Assembly (NCBI GenBank): GCA_963669155.1
Contig: OZ022585.1
Span: 4,809,024-4,873,023 of the forward strand
DNA from: Arbacia lixula
Taxonomy: Eukaryota; Echinodermata; Echinoidea; Arbacioida; Arbaciidae
Length of the DNA stretch: 64,000 nt
Direction: 5' to 3'
Shown in pieces: positions 1 through 64,000 of the stretch. The notes below the pieces were generated by a model. It made no database searches and was not told the origin of the DNA. It saw only the letters and a program-made list of their open reading frames with translations. Position 1 is the first letter of the stretch. Every line of letters starts with the position of its first letter. The translations under genes were made by a program, and so were the position numbers.

Positions 1-57
1 ATACCGGCCATGCATGGGGTCTAACTTTTCTCCTGTATATCGTTAATAAAATAAAAA

Positions 58-236
58 GTCCACCCCGTGGTTAAGTTGGTTTCAATAACTTAGAAGAAAC
101 ATGAAAGAAACTAAGTGAAGTTTTGATGAAAAATCCGGCCGTCAGAGGATATATTAAGAAAGCTACGATTTATAAAAAGAAATATACTTTTGTGACGTCA
201 CATGCGAGATGCTCTGTACTATATGTTGTGGAAAAG
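58..236. repeat. Fragment of inverted-repeat element family A
   Basis: This is a diverged half copy of the element seen complete at 10486-10978. It shares the order of short blocks: a GTCCACCC-like end, AACATGAAAGAAAC, a GTGAAG block, then GTGACGTCACATGCGAG followed by a GCTCT and TATGTTGTG block. The second arm is not clear here. The rest of 240-720 holds nothing I can identify as a gene. Confidence 0.5.
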
Positions 237-724
237 TTTCATTTTTCAAAATGATCTATCATATTACGTATTTCCTGTGTTTCTTGGAGACCAGTGTCTG
301 CAAATGTCCGTACAGAATCGATATGTATGTTCTCCTTATATTCAACTTCAAACACAACGTTTGCAATCTTTTTGATAAAATAGATTACCCTTATTTTCTA
401 TCGACTAGGCCTTCATGATAACTGTATAGCTCTCATTGTTTAACTGAATGAACTGGGATTGACATGCACAAGTGATTGATTGAACTAAGGCAAAACAAAT
501 CTTTGTACCTTTGCGTATCAAAATACTTGCAAGTTTATGATCTAGCGGTATAAGGCTGCAAATATATTTACAGACCTCTGATAGAAAAAAGTGTATCCAC
601 ACGATTTGCTCGAAATAGTAACGACGATAGTTGGATTATGCTCTGAAGGTGGAAACAAAGATAAACACCACATAGGCCTTGGTTTACCCCTATACCCTAG
701 TAATATGTCGGTGCAAATGAAAAA

Positions 725-905
725 TAATCAGTGGAAATGAAAGATATTTGATTTTAAAGTTTCGATTTTGTGACGTCACATACGAGGTGCTCTCCCATAT
801 GTTGTGTACTACTTTTTCCATAAAATTGCCTATTTTCTGTTCTTTGATGAAGGAATACATTCTGTTCATATCGATATGACTTGTATAAATTATGTAAAAA
901 CATAA
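725..905. repeat. Fragment of inverted-repeat element family A
   Basis: The conserved core GTGACGTCACATACGAGG, GTGCTCTCCCATATGTTGTG and the following TTTTTCCATAAAATTGC block match one arm of the family A element at 10486-10978. Only one arm is recognisable. Sequence from 905 to 1290 shows no supportable gene. Confidence 0.5.
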
Positions 906-1289
906 AACAAACGCACAGGATTCCTATTACGTGTATGTCTACGGAGGATGGTACCTTGAAGAGCGCCATCAATCTAACAACAACAAAGCATGCATGCCTC
1001 TACATTACTATCGGTCACATCCATAGTACACTAACAGTAACACTGCTGTACTGCACACTCACCGCCGCCAAAACTGAGCAGAGAATATTCTGAGCAGAGC
1101 CGCTAAAAGGCGCTAACGTCCGATCATCTTGGTTCATTTCTCGTAAGTAGAAAAATAGAAACACTTTTTACTGTAATGGAGTGCATCTTTGCCAACTGTG
1201 GCAGATGAAGTGGCAATAAAAGCGACCCAAATCACTGTTAGAAGGTCGCGTAGGATGGAATGAATAAACTCCGCGAATAGCAGAACCGG

Positions 1290-1455
1290 GGGGCATTTCA
1301 TCAACATTTCTCGTCCGACAAGTTGTCTTTCTCCGACAGTTACCATAGTAATAGTCAGAGGCTAGAGCCTCTCAGCCAATCAAAGCTGAGGATATCACTG
1401 AAAATGTCAGCACCGACTATTTAGTCAGTGCTGACAACTTTCATGAAATGCCCTA
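1290..1455. mobile_element. Short inverted-repeat element (MITE-like), family E
   Basis: The element is bounded by GGGCATTTCATCAACA on the left and TTCATGAAATGCCC on the right, which form imperfect terminal inverted repeats. The interior includes a CCGACAGTTACCATAGTAA block and a GTCAGTGCTGACAACTT block. A copy in the opposite orientation lies at 20376-20546 inside an importin alpha intron. No transposase is encoded, so it would be non-autonomous. The terminal repeats and the second copy are visible; the MITE label is inferred. Confidence 0.6.
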
Positions 1456-1550
1456 CCATGCTACAGAAGTGCACATGATCATGATTCAACTAACAAGTAA
1501 CATGGTGACGCTTTTCCCCTCTCATTCTCAATTTTAAAAACAGTATCATA

Positions 1551-2128
1551 AGTGGTCCACAAACCGGCCCCTACCCTTGAAACCGGCCCCCGCGTATTTC
1601 TGCGCAGTGCGCGTTATCGAAGGTTGGATGCGCAATTTTTTTATGTATTTACGCATTAGTAAACCGAATGCAAGATTTTCGGAAGCAAAATTAGACAAAA
1701 TTTGCACTTATTTGGCAATTGCACATTTTCGTTCGAAACATCTCCGTTTTTCAACTTGCGTTCGTACTTCCGTGATTTTCTCGTCGATCGCCGAAACTTT
1801 CCTGTCATTTTTTCACTGCACTGGAAAGAGCATGATCGAGACGCAATACTGGTGAAATGTCGGCACTGTACTCGTCGGATTGACGGAGATATCGCACATT
1901 ATCGGTAGGGGCCGGTTTCAAGGTTCAGTGATGTGAATGTGCGACGATTTATCGAGCGATATTCGAAGCGCAATTTCTCCGAAATTTTATCGTTAATCTT
2001 CAATCCAAAAATAGTTTTTGAAAGAGCATTATTTTGCTGATTTGTGTGTGAAATTTTAGAATTTTATTTGGCTATCTTGGAATGAAAATATTCAAAAGAA
2101 AACAAGGGGGCCGGTTTGAGGCACCCGT
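1551..2128. repeat. Dispersed repeat with ACCGGCCCC terminal motifs
   Basis: The segment opens with a GGTCCACAAACCGGCCCC motif followed by CTTGAAACCGGCCCC. The motif recurs inverted at about 1907-1925 (GGGGCCGGTTTCAAGG) and at about 2106-2120 (GGGGGCCGGTTTGAGG). An inverted second copy of the left part lies at about 26990-27145, including the block that reads GCAAGATTTTCGG here. It is probably a non-autonomous transposable element, possibly two nested copies. The open frames within it have no recognisable homology. Confidence 0.5.
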
Positions 2129-2282
2129 ATCATACTTCAAATTCTAGTTGGGTCTACACTGGCGCTAATGTAGTAAGCGTAATTTGTTCACAAAATTCCA
2201 ATGAACATGATAAACGTGGAAGTTCTACGTCAATCCGATATGGTTTCATGACAACGACTACGGGGACGTACGTCTCAATGCA

Positions 2283-2412
2283 TAGACCGAAAAATCAGTC
2301 TCTGTAGGACGTTGGATCCACTGAGATTGCATCTGGCTCCTGGGAGGTATGTCCAGAAATGTCATTTCGATTAAAGAATGCCCCGAATGAGACGGTTATT
2401 CCTGTCTACAAT
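2283..2412 (+). repeat. Dispersed repeat family G
   Basis: This copy carries GACCGAAAAATCAGTCTCTG, TAGGACGTTGGATCC, GAGATTGCATCTGGCTCC and AATGCCCCGAATGAGAC in order. The same blocks recur at 27552-27680 and 54823-54946, and inverted at 53228-53313. No terminal repeats or coding capacity were seen. From 2412 to the TAF12 first coding exon the sequence holds only short simple-sequence stretches and probable 5' UTR or promoter. Confidence 0.55.
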
Positions 2413-3228
2413 GTTCATGATGTTTTTGCACAATTGCGTTCTGACTCTAATGCCTATCAGTACACCATTCCTGCCGAGTTTCATGACGTGCTACCATTGT
2501 ACCAAATTACAGCACTGCAAAGCAGTGCAAGACCAATCACTCTCCAAAAAAGCTGTAGTACGACATGGGCTCTATTTGAGGAAGCAAGTTTGCGGATGAA
2601 GTTTAAAGTTTATTTATTTTTTCTGTCAACCACTTTTGAGGTACAAGAAAAATTGTAAAATTATACACATATGTTTTCTTTAAGGAAAAGAAAAAAAGAA
2701 AAGAAAACAGGATGCAAGCAAATCTAAATGCGAATACCCTACACTATGTCACCTGTTTTTTTTTTACTAGATCACAGGTATAAACAAGTATAGCCCTTGA
2801 TGTGTGAGAGCAAAAGGGGGAAAAATGAGAGGTGAGAGTGGAGATCAGTTTATACATGATGTTTAGAAATATTCCTGGATGCACCTTTCATTTTTTGTTA
2901 TTTTGTAAAAAAATATTACACGCGCAGTGCATAGAGGCATACAGCCAGCGCGCTGCTCAGCTCTGCTACTTAAAATGGTGGCAGTACCTGTCGCCCCATG
3001 GCGTACTACAGTTTTTGTGTGCAAACGCGAGAGAGTGGTCGGTCTTGCGCTGCTTCACAGCGCTCTACAGTCTTTGCTTGCTACTGATGGGTCACCCTGT
3101 CTTTAATAACAAAGTTACATAAATTTGCAGACTTCTGATGGATATTCAAAATAATGAAACACATTGATGTGAAATTGAATATGAAGATTTTCTGTTCCCA
3201 CAGCCAGGCAACAGCTTCAGTAATCTAG

Positions 3229-6200
3229 ATGAATCCCCAGCCAGCAGCTCCCCCACCCCAGTCGGTGCCCTCACTGGTGCCCATCACATCAGCTCCGGCC
3301 CCCGCCCAGGTGGCTCCCACCAAGCCACCCGTGCCCTGCAAGACTCTCCAGGAAACCATCAAGGCCATTGAGAACCAGATCACTGTGAGTCAGTTTTTTT
3401 CTTTCATTTTTATCTTCATTTTTTCATTTTTTCATTTTTTCATTTTTTCATTTTTTTTTTTTTTGGGGGGGGAGGGGGGGAGGGCAATTTTCTTTACTGA
3501 CCAAACATAAGAGGTAGAGAGGGAGTTATTTTGTTAACTGTACATTGGGACCTTTCACACTCAAACTTGAAAACAAAACAATAGGCAGTGTTTGTGGTTG
3601 ATGGAAATGACTCTGCTTGATATTTTACAATGCGATTTTCATTACCTACTTGACATGTGCCTCCCCTTTACGGGTTATTTTGGTGGCTGTAATTACCAGG
3701 ATGAAACTGCTCTCAGCCCCGTGTTATTTAATTCATTTGTGTGTTTCCTTGTACAATTTTCAGTGTTGTTCTGGGTGTATATTTGAATGTAACAGTTTAA
3801 TGTGGAATTATGTGATCAATGTGGCATTGTGTGAGGCCAGCAATGACAGTGAGACTTTGATAATGATTGTTGATGTAAAGAATTTGCATTTTTTCCAGAT
3901 TGCCTAAAAGGGCAAATTACATAATTGTCTGGAATATATTGCATGATATGTGAACGTAGAGTTTAGAATATTGTTGCTCTTTTCATAACTATTCCTTGAG
4001 CTTAGTCTTAGAATTTATCAATGTGGTAAAGAAATCTTAAACCTTTCAACGCCAGCTTGGAAGCACTTCAATTCGTGTCATTGTATTAATGATACAATTC
4101 CATGATTCCACGATTTTTTTGGTACCTTTTCTAATATACTTGAGTGATGTAGGAAGAGTAATTTATGTTATTTTGATTTCCATCATGTCAGTTCATGGAA
4201 GGCCAGACCTGCATTATTACAGTATCAGAATGAAGTCATGATGATTTTTTTTCGAAGCAACAAGAATTTGAACTTCACCGAGTTACATTGCATAGAAAAG
4301 CCATGGAAAATGGACATGTATGGACATTTAAAACAAAGTGTGTCAGCCTGCCATATGTCATTGACTTTCTCATGAAGTCATGATGTTTCTTGTCTCCCTC
4401 AGTGGTCTTTTCATACAGGTTTCGCTGTCCATTATTTTATTTTCCCTCTGCTGAATGCTAACCGTACCCTCTCTACCCTGTGTGTGTGCTGTGCGTGTGT
4501 AGCTGATGGAAGGGCTTGGCCAGCTCAACGGCAAGCAGGAAGGCGACCTGGCCAAGCTGAGAGAGCTCCACCACAAAGCACTGCAGGAACAAGAAAGGGT
4601 AAGCCCGTCTGGGCCCTGTTGCATAAAACTTACCCTTAATGGTAACTGCCGTGAATGGTTGCTACCAGGCTAACATCGTTTGATAGCCAATCAGGGCCCC
4701 ATTGCATTAAACTTACTATTATTGGTAATAGGCCTGAGTCGAATCGATTATTAAGCTGTTGTTCTATCGATAACGTCGAACTCCGATTTCGTTTTGATGA
4801 ATTTGATGTATTGACGAAATTACCAAATTGATTAGAAAACACAAAATCTTTTGTTTGATAGTCCTGTTATACACAATTTATCTTCATATTTTCACAATTT
4901 TAATTTGCTTACTTTGACTGATAGTCTAAATATTTGCAGTCGCGTCTCGTCGCTTTGCGCCCGAGTTATGAAGTGAAACTTTCCAACCGATCTAAGTTTT
5001 CAATGAACTTCATAATCATGAAAAAAATATGAAATTTGATGGAATAAAACGTAAGATATGAAACAGTTTTGAAATCATAGAAACGATAAACAGATCGTCT
5101 ATTCAATTCTGACTTGACTCTGGCTGGTGTTCTATAAACATGATATTCGCTATACATATTCATGAAGGTCCAATCCATGTATGGCAGAAATATTCGCTAG
5201 GGCCCACGTGTAGTTTTTGAGATATCATTAGATTTCTATGGGGCTTGAAATTAAGATTTTGAGTCAGCGAACTGCAAGCAAGGCAAATACGCATGCGCAT
5301 TTGCTTTGACTGGCTAGGTTCGTGAATATTTTGATGGGCGGAACAGCTGATCGCCAATTTCATGTGTGCGACTTCATGGATTTGGTATGGTTTTTTTGAG
5401 TTTTGGGAAATGTTCTTCATTAAAAATATGTTGTATGAGCCTGTTAGGCCGAACACATGCAGTAATAAAGAAGTATTTTGACAATCGATGGCAATCATGA
5501 TCAAACACGATGTACTAAGACCGAAGAATCAGCTCACTGCACTGACTCGTCGTGGGTCGGCCCTTGCTACGGGTGTTCAGCTGCAGGCTCAGCCAGTGAA
5601 CGCTGCGTAAGTATCAATGCTGGTATCGCACAACATGATTTTGAATATGTGGGACGCAGGCGTAACATCGTGTCATCTTCTTCAATTCAATTCTGACCTG
5701 AGTCTGGCTGAGCGAATATCTTCTTGAGATTTCGTATAGATCAATAAGTCATTTATTATCCGGTACATGATCATACCTTAGCGGGCCACCGGCAAACATT
5801 TCAGGAATTTAGACGAATTCTAAGCCAATATTTGCTCAGTTTTCGTCGTCAAAATACCGCTAGAATTTAACATTTTCTGATATTAAAATTGTTCAGATAT
5901 GCATATGAGTATGCTTGTATGTTTAGTAGGATAAATGTCCAAAGTTTATTTTTTCAAAGAAATATGTATTCCGGGATATTTTGGCAAGAAAAATGTTTAC
6001 TTTTTTTCGCACTGTGCGAAAATATGTTGTTCACTTTTTGCAAATGAGGTACCACTGTCACTGGATTTCGGGTGGTAATTGGGGTGCTGCACCGCGCCTG
6101 GATATTTGTGTGGGCAACTGTTCACACTTGATGCCATGAAGCAAACACAATCTGCATTGTGTAGTTTATTTAGCCCTGGACTTAATTTCCCTAAGCCCAG

Positions 6201-9200
6201 TGTACTTTTCGGTGAATTAGACTTTAAAGGGAAAGACACCCTAAAGTGAGGTTGGTGTTAATATAAGCAACAGCATGAAAGAAACATATTACTGAAGGTT
6301 TGCCATAAATTCATTAAAGGATAAGAAAATTAAAATATTTTTAGGGTTTAATTTTGTGACAACAGTTCTCTCCCAATTTTGTGTACTTCTTCTTTGGAAA
6401 ATATCAATTTTCTCTAAAGGATATTTATTTTACCTGCATCTTTAGACTTTGTGCTTTTACATTCCTTCATCAAAAACAGAGAAAGAGAAATTTGTAGAAT
6501 TAAACAGCACACAACATATGGGAGCGCATCTCCTACGTGACGTCACAATTTAAAGATTTCAAAAAGTCATACCGGTAACTTTCTTACCCAGTGACAGATA
6601 TTTGTTTTATCTTCATCAATATGTTGCTTACATTTTTGCACTTTTCTGCTATAGTTACACCAATTTAACTTCAGGGTGGATTTTCCCTTCAAGAAGAGCC
6701 CAGGGAACCTCCTCTTGCTTGTTATTACTGTACTATTCCCTTTGCATATGAGTGATTTTGTAAGGTAGGATGAGTTTTTTTACATCAAAGAAGAAGACGA
6801 AGTGTTTTCATCTCATCCCAGTTATTAGGCAGTGTTCGTATATGTCATGTCATGTGGTGACGGGCAGGTAAAACTAAAGATTACATACATGTCTTTCCTG
6901 TTTTGGTCCTTACAGTTGCGAGCAGAGAAGATAGCCAACTTAACACCGATCCATCAGCAGCCCAATTCTGCCACCCAAGCCATCAAGTCTATAGCCTCCA
7001 GTAGCAATAACAACAGCAATGCTCAGGTAATGCTCCAACTGGTATATCCATTATAGACATTCAGTTGATTTTACAGCAGCAAGGCACTAATTTAGAGTTT
7101 GTAAGTTTTGTCTTATGATACAAATAATCAAACATATGAGCTCAAAATGTACTTTTGATGTAAGCCTGCCCTTTTCATTCTGAGTGTCCTGTATTTCAAG
7201 AGGAAAAAAACATGATGGTTAAAAACAGCCCGTCCCTTTTTCAGATCACCACAAAACCATCGAAACATTGGCAAAACATATAGAGAAGTGTTAGCAAGCT
7301 GTAGATTCATAATTTGAAACTGATACGCAGTGTAAAATTCAAATAATGCACATAAACAACGTCTGATTAATAGTCTTTACCTCAGGCTCTTAGCAGTTTG
7401 TGTTGAAATATCTGCTTTATTGATTAATCTGTGTATTAAATTATAAAATGCATTATGAAAAAAATTGTTCTGTAGAAGGGATCATCTCCAAAGTTTGGTA
7501 ATTACTCATGAAATTAGGATTTCACACATGCATAATAACCACATAGATACTGTAACAAAGACTAATACTTTTTTCGTAGTACGAAAAAAATAGGTTTGAA
7601 ATTTAACAGCTGAAATTTTAACATATATACAGAAAGCTTCAACATGCTATATTCTTAGAAATGGTCTTGAATCACACTTTCTTCAATTTACGATCGTGAT
7701 AGAAGATTTCAAATTTTAAGCTTGCAAAAGGGACGGACAATCTTTAAGATAATGCTTACCACTTTAAAAGCCCATACAACTGAGCTCTTATGGCACGATA
7801 TCATTTATAGAGGGCGCTATTTAAGGCGGCGGTCCTATCAGCCCCATCCTCAAGATAGGTAAAACTTTGACAGTGGTGATCCTCGCGCTTGCGATATTGG
7901 CAGCAGTCTGTGATATGCTACGGCCCATGTACACAAAGTGAGTGTTGTGTGTAGGTATGTGTGAGCATTGTAGCATAGCCATCTGACCGAATTTTCATGC
8001 AGCTTTGGTCAAGTTTGTAAACCAGTCCGACGAGCATGTAACATGCACAAATAATGTGTACAGGTCAACAGGCCTTTTGCAAAGCCTGTGCGCACCTCTA
8101 GTACCAAACGATACTGAGGATCGTGCAATTTGAAGATGTAAGACTTTTAATCTTGTGCAGATGAAATAATTAGATTTGATGAAATGTTCAAATACCATAT
8201 TTGATGTTTTATGAAGTGTCTATAATTCATCCCTCTCCCTCCCCCCCCCCCCCCTCTCTCTACCCTTCTCCCCCTCCATCTCCCCCTTCTTCTCTCCCTC
8301 CCTCTCTCCCTTCCTCTCTCCATCCTACCTCTCTCCATCCCTCTCTCTCCCCCTTCCTCTCCCCCTTTCTCTCTCCCCCTTCCTCTCTCCCTACCTCTCT
8401 CCATACCTCTCTCCCTCTTCCTCTTCCCCTCCCCCCTTTCTCTCCCCTTCCTCTCTCCCCCTTCCTCTCTCCCCCTTCCTCTCTCCCCCTTCCTCTCTCC
8501 CTCTTCCTCTTCCCCTCCCCCCCTTTCTCTCCCCTTCCTCTCTCCCCCTTCCTCTCTCCCCCTTCCTCTCTCCCCCTTCCTCTCTCCCTCTTACCTCTCT
8601 CCCTTCATCCTCTCTCTCTCCATCCCCTCTCTCACTCCCACTCCCTCACCCCCACTCTCTGTATCTCTCCCTCTCTCTCTTTATAGCTAAGTGCCAGTGG
8701 CAGCAGTACAGGTTCTCATTCATTGCAGCATTCCTCATCGAGTGTGCGAGAAGCACCCAGGTCATCCCCTATCTCCATGTCTGTGGGAGCCAGTGGCGAT
8801 GCAGGCAGAGATATATCAAAGGTATCAAAAACCCTATGTCTCCATGTATGTAGTAGCCAGTGGCGATGTAGGCAGAGATATATCAAAGGTATCAAAAACC
8901 CTATGTCACCATGTATGTAGTTGTGGCGATGCAGGCAGAGATATATCAAAGGTATCAAAAACCCTATGTGTCCATGTATGTAGTTGTGGCGATGCATGCA
9001 GAGATATATCAAAGGTATCAAAAACCCTATGTCTCCATGTATGTAGTAACCAGTGGCGATGCAGGCAGAGATATATCAAAGGTATCAAAAACCCTACGTC
9101 GCCATGTATGTAGTAACCTGTGGCAATGCAGGCAGAGATATATCAAAGGTATCAAAAACCCTATGTCTCCATGTCTGTGGGAGCCAGTGGCGATGCAGGC

Positions 9201-9971
9201 AGAGATATATCAAAGGTATCAAAAAACCTATGTCTCCATGTATGTACTAGCCAGTGGCGATGCAGGCAGAGATATATCAAAGGTATCAAAAACCCTATGT
9301 CTCCATGTATGTAGTAACCAGTGGCGATGCAGGCAGAGATATATCAAAGGTATCAAAAACCCTATGTCTCCATGTATGTAGTAGTCAGTGGTGATGTCGG
9401 CAGAGATATATCAAAGGTATCAAAAACCCTATGTCTCCATGTATGTAGTAGCCAGTGGCGATGTAGGCAGAGTTATCTCAAAAGTATCAAAAACCCTATG
9501 TCTCCATGTATGTAGTAGCCAGTGGCGTTGTAGGCAGAGATATATCAAAGGTATCAAAAACCCTATGTCTCCATGTATGTAGTAGCCAGTGGCGATGTAG
9601 GCAGAGTTATCTCAAAAGTATCAAAAACCCTATGTCTCCATGTATGTAGTAGCCAGTGGTGATGTAGGCAGAGATATATCAAAGGTATCAAAAACCCTAT
9701 GTCTCCATGTATGTAGTAGCCAGTGGCGATGCAGGCAGAGATATATCAAAGGTATGAAAAACCCTATGTCTCCATGTATGTAGTAGCCAGTAGCGATGCA
9801 GGCAGAGTTATATCAAAGGTATCAAAAACACTTTCCTTGTTTCCACACTCTGACATACTTTATGTCTCCAGAGTATTTAAAAAAACAAATGCAGCACTGC
9901 TTTTTACACTTGCCTTGAATATGTCTATGATGATCTATGATGATGACACCTTCCGTGGCCAAGATAAAGGT

Positions 9972-10003
<32 letters not shown>

Positions 10004-13000
10004 GGGGGGGGGGGTCAAAATAATTCCCCTTCCCCCCCCCCCCCCCCCCCCCCCCCCCCACTTCCCAACCCCCAATGCCCTGTTAAACTTTCTCTCAAAA
10101 GCCTGGTCACAATAGGGCTGAAAACTAATATCCTCTTTGTGGAATCACACTGACGGTTGAAATTTGGCTCATTCTCTTTGATCATAGTCGATGTTAGCAG
10201 AGCATTGCAATCACAGCTTAATTTGGAACATCGCTTCCTAGTGCTGGATACAGGGACATTTCTTGTAAACATGTCATAAGATATAATTATGTGGACAAAT
10301 TGAAGATATTGTTACTTTCACCCCCAATGCCCTGTTAAACTTTCTCTCAAAAAGCCTGATCACAATAGGGCTGAAAACTAATATCCTCTTTATGGAATCA
10401 CACTGATGCTTGCAATTTGGCTCATTGCAATTTGGCACACGAGCCTGAGAGGCAAAATGTGGTTCCGTTTTTCATGCATGATTTTAAGGGATAGTCCACC
10501 CTTGATTTCAATAAAAGCAGAAACATGAAAGAAACATATTAGTGAAGGTTTAGCAAAAATCTGACAAAGCATGAGAAAGTTATGATCTTTTAAACTGTTA
10601 ATTTTATGTCACATGCGAGGTGCTCTTCCATATGGTCTGTGCCATATGATTCCATAAATTGCTTTTTTTCTGTTTTTGATGAAGGCATAATTTTTTCAAA
10701 CAGGCATGTCTGTAAAAATGTGTTTCTAAAGATGTATCAAGTGCACAGGTAAGATTATGTTTTTCCCTTTAAGAAAAACAGTATTTTCAAGAGAAATAGT
10801 ATGTACACTACATATGAGAGGGCATCTTGCCCGTAACGTCACAAAATCAAAATTTTATTTTAAACAATCATAACTTTCTTATCCTTTGACAGATTTTCAC
10901 CAAACCTTCACTAATATGTTTCTTTCATGTTTATGCTTTACCTAAAACCAACTTAATTAAAGGGTGGACTATCCCTTGAAATCCTATATCTCTGATGAGT
11001 TGATATTTCACTCAAAGGGATACACTATCCATAATGGACACCGAGGTCAGAACTTAGGGAACATTTGTTTTCCAATCCCTGATTCCATTATTTGTTGGTA
11101 TTGTGTTCATCCTGTCTCAAGATCCTGAACAAGAAGAAGATCCAGGACCTGGTGCGGGAAGTGGACCCAAACACACAGCTGGACGAAGATGTAGAGGAGG
11201 TATGTACAAGGGGCTGAAAGCAGAAGCTTATAGTGTCACCGCTCGGTGCCAGGACTACGCTGACTCAAGCAGGATACAAACACAGTGTCTGGACTCTTCT
11301 GCACGGAATAAAGGGAGTATAGTGTACTGGGAAGACAAAAAGGCCTTCACAAGGTGATCGTCACCAATCTTCTTGCCAATGGTCTTAAATTCATGCATGT
11401 ATTGTCCATTTTAGAAACTTGCTGAAAGTTATTTGCCCTCATGTGATCCACATTTGGAATAATTAGTGATTAAATAACAAATCCTTGATATGTTCGGCCT
11501 GAACAATTTGAGGATATGTGATTTAATCACGAATTACTCCAAATGTGGATAATTTTAGGGCAAATAACTTTCAGCAAATTTCTAAAATGGACAATACATG
11601 AATTTAAGACCATTGGCAAGAAGATTACTTATGATCACCTTTTTAAGGCTGTTTGTCTTCCCAGTACAGTATATGCCCTTTAAATGGGATACCAAAGCTA
11701 ATGGGGAAATAATGATTGTCTGTAGCAGCTGTAAAATAGTAAGGAAGACATGTTCTCCAGGGAGTGGAGATGGTGCACACACTGTGTGCATGCGTGTGAT
11801 CTAGCTAGTGGAGATGGTCTTCTCTAGAAGACACAATCATGATTGTAATGTAGCGTTCTTAAACACTTGGTACTGGGTATTCTTAATTTGTGTTTATTGT
11901 GAATATACAGACATACAATGTACACCTGCTCTTTCATAACATACACATGAATACATGCTTTAAAGGGAATATACTGTACTGGGAAGACAAAAATTCTTTC
12001 AAAAAGGTGATCTTGAGCAATCTTCTTGCCAATGGTCTTAAATTCATGTATTGTCCATTTTAGAAACTTACTGAAAGTCATTTGCCCTCAAATGATCCGC
12101 ATTTGGAGTAATCAGTGACTAAATCGCAAATCCTATAATGTTCGGCCCGAACATTTTGAGGATTTGTGATTTAATCATAAATTACTCCAAATGTAGATCA
12201 TTTGAGGGCAAATAACTTTCAGCAAGTTTCTAATATAGACAATACATGAATTTAAGACCATTGGCAAGAAGATTGCTCACGATCTCCTTATGAAGGGTTT
12301 TTTGTCTTCCCAGTACAGTATATGCCCTTTAATACATATATATCATTCTAAAAGTATTCGTGAAACAGAAATATTTATTACAAATCCATGTCATTCTCCC
12401 ATCCATTCCAACAAATGGTGACCACATGATTCTATTTTTCAGATGCTGCTTCAAATAGCAGACGACTTCATTGAGAATGTTGTGACTGCGGGGTGCCAGC
12501 TTGCCAAGCACAGAAAGTCATCCACACTAGAAGTGAAAGACGTCCTCATCCACCTTGGTCAGTTCATGTCTCTGCAGCTTCCAGCTTCCATTTGCTTTGC
12601 TTATATCATCTATTGTCACTCTACAAAACATTCAATTCTTTGATTAAACTCCTGCCCTAATGCTGACTTCTAAATACAAATAAGCAAGAGAAATTTATGT
12701 CTTGCGAACCGTTCCTATTTACTGTGTCATCATAAGTCAAGTGAGTGCCTGTTGGATGCTGTCTTTGCCCAGCCAATAGTAGATACACGTTCAAGTTCTC
12801 TATGTACCTCTCTTTTTTTGCTCATTTCCAACAGATTGATCAATCAATTTGAGTACTTTGAAGATTAACAGCAAAACAAAGATTATATCTATTGTCCCTC
12901 TACAAAATATTGAATTCTTTCTTTTATCTCTCCTCAACCAATGACAGATAGCCTTTGATTTCTCCTTGACCAATGGTAGATATTCCTTCATCTCTCCTCG

Positions 13001-13346
13001 ACCAATGACAGATAGCCTTTGATCTCTCCTTGAACAAACATATATAGCCATTCATCTCTTGTATGAATTTAGCCCAATGGTGACTGAAAAGAAGCTTTTT
13101 TGCAAATACCTTTATTTCATGGTAACATGGTATTATGGAATACCAAAAGATAAAACTCTTTTCATAGCAGGTTAAGATGGACGTTGAAAATATACGCTTT
13201 GAATCCTCATCCCCTCAGAGCGCAACTGGAACATGTGGATTCCTGGCTACACGTCTGAGGAGCAGCAGAAGTCTCACAAGCGGCCTGCGTCTACGGAGGC
13301 TCACAAGCAGAGGATGGCGCTCATACGCAAGACGCTCAAGAAATGA
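3229..13346 (+). CDS. TAF12: TFIID/SAGA histone-fold subunit TAF12, seven coding exons
   Basis: TAF12 pairs with TAF4 (TFIID) or its SAGA counterpart through an H2B-like histone fold, in RNA polymerase II pre-initiation complexes. Coding exons are 3229-3384, 4503-4598, 6916-7026, 8687-8821, 11122-11199, 12443-12557 and 13219-13346 (TGA 13344-13346). All junctions are GT-AG and in phase, giving 272 residues. The histone fold spans about residues 167-240 and includes LVREVDPNTQLDEDVEEM, ADDFIENVV and HRKSSTLEVKDV. It is followed by NWNMWIPGY and the conserved tail TEAHKQRMALIRKTLKK. The 166-residue N-terminal part is Pro, Gln and Ser rich and makes the protein much longer than the roughly 160-residue human form. 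The start was chosen as the first ATG after a good 3' splice site ending at 3203, implying a non-coding upstream exon. Exon 4 abuts two unusual repeat tracts. The histone-fold exons are near certain; exons 2-4 rest on splice sites and phase. Confidence 0.93.
3400..3483 (+). repeat. TTTTCA repeats followed by poly-T and poly-G runs
   Basis: A short array of TTTTTTCA-like units runs into a T tract and then a G tract (about 3465-3481), just inside TAF12 intron 1. The rest of the intron to 4502 shows no other recognisable feature. Confidence 0.75.
4609..4730. mobile_element. MITE-like family C element, partly nested
   Basis: The element begins GGGCCCTGTTGCATAAAACT, a terminal sequence shared by about ten elements in the window, and continues with TTAATGGTAACTGCC and an AGCCAATCA block. 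A second terminus (GGGCCCCATTGCATTAAACT) starts inside it at about 4696, so two copies appear joined. It starts only ten bases after the exon 2 donor of TAF12. Intron 4731-6222 holds nothing else I can name. Confidence 0.6.
6223..6690. mobile_element. Family A inverted-repeat element, about 470 bp
   Basis: The ends read TTTAAAGGGAAAGACACCCT on the left and AGGGTGGATTTTCCCTT on the right. Each arm carries a block resembling ATGAAAGAAACATATTACTG and a GACGTCAC block, in opposite orientation. It matches 10486-10978 in layout and lacks any transposase frame. It lies in TAF12 intron 2. Confidence 0.65.
7219..7747 (+). mobile_element. Family F element, about 530 bp, copy 1
   Basis: Inverted termini are visible: CCGTCCCTTTTT near 7230 and AAAAGGGACGG near 7735. 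A very similar copy in the same orientation lies at 29500-30027, with the same internal order: GAAGTGTTAGCAAGCTGTA, CAACGTCTGATTAAT, GGCTCTTAGCAGTTTGTG and CAATTTACGATCGTGATAGA. Only small substitutions and indels separate the two, suggesting fairly recent spread. There is no long open frame, so it is non-autonomous. It lies in TAF12 intron 3. Confidence 0.7.
8229..8686 (+). repeat. Long polypyrimidine tract ending at the TAF12 exon 4 acceptor
   Basis: About 455 bases are almost purely C and T, in irregular repeats such as CCTTCCTCTCTCCC, and end in TTTATAG, the 3' splice site of exon 4. The tract is an extended version of the normal polypyrimidine tract. Mirror symmetry and purity could allow triplex (H-DNA) structure; that is inference. 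The open frames across it (Ser/Pro on one strand, Arg/Glu/Gly on the other) are composition artefacts. Confidence 0.9.
8790..9831 (+). repeat. 67-bp tandem array copying the TAF12 exon 4 end and its splice donor
   Basis: The unit contains GGCAGAGATATATCAAAG followed by GTATCAAAAACCCTATGTC and CCAGTGGCGAT. The last coding bases of exon 4 and its donor at 8822 form the first unit. Equivalent donor positions follow at 8888, 8951, 9014, 9081, 9148, 9215, 9282, 9349, 9416, 9483, 9550, 9617, 9684, 9751 and 9818. Spacing is 67 bp except for two 63-bp units. Units ending at 9483 and 9617 carry a weakened donor (AAAAGTATC). Because 67 is not a multiple of three, all three frames stay open for long stretches, giving spurious open frames. 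Confidence 0.95.
9969..10061 (+). repeat. (GT)n microsatellite with poly-G and poly-C runs
   Basis: A GT dinucleotide run (about 9970-10004) passes into poly-G (to 10014). After a short spacer a poly-C run follows (about 10032-10059). The sequence CCCCCAATGCCCTGTTAAACTT just after it recurs at about 10321, pointing to a small local duplication of about 250 bp (10068-10140 and 10321-10400). Confidence 0.85.
10486..10978. mobile_element. Family A inverted-repeat element, most complete copy
   Basis: The ends AAGGGATAGTCCACCCTT and AAGGGTGGACTATCCCTT are perfect inverted repeats. They extend inward as long imperfect arms of about 200 bp, which include AACATGAAAGAAACATATTA and its complement. The centre carries a CACATGCGAGGTGCTCT block in both orientations. 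No coding capacity is visible. Other copies or fragments are at 58, 725, 6223 and 36366, and a short end lies near 54510. It is a non-autonomous DNA-transposon-like element in TAF12 intron 4. Confidence 0.75.
11309..11693. mobile_element. Family B near-palindromic element, copy 1
   Basis: The element begins about 110 bases after the TAF12 exon 5 donor. The left arm carries TGTACTGGGAAGACAAAA, CTTGCCAATGGTCTTAAATT, CTTGCTGAAAGTTATTTGCC and a TTCGGCCTGAACA centre. The right arm repeats these as reverse complements and ends CCCTTTAA. Nearly the whole 385 bp can fold on itself. Other copies are at 11959, 39615 and 58208. Confidence 0.8.
11959..12332. mobile_element. Family B near-palindromic element, copy 2
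   Basis: It starts TTTAAAGGGAATATACTGTA and ends TACAGTATATGCCCTTTAA, with arms complementary almost to the centre (AATGTTCGGCCCGAACATT, itself a near-perfect palindrome). It lies in the same TAF12 intron as copy 1, about 265 bases downstream, in tandem. Confidence 0.85.
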
Positions 13347-14036
13347 TCCCCGTCTCTGTGCACGCGCAAATGAAACTTTTTTTCGGCATGGTGTAAGCCA
13401 TGTGAACCTCGCATTGCTGGAGTGTTGTGCAACTGAAACTGTGTGAAGCCATGGATTTCTGGGACTTGATGCAAACAAGGACACAGAGGCAAAATGGCCT
13501 CTTCATCCTGGAGTTACAGGCCTGTAGATAGCAGAGGGGTGTTCCACCAAACTGTTCCTAAGCTGCAAACGACTTTCCGCACGACTCGTGACCTCTTCTT
13601 GCGTTTAATCAGATTCTCAATTACTTTGATTCCCATCAATTCAGCTTGAAATCTGATCTGTGTAAATTTAAATTCTTGTTGTCAACAAGACTCTGGATAC
13701 ATAGTTTATGATTTGCCAAATTTGAAAAGGATTGTTTGAGATTCAATCAAAGTATATTAAAACAGGAACAAATCTTATTCGGGTCACCAGTTGTGTGTAG
13801 CGATGTGCGTAGCTTATGAGCAGCTTGGTAAAATACCCCCCCCCCCCCCAAGAGTGGAATGTAAAGCACTTGTAAAACCAGCGTAGCACAGAAGAGAGTG
13901 CTAATCAGTTCTCAGACTTGATGGAAAGCGCCTGCTTTCATTGGATGCATGATCATGCTATTGATAACTCTGCATAAGTCTGTATGTAAAGGAGAATGAA
14001 TGATAGCAGCTGTGAATAAAAGATCAGAGAAACCAT
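13347..14036 (+). other. TAF12: TAF12 3' UTR with AATAAA at 14015-14020
   Basis: No further coding sequence follows the TGA at 13344. A canonical AATAAA at 14015-14020 is the first strong poly(A) signal, about 670 bases downstream. The segment includes a diverged piece of the family D element (13531-13625: TGTTCCACCAAACTGTTC and later TTTAATCAGATTCTCA) and a poly-C run near 13838-13850. The 3' UTR limits are inferred from the signal. Confidence 0.6.
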
Positions 14037-14146
14037 AAATACAAAAGAGAAAAATCTGACATAATTGAATGAAAGTTACTTGGAAGTTGACCTTTGATTT
14101 CTATTCTAGTAGAAATCGGCAGTGAGAGATTATGTGGTGATATCCT

Positions 14147-14300
14147 GGGCCCAGTTGCATAAAACTGAACATTAATGGTAACTATGCCATCAATGGTGAC
14201 TGCCATAGTAACATTCTGTGACAGCCAATGAAATTCATGGTTTCCATAGAAATTGCCATTGGTAGCAAAGTTACTATTAAAGGTGATATTCATAGAAAAT
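14147..14300. mobile_element. MITE-like family C element
   Basis: The left terminus GGGCCCAGTTGCATAAAACT is followed by ATTAATGGTAACTATGCC, a TGACAGCCAATGAAATTCA block and a right arm CATTGGTAGCAAAGTTAC. The right end is replaced by a segment reading GATATTCATAGAAAATCC, also found near 15722. It lies between TAF12 and importin alpha. Confidence 0.65.
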
Positions 14301-15297
14301 CCAAAAATATGAAGATATTCATCTACAGGAAGCTTATAAGCCATACAATGAGCTCGGATGACATTCAAACAATATATAACTTTCCAAAAAGCGAAATTAG
14401 GGTGAAAACAATCACCGTATTCTCGGGGACAAATTTGCCCTACTGTCATCCGAAACGGCCTCTAGGTCTGACGTAAGAAACGGGAGGCGTTATTGTGCAT
14501 CAAACATGCCAATCTGCAGCTTCTTTTCCGCCAGAAGCATCATGCATTGTTACTAAAATTGTGATGACAGATGCTAGTGGATTAACAGGTGTGATACACA
14601 ATGGTCATTGTGAAGCGTATCCCGGCTGTGACGTACATACAACGCCACTTTCCCTGAGGCGATTTCGTAGGTCAGGAAGAGAGTCAATTTAGTAAAATTT
14701 GACTTTCACTAAACACAAAACTGAACACTTTCGTGGCATGTTTGCTGCATACATTGCTTTAGTAACTCATTCAATTATAAAATAAACTATATTTATTTGA
14801 TTTTATTTCCTATGAATATCACCTTTAATGGTAAGTGTTATGCAATGGCATGTAACACAGTGATATGCAACTGTGTATGTTTCAGCTGTCAGCCAGGTAG
14901 CTCCGTTTGCTTTTTCCAAAGATTTCAACAAAGAGTTTCTTTGGATGTCTCCATTGTAACAAAATCCGTCCGAAAAACTATTTCCCAAGTGTCAATAATT
15001 ATCAATTTTGAAGATCCGACCATGGATGTAGGTGGATCACTGCATTAAAATCCACAATTGTACGCAATGTTCAAATAAAACAGCTCTGAGCTGTCACGCG
15101 ATGTCCGAATTGTTATGCATAGGCAGGCCGGGAAATCACCAGAATATCTAGAACAGAGACTTTTTGGTAGAATCCTGATTGGACAATGAATTTTGATCTT
15201 GAACATCCATTGGTCTGCAGTAACCTCCTGTACATATTTGCCATTGTTCTTGTGACTTGTGTCCCATGCAAAGACAAGGCAATACCCGGGACCCTGT

Positions 15298-15445
15298 TGC
15301 ATAAAACTTACCCTTAATGTAACTCTGCCATCAATGGTAATTATGATGGTAACATCGCTCAACAGCCAATCAAATTCAAAATTTCCTGAGAAAGTGCCAT
15401 TGGTAGCAAAGTTACCATGAATGGTAAGTTTTATGCAACAGGGCC
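15298..15445. mobile_element. MITE-like family C element, intact ends
   Basis: Left end GGGACCCTGTTGCATAAAAC and right end GTTTTATGCAACAGGGCC are inverted repeats. The interior shows CATCAATGGTAATTATGATGG and ACAGCCAATCAAATTC, typical of the family. It is non-coding. Confidence 0.75.
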
Positions 15446-15570
15446 GTGGGGCTATATTCATGGAACTTTCGTAAACCTAAGTTAGTTACTCAAATGCATT
15501 CAGCTGCATGCATTTGTAGTACGTACTAAATGTACTTAGCTAGGCTAGTGAGATTTCATGAATGGCTTCA

Positions 15571-15699
15571 GGGTCATGTTGCATATAGGTTTTCAATTAT
15601 TGCAACTTACCATCAAAAATAAGAACTCATTGGCTGTTGTCATGGTTAGTACCATTGATGATGAGTTACAAGAATTGAAAATTTATATGCAACATGGCC
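15571..15699. mobile_element. Family C-related short inverted-repeat element
   Basis: It is bounded by GGTCATGTTGCATATAGG and TATATGCAACATGGCC. Its arms contain TTTTCAATTATTGCAACTTA and a complement. The same subfamily (TTGCATATAGGTTTTCAATT) recurs at 45051 and 45783. It is non-coding. Confidence 0.65.
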
Positions 15700-16134
15700 A
15701 AGACCATTTGCATTTAAAGTTGATATTCATAGAAAATCCAAAAATATAGCTGTTCGTATGCAGTTTATACACGAAAGCTGATGATCGACTACAAGTGATC
15801 GATTGTCAAATGAAATTATGGCCATTCAGTTACGTCACGCATTTTGACCTATTTTACAGGAGGTAAATTGGGCAGATTTCGAGAGGGAATTTGAGCAGTT
15901 TTTGTTTGGATATTTCTGTGCTCCTGATTTGTTTTAAAGTTTGGGATTAGCGTTTTAATGATCATCAAGTCATGAACTTTACAATGATATCAAATTCAAC
16001 CGTATTTATGATCAATGAATACCAATTTAAAGTCGACTTGGACGTATTGAGTAAATCAGAGTATTGTGTGAAAGAAAGTGATGTACAGTGCAACTCTCAG
16101 TCATGAAATGTTCAGTTCACTACAGGGCCCCGTT

Positions 16135-16355
16135 GCCTAAAACTTACCATCAATGGTAATGCCTTCAATACATGTAGTAACTGCCATGGTTACACGCTCA
16201 ACAGCTAATCCAATTCAAGGTTTGCATTGTTGCAGTTTTTGTTTAGATATTTCTGCGCTCCTGATTTGTTTTAAAGTTTGGGATTAGTGTTTTAATGATC
16301 AACAAGTCATGATACCGAAGTTACCATCAATGGTAAGTTGTATGCAACAGGGCCC
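16135..16355. mobile_element. Family C element carrying an inserted local duplication
   Basis: Ends are GGGCCCCGTTGCCTAAAACT and GTATGCAACAGGGCCC. The interior contains an 80-base block (about 16231-16310, starting GCAGTTTTTGTTTAGATAT) that copies 15896-15974 with few changes. The flanking 16356-17370 shows no gene or clear element. Confidence 0.65.
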
Positions 16356-17372
16356 AGATGCATGTCAATTTTGGGAAATGGCCTTTCTTGTGGGCTTATG
16401 AAGCAGAGAATGAATCATGCTACAGGTTCTTGAGAATTGGAACATCATCCCTATGTATATATGAACATTGTAGTTATGCCATGTTGGCATACAGTATGTC
16501 AATATTAAAAGGAATAGTCAAAAGTTACTTTATACTGTATAATCTGCCTGCTTCTGTGGAAAGTGTATTTGTGTGCATTCGCAGACACAATTGATGAAGT
16601 CGTTTTCCGAAGAAAGGACGCAGGCGGAAGACAAGGGGTAAAAGTGGTAAAGACTAGAGGTAAAGTGCCTTAAGCAGGAAGCATAATAAAAACGGACCCC
16701 AATGATAATTACTGTACCACTACATGTACTACCCTGTGCCTTTAAACACATGTATGATGAAAAGAGAAAGACAAATACATGTATGAGTACATGTACATGT
16801 ATGACTTTTAGTTTATCACCTATGGTCACATTCACACCCACACACTATACATGTTTGCACAACACAGATATTGGTGGAGAAAACTGGACCCAAATTCACC
16901 AAGGAGTTTCATATGACCAGTTTCAAATTTCTGTGGCATACATGGCCAAAAAATGTACACTTCAAAAAGGTCCAATAATGAATGCACATGTTTTGCTTGG
17001 AGAGCTAAATTCAGGCTGTTATGATTTAGTCCAGTTTTATCTAATTCGTTTTACTGAAATGTGATCAAAACCATAGTAACCAGTGTGAATTTAGCACCCT
17101 ACATGGGATGTATGCGATCATTATTTGACCTCTTTGAAGTGAACACGCTATTAAAAGGAAATGCACATACTGTATCTGATTATATGCCATGCAATTTGTT
17201 TAAACTGTTCAAAATTCTTTAGATCAAATGCAGGGTTTTTTTCCCCCAATACATGTACTTAGCAATAGCATTCACACTCTCTATACATGTAGTGGAGTCA
17301 ACAAACCTTGCACAATGAAAGATTAGAAGCAGACATTTTTTTTTCAAATAGTTTTGATGTGTTTTATTGCAG

Positions 17373-18712
17373 TTGCTTTGTCGCAAGACGTAGCACATGT
17401 GTGGCAGATGAGTTTTACTTTACATGTTCTGACTTCACATAAGCCATTTCGTATTGATCTTTTTTATACAAAATAGTGATTTGTATATACAAGTGTACAA
17501 AACCTGTAAGGAAAGAATGGTCACGATCATCAAATTAGTAACGTCTATATAAAATAAATGCTGACAAGACAAAGACATTTCTACCTAGAAATTAAATTGT
17601 AAGCTATGATAGTCTTTTTAACAAACATACATCAACTATAACCAGTTAGAATGATAAACAAGATTGCAGAACAAAAACTTGTACACTTCTCTGTCTTGAT
17701 GCGACCCATGTCGGCATTTCAAAACATATTCAGTTATGGCAAAGCTAAACATCCACTTGAGATTTCATAATTCATCAGTTCTTCAATGCTCACATCCAAA
17801 AACGAAATCCACACAATTAACAAGTACACGTATTTACTCATTTTGTAAGGCACCTTACTGCAACTAACCCTGGATTTAAGAAATACTGTACATAGTCATT
17901 CCACCTGTTCAGTCAAAAGGGGATAAAGTTGATATACCAGGCAAACCTGGGCAAGGTTCAATAGAAGCTTTGCACTCCTATTGCTCATGCAGCTGGTATC
18001 CGCCCATGATCTGATGCACGTTGTTACAGTAAAACTCCAAAGCGGCAGTCTGCATGAAATGTCAATTTGTTCTTTCTTTAAAAGAAATTTGTTAACAGTT
18101 TCTCAGCTACCTGGATGTGATTTCTTGTGGTACATCCTTGTAATGTATGAACTTTACATATAAATCCAAGAAATCTCCCGGTCACCGACACTACATTCCT
18201 ACTCCATTCTTATGCTCTCCATACATCGCTTTAACTACCAGACTTGCAAATATCAAACAAGCATCAAATTCCATACATACAGCTTGAATACATTTAGTTC
18301 ATCGCAAAGTACTACCGTACTCGCACATTTTGCATGAATTACCCACATCCATATTACTTGAAGCATATTTACTTCTGCCCATCAAGTTCTCTTTTCCACT
18401 ATGTACAAACAAACTTTACACTTCTGAAACAATTCCTTTTTACTCCTATTCAATGAAAAATACCTCCATCCAAGAACGAAATAAATACAACTCCACAAAT
18501 ATAGACAGGAACCCTGGCCAGCAAAAAGACACTTGCAAATATTTCTTCCTTATTGAATTCAAGAAATCGCTCTTGGACCTACAAGAGAACAAGATTACTA
18601 CCTGTGAACAGCGCTACTATAGAGTCACACACTCATTCCACATTTTTCACCAAATATTCACTTGAGACTTTGAGGATCCACCTATTATTGATACAGGGAC
18701 GGTGGGCAAGAT
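17373..18712 (-). other. Importin alpha 3' UTR with AATAAA at 17373-17378
   Basis: On the minus strand the TAA stop at 18713-18715 is followed by about 1.3 kb without recognisable coding sequence. A canonical AATAAA, read on the minus strand, lies at 17373-17378. The 3' end is inferred from this signal; nearer non-canonical signals cannot be excluded. Confidence 0.5.
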
Positions 18713-21700
18713 TTAGAAGGCATATCCGCCCTGGGGTTGCGCACACTGCTGGGCTGAGAACTCGTAGCTCTCTCCGCCTTCCTTGGTGGACGGGGCAACA
18801 GTGATGTCCTCCTCCTCCTGTTAGGGGATACAGTGAAGTAGAGGGAATATGTGGTGGGAGGGAGGAAGGGAAATGAGATGAAAAGGGAGGAAACTCACAG
18901 ACAGGAGAGAGAAAGAAAATGAGGGAGCAGAGATATGGAGTGTTGCACAAAGGGGGAGGGAGATAATAAGAATGGATTAATGACAAAAGAAATCAGATTG
19001 CTACTCCATTCTTATCTTCCTCATAAGCAATACGACGTTAAATCACATTTGCGAGTCTGGCTCATGGATTGTAAATATATGTAAATTGTGAATCCAAAAC
19101 GTTAACGTGTTGATAACAGCAAGAAAACATGATTCCATCAGACAATTCTGTACATAAAAAACACTATAGGACACAATGGACAGACAAATCACACAACTTT
19201 AGTTGCGTTTGTTTTTATTGTTTGGTTACAACCAAAGAGTATTGGTCCCAATCACCTCTATAACAAGAGTTGCCTGTAATTTCACAAAAAGTTTACCTCT
19301 CCTAGAAAAGAAAAGACACAAGCGTTTGGCTGCTAACTGACGGGACAAGGACGAAGGGTCGTAGGCTGTGCTTCTTACCTGAGGACAGAAGTACTTTTCA
19401 ATGATGGTGAGAGCCATCTCGTAGACGCGCTCATTCTCATGCTGCTGCAGGGCCTCGATCCTATCCAGCCCACCGGCCTCCTCTACCATCAGGGATGCAG
19501 CCTCCAGCTGGCCTAGCTTCTCTGCAGCCTGTCAGAGTCAAGAACAAATCAAGACAAGAGTCAACACACACCCCTACATTCATGTTACAGCTACAATACA
19601 GCGGGAGTCCTGTCCAGATAAGGGATCAGGAATCTTCCAGTAAGAATTCCGCTCCAGTTTCCAGTTTAAGAACAAGAATTTTAATTTACTGAGATCAGAT
19701 GTCTTCTTCAGCCAATGAGGGTTAAATTCATTGAGAATCTGATTTAGCACAAGAACTGGTAACCAATCATAAAGTCATTTGTAGCTTTCAGACAGCTTGG
19801 TGAAACGCCCCCCAGTATTAGGCTACACATCTATGCATTGCGGTAACTTACAGCCAGGATATTGGTGACAGCATCCAGAATGACCTCGATGATCTTGGCC
19901 TCCTTGATGGTGAGCAGGTCACACAGAGGCTTGATGCAGCCAGCCTGGACCAGCTGCACAATCTGCTCCACAGAGCCCCCAGACGTCAGGTTAGTCACGG
20001 CCCAGCACGCCTCCTTCTGGCTCTTGTAGTCACCCTGTGGGTCACAAGTTTCAGCAGAGAAAGCACAATATATCATTGCCCTTATAACAGGCACTGCACA
20101 CCAGTAAGGGGACTTTCATGCACAACACTTGACAGCCTCAGTATTATCATAATCATAATCCTTACTTAGGCAGTTTTTTGTGTAATTATTTAATGTATGT
20201 TTATCAATTTGTGTATGAATTATTCTATTTATTATGAGTTGTGGAAATTAAATGATAAGTACAAATTACAATAAAGAGCTTATTATTGTAATTTAGAAAG
20301 GAAAGAACATGAAATATCAATCCATATGGTCACAATACTAGGCCAGCAGTCAAGCTCTGTCCTTGTGTGTACTGGAGGGCATTTAATGAACATTGTGAGC
20401 ATGCACTGACCAAATGGTCAGTGCTGACAACTTCAGTGAAATCCTCGGTTTTGATTGGCTGAGAGGCACTAGCCTCTGACTGTTACTATGGTAACTGTCG
20501 GAAAAAGACAGCTTGTCAGACGAAAAATGTTCATGAAATGCCCTCCTGACTTGTAATGCTAGTGGACATACCGTTGCTAAGACGTTGACGAGGGGAGCGA
20601 GGAGGCCAGCGGCCACCACGGCCTGGATCTGCTGGACGTTGCCTGCAGTGATGTTACTAATGGTCCAGCAAGACTCCTTCTGGATGTTGTGCTTGGGGTG
20701 CTTCAGCAGGCTGACAAACAGCGGCAGGCAGTTGGCATCAATCACCATCTGGTGGGGGGGAGGGAGATGGGATGGGATGCATGGTAGGTGTTGGGGAAAG
20801 AGTAGGGAGGAGAGATGGAAGGGGAAAGAGGAGAGGGTAGAGGGAGTGGGAAAAGGAGGTGGTGAGGGGAGCAGAGGGGGAAGAGGAAAAGGTGGCAGGC
20901 AAGTTTGAAAGGAGAGTTGGGAAGGGAACAAGTGGAGGTACAAAATGAGTCCATTGGATTTTTATGCTAATTATGAGACTACTAAGAAAGTCATGAAATT
21001 ATGCAACGATACCTTTATGTTTCAAAGCCACCGTGCGAGACATACTGAAAACGGTTTGAACACACCACAAGAATACAAAAAATATATATATTATGTTGCA
21101 CTCAATTTGTCTGTAAAAGGAACCATTTTTCTTACCTGTGTTTGCTCATCACTGCCAGTCACAATATTTCCAATTGTTCTGAGAGCGGGTGTCTGCAATT
21201 GAGATACGAAAAGAAAGTGTGAATGACAACTAAAGCATTGCATCAAATGACAAGAATTCCACAACTGCACGTGTGTGTTAGTGTAATAGTTTATGCGCAT
21301 GCAGATACCTTCAAGGGAAAAAAGATCATAGAAAGGGTAATTTCTGTGAACTTTTAAAACAAAGTAAAAAATGTACATTTAAAACGTTTTGAAATTACAC
21401 TTTGTTCAGCTGGGCTAGTAATTGGTAGTGCTTTTACAGGGAAATGGGGTGTAGATTCATGCAGATGTTTTCACAATGAGTGAAAGACATAGCGTGGAGA
21501 AGGGAAGATACAATGGTGACAAGAATAAGTGTCATAGAGACAGGGGGGGGGGTAAATGAGAAACAGCTGTAAACTCACAGGGTGGGGTGGGGACTATGTA
21601 TTTCTACTTACAATAACAGAGATCTCATTGCTCTTGAGAAGTTCCACCACTCTGCCCACAACTCCTGCCTTGATGACATGCTGTAAAAAGTAAAGGAAAA

Positions 21701-24700
21701 CAGCATGTACAAATAATCAAAGTGAGAGGTTCCATATGTCTTAAACAAAATGGTCATTTTTGCCCCCCCCCCCCACAGGGTTAGCGTCATGTTATTTATA
21801 ACATTTTATATGTTAGGCTTGCAAAGGGATACAAGGCCTTTGAGGGGTTGGGATTTATCCTCCATGACTTGCACATCTTCAAGAGAAAGACGAGAAAGAT
21901 TAGGCTATATTAACAATTGCTTCATTACAAAGCAGGGCACAAAATGCAAAACAAATTTTCAGTTCTGCATGGTCTGCCAGCTAGTGAAGCCCATACCTCA
22001 ATCCTATCGTTGCTGCCGTCGGTGAGGTAGGAGAGGGCCCAGCACGAGTCCGCTACAATCTCCTTATCACAGTGGTGGATGAGGGTCTGTAGGACGGGCA
22101 GCACGCCGGTCACTACCTCCTCCCCGGGCGGTGGGCTCTTGTTGCGGCACAGGTTGGATAGGGTCCAGGTCACGTTGCGCAGGAAGGGCACCTGCACACC
22201 ACATCAATAAATGAGCATTTCATCAAATTTGTCATGAACATGAACACTGTGCCAAATACACTTGAATTTAACATTTCCTGCAGTTAAAATTCCACCCAAT
22301 CAAAATGATTCACAGTACATTAGACTATCAAACTGCACACAAATATAATTACTAAGTTTCATTTGTATCAAATTATTTTTGTATCTACAATTTCAATTTT
22401 CTGCACCATGAATGACGTCATGGGAAGGGATTGGTGAAAAAAAAGCATCTCATTGTCAATGAGCTTTTGTCAATTAACACATAAAAATAACACTGAGCAC
22501 TTAATTTAGAGACAGATTGTCAGGATACTTACTGGAGTTGTAGATTGGATAAGTGCTAAGAGAGGTTGCAGGATGCCATTACGGGTAACAATATCCCTCA
22601 TTTCTGGGCCATCACCTGTGGATAAATGAACATGAAAACATCATCATTTAGACGTCAAGTGAGCACAATCCACCAATAGTTATATGATATACCACACTCC
22701 AACTTAGCATTTTACCACACTACAAATCCACCTTTAATCTTAATTTTGCTTAATCTTGAAAGAGCTATTTCTCCTTGCTGTAATAAACAATTAAACAATG
22801 ATCTTTCAAATGGAAATACAACCTTCTCTCAAAAGTTGGTGTGGTGAATGGGTACCTTGCAAGAGTACATATTCCTGATCTGCTCGACTACCTAGTTTTT
22901 AGCAGGAGACTGTAATATAAATGGATTATCAAAAGATTGAAGGACTTACCTGCAATGTTTCCCAGGGCCCACACGGCTTGTTCACTAACATTCTGATGCG
23001 TGGAAGATAGGAGCTTGACAAAGGCTGGAATAGCTCCCTCACTGACCACTGTCTTGGTCTGCTCAGGGGTGCCAGATGCTATGTTGGTCAGGGCCCAAGC
23101 CGCCTCAAACTGCATGGACGGGCTGTGTAATACGGAGAGGTAAACCATTAACAGCTAACTCTCAATATACATCAATCACGGATGCAAGGTTTCATTGCAT
23201 TGAGGCAATTGTTCAAAACATAAACCTTATGGGGCTGTAATCCACAAACACCAAGAATGGTTATGAGAAGATTTTATTCGAAGCTACTCCTGTCAGCACT
23301 ATGAAAAATAAAAATTGCCTGTTATAAAAAAGAAAAATACCAAAAAACACACATGGCTTTGTTAAGGCATTGGATTAGCCATCCTTCTGAAAAACAATCT
23401 TGGAAAAAATAAAAGCAAACATTTTTGTCAAGCAACATGTATACGAAGTTACATAGTTTTAAAAATAATAATCATGCTAAACAGAGCATTTACCGGTAGG
23501 TAAATACATGTCACTACATGTCACTTAGAGACCGTTACATTAATTTCTATCTCTCCAGATTCAGGTTATTGTGTAGACATCGTTCCTATACCCATCCACA
23601 CAAGTGGGCTTAATAGCTCCTACATCATTTCCACAGGAACTTAGCAGTACACAATCAAATACTCACTTATCATGATGGCTCAGGAAGCCGACAAACTTGG
23701 GCACGAGGCCAGCTCTGATGATGTTATTGATAGGAGGCTGGCGCTCACGGGACAACATTCGTCTGAAAAGAGATAGGGGAAAGAACATTGAACATATTAT
23801 TGTAAACCAATGGACATCGAGTGAAAATATTGACAGTCCATGTAGCATTTGGCTTTAGAATTGATCAACTGCCAAAGCAACAGCTGCATTGATTATATAG
23901 ACATCCATGCTCCTTTGCTGTTTTACTGGTAGTGTAGAATGAGTGCAAGCTCCACGTGGAAAAGTTGTGCTAATGCAACATGGACTCGGAACATACTAGG
24001 TACAACGATGCGATGAGCTAATATTGGAGTCTGCCAATTAAGTAGGAACTAAGATGAAACCATAGGTTTGAGAAAAAATCATTCAAGACGGTTGAAAATT
24101 AATGGGAAAATAGTTGATACATGTATAATATATTTTTACCTTGCTGTTTGTACTGCATTGAACTGAGTTGTGGAATCACTGCTGTTGATTGCTTTGCAAA
24201 TTTCTGGAATTGTCATTTGCACGGTAGGCTGTAAACAAAAAAAGAAGAAGATAAGATAAGGTTTGAAAGCTTTTCACCTCATTTTTTTCTAAAGAGCGGA
24301 GATTGGAATGGGTAAATGCATATACCCACATATCTCGGCAACATATGTGTGATATGTTGGCGCTTACATTACTTGTGACATATCTTGCATTTCAATTTTT
24401 TATTGTAATCAAATTTCATTTATTATCACTTAATTATGTAGTTAACTTCATGCACAATCCTTTCTCCCCAATTATTCATTCATGTAATATTGGGAAAGTG
24501 AATATTTCAGGGATGAAGCTTCTTATGATTTTATAAATAACTTTGTAACATATGAAGTTGCAAAAGCCATATTTTCCATTTCGTTTCACTTAATTGATTT
24601 TTTGTAATCTCTCATAACTGTTTTTGAAGGGTTATTTTTTTTCCTTTTTTTAATTGGAGCTCATAACACAGTGTTAAGCCCTAAATCAATTGCAGTGATT

Positions 24701-26354
24701 AAAAAAAAAATAAGGTTTTAGTGAGGGTATATGGACAGACACTTTCCATTGGGTTTGTACCCAAAATTTATCAAATCAAATTTAGGACATTCTCTTTTGA
24801 AAATGTGGAATCAATATTTCTGGTTGTCATGATTTTTGTCTAAAAAAAAAGGTGTGCAGATGTGCAGTTATCATCTTCACTACAACATGGAATTGTATCA
24901 CACATTACTAACAATTATCTCTGTGAAATTATCACAACTTACTTGTTTCTTCTCTTGCAAAGGACTGACTGGTTCTTCTTCTGTGTTGACATTTCTTCTT
25001 TTAAGCATCTGTTCATCCTTCTTTGCTTTGCGTATCTCAACAGACATATCATTGCGCCGACGACGAAGTTCCTTTAAGAAGAGAAAACAAATATTTTCTG
25101 TAATGTACATACACAAAAGATTCCTTAGTTTTCCAAATTTCCATTAATTTCAAAAACTATTTAGGTGGTGCCTATAGGCCAAGGCAAAATTGGTATTCCA
25201 GATTGTCCTCCTAGGACACTCATTATGCCAATTAGGGAGGGACTGACCACACTCCGCGAACCGATCACAATGAAGAAATCTCATTTGAATTTTTCTCCTA
25301 GGTTTCCTCAACTTCTGTGGCCGCGCACATCACTCGATCATGCATACACGGCCTACAAATGCCTGCTCGTCTATTTTTGTATTGTGAATCACTTAAAATT
25401 CTCCCTATCGCATATAGCTCTCCGAATCTGAACGTGTGTGGCGCTCTAATTTTTTTACCTTTAATTCTTGGGATATGAACTTCCGGTCCACGAACATTCG
25501 GCAATCCCGTACAATAAGGGACCAGTGTATCCAACTAATTTTATGAATATTAACCCTTAACCTAACCCTGATCTTAACACTAACCCTAAACCTTATTCTA
25601 AACCTAACCCTGACCCTAACCACAACCCTACACAAAATTTTCACTGCTTAATTCATAAAAAAAAGTGATTTCTCGGTCACTTTCTGCCGACAACCAGCTC
25701 TTACCGGAAGTATACATCCCAAGAGCAATCGATCAGATATCGGTATCGTGAGCCCGTGAGGTGATATCGCTTGATATCGGCTATATGCGATAGGGAGAAT
25801 TGGGAATGGCTCCCCACTTTACAATGCCTGTACTTGGTATGCACTTTTCTGAACTTGCTAATTTGCATTAATTTCGATTTAATAAAATTAAGTGAACTAA
25901 GGATTGGATTTGTAAAGAAAATTTTGGAATAATTTAGAAGGCAGCTAAATAACGGATAAATTTCTCATCAAGCCAACATTTTGAACTACTGCCCAATGCC
26001 TCAAAAATGCATCCCAGTTTTTATTTAAATGCACTAAAGATGATCTATTGCTTACTTAAGCACAAAGAAAGGAGAAATTCAAAATATGCCCTGAGAATAA
26101 CAAGATTTCTTTGCTTACTTGGCTGTGGGAAGTGACCAACCTGCGTGTGTTAATTTGCTCACTTGTCCACAACCCAACTGTTAGCAATCAGTGTCACAAA
26201 TATTTTAAACTACATGTACACACCGAACAATCACATTTTTTCAGCCTTTAGAGTATTGGATTACATGCACTGCTGACCAATTCAAACAACTTACCGTTAC
26301 ATCCTTTGACTTGTTCTTGAAGGCTTTGATTCTGTTGTTTTCGATTCCAGGCAT
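18713..26354 (-). CDS. KPNA2: Importin subunit alpha (KPNA2/alpha-1 clade), thirteen coding exons
   Basis: This adaptor binds classical nuclear localisation signals and links cargo to importin beta. Minus-strand coding exons in order are 26295-26354, 24943-25071, 24140-24228, 23667-23762, 22950-23122, 22533-22615, 21997-22191, 21612-21680, 21136-21192, 20572-20748, 19852-20034, 19379-19528 and 18713-18817. All are GT-AG with consistent phase, giving 521 residues (human KPNA2: 529). Residues 1 to about 60 form the importin-beta-binding domain ([20 protein letters not shown]). Armadillo repeats follow, with the WxxxN signature in [34 protein letters not shown] and WAVTNLTSG, and WALSYLTDG as the usual variant. 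The acidic EEED near residue 488 fits the CAS-binding C-terminus. SREKQPP-like and GTPEQTK segments favour the KPNA2 clade over KPNA1 or KPNA3, judged from memory. Intron 1 lies within the 5' UTR. Confidence 0.96.
18821..18965 (-). repeat. Polypyrimidine tract upstream of the last importin alpha exon
   Basis: Read on the gene's strand, this is a C/T-rich stretch directly preceding the 3' splice site of the exon at 18713-18817. On the plus strand it appears as GGAGGGAGGAAGGG-type purine repeats. Confidence 0.75.
19738..19818. repeat. Partial family D element
   Basis: One arm of the element at 43507-43675 is present: a GAGAATCTGATTTAGCACAAG block and the end GACAGCTTGGTGAAACGCCC. It lies in an importin alpha intron next to the exon at 19852. 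Confidence 0.6.
20376..20546. mobile_element. Family E MITE-like element, second copy
   Basis: The ends AGGGCATTTAATGAACA and TGTTCATGAAATGCCCT are inverted repeats. The interior matches 1290-1455 in reverse orientation (GACTGTTACTATGGTAACTG, AGTGCTGACAACTTCA). It sits in an importin alpha intron, ending 25 bases from the exon boundary at 20572. Confidence 0.7.
20749..20940 (-). repeat. Polypyrimidine tract upstream of an importin alpha exon
   Basis: About 190 bases of nearly pure pyrimidine on the gene strand (purine-rich GGAGAGATGGAAGGGG on the plus strand) directly precede the acceptor of the exon at 20572-20748. This is the second such case in this gene. Confidence 0.8.
25397..25801. mobile_element. 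Fold-back element with a telomere-like core
   Basis: The termini AATTCTCCCTATCGCATATA and its exact complement bound 405 bp. A second inner pair is also inverted (TCTTGGGATATGAACTTCCGG near 25468; CCGGAAGTATACATCCCAAG near 25703). Between them, at about 25549-25632, lie degenerate CCCTAA-type repeats (TAACCCTTAACCTAACCCTG and variants). It lies in the intron between importin alpha coding exons 1 and 2. No protein is encoded. Sequence 24240-24940 and 25802-26290 holds no other recognised feature. Confidence 0.75.
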
Positions 26355-26989
26355 GATGCTTTGATGTTTGTTTTCCAACCAGATCACAGAGTAACAATAG
26401 AAAACAGTGCTGTTTCAGGCAAGAATGATCTCTGCAGTTGGTAACTTTGATGTTTTGGTTGTGCTTGTCCTGAAAATGAAAAAAAGACATTGAATTATAA
26501 AAAAAAAAAAACATTTTGAGCGACCGCTCAGTTGTTATGTCTGTTCATTATTTGTTCCTGTCAGTGCGCTATTCAAGCATTGCTCCCATTGAACACAGCA
26601 TAGTGCAATTAAAAGTGGTCTTGAGGCTATAGGCTTCAGACGACCAGTCCCAAACCTCAAAATCTGGCAAATAGTGATCACTACAATGTATGATAATAAT
26701 TGCGCTTACATTTGTTTTCCTGCTCTATTATTATGGGGGAATTAGTTATATTTTCTTCCATTTTCTACGGTTTAGACAAACATTCTTTTTTACCTGCAAA
26801 AAGGACACCCTGTCTTTAAAATATGGAGAGAACAGGTTGACAATTCACCAGTATGGCAACTCATTTTCTTTGAAGTGGTATGAAAAGCTGACAGCAAACT
26901 GTCTGTGAACAAGTTTGGAAAGTATGAATGCATTCGGAGATATTTTGGATGAAAATAGGCAAATAAATGACTGATGAAGAATATTTCCA

Positions 26990-27145
26990 CGTTTTTAGCC
27001 ACGCAAATTTCTTCTCCGAAAATCTTGCATTTCTTTGTACCAAATCATAAATAGAGGATCTACACTACAGCCTTCAAAAAAAGCGCATTGAGCAGAATTT
27101 CGGAGCCGGTTTCAAGGGCAGGGGCCAGTTTGTGGACCACTCGCT
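26990..27145 (-). repeat. Inverted copy of the ACCGGCCCC repeat
   Basis: Read on the minus strand this begins GTCCACAAACTGGCCCCTGC and then CTTGAAACCGGCTCC, matching the start of the repeat at 1551. It also shares GCAAGATTTTCGG. It lies in the importin alpha 5' intron. Confidence 0.55.
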
Positions 27146-27551
27146 ATTCAGTATTCTACAAATTTATATAGGCCTAGAGGTCTACATGTATATCTGAATA
27201 CACTTTACTCCTCAATGCATGCAAGGCTGCAAGCAGGTTTCAGAGATGTCTCCCGAGTCACAGGTAATTATTATATTTTTAGTTTATACTTTTTTCTTTA
27301 GTCTCTAGGCGCTGTCTCTGCAACATCAAACTTAAGGGAATGTATCCGAGGGCCGAGGGCAGCTGGACACTGAAAAATGTCTCAAAATTTTTTAAACATG
27401 TTTAACGTACAAACCTGAAGTTCCTGTGACTCCTTGGATCAAAGCTAATTAGATTCTAGACTAACATTAAAAGACATAGGCCTAGATCTAGCTATATTTA
27501 ACAGTTTGACGACCACATCATATGCAACCACGGCCGGCACATGCACCTTGC

Positions 27552-27680
27552 CAAGACTGAAAAGTCAGTCTCTGCAGGTAGTTGGATCCATTGAGATTGC
27601 ATCTGGCTTCTCTGAACGCCCTATCGAGGGTATGTCATAAAATTGATGCAAAATGCCCCGAATGAGACAGTTATATTCCG
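27552..27680 (+). repeat. Dispersed repeat family G
   Basis: It shares AAGTCAGTCTCTGCAGG, GTTGGATCCATTGAGATTGC and AATGCCCCGAATGAGACAG with the copies at 2283 and 54823. It lies in the importin alpha 5' intron. Confidence 0.55.
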
Positions 27681-27936
27681 ATCTAATTTGGCCTGCCAGC
27701 ATGACAGCGAGCCTCCCAGTCCCAGTCATGCCAGTCACTCATTTCGCACGATGACGAAGACAAACATGACAAAAATGACACTCAATGATGCTGAAATATT
27801 GCTGTAAACATGACACAAGATGATTGAGAAATTGGCAAGAATACCTCTGAGATAATCAAAATAAATGATTATGCTTAAAATTTGACTTAAATTTAATGCA
27901 ATATCAAGAAATGTTAGAAGAGGAATTCGCTCTCAC

Positions 27937-28110
27937 CTGTACAGAGTGGCTGCTGGAAATGGAAATGAGCAAGCGCTATTGGCCGGGCGTGCAAAACCTA
28001 TTGTTATACGTGTGTTGAAGTTTCAATACAGCGCGTGATTTAAAGGTCCGAAATCGAGGGTGCTCATTGGCTGATCGAGCATAACAGTATTCATATCATT
28101 CAAACACGTG
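27937..28110 (-). promoter_or_regulatory. Importin alpha non-coding first exon end and CCAAT promoter
   Basis: On the minus strand a donor CTGTACAG|GTGAGAG ends a non-coding exon at 27937. A strong acceptor (TTTTTCATTTTCAG) opens the ATG exon at 26469, so 26355-26469 is 5' UTR. Just upstream on the gene strand are two CCAAT boxes (27978-27982 and 28066-28070) and a CACGTG E-box (28105-28110). Paired CCAAT boxes are typical of NF-Y-driven cell-cycle promoters, a class that includes vertebrate KPNA2. The exon and promoter call is inferred from motifs only. Confidence 0.55.
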
Positions 28111-29499
28111 CCCTTATGCACTGTACAGAGCTGGGGTTCTTTTAGACTAATTGCCTAGACCTTTATTTAGTTATTTTGAACTTACCTATTCAAATTATGT
28201 ATACCTGACTAATATACACCATACATATGATTAGATACGATTGTTTTTTTTTATCTGTTGATATTCATTCCAACATATTAGGCAAAATCATACTGAATTG
28301 AAAAGAATATAATCTTGAAAAATATAAATGATTAAAATCAAAGACTAACCAAAAGCTTAGTGGAAGAGCAGCGATGTATGAAGCGGACCTAGAGGGCTCT
28401 CTATAAAAGGGGCTTTGCCTTTTTGTCTAAATTTGAAATAATACATTTGTAAATTAAAGATTCCTATATTTGATCTCTTTTAAGCCTACTTCAAAATAAG
28501 AAAGATGAAATACACAATTTCCGAAAAGAAAGGTAAATTAGATAGTTATTTTCGTGAATGGAGATTTGAAATGTGATATTTATTTTCTCGTGGCCCATTT
28601 ATCTGTACAGTACCTTGATTTGGTTTTGATGTGACTCTTTTTGTTTGTTTGGTTTTTATGGTAATTTACTTGACAGTTTTCTTGATTGTGTTTTGCTATA
28701 TTTTTAAGCCAGATTGAAAAAGATGAAGAAGCTGGTTTGCAATACTTTTTGAAATCAAGTGTAAAGTACATCAAGCACTGACAAAATAGACAGGTAGGCC
28801 TATGTCAAGTGCTCTGAAGGCCCTATGCAAGCATGCTTGTGATCTCTAGGTCTGTAACTGAATGATACTGCAATGTCTTTTGGTTGATCAGGTATTGTGA
28901 TAATTGTGGAAAAGTGGCTTTGAATAAAATTTATGTGTTGAACAAATATAAACAAACAGAGATAATTTTAAGGTCACAATCTAAAAAAATGCAATTGTTT
29001 CTCATTAGATAAAATTATATCATCTTTTCAGTTGTTAAGTATTGTATTCATTTTTGTAAGTTTACGAGTGAATCACCTTATTGTCTGCCTGAAGGTTTTC
29101 AAAGAGGAAAATTAAATGAAAAAAGAAGCATTTTCGCAATGTATGCGAACATTAAATGCACGTTGTTTGAAAAATACGTTACTCATGAACTCCAAATCTT
29201 GTCTGAAGTTTGTCCGAGAAGCAACAGCTGATAATATTAAGAGTGCATTCCATCAATACTGCAATCACTATCAGGTTATAACCCATTGCTACGTATGTAG
29301 GGGAGTTGTGGATACATTACGATCAACAAATGACAATGGGACCAATAATTTCAGTTTCATGCCTCTCAAATTCAGGTTATTGTGTATAGGGCATCGTTCA
29401 GACTTAATGATCATTTCGAATATCTTATTCTTTTGTTATATTGATATGTTATACAGGACCTTGGTGTAAAACAGTTTATGCTGATCTTGTCATCCTGTT

Positions 29500-30027
29500 T
29501 AAAGACAGCTAGCCCGTCCTTTTTTCAAATCACCACAAAACCACCAAAACATTGGTAAAACATATAGAGAAGTGTTAGCAAGCTGTATATTCATAATTTG
29601 GAACTGATACGTAGTGTAAAATTCAAATAATGCACGTAAACAACGTCTGATTAATCGTCTTTACCTCAGGCTCTTAGCAGTTTGTGTTGAAATATTTGCT
29701 TTATTGATTAATCTGTTTATCAAATTATAAAACGCATTATATGAAAAAAATTGTTCTATAGAAGGAATCATTTCCAAAGTTTGGTAATTACTCATAAAAT
29801 TAGGATTTCACAATAACCACATAGATACTGTAACAAAGACTAATACTTTTTTCGCAGTAGTACGAAAAAAAGTCGGTTTGAAATGTAACGGCTGAAATTT
29901 TTACATACACAGAAAGCTTCAGCATACTATATTCAGAGAAATGGTCTTGAATCACACTTTTTTCAATTTACGATCGTGATAGACGATTTCAAATTTTAAG
30001 CTCGCAAAAGGGACGGACAATCTTTAA
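29500..30027 (+). mobile_element. Family F element, copy 2
   Basis: It runs from GCCCGTCCTTTTTTC to AAAAGGGACGG and is collinear with 7219-7747. It includes a short inverted CTTTTTTCGCAGTAGTACGAAAAAA hairpin near 29850. It lies in the importin alpha/reductase intergenic region. Sequence 28110-29499 contains no gene I can support. Confidence 0.7.
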
Positions 30028-30251
30028 ATATGTTTGAATAAAAAAAAAATAAAATAAATAAATGTGCGTATATACAATGACCCAGCAAAAACCCGCCATG
30101 ACTTGCGGTATGCAGATGGAGGGGGGGGGGGGGGGGGGTGAGTGGAGGGGGGGGGGTGGGGTTAGGCGTCAGCACAGTCATATGACACACAATAGATTAT
30201 GACGTGGGATCAAATTACTGTGTTTTTAACTATAAAGCTGGGACAATGCCC

Positions 30252-30362
30252 TTTTGTCGGGAGATGAGACATTTTGTTTTTAAACACTTGCGCTGAAGAA
30301 AATGTAACAGTGTGCCAACAAACTTCTCACAAATCCATTATCAGATAAATTTGAGCGAGTAC
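30252..30362 (-). repeat. Inverted copy of the repeat found at 33483-33600
   Basis: TTGTCGGGAGATGAGACATT, CTTGCGCTGAAGAAAATGTA and AATCCATTATCAGATAAA here are reverse complements of blocks at 33483-33590. Poly-G and poly-C runs follow on both sides (30120-30138, 30371-30384). The stretch to 31720 contains no other named feature. Confidence 0.6.
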
Positions 30363-31721
30363 TCATACTGCCCCCCCCCCCCCCGCCCCCACGACCACTC
30401 TCGTTACCCAATTTTCAGGCAAACAACGTAAACACGCGTCATACATGTTTTACCATGATGAAAACATGAACAAAAACATTATTTTCCTTAATATTAATAC
30501 ACTTAGTGGCAGATTAGAGACAAAGTGGCCCTTTTTGCAGGTCAAAAAGTTTTTTTTTTTTTTTTTTTTAAACCACGGGGAATAGGAAGAAGATACTGCA
30601 GCAGAACTTTCCTCCCAATGAAAACTGGAAACCGACTTTGATGGCGATCGCTAGATTTTGAGGTTTTGGGCTGGTCGCCCGAAACTTTATAGCATAGAGA
30701 CCGATGACCGCTGTGCGCTACTGTCCGCCTTGGTCCACTCCACAGTGCATGCGTTCAATCAGAGAGGTGTAAGGAATGGAGTCAGCACGAAGTGTAATTT
30801 ATTCCTACAGCAGTCGTGTGCATTGATGTCACAATGGAATATTTTACGCATTTGGCTCTTTGATCGAGGGAGATCCGCCGCCAAACAAGCATGACAAAAT
30901 GTAGGATGCATTTTGAGGAATATATATTCTGTATGCGCAGAAGATTTCAGAACCACTACATGAACTAAAGTGCATGTGCAGTAGTATTACATCTTATAAA
31001 GATACGATTCTGTGAATTTCAGATTATATTGTTGCTTCGTTTTTGTGATAAAATGAGAATACTGTAGAAAATATGCCAGAGAAATGCCTCCATATCACAC
31101 ATTTCCAAATCATATTTCCTTAAAAATATCTTGTAAATCGTTTATTGAGTGTTTCATCTTTCATGGAAACAACCTCAATTTCGTGTGCGGAGGTGTCCGA
31201 AAAAGTTACGGACCAAATTCTTTCTATAATTTTTTCAAAGTTTCCCTTCGCTTACCCCAAAACTAATTCACAGTGTGTGTAAAAAGATCAGCAACGAGCT
31301 CCCAGCGAAGGCTGAACGGTTGGCATACTTCTCAAAACAGATTTTCTTTTGTTATTCAGAGGAAGGCACTACCTAATTAGAAATACAGCTAGTTGTTTAA
31401 AACACCTGAATGTCTTGGATTTTTATGAGGCGTCGGACCTCATAGATCAAAGGAAGTCAATCCGAGCGCAGTCCATCCAATGATAGGTCCATGGTTCAAT
31501 AATGGCAGCAATGTCCGCATCGCGCGCTGACAGGGAAAATACAATTAGGAATGTAGACTGTGGTCGGTGCGTTTTAAACATAAACAAGGATAGCTTTTCA
31601 TTTTTCATGAAAATGACACCGTCATGTCTTTAACATCCATGTCAAATAAAAAAATGTTTAAGCACCATAATCTCAGATTTACTGGTAGGAGCATGGTATA
31701 CACTTTAGGATTAGCTTCCTT

Positions 31722-31880
31722 GGCCCCGTTGCATAAAACTTACCGGCCATGAATGGTAACGCAGCCATCAATGCAAACTACCATGCTAACATCGCTGGAC
31801 AGCCAATCAAATTCAAACTTTCCATATAAGTTACCATTGATAGCAAAGTTACTATCAATGGCAAATTTTATGCAACAGGT
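31722..31880. mobile_element. MITE-like family C element
   Basis: Left end GGCCCCGTTGCATAAAACTT and right end TTTTATGCAACAGG are inverted. The interior carries CAGCCATCAATGCAAACTACC, GACAGCCAATCAAATTC and CATTGATAGCAAAGTTACT. It directly precedes the candidate exon at 31883. Confidence 0.7.
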
Positions 31881-31882
31881 CT

Positions 31883-32127
31883 ATGGAATTCGCTGATTTT
31901 GCAATGATATCATCTGTGATTGGGATACATGCAGTAGTCAAAACGGTCAAGGATTGTGTGTTGGCACATAATTTTCAAGATGGACGCCTATTTTCCACTG
32001 TCGTGGATCTTCAAGAGTGTGAAATTTTGAAGGATGGTGATAAAGATTTGAAGAGGATCTATGAATCTGTTTGTAATTTCGGAAGAGGAGACTGGACTCT
32101 AATGTGTATGGCATGTGTTAATAGAAG
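31883..32127 (+). CDS. Candidate orphan exon or gene fragment, function unknown
   Basis: A frame opening with ATG at 31883 reads 81 codons to a good donor (AGAAG|GTATGC at 32128). If unspliced it continues to a TGA at 32150-32152 (89 residues). The translation looks protein-like: mixed hydrophobic and charged residues, segments VVKTVKDCVLAHNF, VDLQECEILKDGDKDLK, RIYESVCNFGRGDWTLM and CMACVNRR, and no low complexity. I do not recognise the family. No acceptor or partner exons were found, and the 5' side is directly a MITE end. It could be an exon of an unrecognised gene, a pseudogene fragment or chance. Confidence 0.35.
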
Positions 32128-32848
32128 GTATGCATGGAGTTTGTCCGCTTGAGAATCTTTGGATATGTTCGTTCTCTCTTTTATCTATTTATCATCAGAT
32201 ATGAAATGCTTCTTCATTTCTTTCTCTGTCCGGTTTTACAATGGTTTCATGTTTTTATTCTTCCATATTTGGGAACAATACAACATATCATATGCCTTTT
32301 ATGATTTTCACAATTTGCGCACAACCATGTTTTTAGGAATAGCAACTAACTATCATCGATGACCAAGAGGAAGGAAAATTAGAATCGTATACTGTGAACT
32401 GAAGGTGTCTTGATCGAACCAGTGTGTGTCGGGGTTCGCTGTATTGCTGATCCGCGTTCCTAAAATGTAAGCTTATCAATACAATGCAACAACCTATTCC
32501 GAGCCGAACTTCAAGCAAAATAAATGCAATGAATGACACACTGCCGAGTTGTCTTTACTCCGAGTACATCGATCTTTCATTGTGATTTTGTTTAATGTTT
32601 GAATTGTCTGTGGGAAAATTTTAATTAATGTTTAATCTAACCTTTCATAGCTACAATGTGTTCGTATATAATGCTCATTATACACATCAATTTGTTTATT
32701 TCTAAAGTTGCACCAATCGAGATCGATAAGCCCATGATCATGTAATTATCATCAGTCTTTTTTTTGTTTCTTGTCATCCGTTGTTTACCTTGTATGTCTG
32801 GAAAATGAGTGATGGGGTGGGGAATCAAGTTGGGCTGAATGAATACCG

Positions 32849-33990
32849 CTCCAATAATCTGATAAAAATAATGGATTTGAGAGAAGTTTAATTGTTGGCA
32901 CAACATATTTTCTTCATCAGCGCAAAAAAAAAAAACCCTCAGTAATTTGACCGCATGTTATATTCATGTGGTTACCACCCCCCCCCCCCCAACCGCGCTA
33001 TAACCCAGAATTACCCTTGCGCTGACAAAATAACACAAGCTTGGCAAAATAAAAAAGACACAACTTTGTAATTTTTAAACTAAATTGTTTTGGCTGACAC
33101 CCCCCGCCCCCGCCCCCGCCACACCCCTCCCTTCACACAACAGTAATTATTTGTATTTATAATTATTTGAAGTCATGGCAAATTTGGCTGAGTCATGGTG
33201 CANNNNNNNNNNNNNNNNNNNNNNNNNNNNNNNNNNNNNNNNNNNNNNNNNNNNNNNNNNNNNNNNNNNNNNNNNNNNNNNNNNNNNNNNNNNNNNNNNN
33301 NNNNNNNNNNNNNNNNNNNNNNNNNNNNNNNNNNNNNNNNNNNNNNNNNNNNNNNNNNNNNNNNNNNNNNNNNNNNNNNNNNNNNNNNNNNNNNNNNNNN
33401 NNTCATGGTGCAGCGCGTGGATCTTTGTGTACAGTGATGCACTTTTAACAACTTTACTCTTATATTTATGCTGAAAAATAGCCCTCCAATTTATCTGATA
33501 ATGGATGTGAGTTAAGTTTATTGGCATAATTACATTTTCTTCAGCGCAAATGAAGTGTTTTCTACAAAATGTCTCATCTCCCGACAAAAGCTTTTACCTA
33601 AATAATAAAAAAACAACAACCCATTAGGCCTACTTTGATGATCCTATGAGCTGAACTCGATCCGGCCCGCCCGCCCCCCCCCCCCCCCCCCCACCATCCA
33701 CGGCCCACCTCACATACACCACCCCACGTATAGGCCTACCCCACGCACTCCCGCGCTACACCACAAATTCCTCTTGCGCTGACAAAATAACATGAAGCTT
33801 GAAAAAATAAATAAGACATAACTTGGTTCTCGTTAACTGAATTGTTTTGGCTGACAACCCCTCCCCCCTCCCCCTGCCCAACCCGCTATGTACATACCAT
33901 GGTATACATAACGCAAGTCATGGCAAATTTTGCTGAGTCATTGTATACCTACTGGTGCAGCGCGGATCTATTCATGCGTATGGATGCATG
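32849..33990 (+). repeat. Local duplication spanning the assembly gap
   Basis: Blocks of the left copy recur in order on the right. AATCTGATAAAAATAATGG (about 32855) matches TTATCTGATAATGG (33490). TTGCGCTGACAAAATAAC is present at 33018 and 33776. AATTGTTTTGGCTGACA is present at 33084 and 33840. AGTCATGGCAAATTTGGCTG (33171) matches AGTCATGGCAAATTTTGCTG (33917). Both copies contain long poly-C runs. The 200-base gap falls at the end of the left copy. Confidence 0.7.
33203..33402. other. Assembly gap of 200 N
   Basis: The run of N has the round length typical of a scaffolding gap, so its true size is unknown. TCATGGTGCA is present immediately on both sides. Confidence 0.99.
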
Positions 33991-34364
33991 CACCGCTTCT
34001 CAGTATGTAATACTTGATGCGCTGTTTATGCAGTTTCAACTTCACTTCGACTGCAAGCCGTACAGCCAACTAGCATAACAGTTAACACAATGTAGGTCAT
34101 CCCGATCAGCATACAATGTTTACGGGCTTTCATTTTATTCATGTCGCAGGAAAATTTACCATTCGTTAATGATGCTAATGTATGTTAGCACTACTAGTTA
34201 TGGATGAGGCTATTTTGAAATTTCGGTTCGGTTCAGTTAAATTGTTTACTTCTATCTTTTGTCGTCTGCTGCAGTCATCAACGCTTGGGGCATCTACGGA
34301 TCCCTACCATCCAGTAGTACATCAGTTGCATTTCCATAATTACGCCACTGTCACCAGGAGAAAC

Positions 34365-37300
34365 ATGGCTGCCCCGAAGGGTGCATTCGTGCGCGTTGCC
34401 TCGGCTTTCCGGAACTCAATTTCACGTAAGTGTATCTGTCGGTTACTTTCGAAGAGCATAACTGTTGATTCATACGGGATATTATTTTGTTTGCATGAAA
34501 AAATGTATGGCAGTGTGGGGTATGATCGAAGGGAGGGTACGTGTTTGAGGGGATAGGGTGTATTAGCTAGGGAGGGAGTACGTGGAGAGAGTGTATAATC
34601 ATACTATGGCATGAGGGGAGGGTGTTTTTGGCTGGAGAGGGTGTTTGAGGGGAGGATCGAAGTATGAGGGGATGTGGGTATAGGGAGGGGGTATGAGGGG
34701 AGGGGGTATAAAGGGTATGAGGGGAGGGTGTTTGAGGGGAGGGGGTATGAGGGGATGAGGTATGCATGAGGGCCGGAGAGCTAGAGAGGGGGTATGCATG
34801 CTGAGGGGAGGGGGTATGAGGGGATCAGGGGGTATGCATGAAGGGAGGGTGTTTGATCGAGGGGAGGGTGTTTGAGGGGAGCTAGGAGTATGAGGAGATG
34901 AGCTAGGGTGTATAGGGAGGGGGTATGAGGGGATCAAGGGTCTATGAGGGGAGGTGGATCGAGGGGAGGGCGAGGGGAGGGGGTATGCATGAGGGAAGGG
35001 TGTTTGAGGGGAGGGTGTTTGATCGAGGGGAGCTCGGGTGTTTGAGGGAAGGGAGTATGAGGGGATGGAGGTGTATAGGGAGGGGTGTGAGGGGATCAAG
35101 GATGTAGGGAGAGGTATGGAGGGGGTATGATGGGGGAGGTTGTTTGAGGGGAGAGGGTTGAAGGGAGGGTGTTTGAGGGGAGGGTGTTTGAGGGGAGGGT
35201 GTTTGAGGGGAGGGTGTTTGATCGAGGGGAGGGTGTTTGGTCGAGGGGAGGGAGTATAATGAGGGATGAGGGTGTATAGGGAGGGGGTGTGAGGGGATCA
35301 AGGATGAAAGGGAGGGGTATGGAGGGGGTATGATGGGGGAGGTTGTTTGAGGGGAGGGTATGAGGGAGGGGATATGATGGGAGGGTGTTTGAGGGGAGGG
35401 TGTTTGATCGAGGGGAGGGTGTTTGAGGGGAGGGGTATGAGCTAGGGAGGGGATATGATGGGTGTTTGAGGGGAGGGCGGGGTATGATGTGAGAGTGTTT
35501 GAGGGGAGGGTGTATGACGGGAGGGTGTATGAGGGGAGGGTGTTCGAGGGGAGGGGGTATGAGGGGAGGGTGTATGAGGGGAGGGGATGTGATGGGAGGG
35601 TGTTTGAGGGGAGGGGTATGATGGGAGGGTGTTTGAGGGGAGGGTGTTTGAGGGGAGGGTGTTTGATTGAGGGGAGGGTGTTTGAGGGGAGGGGTATGAT
35701 GGGAGGGTGTTTGAGGGGAGGGTGTTTGATCGAGGGGAGGGTGTTTGAGGGGAGGGGTATGAGGGGAGGGTGTTTGAGGGGAGGGTGTTTGATCGAGGGG
35801 AGGGTGTTTGAGGGGATCGAGGGGTATGAAGGGAGGGGATATGAATGGGAGGGTGTTTGAGGGGAGGGTGTTTGAGGGGAGGGTGTTTGATCGAGGGGAG
35901 GGTGTTTGAGGGGAGGGGTATGAGGGGAGGGGATATGAATGGGAGGGTGTTTGAGGGGAGGGTGTTTGAGGGGAGGGTGTTTGAGGGGAGGGTGTTTGAG
36001 GGGAGGGGTATGAGGGGAGGGTGTTTGAGGGGAGGGGTATGAGGGGAGGGTGTTTGAGGGGAGGGGTATGAGGGGAGGGTGTTTGAGGGGAGGGGTATGA
36101 GGGGAGGGTGTTCAAGGGGAGGTTGTAAGAGAGAATCGAGGGTGTATGAGGGGAGGGGGCATGATGAGGTGATGGTGTTTCAGGCCGGGAGTATAAGAGG
36201 TGGGTTTAATGAAGGGGGAGGGAGTGAGTGGAGGGGGTATGAGGGGTGGGAATATGAGGGGAGGGCCGGGTTTGGGGGGGATATGAAGGAAGGGGGGTAT
36301 AGGAGGGGGTGGGAGTGGAGTCGGTATATATGAAGGGAGGGCATATGAGGGGAGGGGACGTATGAGGTGAGAAAAATATTAGTGAAGGTTCGATGAAAAT
36401 CCATCAAGGGATAAGAAAGTTATTTGATTTTGAAGTTCCAATTTTGTGACGTCACGTGCGAGCTGCTCTCCTATGTGTTGTGTACAATATATATATAAAT
36501 TGCTCTTTTTCTGTTTTTGACAACAAAATGATTTTTTTTCATACAGGTATGTGTGTAAAAATGTATATCTGATGACGAATTCAGAGGTACACGGGTGCAC
36601 ATTATTTTGAGAAAATGCTCATTTTCGAGAAAAAAATTTGTACACAACATATAGGAGAGCACCTCACACTTGACGTCACAAAATCAAAATTTAAAATATC
36701 ATAACTTCCTTATCCCTTGATGGATTTTCATCTAACCTTCACTAATATTTTTCTTTCATGTGTCTGCTTTAATTGAAACAAAAGTAATTTCAGGGTGAGG
36801 TATATCCCTTTAACAGCTGTCAACGTAGCTGTTTGGGTGCAATTACAAATTTGAGGTTCAAGATTGATAAGCTTCTCGGTTTGTACCTCATTTTAACTGG
36901 TCTGTTATCTTCTTTTCAGCGGAGGGTCCTTTCCAGCCGGAGAAGGGGCGCTACCACCTGTATGTGTCCCTGGCCTGCCCCTGGGCCCACCGCACCCTGA
37001 TCATCAGGAAGCTGAAAGGCCTGGAGTCTGTGCTGGGATACACTGTGGTGGACTGGTTCATGGGTGAAAAGGGATGGACCTTCACAGACAAGGTAACAAG
37101 TTAGCTCAGTGTTTCCACTTTCCAAATATAAAATTCTTGATGTGTACTATAATTTTCTGGAATTTACCACTATTTCCTTAATTAGTACAAAAAAGTGCCC
37201 AGAGTCGCTATAAGCGGACACTTTATGCTTTCCTTGATTATTCTCAGATTTCCTGAAGTTCCTTAGAATTATTTTACATTCTGCAAATTTCCTTGACAAC

Positions 37301-40300
37301 ACCAACATTTTCTGAATTTTAGGAGGAATAGAAACACTGAGTTTGCTCCTGCATGATGCCTAATACTATGCTCCTTATGGTTGTGCATGTAATTATAGTG
37401 TTTTGTCATTTAAGTTCATTTTCCTCTCTCTGCCTCAAATCATTTTGTTTCCATGTTTATGACCACTTTCCAAAGCCCATTTACTATGAAAGTTATAGAG
37501 TTTTATGGGACTAGCCCCCAAATGACATTTACTGGAATTCATGCTGGTACTGTTATGTAGTTAAGGTTCATTCTCTGTGGAATATACATGAACCATTATA
37601 AATCTAAGAAAGTGGTCCTCTATTCACTACAATCTTATGAGAGAACCAGTATATAGTCAGAGATATCAGGGTGTTTGAATCAGAGGAAGATATAGTAGTT
37701 GAAAGAGATGCAGATACTTGTAGTCCAGTAGTGACTATCAGACATAGATCATCAACTTGATAGCCAGCTTAATACTCACTTAAGAGATTAGAGAAAAAAA
37801 CCTTAACTTAAAGTAGATATTTATTTTCCCCACAGCAACCACAGACATCTCTTGACACCATCAATAACTGCAGCACTATGAGAGAGGTGTACCAAATAGC
37901 CGAGCCAGGTAGGCCTATGTGACCAAATAAGTACATATTTTTTTACTTTCATGTTGGATGCATTAATTGTGCTAGTCTTCAACAATTGACAGCATGCCCT
38001 GAAACAAAAGGGAAACAAATGGAGCAATGCATATATATGTCACTATTTCCTCGTGACTCACAGTTCTGCAGTAGGTGGTAGATGGCTATGGAATGTTGTC
38101 AGAAACATATTTAGAAATGTTAACCCTCAAGGATAGAAGTATTAACCTTGATTGTGAAAATGACATACACTACAGCTCAAAGGAATTGGCATAGGGAAAG
38201 GGAAAGTGAAGAAAGGGAAGGAGCCACGTACAGTTTTAAACTGCGGTATATTTTGTCCAGTTCAGCATGAAACAGGATGCATTTTAGAATGGTGATCATA
38301 TATACTTATAGAATGGTGCAGCATTGTATGTTTACCCTTCTCAACCTCTTATTGTTAGTGTATATAAATGGTATTAAAATTCTGAATATTGGAAACATGC
38401 ATGAAATGTTAAATTGGTAATCTTGTATCCAGGCTACAGGCTTGAATTGTTTGGCCTTTCAAGAAATGTAGATTCTCTTTGCCCCTAGCTTGCACAACAC
38501 TCCACAGAATGCTGTGATTACATATGGAATGGTTTAGTATCGTTTGCCCTTCTCAATCTCTAATCGTTAGTGGATATTTGATAGCCGATACTTTCAAGCA
38601 ACATCTATGGTAGTGAAATACTGAATATTGAAAACATGCATGATCTTAAAACCAGTAATCTTGTTGTATTCAGGCTACAGTGGCCGTGTGACCGTGCCCG
38701 TTCTCTGGGACACCCAGAACAAGACCATCGTCAACAACGAGTCCTCCGAGATCATCCGCTTTCTCAACAGCGAGTTCAACGCTTTCTGTGCGACCGAGGA
38801 GCAACGCAAGCTGGATTTGTATCCCAAGCACCTGGCTGAAAAGATTGATGAAGTGAACGCTTTTGTGTATGAGTAAGTATCCCCATTTGCAACCATTTTT
38901 TTTTAGGGAAGTGGGGGGGGGGGGGGGGTGGATTGCGGTCTTGACCTTTAGGCTACAAGAACTACAGAGGTTTTTGACAACCCGCCGGAAACCTCTTCCA
39001 AATCTAATGATAGCTTAATTTTTGCTTGAATTCAGTTTCCATCTCTATCATCGAGAGAGTTTTCACACAGTATTTTCTTCCATTAGGTAGTATTAAAATT
39101 TTTTTTTTTAAAGAAATGGTTGCTCTAGTTTCTTATTCATTTCTTTTTCATTCATTGCAGTAATATCAACAATGGCGTGTACAAGAGTGGTTTTGCGAAA
39201 AGCCAAGAGGCGTATGATGCAGCAGTAGTGCCGCTCTTTGATGCTCTCGATAAGGTATTGTATTTCTCCAGCATGTACACAACAAAACACATACAAATTA
39301 TTTTTCTTGTTAAGAACAACCCTAGAGTTAGATCTGGTCTTTAAGACCTAGTTTAGCCCAGTTGGTTTTCTGCATTTATGCATAATTGACTTTTGTAAGC
39401 TTGATTCTCTGATGCATATATAGATACAAAAAGAAAATATTTTCTGAGGAAAAGTCAAAATATTTTTTTCCAAAATGGATTAAATCCATATAATTTAACC
39501 TCTTTGGATAAGAGTTGTTTAAGAGGGATGTTACTAAATATATATGTATATCTGTCTCTGAAGAAAGTTTTTATACCACAGTACATGTTGCATGCACTAG
39601 CTGCATATTTCATATTAAAGGGAATATACTGTACTGGGAAGACAAAAAAAACCTTCAAAAGGTGATCGTGAGCAATCTCCTTGCCAATGGTATTAAATTC
39701 ATGTATTGTCTATTTTAGAAACTTGCTGAAAGTTATTTGCCCTTAAATTATTCACATTTGAAGTAATTAGTCAAAATTTGTGAAATCCTCAAAATGTTCG
39801 AGCTGAACATTTTTAGGATTTATGATTTAATCACTAATTATTCCAAATGTTGATAATTTAAGGGCAAATAACTTTCAGCGAGTTTCTAAAATGGAAAATA
39901 CATGAATTTAATACCATTGGCAAGGAGATTGCTCACGATCACCTTTTGAAGGCTTTTTTGCCTTCCCAGTACAGTATATTCACTTTAACATTGCATAATA
40001 TCCAGTGGACACAATGGCAGTGCTTGTGAGCAACCAGTCACGCTCGATATACAGCCTTTGTTTATGCACACGCACGGTACACACGTCCAGAGGCTGGGTA
40101 GTGCGAAATAATCTTATTTCTAGCTGTGAGGTCTTGTGGTCTAAAATGCATGTAGCATATTGGTTAACATTGATATTGAAGTGGTGTAAATGTGTGTGTT
40201 TGTGGCACAGGTTGAAGAGATTCTGTCCAAGTCTCGTTATCTGTGCGGGGACCAGCTGACCGAAGCTGATGTCCGTTTGTTCACAACTCTTGTGCGCTTC

Positions 40301-41781
40301 GACAAGGTCTATGTACATCACTTCAAGGTGAGGATGTCATTCTTTACAGGGTCAAAGTGTGTCATTCTTTTGTGGATCCGACTTTCAGCGTGGTATATAT
40401 GTGTGTACAAAACCGACAATGAATGAGTGAATGACATGATTACTTTTTTTTTAAATACTTTAAAAAGAAAAGATAGAGATTTAACACAGACAACTTAAAA
40501 TTTGGTGTATTCATACCAAACTATTTCAGCAGATAGGTAGTGGATGGCTGCTCTTGTTGCATGCATAGCTGCTATTTTAGTTGGTTCGCTATGGAGTAGA
40601 TTGACAGTTGATTACTTATGGAACTAGGACGGTCAAGGAAAGAGAGACAAATCAGAGATATGTATGAGTGACATTTTTTTGTAAAGTTGAAGGAGTGATA
40701 CCAAAATTATGGCTTCTTGAAGCACATTTTTTCACCATGAATTTTCTTCAAGAAATCATGCTGTGTAAAGATTTTCCACTTATGTTTACAAAATGTAGAA
40801 ATCCTGCACCAATGTGGTCCATTGTTTCCATACCGGTAAAGTAATTTATGTAACTTTGTCATTCAAAGAATTACGAGTATTTCATTTGTTTTAATCTCAC
40901 CATAACATTGATTAATGACCTTTCTTGGGAGACAAAATCTAAGATGGTTGTACCTGCACGCTTTTCTTTCCAGTGTAACAAGAAGAGGATAGTGGACTAC
41001 CCCAACATGTGGGGCTTCCTACGAGACATGTACCAAACCGACGGAGTGAAGGAGACGGTGGACTTCGAACACATCGAGAAGCATTACCAGGTAGGGCTAG
41101 CAACAATTTTTAGGGCCATGTTGCATGAAGATTTTAATGTAGCAACTACCATAGCAATGACCAATAAGCTTTGAGCATTGCAGCTGTTGGCATGGTAGTT
41201 GCCATCAATAGTAAGTTTCAATCATTGTACATCTATGCCCCTATTTGAACAATTTCAGAAAAAAAGTTCAGATTAACGTAAATTCTATCACTATCTGCCT
41301 TCCACTTTCTTTCCCTCTATCTCTCTTCTACACTTTCTTTCTCTCTTACTCCCATCTCTCTTCCACCCGCTATATTTCTCTGTCTATCTCTTTCCAGCTC
41401 CCTTCCGTGCTTTTTACTCTCTCTCTCTAGCTCTCTTCCACCTTCTTTCTCTCTCTCTTGTCATCTCTCCATCTGTCTTCCTTTTTTCTCTTTCCTTTGA
41501 TCATCACGTCTTCTCAGGATCTCCCATCACGCTTTCTCCATCATAGGGAAGAATCAGTTGTGTTTTGAGATTCAGTAAAGCATTTTGAGCAGTAGTAAAA
41601 TTATTGATAAAATTAAAATATAAAATTAATACTAATAGTCACTAAACTGAAAGTTTGTTTCATCTCTTTAAAATATGAACAGGTGAGCCATACTTCCATC
41701 AACCCATTTGGGATTGTTGCCATTGGACCCGATTTCAACCTGGATGAACCGCATGGAAGAGACACCAAATTCTCAAAATAA
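34365..41781 (+). CDS. Glutathionyl-hydroquinone reductase (Xi-class GST), eight exons
   Basis: Members of this family (YqjG, ECM4, PcpF) use glutathione to reduce glutathionyl-hydroquinones to hydroquinones. Coding exons are 34365-34425, 36920-37092, 37836-37908, 38674-38872, 39161-39254, 40211-40327, 40974-41090 and 41683-41781 (TAA 41779-41781). All are GT-AG and in phase, giving 310 residues. The thioredoxin-fold motif [14 protein letters not shown] puts the catalytic Cys at residue 40, equivalent to Cys63 of E. coli Yqj[43 protein letters not shown] and [10 protein letters not shown] are family landmarks. Compared with the roughly 328-residue bacterial protein, the N-terminus is shorter, starting just before the conserved SAFRN motif. 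The first 20 residues lack acidic residues and could act as a weak mitochondrial signal (inference). An AATAAA lies at 41842-41847. Exons 2-8 are near certain; exon 1 is supported by phase and by the SAFRN match. Confidence 0.93.
34523..36365 (+). repeat. G-rich 15-bp minisatellite in reductase intron 1
   Basis: About 1.8 kb of GGGTGTTTGAGGGGA-type units, mixed with GGGGTATGAGGGGAG and ATCGAGGGGAG variants, becomes more regular toward 35400-36130. Because the dominant unit is 15 bp, both strands keep long open frames (a Pro/Ser/Thr/His repeat frame of 339 codons on the minus strand). These are artefacts. The dense GGGGAGGG pairs are strong G-quadruplex candidates, with the G-rich strand non-template for the host gene. 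Confidence 0.95.
36366..36813. mobile_element. Family A element, left end truncated
   Basis: It carries AAAAATATTAGTGAAGGTTC, TTTGTGACGTCACGTGCGAG, the inverted arm with CTTGACGTCACAAAATC, and the terminus AGGGTGAGGTATATCCCTTT. The left terminus is missing where the minisatellite ends, so the junction lies within the element. It is about 100 bases upstream of reductase exon 2. Confidence 0.7.
38229..38275 (+). repeat. Short dispersed motif shared with 52647-52688
   Basis: About 42 bases starting AGTTTTAAACTGCGGTATAT and ending TCCAGTTCAGCATGAA occur here in a reductase intron, and nearly unchanged at 52647-52688 between OSTM1 and RPF2. The unit boundaries are unknown. Confidence 0.6.
39615..39988. 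mobile_element. Family B near-palindromic element, copy 3
   Basis: It starts TTAAAGGGAATATACTGTAC and ends ACAGTATATTCACTTTAA. The centre reads AATGTTCGAGCTGAACATT. It lies in the intron between reductase exons 5 and 6. Confidence 0.85.
41112..41232. mobile_element. Diverged family C element
   Basis: It is bounded by GGGCCATGTTGCATGAAG and a decayed right end. The arms carry GTAGCAACTACCATAGCAA and CATGGTAGTTGCCATCAA. It begins about 20 bases after the reductase exon 7 donor. A pyrimidine-rich stretch with CTCTCTCTCT runs follows at about 41290-41500. Confidence 0.6.
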
Positions 41782-43260
41782 GGCCTTATACTCTTTTTTT
41801 TTATAAAAAAATTATTTGGATGTTTTCATGGTGAGAGTACTAATAAATACTATTTAGAATATAAGTAAAACTTTTGGTGGTTGTATTCTTTCTAATCTTT
41901 CTCTATGAAAACCAAAACTTTCTTAAAGTTAGAAAAAGTCACTGTTTTCTTGTTATTCTGAGTATGCCATAGAGTTGATATTGGGGGACATCTACTAAAC
42001 AAACGCAGGAATGTTCCTGGTGATATACTACAAAAAAAAAAGAGGAGAATCTGTGATATGGCCCTACTCAAGAACGATCTCACAATCCTATTTTGAAGCA
42101 AAGTATAGCGTAACATCATTAATGACAGATGCATGCAGAAGAATGGACCAAAGCATTGCCAATGACATACTCTTCTTCAAAGTTTAGATGTGTATTTTCA
42201 GGGATAGTGTAAAGCATTTCGAGAATACCACAATATAGTCTGGCAGCTGGTGCCTTTATTGATGTTCGCACAAATGTATTTAATGCTCAATATTCTGAAT
42301 TTGAAACTTTTTTTATAGTTACTATATCAAGATTTCTTTAATCATGTTTTTAACTGTAATATTACTCGAGTTTGTGAAGCATATTGTATTTCAATGGACT
42401 TATTTCAAATTTGTGAATGAAAACATAGATTCAGAAGTATGCTGCTGTGTGTTGTTCTTATTATTGCTTTCTAAGTTTTGTAATACATGTATATCATTTG
42501 CAATATCATTTGAAGATTTCATTAATCATTTAATGAATACCCGGTAGGTCATACCAAAAGCAATGGTATTCATTACAAATATATTGATTATTGTGATGTT
42601 TATCATACGTTTGTTATCTTTATTATATCTAGTACATGTACCTAATGTTCAGATAGTAATTAAAGCTTGAATTCCAAGAATATTTCAGCTTGTGCAAGAA
42701 TTTTGATGAAATTATTAACAAAGAAGGAAATCCATTACTCACGTCATGTATAAGCAACATGTTATATAACTCACCAATGGCTGACTGTAAATAATTCAAT
42801 TACATGAATTGTTATATGTATCGTATACTTCACCTACCGTATGCATGGTAAACATCAGGTAACTTTTGTATTCATACAATTGAAATACTGGGTCACTGTA
42901 TTCAAGCTGTGGACTATTAGAAAAGCAGGTGAAACATGTGAAACTTCGATTCCAGAATATTTATTTCGTTTTAGGTTCCCTTGTGTACCAGTTGGAATTT
43001 GCATGTTTTTAGATGCAGGTCAAAAAGGTCTCTGAAATACACATTACCAGTACAAATATGTAATTCTTGCTAACCCTCACACAACCAAGTTGTGATTTAC
43101 AGAATGACTTGCTACACAATTTGTGGGCCAATAGTAATGAAGGGTTAATTCAGCCAATACAAATATTCTTAGGAAATGTTTGTGCTACTGCTGTTGGTCG
43201 TGAAGACAATGACTGATTATGACAGTACTGTATGTGTATTGAAGTGTGGAAATAAATCAT
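41782..43260 (+). other. Reductase 3' UTR and flank
   Basis: The first AATAAA is at 41842-41847, only about 60 bases after the stop. A second is at 43251-43256. The intervening AT-rich sequence has no recognisable gene, so the message could end at either signal. At 43310-43500 there is a pyrimidine-rich stretch. Confidence 0.45.
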
Positions 43261-43506
43261 ATTCAATTATAATTGATTGTTTAATAATGGATATTTTTTA
43301 TTTGATTTCTGTCCTTCTTTCACCTTCTTTCTTTTCATTCCTTCCTTCTCTTATCACTCCCCTATCATTCCATTTGTTATTCCTCTCTCTATACGTCTTT
43401 CTGTCCTTCTCTATCCTAGTCCTTCCTCCTCTCACCTCATCTCTTCCTCCTTCTTGTTTTGCAATTCCTCTCACCGTCACACTATCTCCCTCTTCTGCTA
43501 TCCTGG

Positions 43507-43675
43507 GTGGTGTTTCACCAAGCAGTTCGTAAGTTACGAACGACTTTATGAACGACTGGTGATCCCCTCTTGTGCTAAGTCAGATTCTCAGTGAACAGAG
43601 AGTGGTATTGCATTTAGCACAAGAAGGGATCACCAGTCGTTCGTAACTTACGAACAGCTTGGTGAAACACCCCCC
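43507..43675. mobile_element. Family D hairpin element
   Basis: The left arm (TGTTTCACCAAGCAGTTCGT, TAAGTTACGAACGAC, GGTGATCCC, CTTGTGCTAA) is complemented by the right arm (TTAGCACAAGAAGGGATCAC, CAGTCGTTCGTAACTTACGA, CAGCTTGGTGAAACACCC). Almost the whole 169 bp folds back, leaving a small loop near 43590. Partial copies are at 13531 and 19738. Confidence 0.8.
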
Positions 43676-44169
43676 TGGTATCATGCACTGACAGGCATTA
43701 CAATTGTGAATGTGGACTATGGCTACTAGGTTTCAAACGTAAACAAGAAATGTAAAAGAAAAATGATCATTATTCCCTTTTTTCCCTTTTTATCTTTTTA
43801 AGATAAATATTACATACCATATTAGAAATACAGTTTTATTAGAAATTTATTACAAAATCTGTGGCGTGTCTCTATAATTCATGTTGAAAGTATTACTTAC
43901 GAGATGAAACATCTTCACATACAATACCAGGTTAGCAATTACAACATGTACAGATTTTAACATTATTCTCAAGATGCCTCATGTAATCGATATTTGATCT
44001 GCATGGATATCATCCCCACAACATATGGAGATGGCAGCATAAAACACAATTACAAAATACATGTATATAAAACATAATATTCAGAAACTAGAGAAATTTT
44101 ACTGTGTAGTTGATTGGTAGGCTTATGTCTCCATCCTCCTGTGCAGAAAAATGAAGTATATGTATTGCC

Positions 44170-44900
44170 AAAATCTTTCATCTTTCACCCTCGAATGCAT
44201 GGAAAAGTTGTTATTTGGCTATAAAATACACCTTAATTGAGAGAGACGTGTCGTATGTCATCATTGTACCACATTTGGTCAAATATTACACAATATATCA
44301 GATAAACAGCAACATTTCACAATTTGACCTTGACATGTGACCTTTCTGAACCACGTCAGAATCACTCAATTGTCCCGCCATATATCATCATTGTACCAAG
44401 TTTGATGAAGTTAAATGTATTTCTCAAGTTACATTTCAGGATTTGACCTTGACCTGTGACCTTTGACCTATGTGACCCAACATGTAATCATTTAATTGCC
44501 CTGTCATATGTCATCATCACACAAAGTGTGATAAAGTTTTAACACTTTTTGAATTATGTAAAAAGTTCAATTTTAGAATTTGACCTTGACCTAGGACCTT
44601 TTAACTTTGACCTATCTGACCCAAAGTTTAATCAGTGAATTGTCTTGTTATACATTACCATTCAAGTATGTTTGTTGAAGTTTGGTTTGATACTTCTGGA
44701 GTTATCATGTAAAGAATGAAATTTTAAGATTTAACCTTGATGCCTGACGTGTGACCTTTAAACTTTGACGTACATTACCCTAAATCTAATCTAAACTAAA
44801 TTGCCCTGCCATACCAATTCGATGAAATTTTGTCAATTATTTTCTGAGTTACCACGTAAACGAGATCCAGATGGGTGGACGGACGGACAACCCAGAGTCA
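44170..44900 (+). repeat. Repeat rich in TGACCT hexamers
   Basis: Roughly 100-bp units repeat, each with TTTGACCTTGAC, TGACCTTT and a TCATCATTGTACCA-like block. TGACCTTTGACCT at 44457-44469 is a perfect direct repeat with one-base spacing. Related sequence lies at 49400-49520 and 49950-50060, inside OSTM1 introns. It probably represents a tandemly repeated dispersed element. Confidence 0.6.
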
Positions 44901-45050
44901 TAATGCCATCCGGTAACTTTGTCGCAGAGGCATAAAAGTACATGTGTAACACGTAATCTAATCTGACAGTCGTATAAATAGGAATTATGTCTTCTCATGT
45001 CCTAGATTTCACTTCTACTCTTGCAAGGCAACATCCTAGCATCATTATCT

Positions 45051-45199
45051 GGTTAATGTTGCATATAGGTTTTCAATTACCATAAATGGTAACTACCATG
45101 GCAATATTGCTTGACAGCCAATGAAATTGAAGTTTTCCATAGGTATTGCCATTGGTGCCAAAGTCACCATCAATGGTAAGTTTTATGCGACAGGGCCCT
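45051..45199. mobile_element. MITE-like family C element
   Basis: The left arm has TTGCATATAGGTTTTCAATT and TAACTACCATGGCAATATTG. The right arm has GTGCCAAAGTCACCATCAAT and ends GCGACAGGGCCC. It is mixed between the two C subfamilies. Confidence 0.65.
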
Positions 45200-45360
45200 G
45201 GAGGTGTAACAGGAAGTGTCCCTTTGCACCTCACCTCCTAATACCAATGCAACTTTTTGACTTGATTTCATGGTAGCTGCTCATACCAAACTATAAGAAT
45301 AGCACCCTGGTATGGAACCCATGGTAATTAAGCCGATATCGGTCCCTGCAGGCAAGATCT

Positions 45361-45520
45361 GGGCCCTGTTGCATAAAACTTACAATTAATGGTAACTCTG
45401 CCATTAATGGTAACTACCATGGTAACAATGTTCAACAGCCAATCAAATTCAAGGTTTCCATAGAATTTGCCATTGGTAGCAAAGTTACCATCAATGGAAA
45501 GTTTTATGCAACGGGACCCT
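45361..45520. mobile_element. MITE-like family C element, well preserved
   Basis: The ends GGGCCCTGTTGCATAAAACT and AGTTTTATGCAACGGGACCC are inverted. The inner blocks TTAATGGTAACTCTGCC and GGTAGCAAAGTTACCATCAA are intact. It is the best-preserved copy in the window. Confidence 0.75.
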
Positions 45521-45782
45521 GGAAGGTAGCATCGCTGCGGAACTCTGAGCCTTGGGTGGGATTGTGCGGAATGCGTAATAAGAAGGGTACATGTATTAGG
45601 ACTTCCACTTCCGACTCCTACCTCCTTTCTTTCCCAAACATGAAGCTCCATTCTGATATAATCAAGTCTGGATAAACTGCCACACTTTAAGGCAGATATG
45701 CACATAGAATAACATGCATGAAACTTGTAATCATGAAAGCATGTTAAGAGAAGAGATGTCTTTCTTCAGCAAAAACCTACCT

Positions 45783-45940
45783 GGGTCATGTTGTATATAG
45801 GTTTTCAATAATTGTAACTCAACATCAATGTTACTACCATGGCAACAACCAATGAGCTCTCATTATTGCCCTTGTTGCCATGGTAGTTACCATTGACAGT
45901 ACCTATATATAACACCTATATATATATGCAACATTGCCCT
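45783..45940. mobile_element. Family C-related element
   Basis: It opens GGGTCATGTTGTATATAGG and closes TATATGCAACATTGCCC. The arms contain ACTACCATGGCAACAACC and CCATGGTAGTTACCATTGA. It directly precedes a GC-richer non-repetitive patch at 45945-46145 whose role is unknown. Confidence 0.65.
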
Positions 45941-46165
45941 GGGGGTGTTTGTTGTAAAGGGGAAGGGGCAGTTACATAAGTGGCCATGCAGGCTCCATCT
46001 TTCTGCCACTATCCCAGAGGGTCCAGGAGGTAGAAGCATGTCGCTGGTCACCGCAGGGTGGTTGTGGTCCCAGCATACAGCCTGGCTGACGCAGACAGTC
46101 CTGGAGCCTGGTCCCGCCTCTCACGACTCCCTACATAGGACATAAGCCATTCATTCAGTACTGAC

Positions 46166-46468
46166 GTATCATATCATATCATATCATATCATATCATATC
46201 ATATCATATCATATCATATCATATATCATATATCATATATCATATATCATATATCATATATCATATATCATATATCATATATCATATATCATATATCATA
46301 TATCATATATCATATATCATATCATATCATATCATATCATATATCATACCATATATCATATCATATCATATCATGTCATATCATATCATATCATATCATA
46401 TCATATCATATCATACCATCATGTCATATCATAACATAATATCATATATTACATCATATCATATCATA
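46166..46468 (+). repeat. ATATC/ATATCAT microsatellite
   Basis: About 300 bases alternate between a pure 5-bp unit (ATATC), a pure 7-bp unit (CATATAT, about 46222-46318) and the 5-bp unit again, with decay at the right edge. Confidence 0.95.
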
Positions 46469-46798
46469 ACAAATTCTTTCGGGATCTGAAATGAAGAGCA
46501 AAACAAGTTTGAGGAATATTTGAACAAACACACAAAACAAAGACCCCCCCCCCCCTACCCCAGCAAATAGCATGACTTTTTATCACAGAGGTTTTGAGCA
46601 AAATCACTTTGCAGGATTGTCTCTCTTAAGGAAATTCTTAGGATGTTAAATAATTCAAGGGAATTTCAGGAAATTGAATGAAAAAAAAGTGTCAAAAATA
46701 ACAATATTTTCCCTCATCTCAATTATTGTTAATGAAAAACATGTAGAGTTAGCCCAGTTCGTAGCTGTTTACTTGTGTATTCTTTCTGGTTCCTGATA

Positions 46799-46800
<2 letters not shown>

Positions 46801-46841
<41 letters not shown>
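46801..46841 (+). repeat. (CA)n microsatellite
   Basis: About twenty CA units lie in the region 3' of OSTM1 exon 5 on the gene's strand. A shorter CA run is present at 51067-51087. Confidence 0.95.
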
Positions 46842-46843
<2 letters not shown>

Positions 46844-47057
46844 CTAACATACAAACTAATCCGAGCTGGGCATGTACAGAACAGGGCTTTATTTACTGCA
46901 TGTGTTTTATATACAGGGCCGCTTGATAAAAAAAAAAGCATCAAAGAACATGGTTGGAAGCAGTTTTTTCACTTCAGGAAATAGTGGTAAATTCCAGGAA
47001 ATTTCAAGAGTTCATTTCAGGATACGAATTTTTGGAGAGTGGAAACAGTGTACTCAC

Positions 47058-50000
47058 TGCCAACAAGTCTTTGTTGTTTCTTGGTACCATGCAGCTTGGC
47101 AGTGAGGTAGAAGAAGACGGGCAAGACGCACACGAAGACGCTGATGGCTACCACGGAGACAAAGTCCTTGTCTGCAATACGGCAGCCACTCTCCTTCCAC
47201 TCCATGCGAGTACGGTTCATCTACAGGCAATTGCATTCGCTTTGTTATTCATCTCTTTTTTTTGTGTGAATCGTCCCCTGCGTGTCACCCGTTTTTGACT
47301 TTAAACAAAATGATTAATTCATACACTTTGACTTCCTCATGAATTTTCCCATTAATTTCTTTGCATGAATGTGTATTTTTGTTTCAAATTTCTATGATTA
47401 TTGTACATTGCATGTACTAATTTCTGAAAATTTGCTGGGCAATTACGCAGTATTAATCATTCCAGAAAAAGATGGAAGTAATATCATGCTGCGATTTAAA
47501 ACAATCAAAAAGAGTTCTAACAACACTCAAAAATCAATTAATTTCAATTATAACAAGAACATATAAGCCACCGTGCTCCATTGGTTGTTATGCAATAGAC
47601 CGGTTTACTAACATATTCAAATTTTATGCATACCAGTTTAACAAAGGTTGCCCCTGACAACCGGAAACCTTGCCCAAGGTTTGCCCGACATAGCAACTAA
47701 TGTATGCAAAGTGGATTCCAAGTACTGAAATACCATTGTTAGATACGGGTTAATGGAATAACTTGTTACTAGGCCCCAAGGGAAGAAACATCCATAAATT
47801 TGACTCATTAGTAAACCGGTCTATTGAATACTTCACTAAATACCCGTCACACTTATTTGGAATCAGCAGGAATCAAGCAGAACCAGCCGGAATGAAAATT
47901 TTTCAAAATTCGAGCCACATTCGGGAGGTAATTTCAAATTGATCCAAATATGTAAAAACGCCGTTCGATTGCGGCATGACCTCCTCAGTGACTCCTCAAT
48001 GCTCACTGACATTGCAGCAACAGCTAGCCGTGCTTCTATGCGATTCGATTTTCCCACAAATGCGATGGGAATGTTTCGAATGTTGTTGAAATGTCATCCA
48101 AATACTTGGAATGCAGTCAGAATGCTGTTGGACTGCACTTTGAATACCGTTCCATATTATCCAGTTCGAATGCACCTCAAAAGTTTTGGTATGACCTTTG
48201 ACTTACCAGGTCAATAATGTCCATGCACAGCTCTTCGGCATCTTTGCTGTCGTAGAACTTATTCAAATCACAGTACATCTTGCTGCAATTGTTGCACAGT
48301 GTGACATTGCTTGTATCTGGAATGGGACTGGTCTGCGAGGAAAAAAAACAGTGACAGTATGAAAAACTCTCACATTTGTTAGCATTTTTTGGTACTCTTT
48401 CTAATAAGCTCATTATTTTGTAATATAATTGTTCTTTTATGATAAATCTTCATAGAACGGTAAAGTTTAATTCATTTGAGACATCATATTTCTAATCATA
48501 TCCCTCATGATACCGTCCTGCCCTTTGATTGGTTAAGAGCACTGCACATGACCAAATGAAGAACCACTGGAAAAGAAACCTTCTCTGAAAAAGTACTATT
48601 TGCCCCCCCCCCCCAAATGAATAAGAAAAAAAGAAGTATCGCACCCCTTAGTTCATATTTTCAAGATGTCAAAGGGCCGAAGAGTCTTCTCATGATGTCA
48701 AGAGGGCCGAAATGTGCTGTCTTGGTGTCAAATGTCCACATGTCCATATTATAATGTAAGCGCAACATGCAAAATCTACAAGATAATTCATTTGAGCTGC
48801 CAAAATTTCAAAGGGTCCCTTTCAAAGTTTGTCCGTGTAACAAACGACCATTTCTAGAGCTAGCAACATTGAAATTCAACAATCAGGAAGATTTGGGGAA
48901 ATTTCATCAGAAATCAGAGAGACGTCTATCAAAGGCACACAATCTAATGACAATAATCTATCAGTAATCAGGGAGATTGAGTGATGTGACGAAATCCAAT
49001 GCAGTACTATTGGTTTTATTTTCAGTGAGTCTCCTGCGAAATCAGGGAGACTTGGCAGCTCTGCATTTCATAAGCATTTCACTGCTTCAAAACAATCCCA
49101 ACAGCTGGCAAATGTCAAAGGGCTTGAAACCCACCAAATTTGATGGAACACTGTAGACTGATATGCCTCCACCCTCATACACAAATACCTGTACTACAGT
49201 GTTTCCACAATCCCTCCTTAAAATATTTTCTTGTCTGATGCCTATTTGAAATTTTACTTTGACATTCTGAACACACAACCCAATCAGATTTACCTTAGAG
49301 GGTAGAACCCATTTTGAGACCTTTATTTCAAGTTTGATTATAATTGGTTGACTATTTCTTGAAGTATTGCTCACATGCAGTGACATTTTTATGGCTTACA
49401 CCCTGACATTTGACCTGTGACCCATCTGACAAGAAATCATAAGTTGATTGTCCTGTCATATATCACTATTTCATTCAGTTTAGTGAAATTCAGCCTCACA
49501 TTTGTTTTACACAAAGACAGACTTTGTGACAGAGGTGTAAATATATATATCAGTACAAAAAGATGAGTAAAAAGAAACCACAAGCATGGAATTTAAGATT
49601 CTTCTTTGTTTCTTTACTAGTCAGTATTTTACTTACCCCTCCATTTTCAACAAAACATGCCTTCGTTCTGAGGTACTGGTATAGGAACTCTGTTGTGGTG
49701 TTGCTGGGGTAGAATTTGTGATCTTTTTCATGGTAGCATCCTAAGCAAAGAAAATATGGAAGGATGCTGTCTCAAAGCTGGGTATGCCGTCTGCAAATAT
49801 TTTTCAGCGAGGAGAACACTTCAGCTCCAATCAAACATGAACTAGAAAAATTTGACTGCGCGCAGTCAACTGGTACTGTATGGCACCGACCTACCTCCTG
49901 CACATACACTGCAGCATTGCCAAAATTGCCAACATTTTTGTAAAATGTCATCCTCGTATGCCTGGAAAACTTGCTATTTCGCTATGACATACAACTTAAT

Positions 50001-52372
50001 TGAGAGAGACCTGTAATATATCGTAATTGTGGCATATTTGGTGATGTTTGGTCAAATCACACTTTATCACATAATCAGTAAGACCCGAAATCACAAAGGA
50101 GTTTTAGATTTAGTCTATATATAAATATATATATAACTATATGGTTATACAATACTATGGTTATGGGGTATTCAAACTAAATTGGTGACCAGTCTAATCA
50201 CTCTCTAACAGTCTAATCTAATCCAAGGCAACTAGCATGAAAATAGGGAAAGCACTCGTTATTCCGAAGGTTCGTTATTCCGAACGTTACGCAACAAATG
50301 CTAGGATTAACAAATTCTTTTTTCGTTTTTGGACTAACGAGCATCGAGGTATAGGCAATTTACGTGTTTCGGAATTACGAACCTTCGGAATAAACAAACC
50401 TTTGGAATATTGAACTGTAACCGAAAATAGCACCCTACGCAAAAGTGCGCATTCCTTATTGGATCTTTTTGAAGTGTATACGCTAAATCAAGGGCACTTA
50501 TCTGCTTATACGCCATAAAATTTGCTTAAACCATGGGGTAAATCTACAACTTCTTTGTGAATTCAGCCCTAGCAATCCACATTTTGGTTAAGATTCTTAC
50601 TTTCACATAATCCATCATCCCACAGCTGGTGCAGGAACGAGTGTGTTTGACTGACGATCTGAAGTTTGTCCGAAACCAAGATGTCCTCACTGCAGTCTGT
50701 ATCCTGGGGCAGGGAGAGAGGCAGGAAGAGAGTAAACACAAAAATGGGGGCTCTTTTAGCCCTGGTAATACCACACAGTGCCTCTGTGATTTGTTTTGTT
50801 GGTATTGTAGGAAATAATGCACATGAAATCACGCTTGAAATGCAGCCCCCTTTATCATTTCTGCCCTACCCTGACAAAAGGAAGCAAGCAACAAATCACT
50901 GAAATCTGGGTTATTGGTATTCTTAGATTGTACTCAGCATTCCCTACATACAGACACAATCTGGACAAGAAATGTTCATCTTGCTGCAAGATATTCAATC
51001 TAACATGATGTGGTGTTGCACTGATGCCAATGCAAGTGACAGAGACCTGCGCACCCTGTGTATGCACACACACACACACACACACAGTATCTGCAAGAAT
51101 CTTCAGGATTGAAGGAGGCAGATTAACCCAAAGAAGAAGAAGAGACACATTTTGCTCATTTCCAAGAAAAATCTCCTAAGTTGTTAGTTGCTTCCCTTTG
51201 TCAGAGTAGGTCAGAGTTGCTCCCAGTTAGATTTTATGGTCCTGTGAGCCCTTGTCTAGAAATGATGTCAAAATTTGCCATGGAACTGCAGTAACAATGA
51301 GATGTGGCTTAACTGTGTCCTGCAAGGTATACAAAGTTTTCATAGCCTTTTGTTTCTCTTTTCCAAGACGATACCACCCCCCTTCACCATGACAACTATT
51401 CTCTCATGCACTTTTGTACAGGATGTGTTTGTCTGGGGGTCCACAATTTAATGCATGACTCGACTGAAATATCAACATGAAGGAAAGATACTCTCAAGTA
51501 ATTATTATCTCAAAATAACAGAATTGAGTTTCATGCAGAGTATGCTTTTGGTATAAATCTGACATCTAGATTGAAGCAATTTGGAAGGGAATAATAGAAG
51601 TGATTTACGCCCTCTATATTATACAGTGCTTTTTCTTGTATGGAGTACAACTCAGATTGCTTGATAATTGTAGTCAGCGGTAGAAGCTAGTTGAGGTACA
51701 GTAAGCAGAACAGGAATCCTGCCTGGCAGGTATCCATTTATCACACTGCGCTTAAGAGGGACAAGCATGAGCTAAGCACCTCATCCAAGGATGTATGCGC
51801 CAAGCTAAGGACCACCCAAGGATCTCTCTGCAAGAGTCAGGAGTTCTTACTTACTTCATAGACTCTCCTACATCCTGTAAACTTCTTTAAAACATACTGT
51901 AAACAAATTATATGACACTTACATTAGTAATCTCTTTCCAGGCATCTAGTGTCCTTTCATATTCATGGACACACTGTAGACAGAAGAGAACAGGTTTTGC
52001 ATGGAAGACAGCGCACTCAATGAAATGAGACGAGGCATTGCTGTATTGGTTTAACAACTCATGTCTGCGGCTGTGCTTGCAGGAAAGAGCCTCATCTTTG
52101 TCAAGTTCTGGTGACATTAAAGTAACATCGTCGTTGTCGTCGTACACGCCGCCAGTCTCTATTCTTGCTTCTTGCAGTCTTGCATAAGCTTCAACTCTGC
52201 TCTCTTCTCTGTCTTGAGATGCTCTCCTTGAAGACACAACATCAACGTCTTGGCCCGACAGAGCTGGTCCAGAAATGATGTCTGCCGCAGCAATGGAACC
52301 AGACAACATCATCCCACACGAGAGGATGACAAGTTCTGATGCAGCACAAAATAGCAGATTTGATGCCCACAT
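47058..52372 (-). CDS. OSTM1: OSTM1, ClC-7 accessory subunit; C-terminus unresolved
   Basis: OSTM1 is a type I lysosomal membrane glycoprotein that stabilises the ClC-7 chloride/proton exchanger. Minus-strand exons are 51923-52372, 50601-50703, 49637-49740, 48207-48332 and 47058-47220, all in phase, giving 315 residues so far. The ATG at 52372 was chosen because a hydrophobic signal peptide follows at once (LLFCAASELVILSCGMML). Another in-frame ATG lies at 52468. The luminal domain has paired cysteines (FCLQCVHEY, LCERC, LCNNC) and glycosylation sites (NAS, NTT, NVT, NCS, NRT), and FIECAVFHAKPVLFC aligns with vertebrate OSTM1. The transmembrane segment is about residues 281-303 (VSVVAISVFVCVLPVFFYL), followed by a basic tail. 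At 47057 a donor (GTGAGT) suggests a further exon I could not find. Read-through instead stops at 47017-47019 after 14 more residues. Confidence 0.88.
47593..47826. mobile_element. Short element with perfect 19-bp terminal repeats
   Basis: CAATAGACCGGTTTACTAA at 47593-47611 is the exact reverse complement of 47808-47826. The 234-bp interior has no coding capacity. It lies in the OSTM1 intron between exons 4 and 5. Sequence 47860-48180 is another unnamed, possibly repetitive stretch with AATGCAGTCAGAATG-like motifs. Confidence 0.75.
48830..49065 (+). repeat. Dispersed repeat family I
   Basis: The part with GAGTCTCCTGCGAAATCAGG, AGGGAGA blocks and TCTAATGACAATAATCTAT is found inverted at 59276-59455 in an RPF2 intron. 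Both copies lie in introns. No ends were defined. Confidence 0.55.
50258..50408. mobile_element. Short inverted-repeat element with TTATTCCGAA ends
   Basis: CGTTATTCCGAAGGTTCGTT followed by ATTCCGAACG on the left is complemented by TTCGGAATTACGAACCTTCG and GAATAAACAAACC on the right. It lies in an OSTM1 intron and has no coding capacity. Confidence 0.65.
51217..51342 (+). repeat. Dispersed repeat family H
   Basis: GTTAGATTTTATGG, ATGATGTCAAAATTTGCCAT and GGAACTGCAGTAA, then TGTGGCTTAACTGTGTCC, recur in the same order at 55971-56095 in an RPF2 intron (GTTAGATTTTCTGG, TTTGCCATGGAACTGTAGTA). It lies in OSTM1 intron 1. Confidence 0.55.
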
Positions 52373-52899
52373 ATTGGTTTGTGTTGCCGTTGATCTATCC
52401 GTTGATGTCCCAGTGACTGCTGAATAAGTGATAAAGGCTGTGGTAAGTTTATACATTTGCACAAACAATAATAGTCAGCACTGATGTGTTTCTCAAAATT
52501 AAGCTATAAAAAAAATTACATGTAAGTTCTAAATACTGAACTGCTTGGATCCTGTCGCATCTATTGTTGTCAAGCGGATGATCCTTGAGAATAATTGTGA
52601 CTTAAGAAACCAAAAAAAAAGATTTTTCCTGTTTAAAAATGGGCCGCAGTTTTAAACTGCTGTATATTTTGTCCAGTTCAGCATGAACTCCTCGTCCGCG
52701 ATCAACAACCGCGTGTAGCATCGCGACCTTCACAGCTCTTCAGCCACGTTCCTGAAGTCGCGACTCAGCCGCAAGTCTCCGCCTCATCATCCATAGCGTG
52801 AGCCCCTTCTTTCGTTGTCATGATCATACGTCATCATTGGACTCTCAACTTATTTCTTACGTAAGCATTATTTAGTCATGTTAGTCCATCGCACTCATC

Positions 52900-53637
52900 C
52901 ATGTACATTTTATATTTAGCCAATATATCTCAGTGCAATTCATGTGACCCACTTGCACGTGCGTGGTCTGTTCTCAATCATTCAATAAACAAACTAAAAG
53001 GGAATACAATTTATCATGTCTTTTATTATCGTACAAACCTGCTTCCTGTAAGTTTAAAAATTGAGTTTATGGCGTGTGATCAGTGTCAGTGCATCACATA
53101 TCACATCTCACATGTCTCATCTCACTATTCTCAGTCTCACACACCTGACACACACTACACAAAAACACTCACAGTCATACTCATAGTATTCTACAATTAC
53201 ATGAATTATATTATGTTGACATACCTTACTAGCTGGCGTTCGGTGGAGCCAGATGCAATCCCAGCGGATCCAACGGCATAATCAACAGTCAGAGACTGAT
53301 ACTTCGGTGTTAAGATAACATGGGTTTGAGATTCCAATCCCAGGCCTATACAATGAGGTATACAGTACCGGTACTATTCGTGTGATATCACGTGACTAAA
53401 ATGATCATGTGACTACAGTTGACTGTGCGTGTGCTGATCACACTGTTTATTTTACGTTGGGCAGCCACTGATCTAGAGATCAGTGTGGGCAGCACTGCGC
53501 TAGCTTATAGCGCTGGCGCGCGCGCGCGGCGTGCTCGCTCGATCGCAGATTATTTGGAAATTGCACGTGTGAACTGAGGACACCTGCTACTGCTGTGCTT
53601 GTGGTTGAAATTTGCCCTTGTTTGGAAGTTAAGAAAG
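52900..53637. promoter_or_regulatory. Divergent OSTM1/RPF2 regulatory region with an E-box cluster
   Basis: The two start codons are 1.27 kb apart and point away from each other. The spacer holds TCATGTGA (52940-52947), GCACGTGC (52955-52962), TCACGTGA (53388-53395), TCATGTGA (53405-53412) and a CACGTG at 53564-53569. A GC-rich (GC)n stretch at 53510-53530 precedes the RPF2 5' UTR. TCACGTGA is the consensus for MiT/TFE lysosomal regulators, and CACGTG also binds MYC/MAX and USF. Which gene is served is inference. An inverted family G repeat occupies 53228-53313. Confidence 0.5.
53228..53313 (-). repeat. Inverted family G repeat
   Basis: On the minus strand it reads CCGAAGTATCAGTCTCTGAC, then GTTGGATCCGCTGGGATTGC and ATCTGGCTCCACCGAACG, matching the family at 2283. 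It lies between OSTM1 and RPF2. Confidence 0.5.
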
Positions 53638-56600
53638 ATGCAGCGAATAGTGTAAGAAGTATTTTCTCCCGTATTTCACAGTCCGTTACCGAATACTGGG
53701 TTAATTTTCGTAGCTACTGCGTCTGTACGGTCTATTTAGTATTTACACTACGACCTTATGCTACGACGCACGGCTACGGCCCTAGTCCCATGCTTTGGAA
53801 TTAATGTGTGTTGTGACTGTGTGAGGCGCTTGGGGGTTTCTAGCCTACTCACATCAGTACTTGCCCCGGGACTGCTTCCGCGAAGCTTCGCGAAGCGGAA
53901 GCGTCCTGAGTGCTCGCCGGGCCGGGAGCCGTGGAGCTAACGGGTTAGCTAACGTGTACACATAGTACTGACATGAAAAATGGTCGAGTTAAAAAAGAGT
54001 ATTTTCAATGATTGTGCAACGATAAATTTTTATCAAGATCTCAAAATGTATATTTAGTCAAAATCAATATTTATAATGAAATATTAAATGTCATAACTTT
54101 CCTTCAATTTCATGAAATATAATCACTTCGTACTGACCGATGTAGAACAACTACCGGTAATCGTTTCGATATTTTTTTGCACACAGTAGTTCATGGTCTC
54201 ACGTCTCCACTGACCTTCTTTGTCATGTTTGTGCATATTGGCATTAAAATACAACTAGAACAGCGAAAGCTTTTTTAAAGGTAGCCCCCTCCCGCGTCAG
54301 GTCACAACATCAACCCTGGTACAAAACATAATGCGATTTTGGGACAGTTTCACGATGTGACGTACCTACACATATCAAAATTTAACAAACAATCTTGGCT
54401 GTTCCAAAAACTTATACTGTACATGACTTTAAGCGTGCCCTGAAGCTGAATGAGATGGTTATTCCTGTCCATCCTTGCTGGGGGCTAAATGTGCCTAAAT
54501 TTAAAGGGATAGTTCTCCATGAAATTACGTTAGTTTCAATAGAAGCAGACACATGGTTTGCAGTGGCTAGGGGGAAAACATCTTGGTAGAAAAGAAAAAG
54601 GTGCATTGTGGATGTTTGCCATCTGTTTTGTTCTTGCAGGAAGCCCAAGAACCAGAGGGTGAAGCGAGCCCTTGAGAAGCGGGAGCCTAAGCTGGTTGAG
54701 AACACCAAAATGTCGCTGATGATCAGAGGGGGGCACACCAATGCCACCATCGCTGCTGTACTGACAGAGCTGCACATGCTCAGGAAGCCACACAGTCAAG
54801 CCTTCAAGAGGTTAGTAACACTTAGACCGAAAAATCAGTCTCTGTAGGACGTTGGATCCGCTGAGATTACATCTGACTCCTCTGAACGCTCCTACCGGGG
54901 TACGTCCAAAAAGAATGCCCCGAATGGTTATTCCTGTCTAAGTGACAGTGTGAGGTACTCACAGACTATGAAGTGATATGGCTTCTAATTTGATGTAAGT
55001 ATTTTGATGATTAGGAAATCAAAGAAAAGGTTTTATAACAAGCACAAGTCCACACCCATATGAAGTTATTGAAAAGTCAGTAATTGCAGAAAATTGGAGA
55101 TGCCAATTGAGAAAACAGATCTGTGAGGAAAGTGTTCATGTATAGTCCACACGTCCTTGTCAGTCAATTAGAAAAAACTATCAATAGGACCCAAAAGATG
55201 ATGAGAAGGTCAAAAAAGCTGGTCAGACATTGTTACAGTGGAATCTGTATCTTCATAGAAGCAGAAAGCGTTGGCATGACTTAGATTGTCAGTTTAAGTT
55301 TGTGTATATTGCAGACCAAATTCTTTAAAAACAACTGAACTTTCTTAAACAGCATTTTCTTCTACGTGCAACAATTAAGCATTTATTTAGATTTAATTTT
55401 AGGCCTGCAAAAGGTCAGAATCCTTCTTTGAATTAAAATCACTTCCAGAAAAGATGCTTTCTTTGTATTGCATGCAAGTTTTTTTTTTTTTGTTAATTCA
55501 TGCAAATGTACTGATAATAGTTTCTACTTTTAATGAACACCTAACATTGTAATTGCTATGGCATATGGAATAATACTATGCAGTTGATTTGCTTCATTGT
55601 TTCACAATATCTGTTGAATTTCAGGAAGAATATCATGCGCCCATTTGAGGACCAAACCTCTCTGGAATTCATGTCCCAGAAGAATGATGCTTCCCTGTTT
55701 GCCTTTGGTTCTCACTCAAAGAAACGGCCAAACAATCTTGTGCTAGGTAAGTTTTGAAAAAAACAACAACAGAATTTGAAGGTGAAAAAATACAAATATA
55801 TTTGTGGGGGCTACTTTGCAAGCCTGATGTCATCATAGTAACACATGTTGCTTCATAACTTATGTGGAAAGAAACTGTCAACAGGGGCTCTTTTGACATT
55901 TACTTGAGCTCTTTTCATGCCATTTTGTGTACAGATTGATCGTACACGTTTACGCAATACCTTAACCTGTTGCTCACGGTTAGATTTTCTGGATTTGTGA
56001 ACCCTGGTCCAGTAAGGATGTCAAAATAATTTGCCATGGAACTGTAGTAGTTAAAGAAGTGTGGCTTAATTCTGTCCAATAAGTATGAAGTTTTATTGTT
56101 CAAACAGCAGATTGTATGGGAGCTGTGCTGCTTAGACCTGAGTGGTAAAAAGGCCACCCACATATCTGCTGGCCCATTAAAGAACGGGTCAAAATTTCAA
56201 AATATTCCAATGGAGTTGTTTCCAACTTGGTACCTTTACGTAATTCATGAAACCAATGAACTATGTAACTAAAGGTCAAGTCAAATAGAGACCAAAGGGC
56301 AAATATCAAATGTATACTAGTCTACTGTGCACAGTCAAATTTCTGTAGATTGTCATTCATTGCATAACTTTGGTTCTTCTTTATTTCTATTCAGGCCGCA
56401 TGTTCGAACATCACACACTCGACATGGTAGAATTTGGTGTGGAAAGATTCAAGTCCATGCATGAATTTAAGGTATGTTGTTTTTATTTTCAGCATGTTCC
56501 CATTCAAACATTGCTTACCCAAATCTCCACAGGGAGCCATACCTAAAAATCTTTTTCCTGCCTGCAAATGTCCTCACCCTCCCCTCGGAGCTTGGCAGCA

Positions 56601-59600
56601 CAGCAACAATTTATGGAAATTGGCATATACGTAAAAGAGAACAATTCAAAGTTACGTGGAATATATCTCTTCTCACATTTCTTAAAACTTCTTCCAACTG
56701 CCATTTCTTTTCATAATTAATCATGAAATATACATTTTGCCAGAACTTCATGAACACCGTGTGTATCAAGTGAAAACACAAGAATTAACAGCGCAAGGTC
56801 CAGGTTAGTGTGGCCATTTCGTAGCCAGCCTGGAAGGGGGGGGGGGGGGGGGGGGGGGGGCAAATGCGGTCCACCGTCCTCCCTCCCCTTTCTGTGAACC
56901 TCAGAAATGATGCAGCAAAATATGAAAATCAGGAGCAGGATTCGATCCTTCCCCCGGCCCTTTTAGGGTTTGTTTTAAAAAAAAGTGAGGTGACTTGACC
57001 AGCACATTAGGCTAATTCATCAAAGATTGCAACAACTATTAACAAAAAAAGTGGGTTTACTTGTCCAAAATATGGGACGACTTGGTCTCTAGTCTTAAAT
57101 TTTAACTGTCTGGATGGTTGATTTCCGCTGCAGTGCAGTTGAGATTAAGGTGACGTAAGTCAATCTCTTGACATTAAATAGGTCATGTAGATATTAAATC
57201 ATAGAAGCTAATGTGATATCAATATCATACAGACTCTCTTGTGGCAAGCACTGGTCCTTGCACTCCATTGAATCTTTGAAACCCAGATGGAGAGACTTTG
57301 CTTACCGTTGACTTAAATTGGACTCATATGGTGTAAATAATCATTGTTTTCCTTCAACAGACTTCAAAGTGTACAGCTGGAACCAAGCCATGCCTAGTGT
57401 TCACAGGAGAGATATTTGACAGTGATCCAACATTCCAGAGAGTAAAAAATCTCCTTATTGGTGAGTCTACTCATATATGTACCCCCTTTTTATTTAATTG
57501 ATTTTTTGTTTGCTTTTACTGTGATATGTACTCCCCATTCTTTTTGCTCCATTTTGTTTGCTCTTTTTGTTCTTTTTCCCCCCATCTCCTCCCCCTCCCT
57601 GCTCCCCCTCCCTACTCTCCCTCTCTTTGCCCCTTCTCTCTTCTTTACTTAATTGTTTTTCTCAAATTGTCCCTTTTAATTTCTTGTTATGCCTCAACCT
57701 CCTCCCTTTCCTCTCCCTCCTTCTCTCCCTCATGCTAATGACACCTTTGCAGATGGGTCATTCCATGGGGTTAGGACAAAGTTTTCATGCAATGTCCATG
57801 TAATGGAGGTATCAACCTTTGCAGTTTACCATGAAGATCAATTCAGATGTGGTTTAAGTTTTGAGCTGTCAATGAAAAATTTCCCTCTTTTCTCAGTAAT
57901 AGACATTAAACTTGGAAATCTTTTATGGATTTGAAGCAACAGGCATACAAAAATCTACCACCGTTACATGGACATCATATTGTTCTTACATGGACGAGAA
58001 ATTTTCATTAGTCATATTGCAATATGCCATGATCTTTGAGAAATAATACTGGATGGGACCCCATTTTTTTGCTCATGCCATTATTGGACTATATTTGCCT
58101 GGTTTGAAATAGATATGGGTTTGGAGTTGTGGTATGTCAGAAAAATTGCCCTCGCCCCATGGAATCACCAATATATTTGTGTTGACCTGCTCTTGACTGC
58201 TTCCTTTTTAAAGGACATATACTGTACTGGGAAGACAAAAAAAACCCCTTCAAAATGTAATTGTTTGCAATCTTCTTGCCAATGGTCTTAAATTCATGTA
58301 TTGTCCATTTTAGAAGCTTGCTGAAAGTTATTTGCCCTCAAATGATCCACTTATGGAGTAATTAGTTATTAATGATTAAATCCTCAAAATGTTCGGGCTG
58401 AACATTTTGAGTGATTTAATCACTCATTACTCCAAATGTAGATCATTTGAGGGCAAATAACTTTCAGCAAGCTTCTAAAATGGTCAATACATGAATTTAA
58501 GACTATTGGCAAGAAGATTGCTAACAATTATATTTTGAAGGCTTTTTGGTCTTCCCAGTACAGTATACGCCCTTTAATAATCAACAGATTTCTTCCGAGG
58601 CCCTGTGGTTGAGGCAGTGCGCCTGGCAGGGCTGGAGCATGTCCTGAGCTTCACAGCTGTGGAGGGAAAAGTCTTCATCAGAAGCTACAAGTGAGTCCGT
58701 CACCTTCCTGTTTGTCTATCCCAGACGACCCCACTGTCTGTCCTCAGTCCATTTACACAATATTCGTAGAACTGTTAAACATATTTATTTTGATTGGTGT
58801 CACTTTGTAATGCATGGAACTAGTGAACCATGTAAAATATTATTGGTCAAAATTAAACAAACTTTACAAAGCTTAGTCAAAATTGATATGTGTTTCCTCT
58901 AACCAAGTCAATTTCAATTCAACATGAAACAGTCATGCCCTACTTAATGGAGATAGTGAAATTTGAAGTTATTTTTGTCAGAGGAAAAAGTCACTTAATT
59001 TATTTTCTTTTAAAGGCCCCCAAATTGTTCTTCTTTTAATATTTAGATATTAAATGTTCAACCAAGCACGATGCAAAGATTTGCCTCAGGGAGATGATGA
59101 CATGAGGTCAAAGGTCAGGGATTTTTTCTGACCATAACTGATCAAAAGTTACCCATAATAACTGAATGTCCACAGTGCCAGTTTGAACCAAACATGATGG
59201 AAGCTGGTCCAGTATCTTAAAAAATCATATCCCTCAGAGTTGAATGAACATTTCAATTATAACCATACCCAGAGCTTCCAAGTCTCCCTGATTTCGCAGG
59301 AGACTCCCTGAAAGTAGACCATTAATACTGCTTTGGATTATCAATAGATTATTGTCATTAGGTTGTATGTATTTGATAGACATCTCCTTGATTTCTGATG
59401 AAATTTCCCAAAATCTTCATGATTGTTGAATTTTAATGTTGGTAGCTCTGCATACCACATCAGTCTATTTTGACAAGACGTTTCAAAATATTAAAAAGCA
59501 GCACACTCACATGGTGTTGAACCGGGTATACTGGAGGTCAAATATTGACCAACCATGCCAAACATGTTTATTTCTTGACTGCATGTAATCGCATCTTTTC

Positions 59601-60955
59601 TGAATTTCTATCTGAATAGGGTTTCACTGAAGAAGTCTGGGAGTAGAACGCCTCGTGTCGAGTTAGCCGAGATCGGTCCGTCACTCGACCTAGTCCTGAG
59701 GAGGAACCGGCTCTCAACGCACGACCTCTTTAAGCGAGCCTGTAAGCAGCCGAAAGCTCTCAAGGTAAGTCATCCTTGGCTTAAGCCAGGGTTTTGGTAC
59801 TCAGAACAATGATAACTCTGACCCAAGCTCTAAGTTGGTAAAAGTTGGCGATGTAGGATCCAATGTGACACGGCATCATAAACAATATTCATGTATTAGG
59901 ATGTATTAGCAGGTATATGATATGATATGATCTTTTTTTTCTGATCTACAACAACATGAGTATTTGTACAACAATATGAATACTTAACAATACAAAACAA
60001 AAGTGATCATAGATATTTGAGTATAGGTGTATGTATGATTGCTAATAAGGACAAAAAAGATCGCACAAGTGCTAGTCAAGTCTGGCCCTCATAGTAAACA
60101 TATTTGGCAAGATATTATTTTCAACATCTATGTTGATTAGATTGTTTACCTTTTTATACAAAATAATACAAGAAATGATTCATGGATATGTTAATACTAT
60201 CTCTACAATGATATACAATTATATGGTGTAATTGCCGCCTATCATGGATGTGAGTGTACAGAACACGACAAGTAAATAGGCAGGATAGGATTTCTTGAGT
60301 TTGAGCTGGAGCTTGCGATTGCCAGCATTTAGATAACTCTTTTAGCTAGGATCCACATCCCTATGAATATGATGCCTCACAAAAATGAGTAATCCTCTGG
60401 ATAAACTAGCCGCAGGTGCATTCAAAGCATAGTGGGCACCAGAAAAATCATTGAAGGTTGGTGCATTCCAACCAAGACGATGTGAATTATACACTGTACA
60501 ATACACCAGATAGCGGAGTTTGGTACGTTAGATTGTCTGAAATTTGGTACCAAATTATGCGCCAGACTTGAGAAGATAAAGTGAGGATGCAACTCAGAGT
60601 TCACTCAGCCATTCCATGCAAATTTATTCCTTTAAAAATGAAGAGAACCATTGATCTGTCCAACTCAACAAGTAGTATCTGTTTGATGGTAATGATTGTC
60701 TTGACTGATGACACTCTTATGTCTTTCTGGTATTTTTTTTTTCATTAGCCCAAGAAGAAGAAGAACATCAGCCAAGATGCCTTCAAGACCACGCATGGAC
60801 GGGTGCACATGGAGAAGCAGGACCTCGCCAAACTGCAGACCAGGAAAATGAAGGCTCTGAAGAGGACGAAGGATGGAGAGAACGAGGGAGCAGCAGATGA
60901 ATCCCGAGAGGAGGGAGGAGGAGGAGGAGGGGGGAAGAGGAAGAAGAAGGAGTAG
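53638..60955 (+). CDS. RPF2: Ribosome production factor 2 (Brix domain), eight exons
   Basis: RPF2 works with RRS1 in the nucleolus to bring the 5S RNP into the pre-60S particle. Coding exons are 53638-53651, 54640-54810, 55625-55746, 56395-56471, 57361-57460, 58588-58690, 59620-59764 and 60749-60955 (TAG 60953-60955). All are GT-AG and in phase, giving 312 residues (human 306). The Brix domain covers about residues 25-235. Landmarks are KRALEKREPKLVEN, RPFEDQTSLEF, FGSHSKKRPNNLVLGR, LLIDFFRGP, KKSGSRTPRVEL and GPSLDLVLRR, then KPKKKKNIS and a basic tail with a Gly run and KRKKKE end. The first exon encodes only MQRI plus two bases of Val. It was found because exon 2 needs a two-base carry-over; it restores the family start (MQRIVKPK). 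AATAAA signals lie at 62052 and 62906. Confidence 0.95.
53874..53902. repeat. GC-rich palindrome in RPF2 intron 1
   Basis: CTTCCGC and GCGGAAG arms flank GCTTCGCGAAGC, itself a perfect palindrome. A stable hairpin is possible. There is no T run, and it lies in an intron, so it is not a terminator. Confidence 0.6.
54823..54946 (+). repeat. Dispersed repeat family G
   Basis: It begins 12 bases after the RPF2 exon 2 donor with GACCGAAAAATCAGTCTCTG, GACGTTGGATCCGCTGAGAT and AATGCCCCGAATGG. A fragment with GAATGAGATGGTTATTCCTG also lies at about 54447-54468, and a family A end at about 54505-54555. Confidence 0.6.
55971..56095 (+). repeat. Dispersed repeat family H, second copy
   Basis: It is collinear with 51217-51342 and lies in the RPF2 intron between exons 3 and 4. 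It has no coding capacity. Confidence 0.55.
56836..56860 (+). repeat. Poly-G run
   Basis: About 25 consecutive G lie in an RPF2 intron. A similar run lies at 63441-63462. A pyrimidine-rich stretch is present at 57540-57740 after the exon 5 donor. Homopolymer lengths may be inaccurate in the assembly. Confidence 0.9.
58208..58577. mobile_element. Family B near-palindromic element, copy 4, at an RPF2 acceptor
   Basis: The left end is TTAAAGGACATATACTGTAC and the right end ACAGTATACGCCCTTTAA. The arms carry CTTGCCAATGGTCTTAAATT and complements, with centre AATGTTCGGGCTGAACATT. It ends ten bases before RPF2 exon 6 begins (58588), so the branch point and pyrimidine tract of that acceptor must lie in or at the edge of the element. 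Confidence 0.85.
59276..59455 (-). repeat. Dispersed repeat family I, inverted copy
   Basis: CCTGATTTCGCAGGAGACTC, GATTATTGTCATTAG and GACATCTCCTTGATTTCTGA are reverse complements of blocks at 48830-49065. It lies in the RPF2 intron before exon 7. Confidence 0.55.
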
Positions 60956-63926
60956 CCATGCAGTGTGCGTGTACAGGAGAACAAAATCAAACTCACTTTG
61001 GAAGAGCCAGCAGGAATTGAGAGCAATGAATCTGCAGCAGGAATGAGAGCGATTGGGGAGGTTGGCATCCCTAGGATCAGAAACAAAAGGGAAGAATGGA
61101 TGAGGAAGGCCATTGTATACTTCCAGCTCGTAGAAGGACTCTGATACAAAACACGTGCACACACTTTGGAGCCCAGATTGAGAGTGTTCTTTATTCATCA
61201 AATCCTCTACATCAGCACAATATCCGTCCCAGGGTAGTATCCCTGGATATACATCGGAAATGGCAATGTTGGTGGTCAAGCAGGTGGTCATTGTTTATAT
61301 GAAGTCTGGGGGAAGGAGACATGGATTAGGGTATACTGGTATGGAATGGTCAATAGTTAGGGTAATGGTCTTGGGGGGTTCATGGAGATACGAGCGGATG
61401 AAAGTGATAGAGTGATAGAATGGGAGGATGGTTGATGAAGAATGTAAAGTGTGTATGAACACAACAAAGGCGTAACCTCGGGCAGAGAAATGTTGCTCAA
61501 ATTGTTTTCTATTTTAGCCCACTATCCTTAAGTCTCCTCTCTGAACAATTTTTGAAGGCCTTGTTTGAGACTAGATGAACTATCAACCTTCATTACGATT
61601 CCTTATTACTGCCTCCTCAGGGGGAACAACACCAGCACACAACCTGTGCAGTTAGTTAGACGTCTCACTGCACAGACTTCACCCTCTCCCACCCCTATCT
61701 TTGTCATCTACCTATTCTCCAGCCCTTGTGTGCAGGAGAATCTCAAACACAACATTGCCAAATTGACCAGCATCTGTGCCAATCCTATTGATTATGTTGC
61801 TATAGGATAAATCAATGAATGAGTGAATGCATGAAAAAGTTATTTATCGCATCAGAGTTTTTTATAACAACAAAATGTGATGACAGGATTAACAGTTCTG
61901 CATGTACTGTACAGACAATTTGACACATTCTGTTAGACCAAACTGCAAACAAAGGGGAAGTACTCCTCCATGAAGCAACCAATTGCTACAAAATTGTAGA
62001 AGAGGATATTACCTAATGGACCGATGCATAAAATTATACAAACAGGTCTGAAATAAATGAGAAAAAGCTGGCTCAAAAAACTTTATAAACTTTTTTTGAG
62101 GAGTTTATATAAATCATACAATCAGTTGCAACTTCTTTTGATATGGATACCATCTTGTTGTGTCAAACCTGATTTGATTATTTAGAGGACATTGTATTTA
62201 AAGATTGACACTGACTAGTGTTCAATATGATTGATTTGCATCAAGTCCTTACTTGAAACCAATGATTGCCTGATAATGCCTAAACATTTGTCTTTTAGTG
62301 AAATATGTCAAAGCTGAAACCATGTTCTGCCAAGGGTAACATCATGTACGTTACATGTAGAACCAATGAACATCTGTAGCCTGATTTCTGCACTCACAAC
62401 AATGCTGGTCAAAGTTTTTGGCATGTACCGGTACCCAAGAAGATATCACTGATCCAACTCTTGGCAGTCTACAGGATATATTCTACATGGGGTTCGTTCA
62501 GTCCACTCACATGCAGTTCAGTCTCCTGTTTGTCTCTGAATAACCTTTACCAAAACCTGAAGCCTAAACTAAATTCTGACCTTTTGACTCTCAACCTTTA
62601 CCCCTGGATACAGGATTGTGCTGGATGACAAAATAGGAATGAAAGTGTACCAGTAGATCCCACAGCAAGGTACTGGGAGAGTTGAAACCTGCACACAACA
62701 ACTTTTGTGTATGGTGTTTGCCACTGGGTGCTTTCTTCAAAGTGCACATTGTTTTTTGTGAAGGAATGATAAGGCACTTGTGTCTTTTTCAAAGTGTAAG
62801 TTGCCAACTTATTTCATCCTGTAGGAGGTAAGCATGGAACAGACATGGTGCCAGGCTGGTTGTCAGGATTCCTTTTCTAGGCATGAAAACAAAATTAAAC
62901 TCCTCAATAAAATTCTGCTACTCAGGCTTGAGGGGACATCTATCTTTAGTTACTTCATTATGGTACATAAATATGGTATCATAAGACAGCTTGACTATTT
63001 ATCTTTGCAATGATGTATCGTTTGTAATGCAATCATGAATGCGCAGACCCTCTGAATATGCAGCAAGGTCAGACAAGAAATGTTGCAAAATTGTGTTTTT
63101 TTTTTGAGGAGTTTACATTTAAATTTATTTGATTTTGAATCTCAATTTTGTTCTTGGAAAGATTAAAAAAAAGAAATGCATGTATATGCATTTTAATTCC
63201 ATGTTTATTTTTGAAGATTGATTTCATGGGGCTGTTATCATGAATACAAACAATTCTAAATCTAAGCAGGAGACATTTCTTACCATAACACAATTGTATG
63301 GAAGTGATTTGAATTTGTATTTAGCTTCAAAAGTCCAGATGATTTTAACTCTGAAATGGTAAGTCCACTTTCCCTATCTCACAGCCAGAAAGTGACAACA
63401 AATTATTCAAATCGTCTTAACCCTAAGCAGGCCATGGGGTGGGGGGGGGGGGGGGGGGGGGGCAAAATATCCCCTCGCGGGATCATGCTGAACTGCAAAA
63501 AGATATCAATGTGAGATTTTGTGACCTTTTTCCTCAAAGTCTCGCGCAACTTTTGAATTCAGAATCGTGATGACTGGATATACCATCGTCCCAAATTCAG
63601 TTAATTTTTGTGATTTTATGTACTAATGTATGCCTGATTAGGGTTAAGCATCGATCACATAAAATACATCTACATGTACTCGCTTAAACAAATAACTAAT
63701 GAGGTTTGGGAGTTTCCAATTGTCTTGATATTGTCAAAATAACATTAAACAATACTGATAGAAATTGTATGATCCTTCGTTATTTGTTTGTATTTTATTG
63801 TTTCACAAATTTCTTGTGTATCTTTTTCCTTGTTTTCACAACATATGGCATCCTTTTGAAATAGAAATAGTGGACTGATAGTGAGATAGGAGGTAGACGG
63901 TGGGGAGGCAGCTGAATGAGAGAAAG
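60956..63926 (+). other. RPF2 3' UTR and downstream flank
   Basis: No further gene is recognisable. Candidate poly(A) signals are AATAAA at 62052-62057 and 62906-62911. The antisense frame of 208 codons at 60665-61291 overlaps RPF2 exon 8 and is a shadow. A poly-G run lies at 63441-63462. Confidence 0.5.
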
Positions 63927-63927
63927 T

Positions 63928-63977
<50 letters not shown>

Positions 63978-64000
63978 GAGAGAGAGAGAGAGAGCAAGAG
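63927..64000 (+). repeat. (GA)n microsatellite at the window edge
   Basis: GAGAGA repeats with occasional T or C interruptions continue to the last base, so the array probably extends beyond the window. Confidence 0.9.

Follow-up and report, generated by a model that had tools for sequence, protein, structure and literature searches.

In the human genome, IFI6 (6-16, G1P3) carries a minisatellite that begins at the end of an exon, and its unit is approximately 12 bp long, so the reading frame is kept. This minisatellite, which contains multiple splice donors, was described by Turri, Cuin and Porter in 1995, and according to the part of PMC4526556 that deals with it, two downstream repeat units act as donors, giving rise to three mRNA species. 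Other roles are described in the sections of the literature covered here: PMC2812944 reports that minisatellites have driven gene changes within segmental duplications of the human genome, with an average unit of 30 bp repeated 4 times, and the minisatellite treated in PMC3039753 is part of a promoter. Tandem duplication of a segment containing AGGT has also been put forward as a route of intron gain (the Rogers model), for which the relevant section of PMC4974935 cites cases in fission yeast.

In the present study, we analysed a window of 64,000 nucleotides from Arbacia lixula (GenBank assembly GCA_963669155.1, contig OZ022585.1, positions 4,809,024–4,873,023), in which the end of the proposed exon 4 of TAF12 runs into a tandem array of donors. 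As in IFI6, the units are arranged in tandem, each with a donor, and start at an exon end; TAF12 has 16 donors, of which the first is native and two are weakened. On the other hand, the TAF12 units are 67 or 63 bp long and do not keep the frame (donor 2 shifts it, and donors 3–16 lead to a stop), whereas the frame is kept in IFI6. Furthermore, more than one IFI6 unit serves as a donor in mRNA; the further TAF12 donors are candidates predicted from DNA. IFI6 is the closest precedent and the sole donor array found in the portions of the literature examined, and the TAF12 array differs from it in having a long unit that breaks the frame and in lying within a core transcription gene. The locus also resembles the cases in PMC2812944 in that minisatellite growth at an exon–intron boundary may alter gene structure, but the sections of that paper considered here discuss new introns from cryptic sites and no rows of donors.

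Gene model of TAF12

We propose a TAF12 gene model of seven coding exons, all on the plus strand, which are separated by GT–AG introns and encode a protein of 272 amino acids. A tblastn search with human TAF12 as the probe matched the conserved exons 5 (11122–11199, in which the histone fold begins), 6 (12443–12557), and 7 (13219–13346) on the plus strand of the window. The proposed coding exons 1 (3229–3384), 2 (4503–4598), 3 (6916–7026), and 4 (8687–8821) were delimited using the reading frame together with phase and splice signals, and exon 1 showed a weak match to the same probe (E = 0.60). Pfam PF03847 (the TFIID_20kDa histone-fold domain) was detected at residues 170–236 of the model (E = 3.5e-34), and in a structure search, the human TAF12 chain matched residues 150–272 (E = 2.3e-51). 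No match to residues 1–149 (exons 1–3 and most of exon 4) was obtained in the structure search. The gene is TAF12 as judged from its predicted protein, whose histone fold and C-terminus are backed by both Pfam and human TAF12, and the name given to it in an earlier, sequence-only reading of this DNA was thereby borne out.

Exon 4 is 135 nt long, with phase 0 at both ends, and encodes residues 122–166, which lie outside the histone fold. Its status as an exon is proposed because the frame is open, the phases agree, and splice signals are present. The human TAF12 alignment begins inside it, at residue 150, and is loose up to exon 5. Exons 2, 3, and 5, like exon 4, are multiples of three in length. 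Exon 5 is presumed to be the acceptor partner for donor 1 and for any decoy.

Several other features were observed in the window. A G-rich minisatellite of approximately 1.6 kb with a period of approximately 15 or 29 bp occupies 34637–36265 (GC skew of 0.72 over 34,001–36,000), and a TATCA pentanucleotide repeat of approximately 62 copies lies at 46167–46468. On the minus strand, pieces of an Armadillo-repeat gene, which we take to be importin-alpha-like, extend over 19226–22203 (the sole piece scanned, 19831–20115, matched Pfam Arm with E = 1.2e-14). Two OSTM1-like pieces, also on the minus strand, matched PF09777 at 51908–52474 (E = 9.9e-07) and at 48177–48449 (E = 3.4e-05, under the curated cut-off).

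Structure and origin of the donor array

Tandem Repeats Finder placed the array at 8772–9829, with a period of 67, 15.9 copies, 92% matches, and a score of 1780. In a full unit, 50 nt correspond to the end of exon 4 and 17 nt to the start of the intron. Unit 1 (8772–8838; the whole array is read on the plus strand) carries the native donor at 8822, with the sequence AAG/GTATCA (the slash marks the junction), and units 2–16 (8839–9835, extending past the Tandem Repeats Finder end at 9829) carry 15 further donors, all intronic if donor 1 is used. The 16 donors are located at 8822, 8889, 8952, 9015, 9082, 9149, 9216, 9283, 9350, 9417, 9484, 9551, 9618, 9685, 9752, and 9819. They are spaced 67 bp apart in 13 of the 15 intervals and 63 bp apart in the other two, because units 3 and 4 (8906–9031), each of 63 bp, have a common 4-bp deletion.

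The native 9-mer is found in 13 of the 16 donors, counting donor 1 itself. The weakened form AAA/GTATCA occurs twice, at donors 11 (9484, in the unit at 9434–9500) and 13 (9618, in the unit at 9568–9634), and AAG/GTATGA occurs once, at donor 15 (9752–9757), which has the consensus G at +5 and matches the consensus at 7 of 9 positions, one more than the native donor (6 of 9). Three positions distinguish unit 1 from the consensus of units 2–16; unit 7 (9166–9232, donor at 9216) carries the exon base at each of them and agrees with unit 1 at 66 of 67 bases. A change from C to A at unit position 10 creates an additional donor-like site, CAT/GTATGT, in 14 of the 16 units; it is absent from the real exon (unit 1) and from unit 7. 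The sequence-only reading had described 16 donors in 67-bp units built on the end of exon 4 and its donor, a native-frame stop at 8918–8920 (a TAG), two units with a weakened donor, and an exon-type unit whose exon part ends at 9215. Each of these was recovered here, the regular period being broken only by the two 63-bp spacings. The 63-bp units, the +5 G of donor 15, the CAT/GTATGT sites, and an AG-free tract 5' of exon 4 are features additional to it.

Arrays of near-identical units are easily mis-assembled, and units 11 and 13 are identical, so the copy number or order could partly be an assembly error. However, this is the sole identical pair among the 16 units, two units have a common deletion, and many have private changes, and we regard such an error as highly improbable.

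The unit contains AGGT at its junction (AG/GT in 14 of the 16 donors), as in the Rogers model of intron gain, but the TAF12 copies lengthen an existing intron, and the units have no acceptor-like pyrimidine run before AG/GT. The 20 nt before the donor junction are 35–45% pyrimidine at all 16 sites, versus 55–95% at the six acceptors of the gene. A ratchet point for recursive splicing consists of a pyrimidine tract followed by AG/GT, and recursive splicing or mini-introns within the array were rejected on this composition.

The intron immediately 3' of the array may retain a trace of its origin. The 10-mer TATGTCTCCA, which spans the consensus unit boundary and contains TCTCCA, the first 6 nt of unit 1 (8772–8777), recurs on the plus strand at 9861–9870, and the intron part of the unit aligns to 9819–9875 up to TATGTCTCCA, with one mismatch before a 29-nt gap and none after it. 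Elsewhere in the window, any of the nine boundary 10-mers matched in 3 of 1,230 overlapping 100-bp stretches. The recurrence of the boundary 10-mer just past the array makes the exon boundary the probable seed of the array. On the most economical reading, the exon end and intron start may first have been duplicated between two TCTCCA hexamers flanking the boundary, and the duplicate would then have lost approximately 29 bp of its intron part before being amplified as a 67-bp unit. CCCTAT microhomology (8767–8772 and 8832–8837) was considered as the first breakpoint and rejected, since it leaves two bases unexplained and TCTCCA accounts for both.

In the reverse scenario, the array would be an older intronic minisatellite that supplied the final 50 nt of exon 4 by exon extension. 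The end of exon 4 aligns loosely with human TAF12, and units 1 and 7 share all three exon-specific bases, so that a unit of the exon type also exists outside the exon. However, the boundary 10-mer 3' of the array fits an origin in place, and one whole-genome DNA search (607 Mb, 590 contigs) found no copy of the array elsewhere, returning only this locus, with match counts that are lower bounds. We therefore consider recruitment from an older array very improbable and favour, without regarding it as proven, the direction from exon to array suggested by these sequences. This direction had been assumed in the sequence-only reading, to which the sequence 3' of the array lends some support.

Regarding the way in which the units multiplied, no lag from 2 to 8 units was significant (p = 0.22 to 0.87), and a regular six-unit higher-order repeat was rejected as the source of unit 7 (lag 6, p = 0.22). 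Neighbouring units were somewhat more alike than expected by chance (lag 1, p = 0.03, eight lags tested, uncorrected). The same reading had attributed unit 7 to conversion or higher-order duplication; the latter is not borne out by the lags, and local conversion or irregular duplication fits better.

Choice among the donors and its consequences

The products expected from each donor were computed from the gene model. Use of donor 1 would give the protein of 272 amino acids. Donor 2 adds 67 nt and shifts the frame, placing a stop 83 nt short of the last junction, and donors 3–16 lead into the TAG at 8918–8920 in the frame of exon 4, with the stop 224–1,091 nt before the last junction. Under the usual vertebrate rule, nonsense-mediated decay acts on stops located more than approximately 50–55 nt before the last junction, and by this rule all fifteen decoy products would be targets. 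Skipping of exon 4, on the other hand, is in frame and gives a protein of 227 amino acids with the histone fold whole. Reading the frame of all 16 donors bore out the proposed frameshift from donor 2 and the run of later donors into a stop. The accompanying statement that only the native donor gives TAF12 stands for donors 2–16, all of which break the frame or meet the stop, but not for exon skipping, which keeps both the frame and the fold.

Because 13 of the 16 share one 9-mer, the native donor included, strength alone cannot explain a choice among those. Donor 15 is stronger than the native donor according to a human donor matrix (scores of 7.86 and 3.79) and equal to it in U1 pairing energy (both −5.7 kcal/mol). 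For the CAT/GTATGT sites, the two measures disagree (matrix score of 6.17; U1 energy of −3.1 to −3.3 kcal/mol), so each is only a candidate donor. Among the six donors of the gene, the native exon 4 donor is the weakest by the human matrix and the fourth by U1 energy. RNA folding was also considered as a means of hiding the decoys and was rejected: in the predicted folding, donor 1 ranked only fifth (11-nt measure) or sixth (9-nt measure) of 16 in accessibility, and the weakest donors, 11 and 13, were the most open.

Intron 4 contains two further repeat structures. At 10068–10426, segments of 77 nt (94%) and 33 nt (100%) are directly repeated at a spacing of approximately 253 bp, and a MITE-like element of approximately 500 bp at 10480–10983 is bounded by terminal inverted repeats of 29 nt (90%), inside which lie inverted arms of 106 nt (81%). 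This element contains CAGGTAAGA at 10749, the donor-like site with the highest human-matrix score in the intron.

In human cells, according to the sections of PMC9225289 on competing donors, donors in exons with long flanking introns obey a cross-exon proximity rule. When two equal strong donors competed, the upstream one was used exclusively in five minigenes; when both were weak, larger exons were preferentially skipped and smaller ones kept the upstream donor. The same sections place the switch to exon definition at an intron length of 200–250 nt, with the downstream donor favoured under intron definition, and report that the higher-score donor was dominant in 86% of events; the donor-choice experiments had two artificial competing donors. 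The introns flanking exon 4 (intron 3, 1,660 nt; intron 4, 2,300 nt) are well over 200–250 nt, so under the rule as given in those sections of PMC9225289, donor 1 is expected to be used, with skipping as the main alternative. Here, we infer by analogy that the human rule would extend to this animal. Exon 4 would be recognised as an exon whose two ends are the acceptor, with its long pyrimidine tract, and the closest donor, and donor 1, which gives the 135-nt exon, would beat near-equal donors, which would yield exons of 202 to 1,132 nt. If donor 1 failed, skipping of exon 4 with the frame kept would be the likelier alternative, and rare use of a decoy would produce early-stop transcripts that are probably destroyed. 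The sequence-only reading had treated the 15 further donors as decoys; they are present, but given the published cross-exon proximity effect (PMC9225289, same sections), their competition may have been overstated.

It is also conceivable that splicing draws on several array donors, as it does in human IFI6, and that decay of the frameshifted products makes the array a brake or a tuner of TAF12 output, acting through unproductive splicing at a level set by copy number. The IFI6 precedent itself (as outlined in PMC4526556) speaks for such use, as do the 13 donors identical to the native 9-mer, the one with a better consensus match, and the position of the stop in all 15 decoy products, no less than 83 nt upstream of the last junction. 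Two wider stretches of the unit also lean slightly this way, namely positions 41–60 (3 changes versus 7.8 expected, p = 0.027) and 34–67 (9 versus 13.2, p = 0.07), both chosen afterwards and uncorrected. However, the nine donor positions showed no excess conservation (2 of 26 minimum changes versus 3.5 expected, p = 0.30), and cross-exon proximity (PMC9225289, in the sections cited) favours donor 1. Selection to keep the decoys was thus rejected on the donor positions, the two uncorrected stretches notwithstanding, and real use of several array donors seems distinctly unlikely to us. We consider it probable that the array is a minisatellite that grew from the 3' boundary of exon 4 by a short duplication and repeated unequal exchange and has been tolerated because the splicing machinery normally passes over the extra donors, which would make it a by-product and not a regulatory device. 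Counting against this explanation, exon 4 itself has little support from homology, the donor with the higher score usually prevails in human cells (86% of events in PMC9225289), and donor 15 and the 14 CAT/GTATGT sites outscore the native donor by the human matrix, but not by U1 energy.

The pyrimidine tract upstream of exon 4 and the value of the locus

Exon 4 is preceded by a pyrimidine tract of 463 bp (8223–8685, plus strand, 95% C/T), which ends at its acceptor. The AG dinucleotides at 8215 and 8685 have no other between them, and the resulting AG-free zone of 470 nt is the longest in the window outside runs of N, versus 36–84 nt at the other five acceptors between coding exons. According to the part of PMC1431707 concerned with distant branch points, human exons with AG exclusion zones of at least 100 nt show more cassette events. 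Exon 4, with its 470-nt zone, resembles such exons in this respect and may have a distant branch point, and on the length of the zone alone it is a reasonable candidate cassette exon.

Exon 4 could therefore be a regulated cassette, with the balance between the 272- and 227-amino-acid forms of TAF12 fixed jointly by the AG-free tract (through a distant branch point and PTB-type control) and by the weak, repeated donor. Such regulation would be consistent with the length of the AG exclusion zone relative to the other five acceptors, with the human cassette events in that part of PMC1431707, and with an exon of 135 nt that is in frame and outside the histone fold. However, the tract is of low complexity and a near branch point may sit at one of its 21 A residues; moreover, exons 2, 3, and 5 share a length divisible by three, so that frame alone does not point to regulation. 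On balance, we regard a regulated cassette as possible but unlikely. The presence of repeats enlarging both splice signals of exon 4 is striking, although perhaps coincidental. Were it not coincidental, both signals would have been tandemly amplified (the 463-bp tract and 16 to 30 donor-like sites), and the copy number of the donor array, varying between individuals, would set the share of TAF12 with the exon 4 linker together with the transcript loss, a proposal that we consider very unlikely.

At this locus, sixteen donors, thirteen of them with one 9-mer, stand at regular spacing in a natural core transcription gene and constitute a natural test of donor choice. Junction counts from ordinary RNA-seq would directly measure the steepness with which donor use declines as distance and exon length increase, and differences in array length between individuals, if there are any, would provide a natural dose series.
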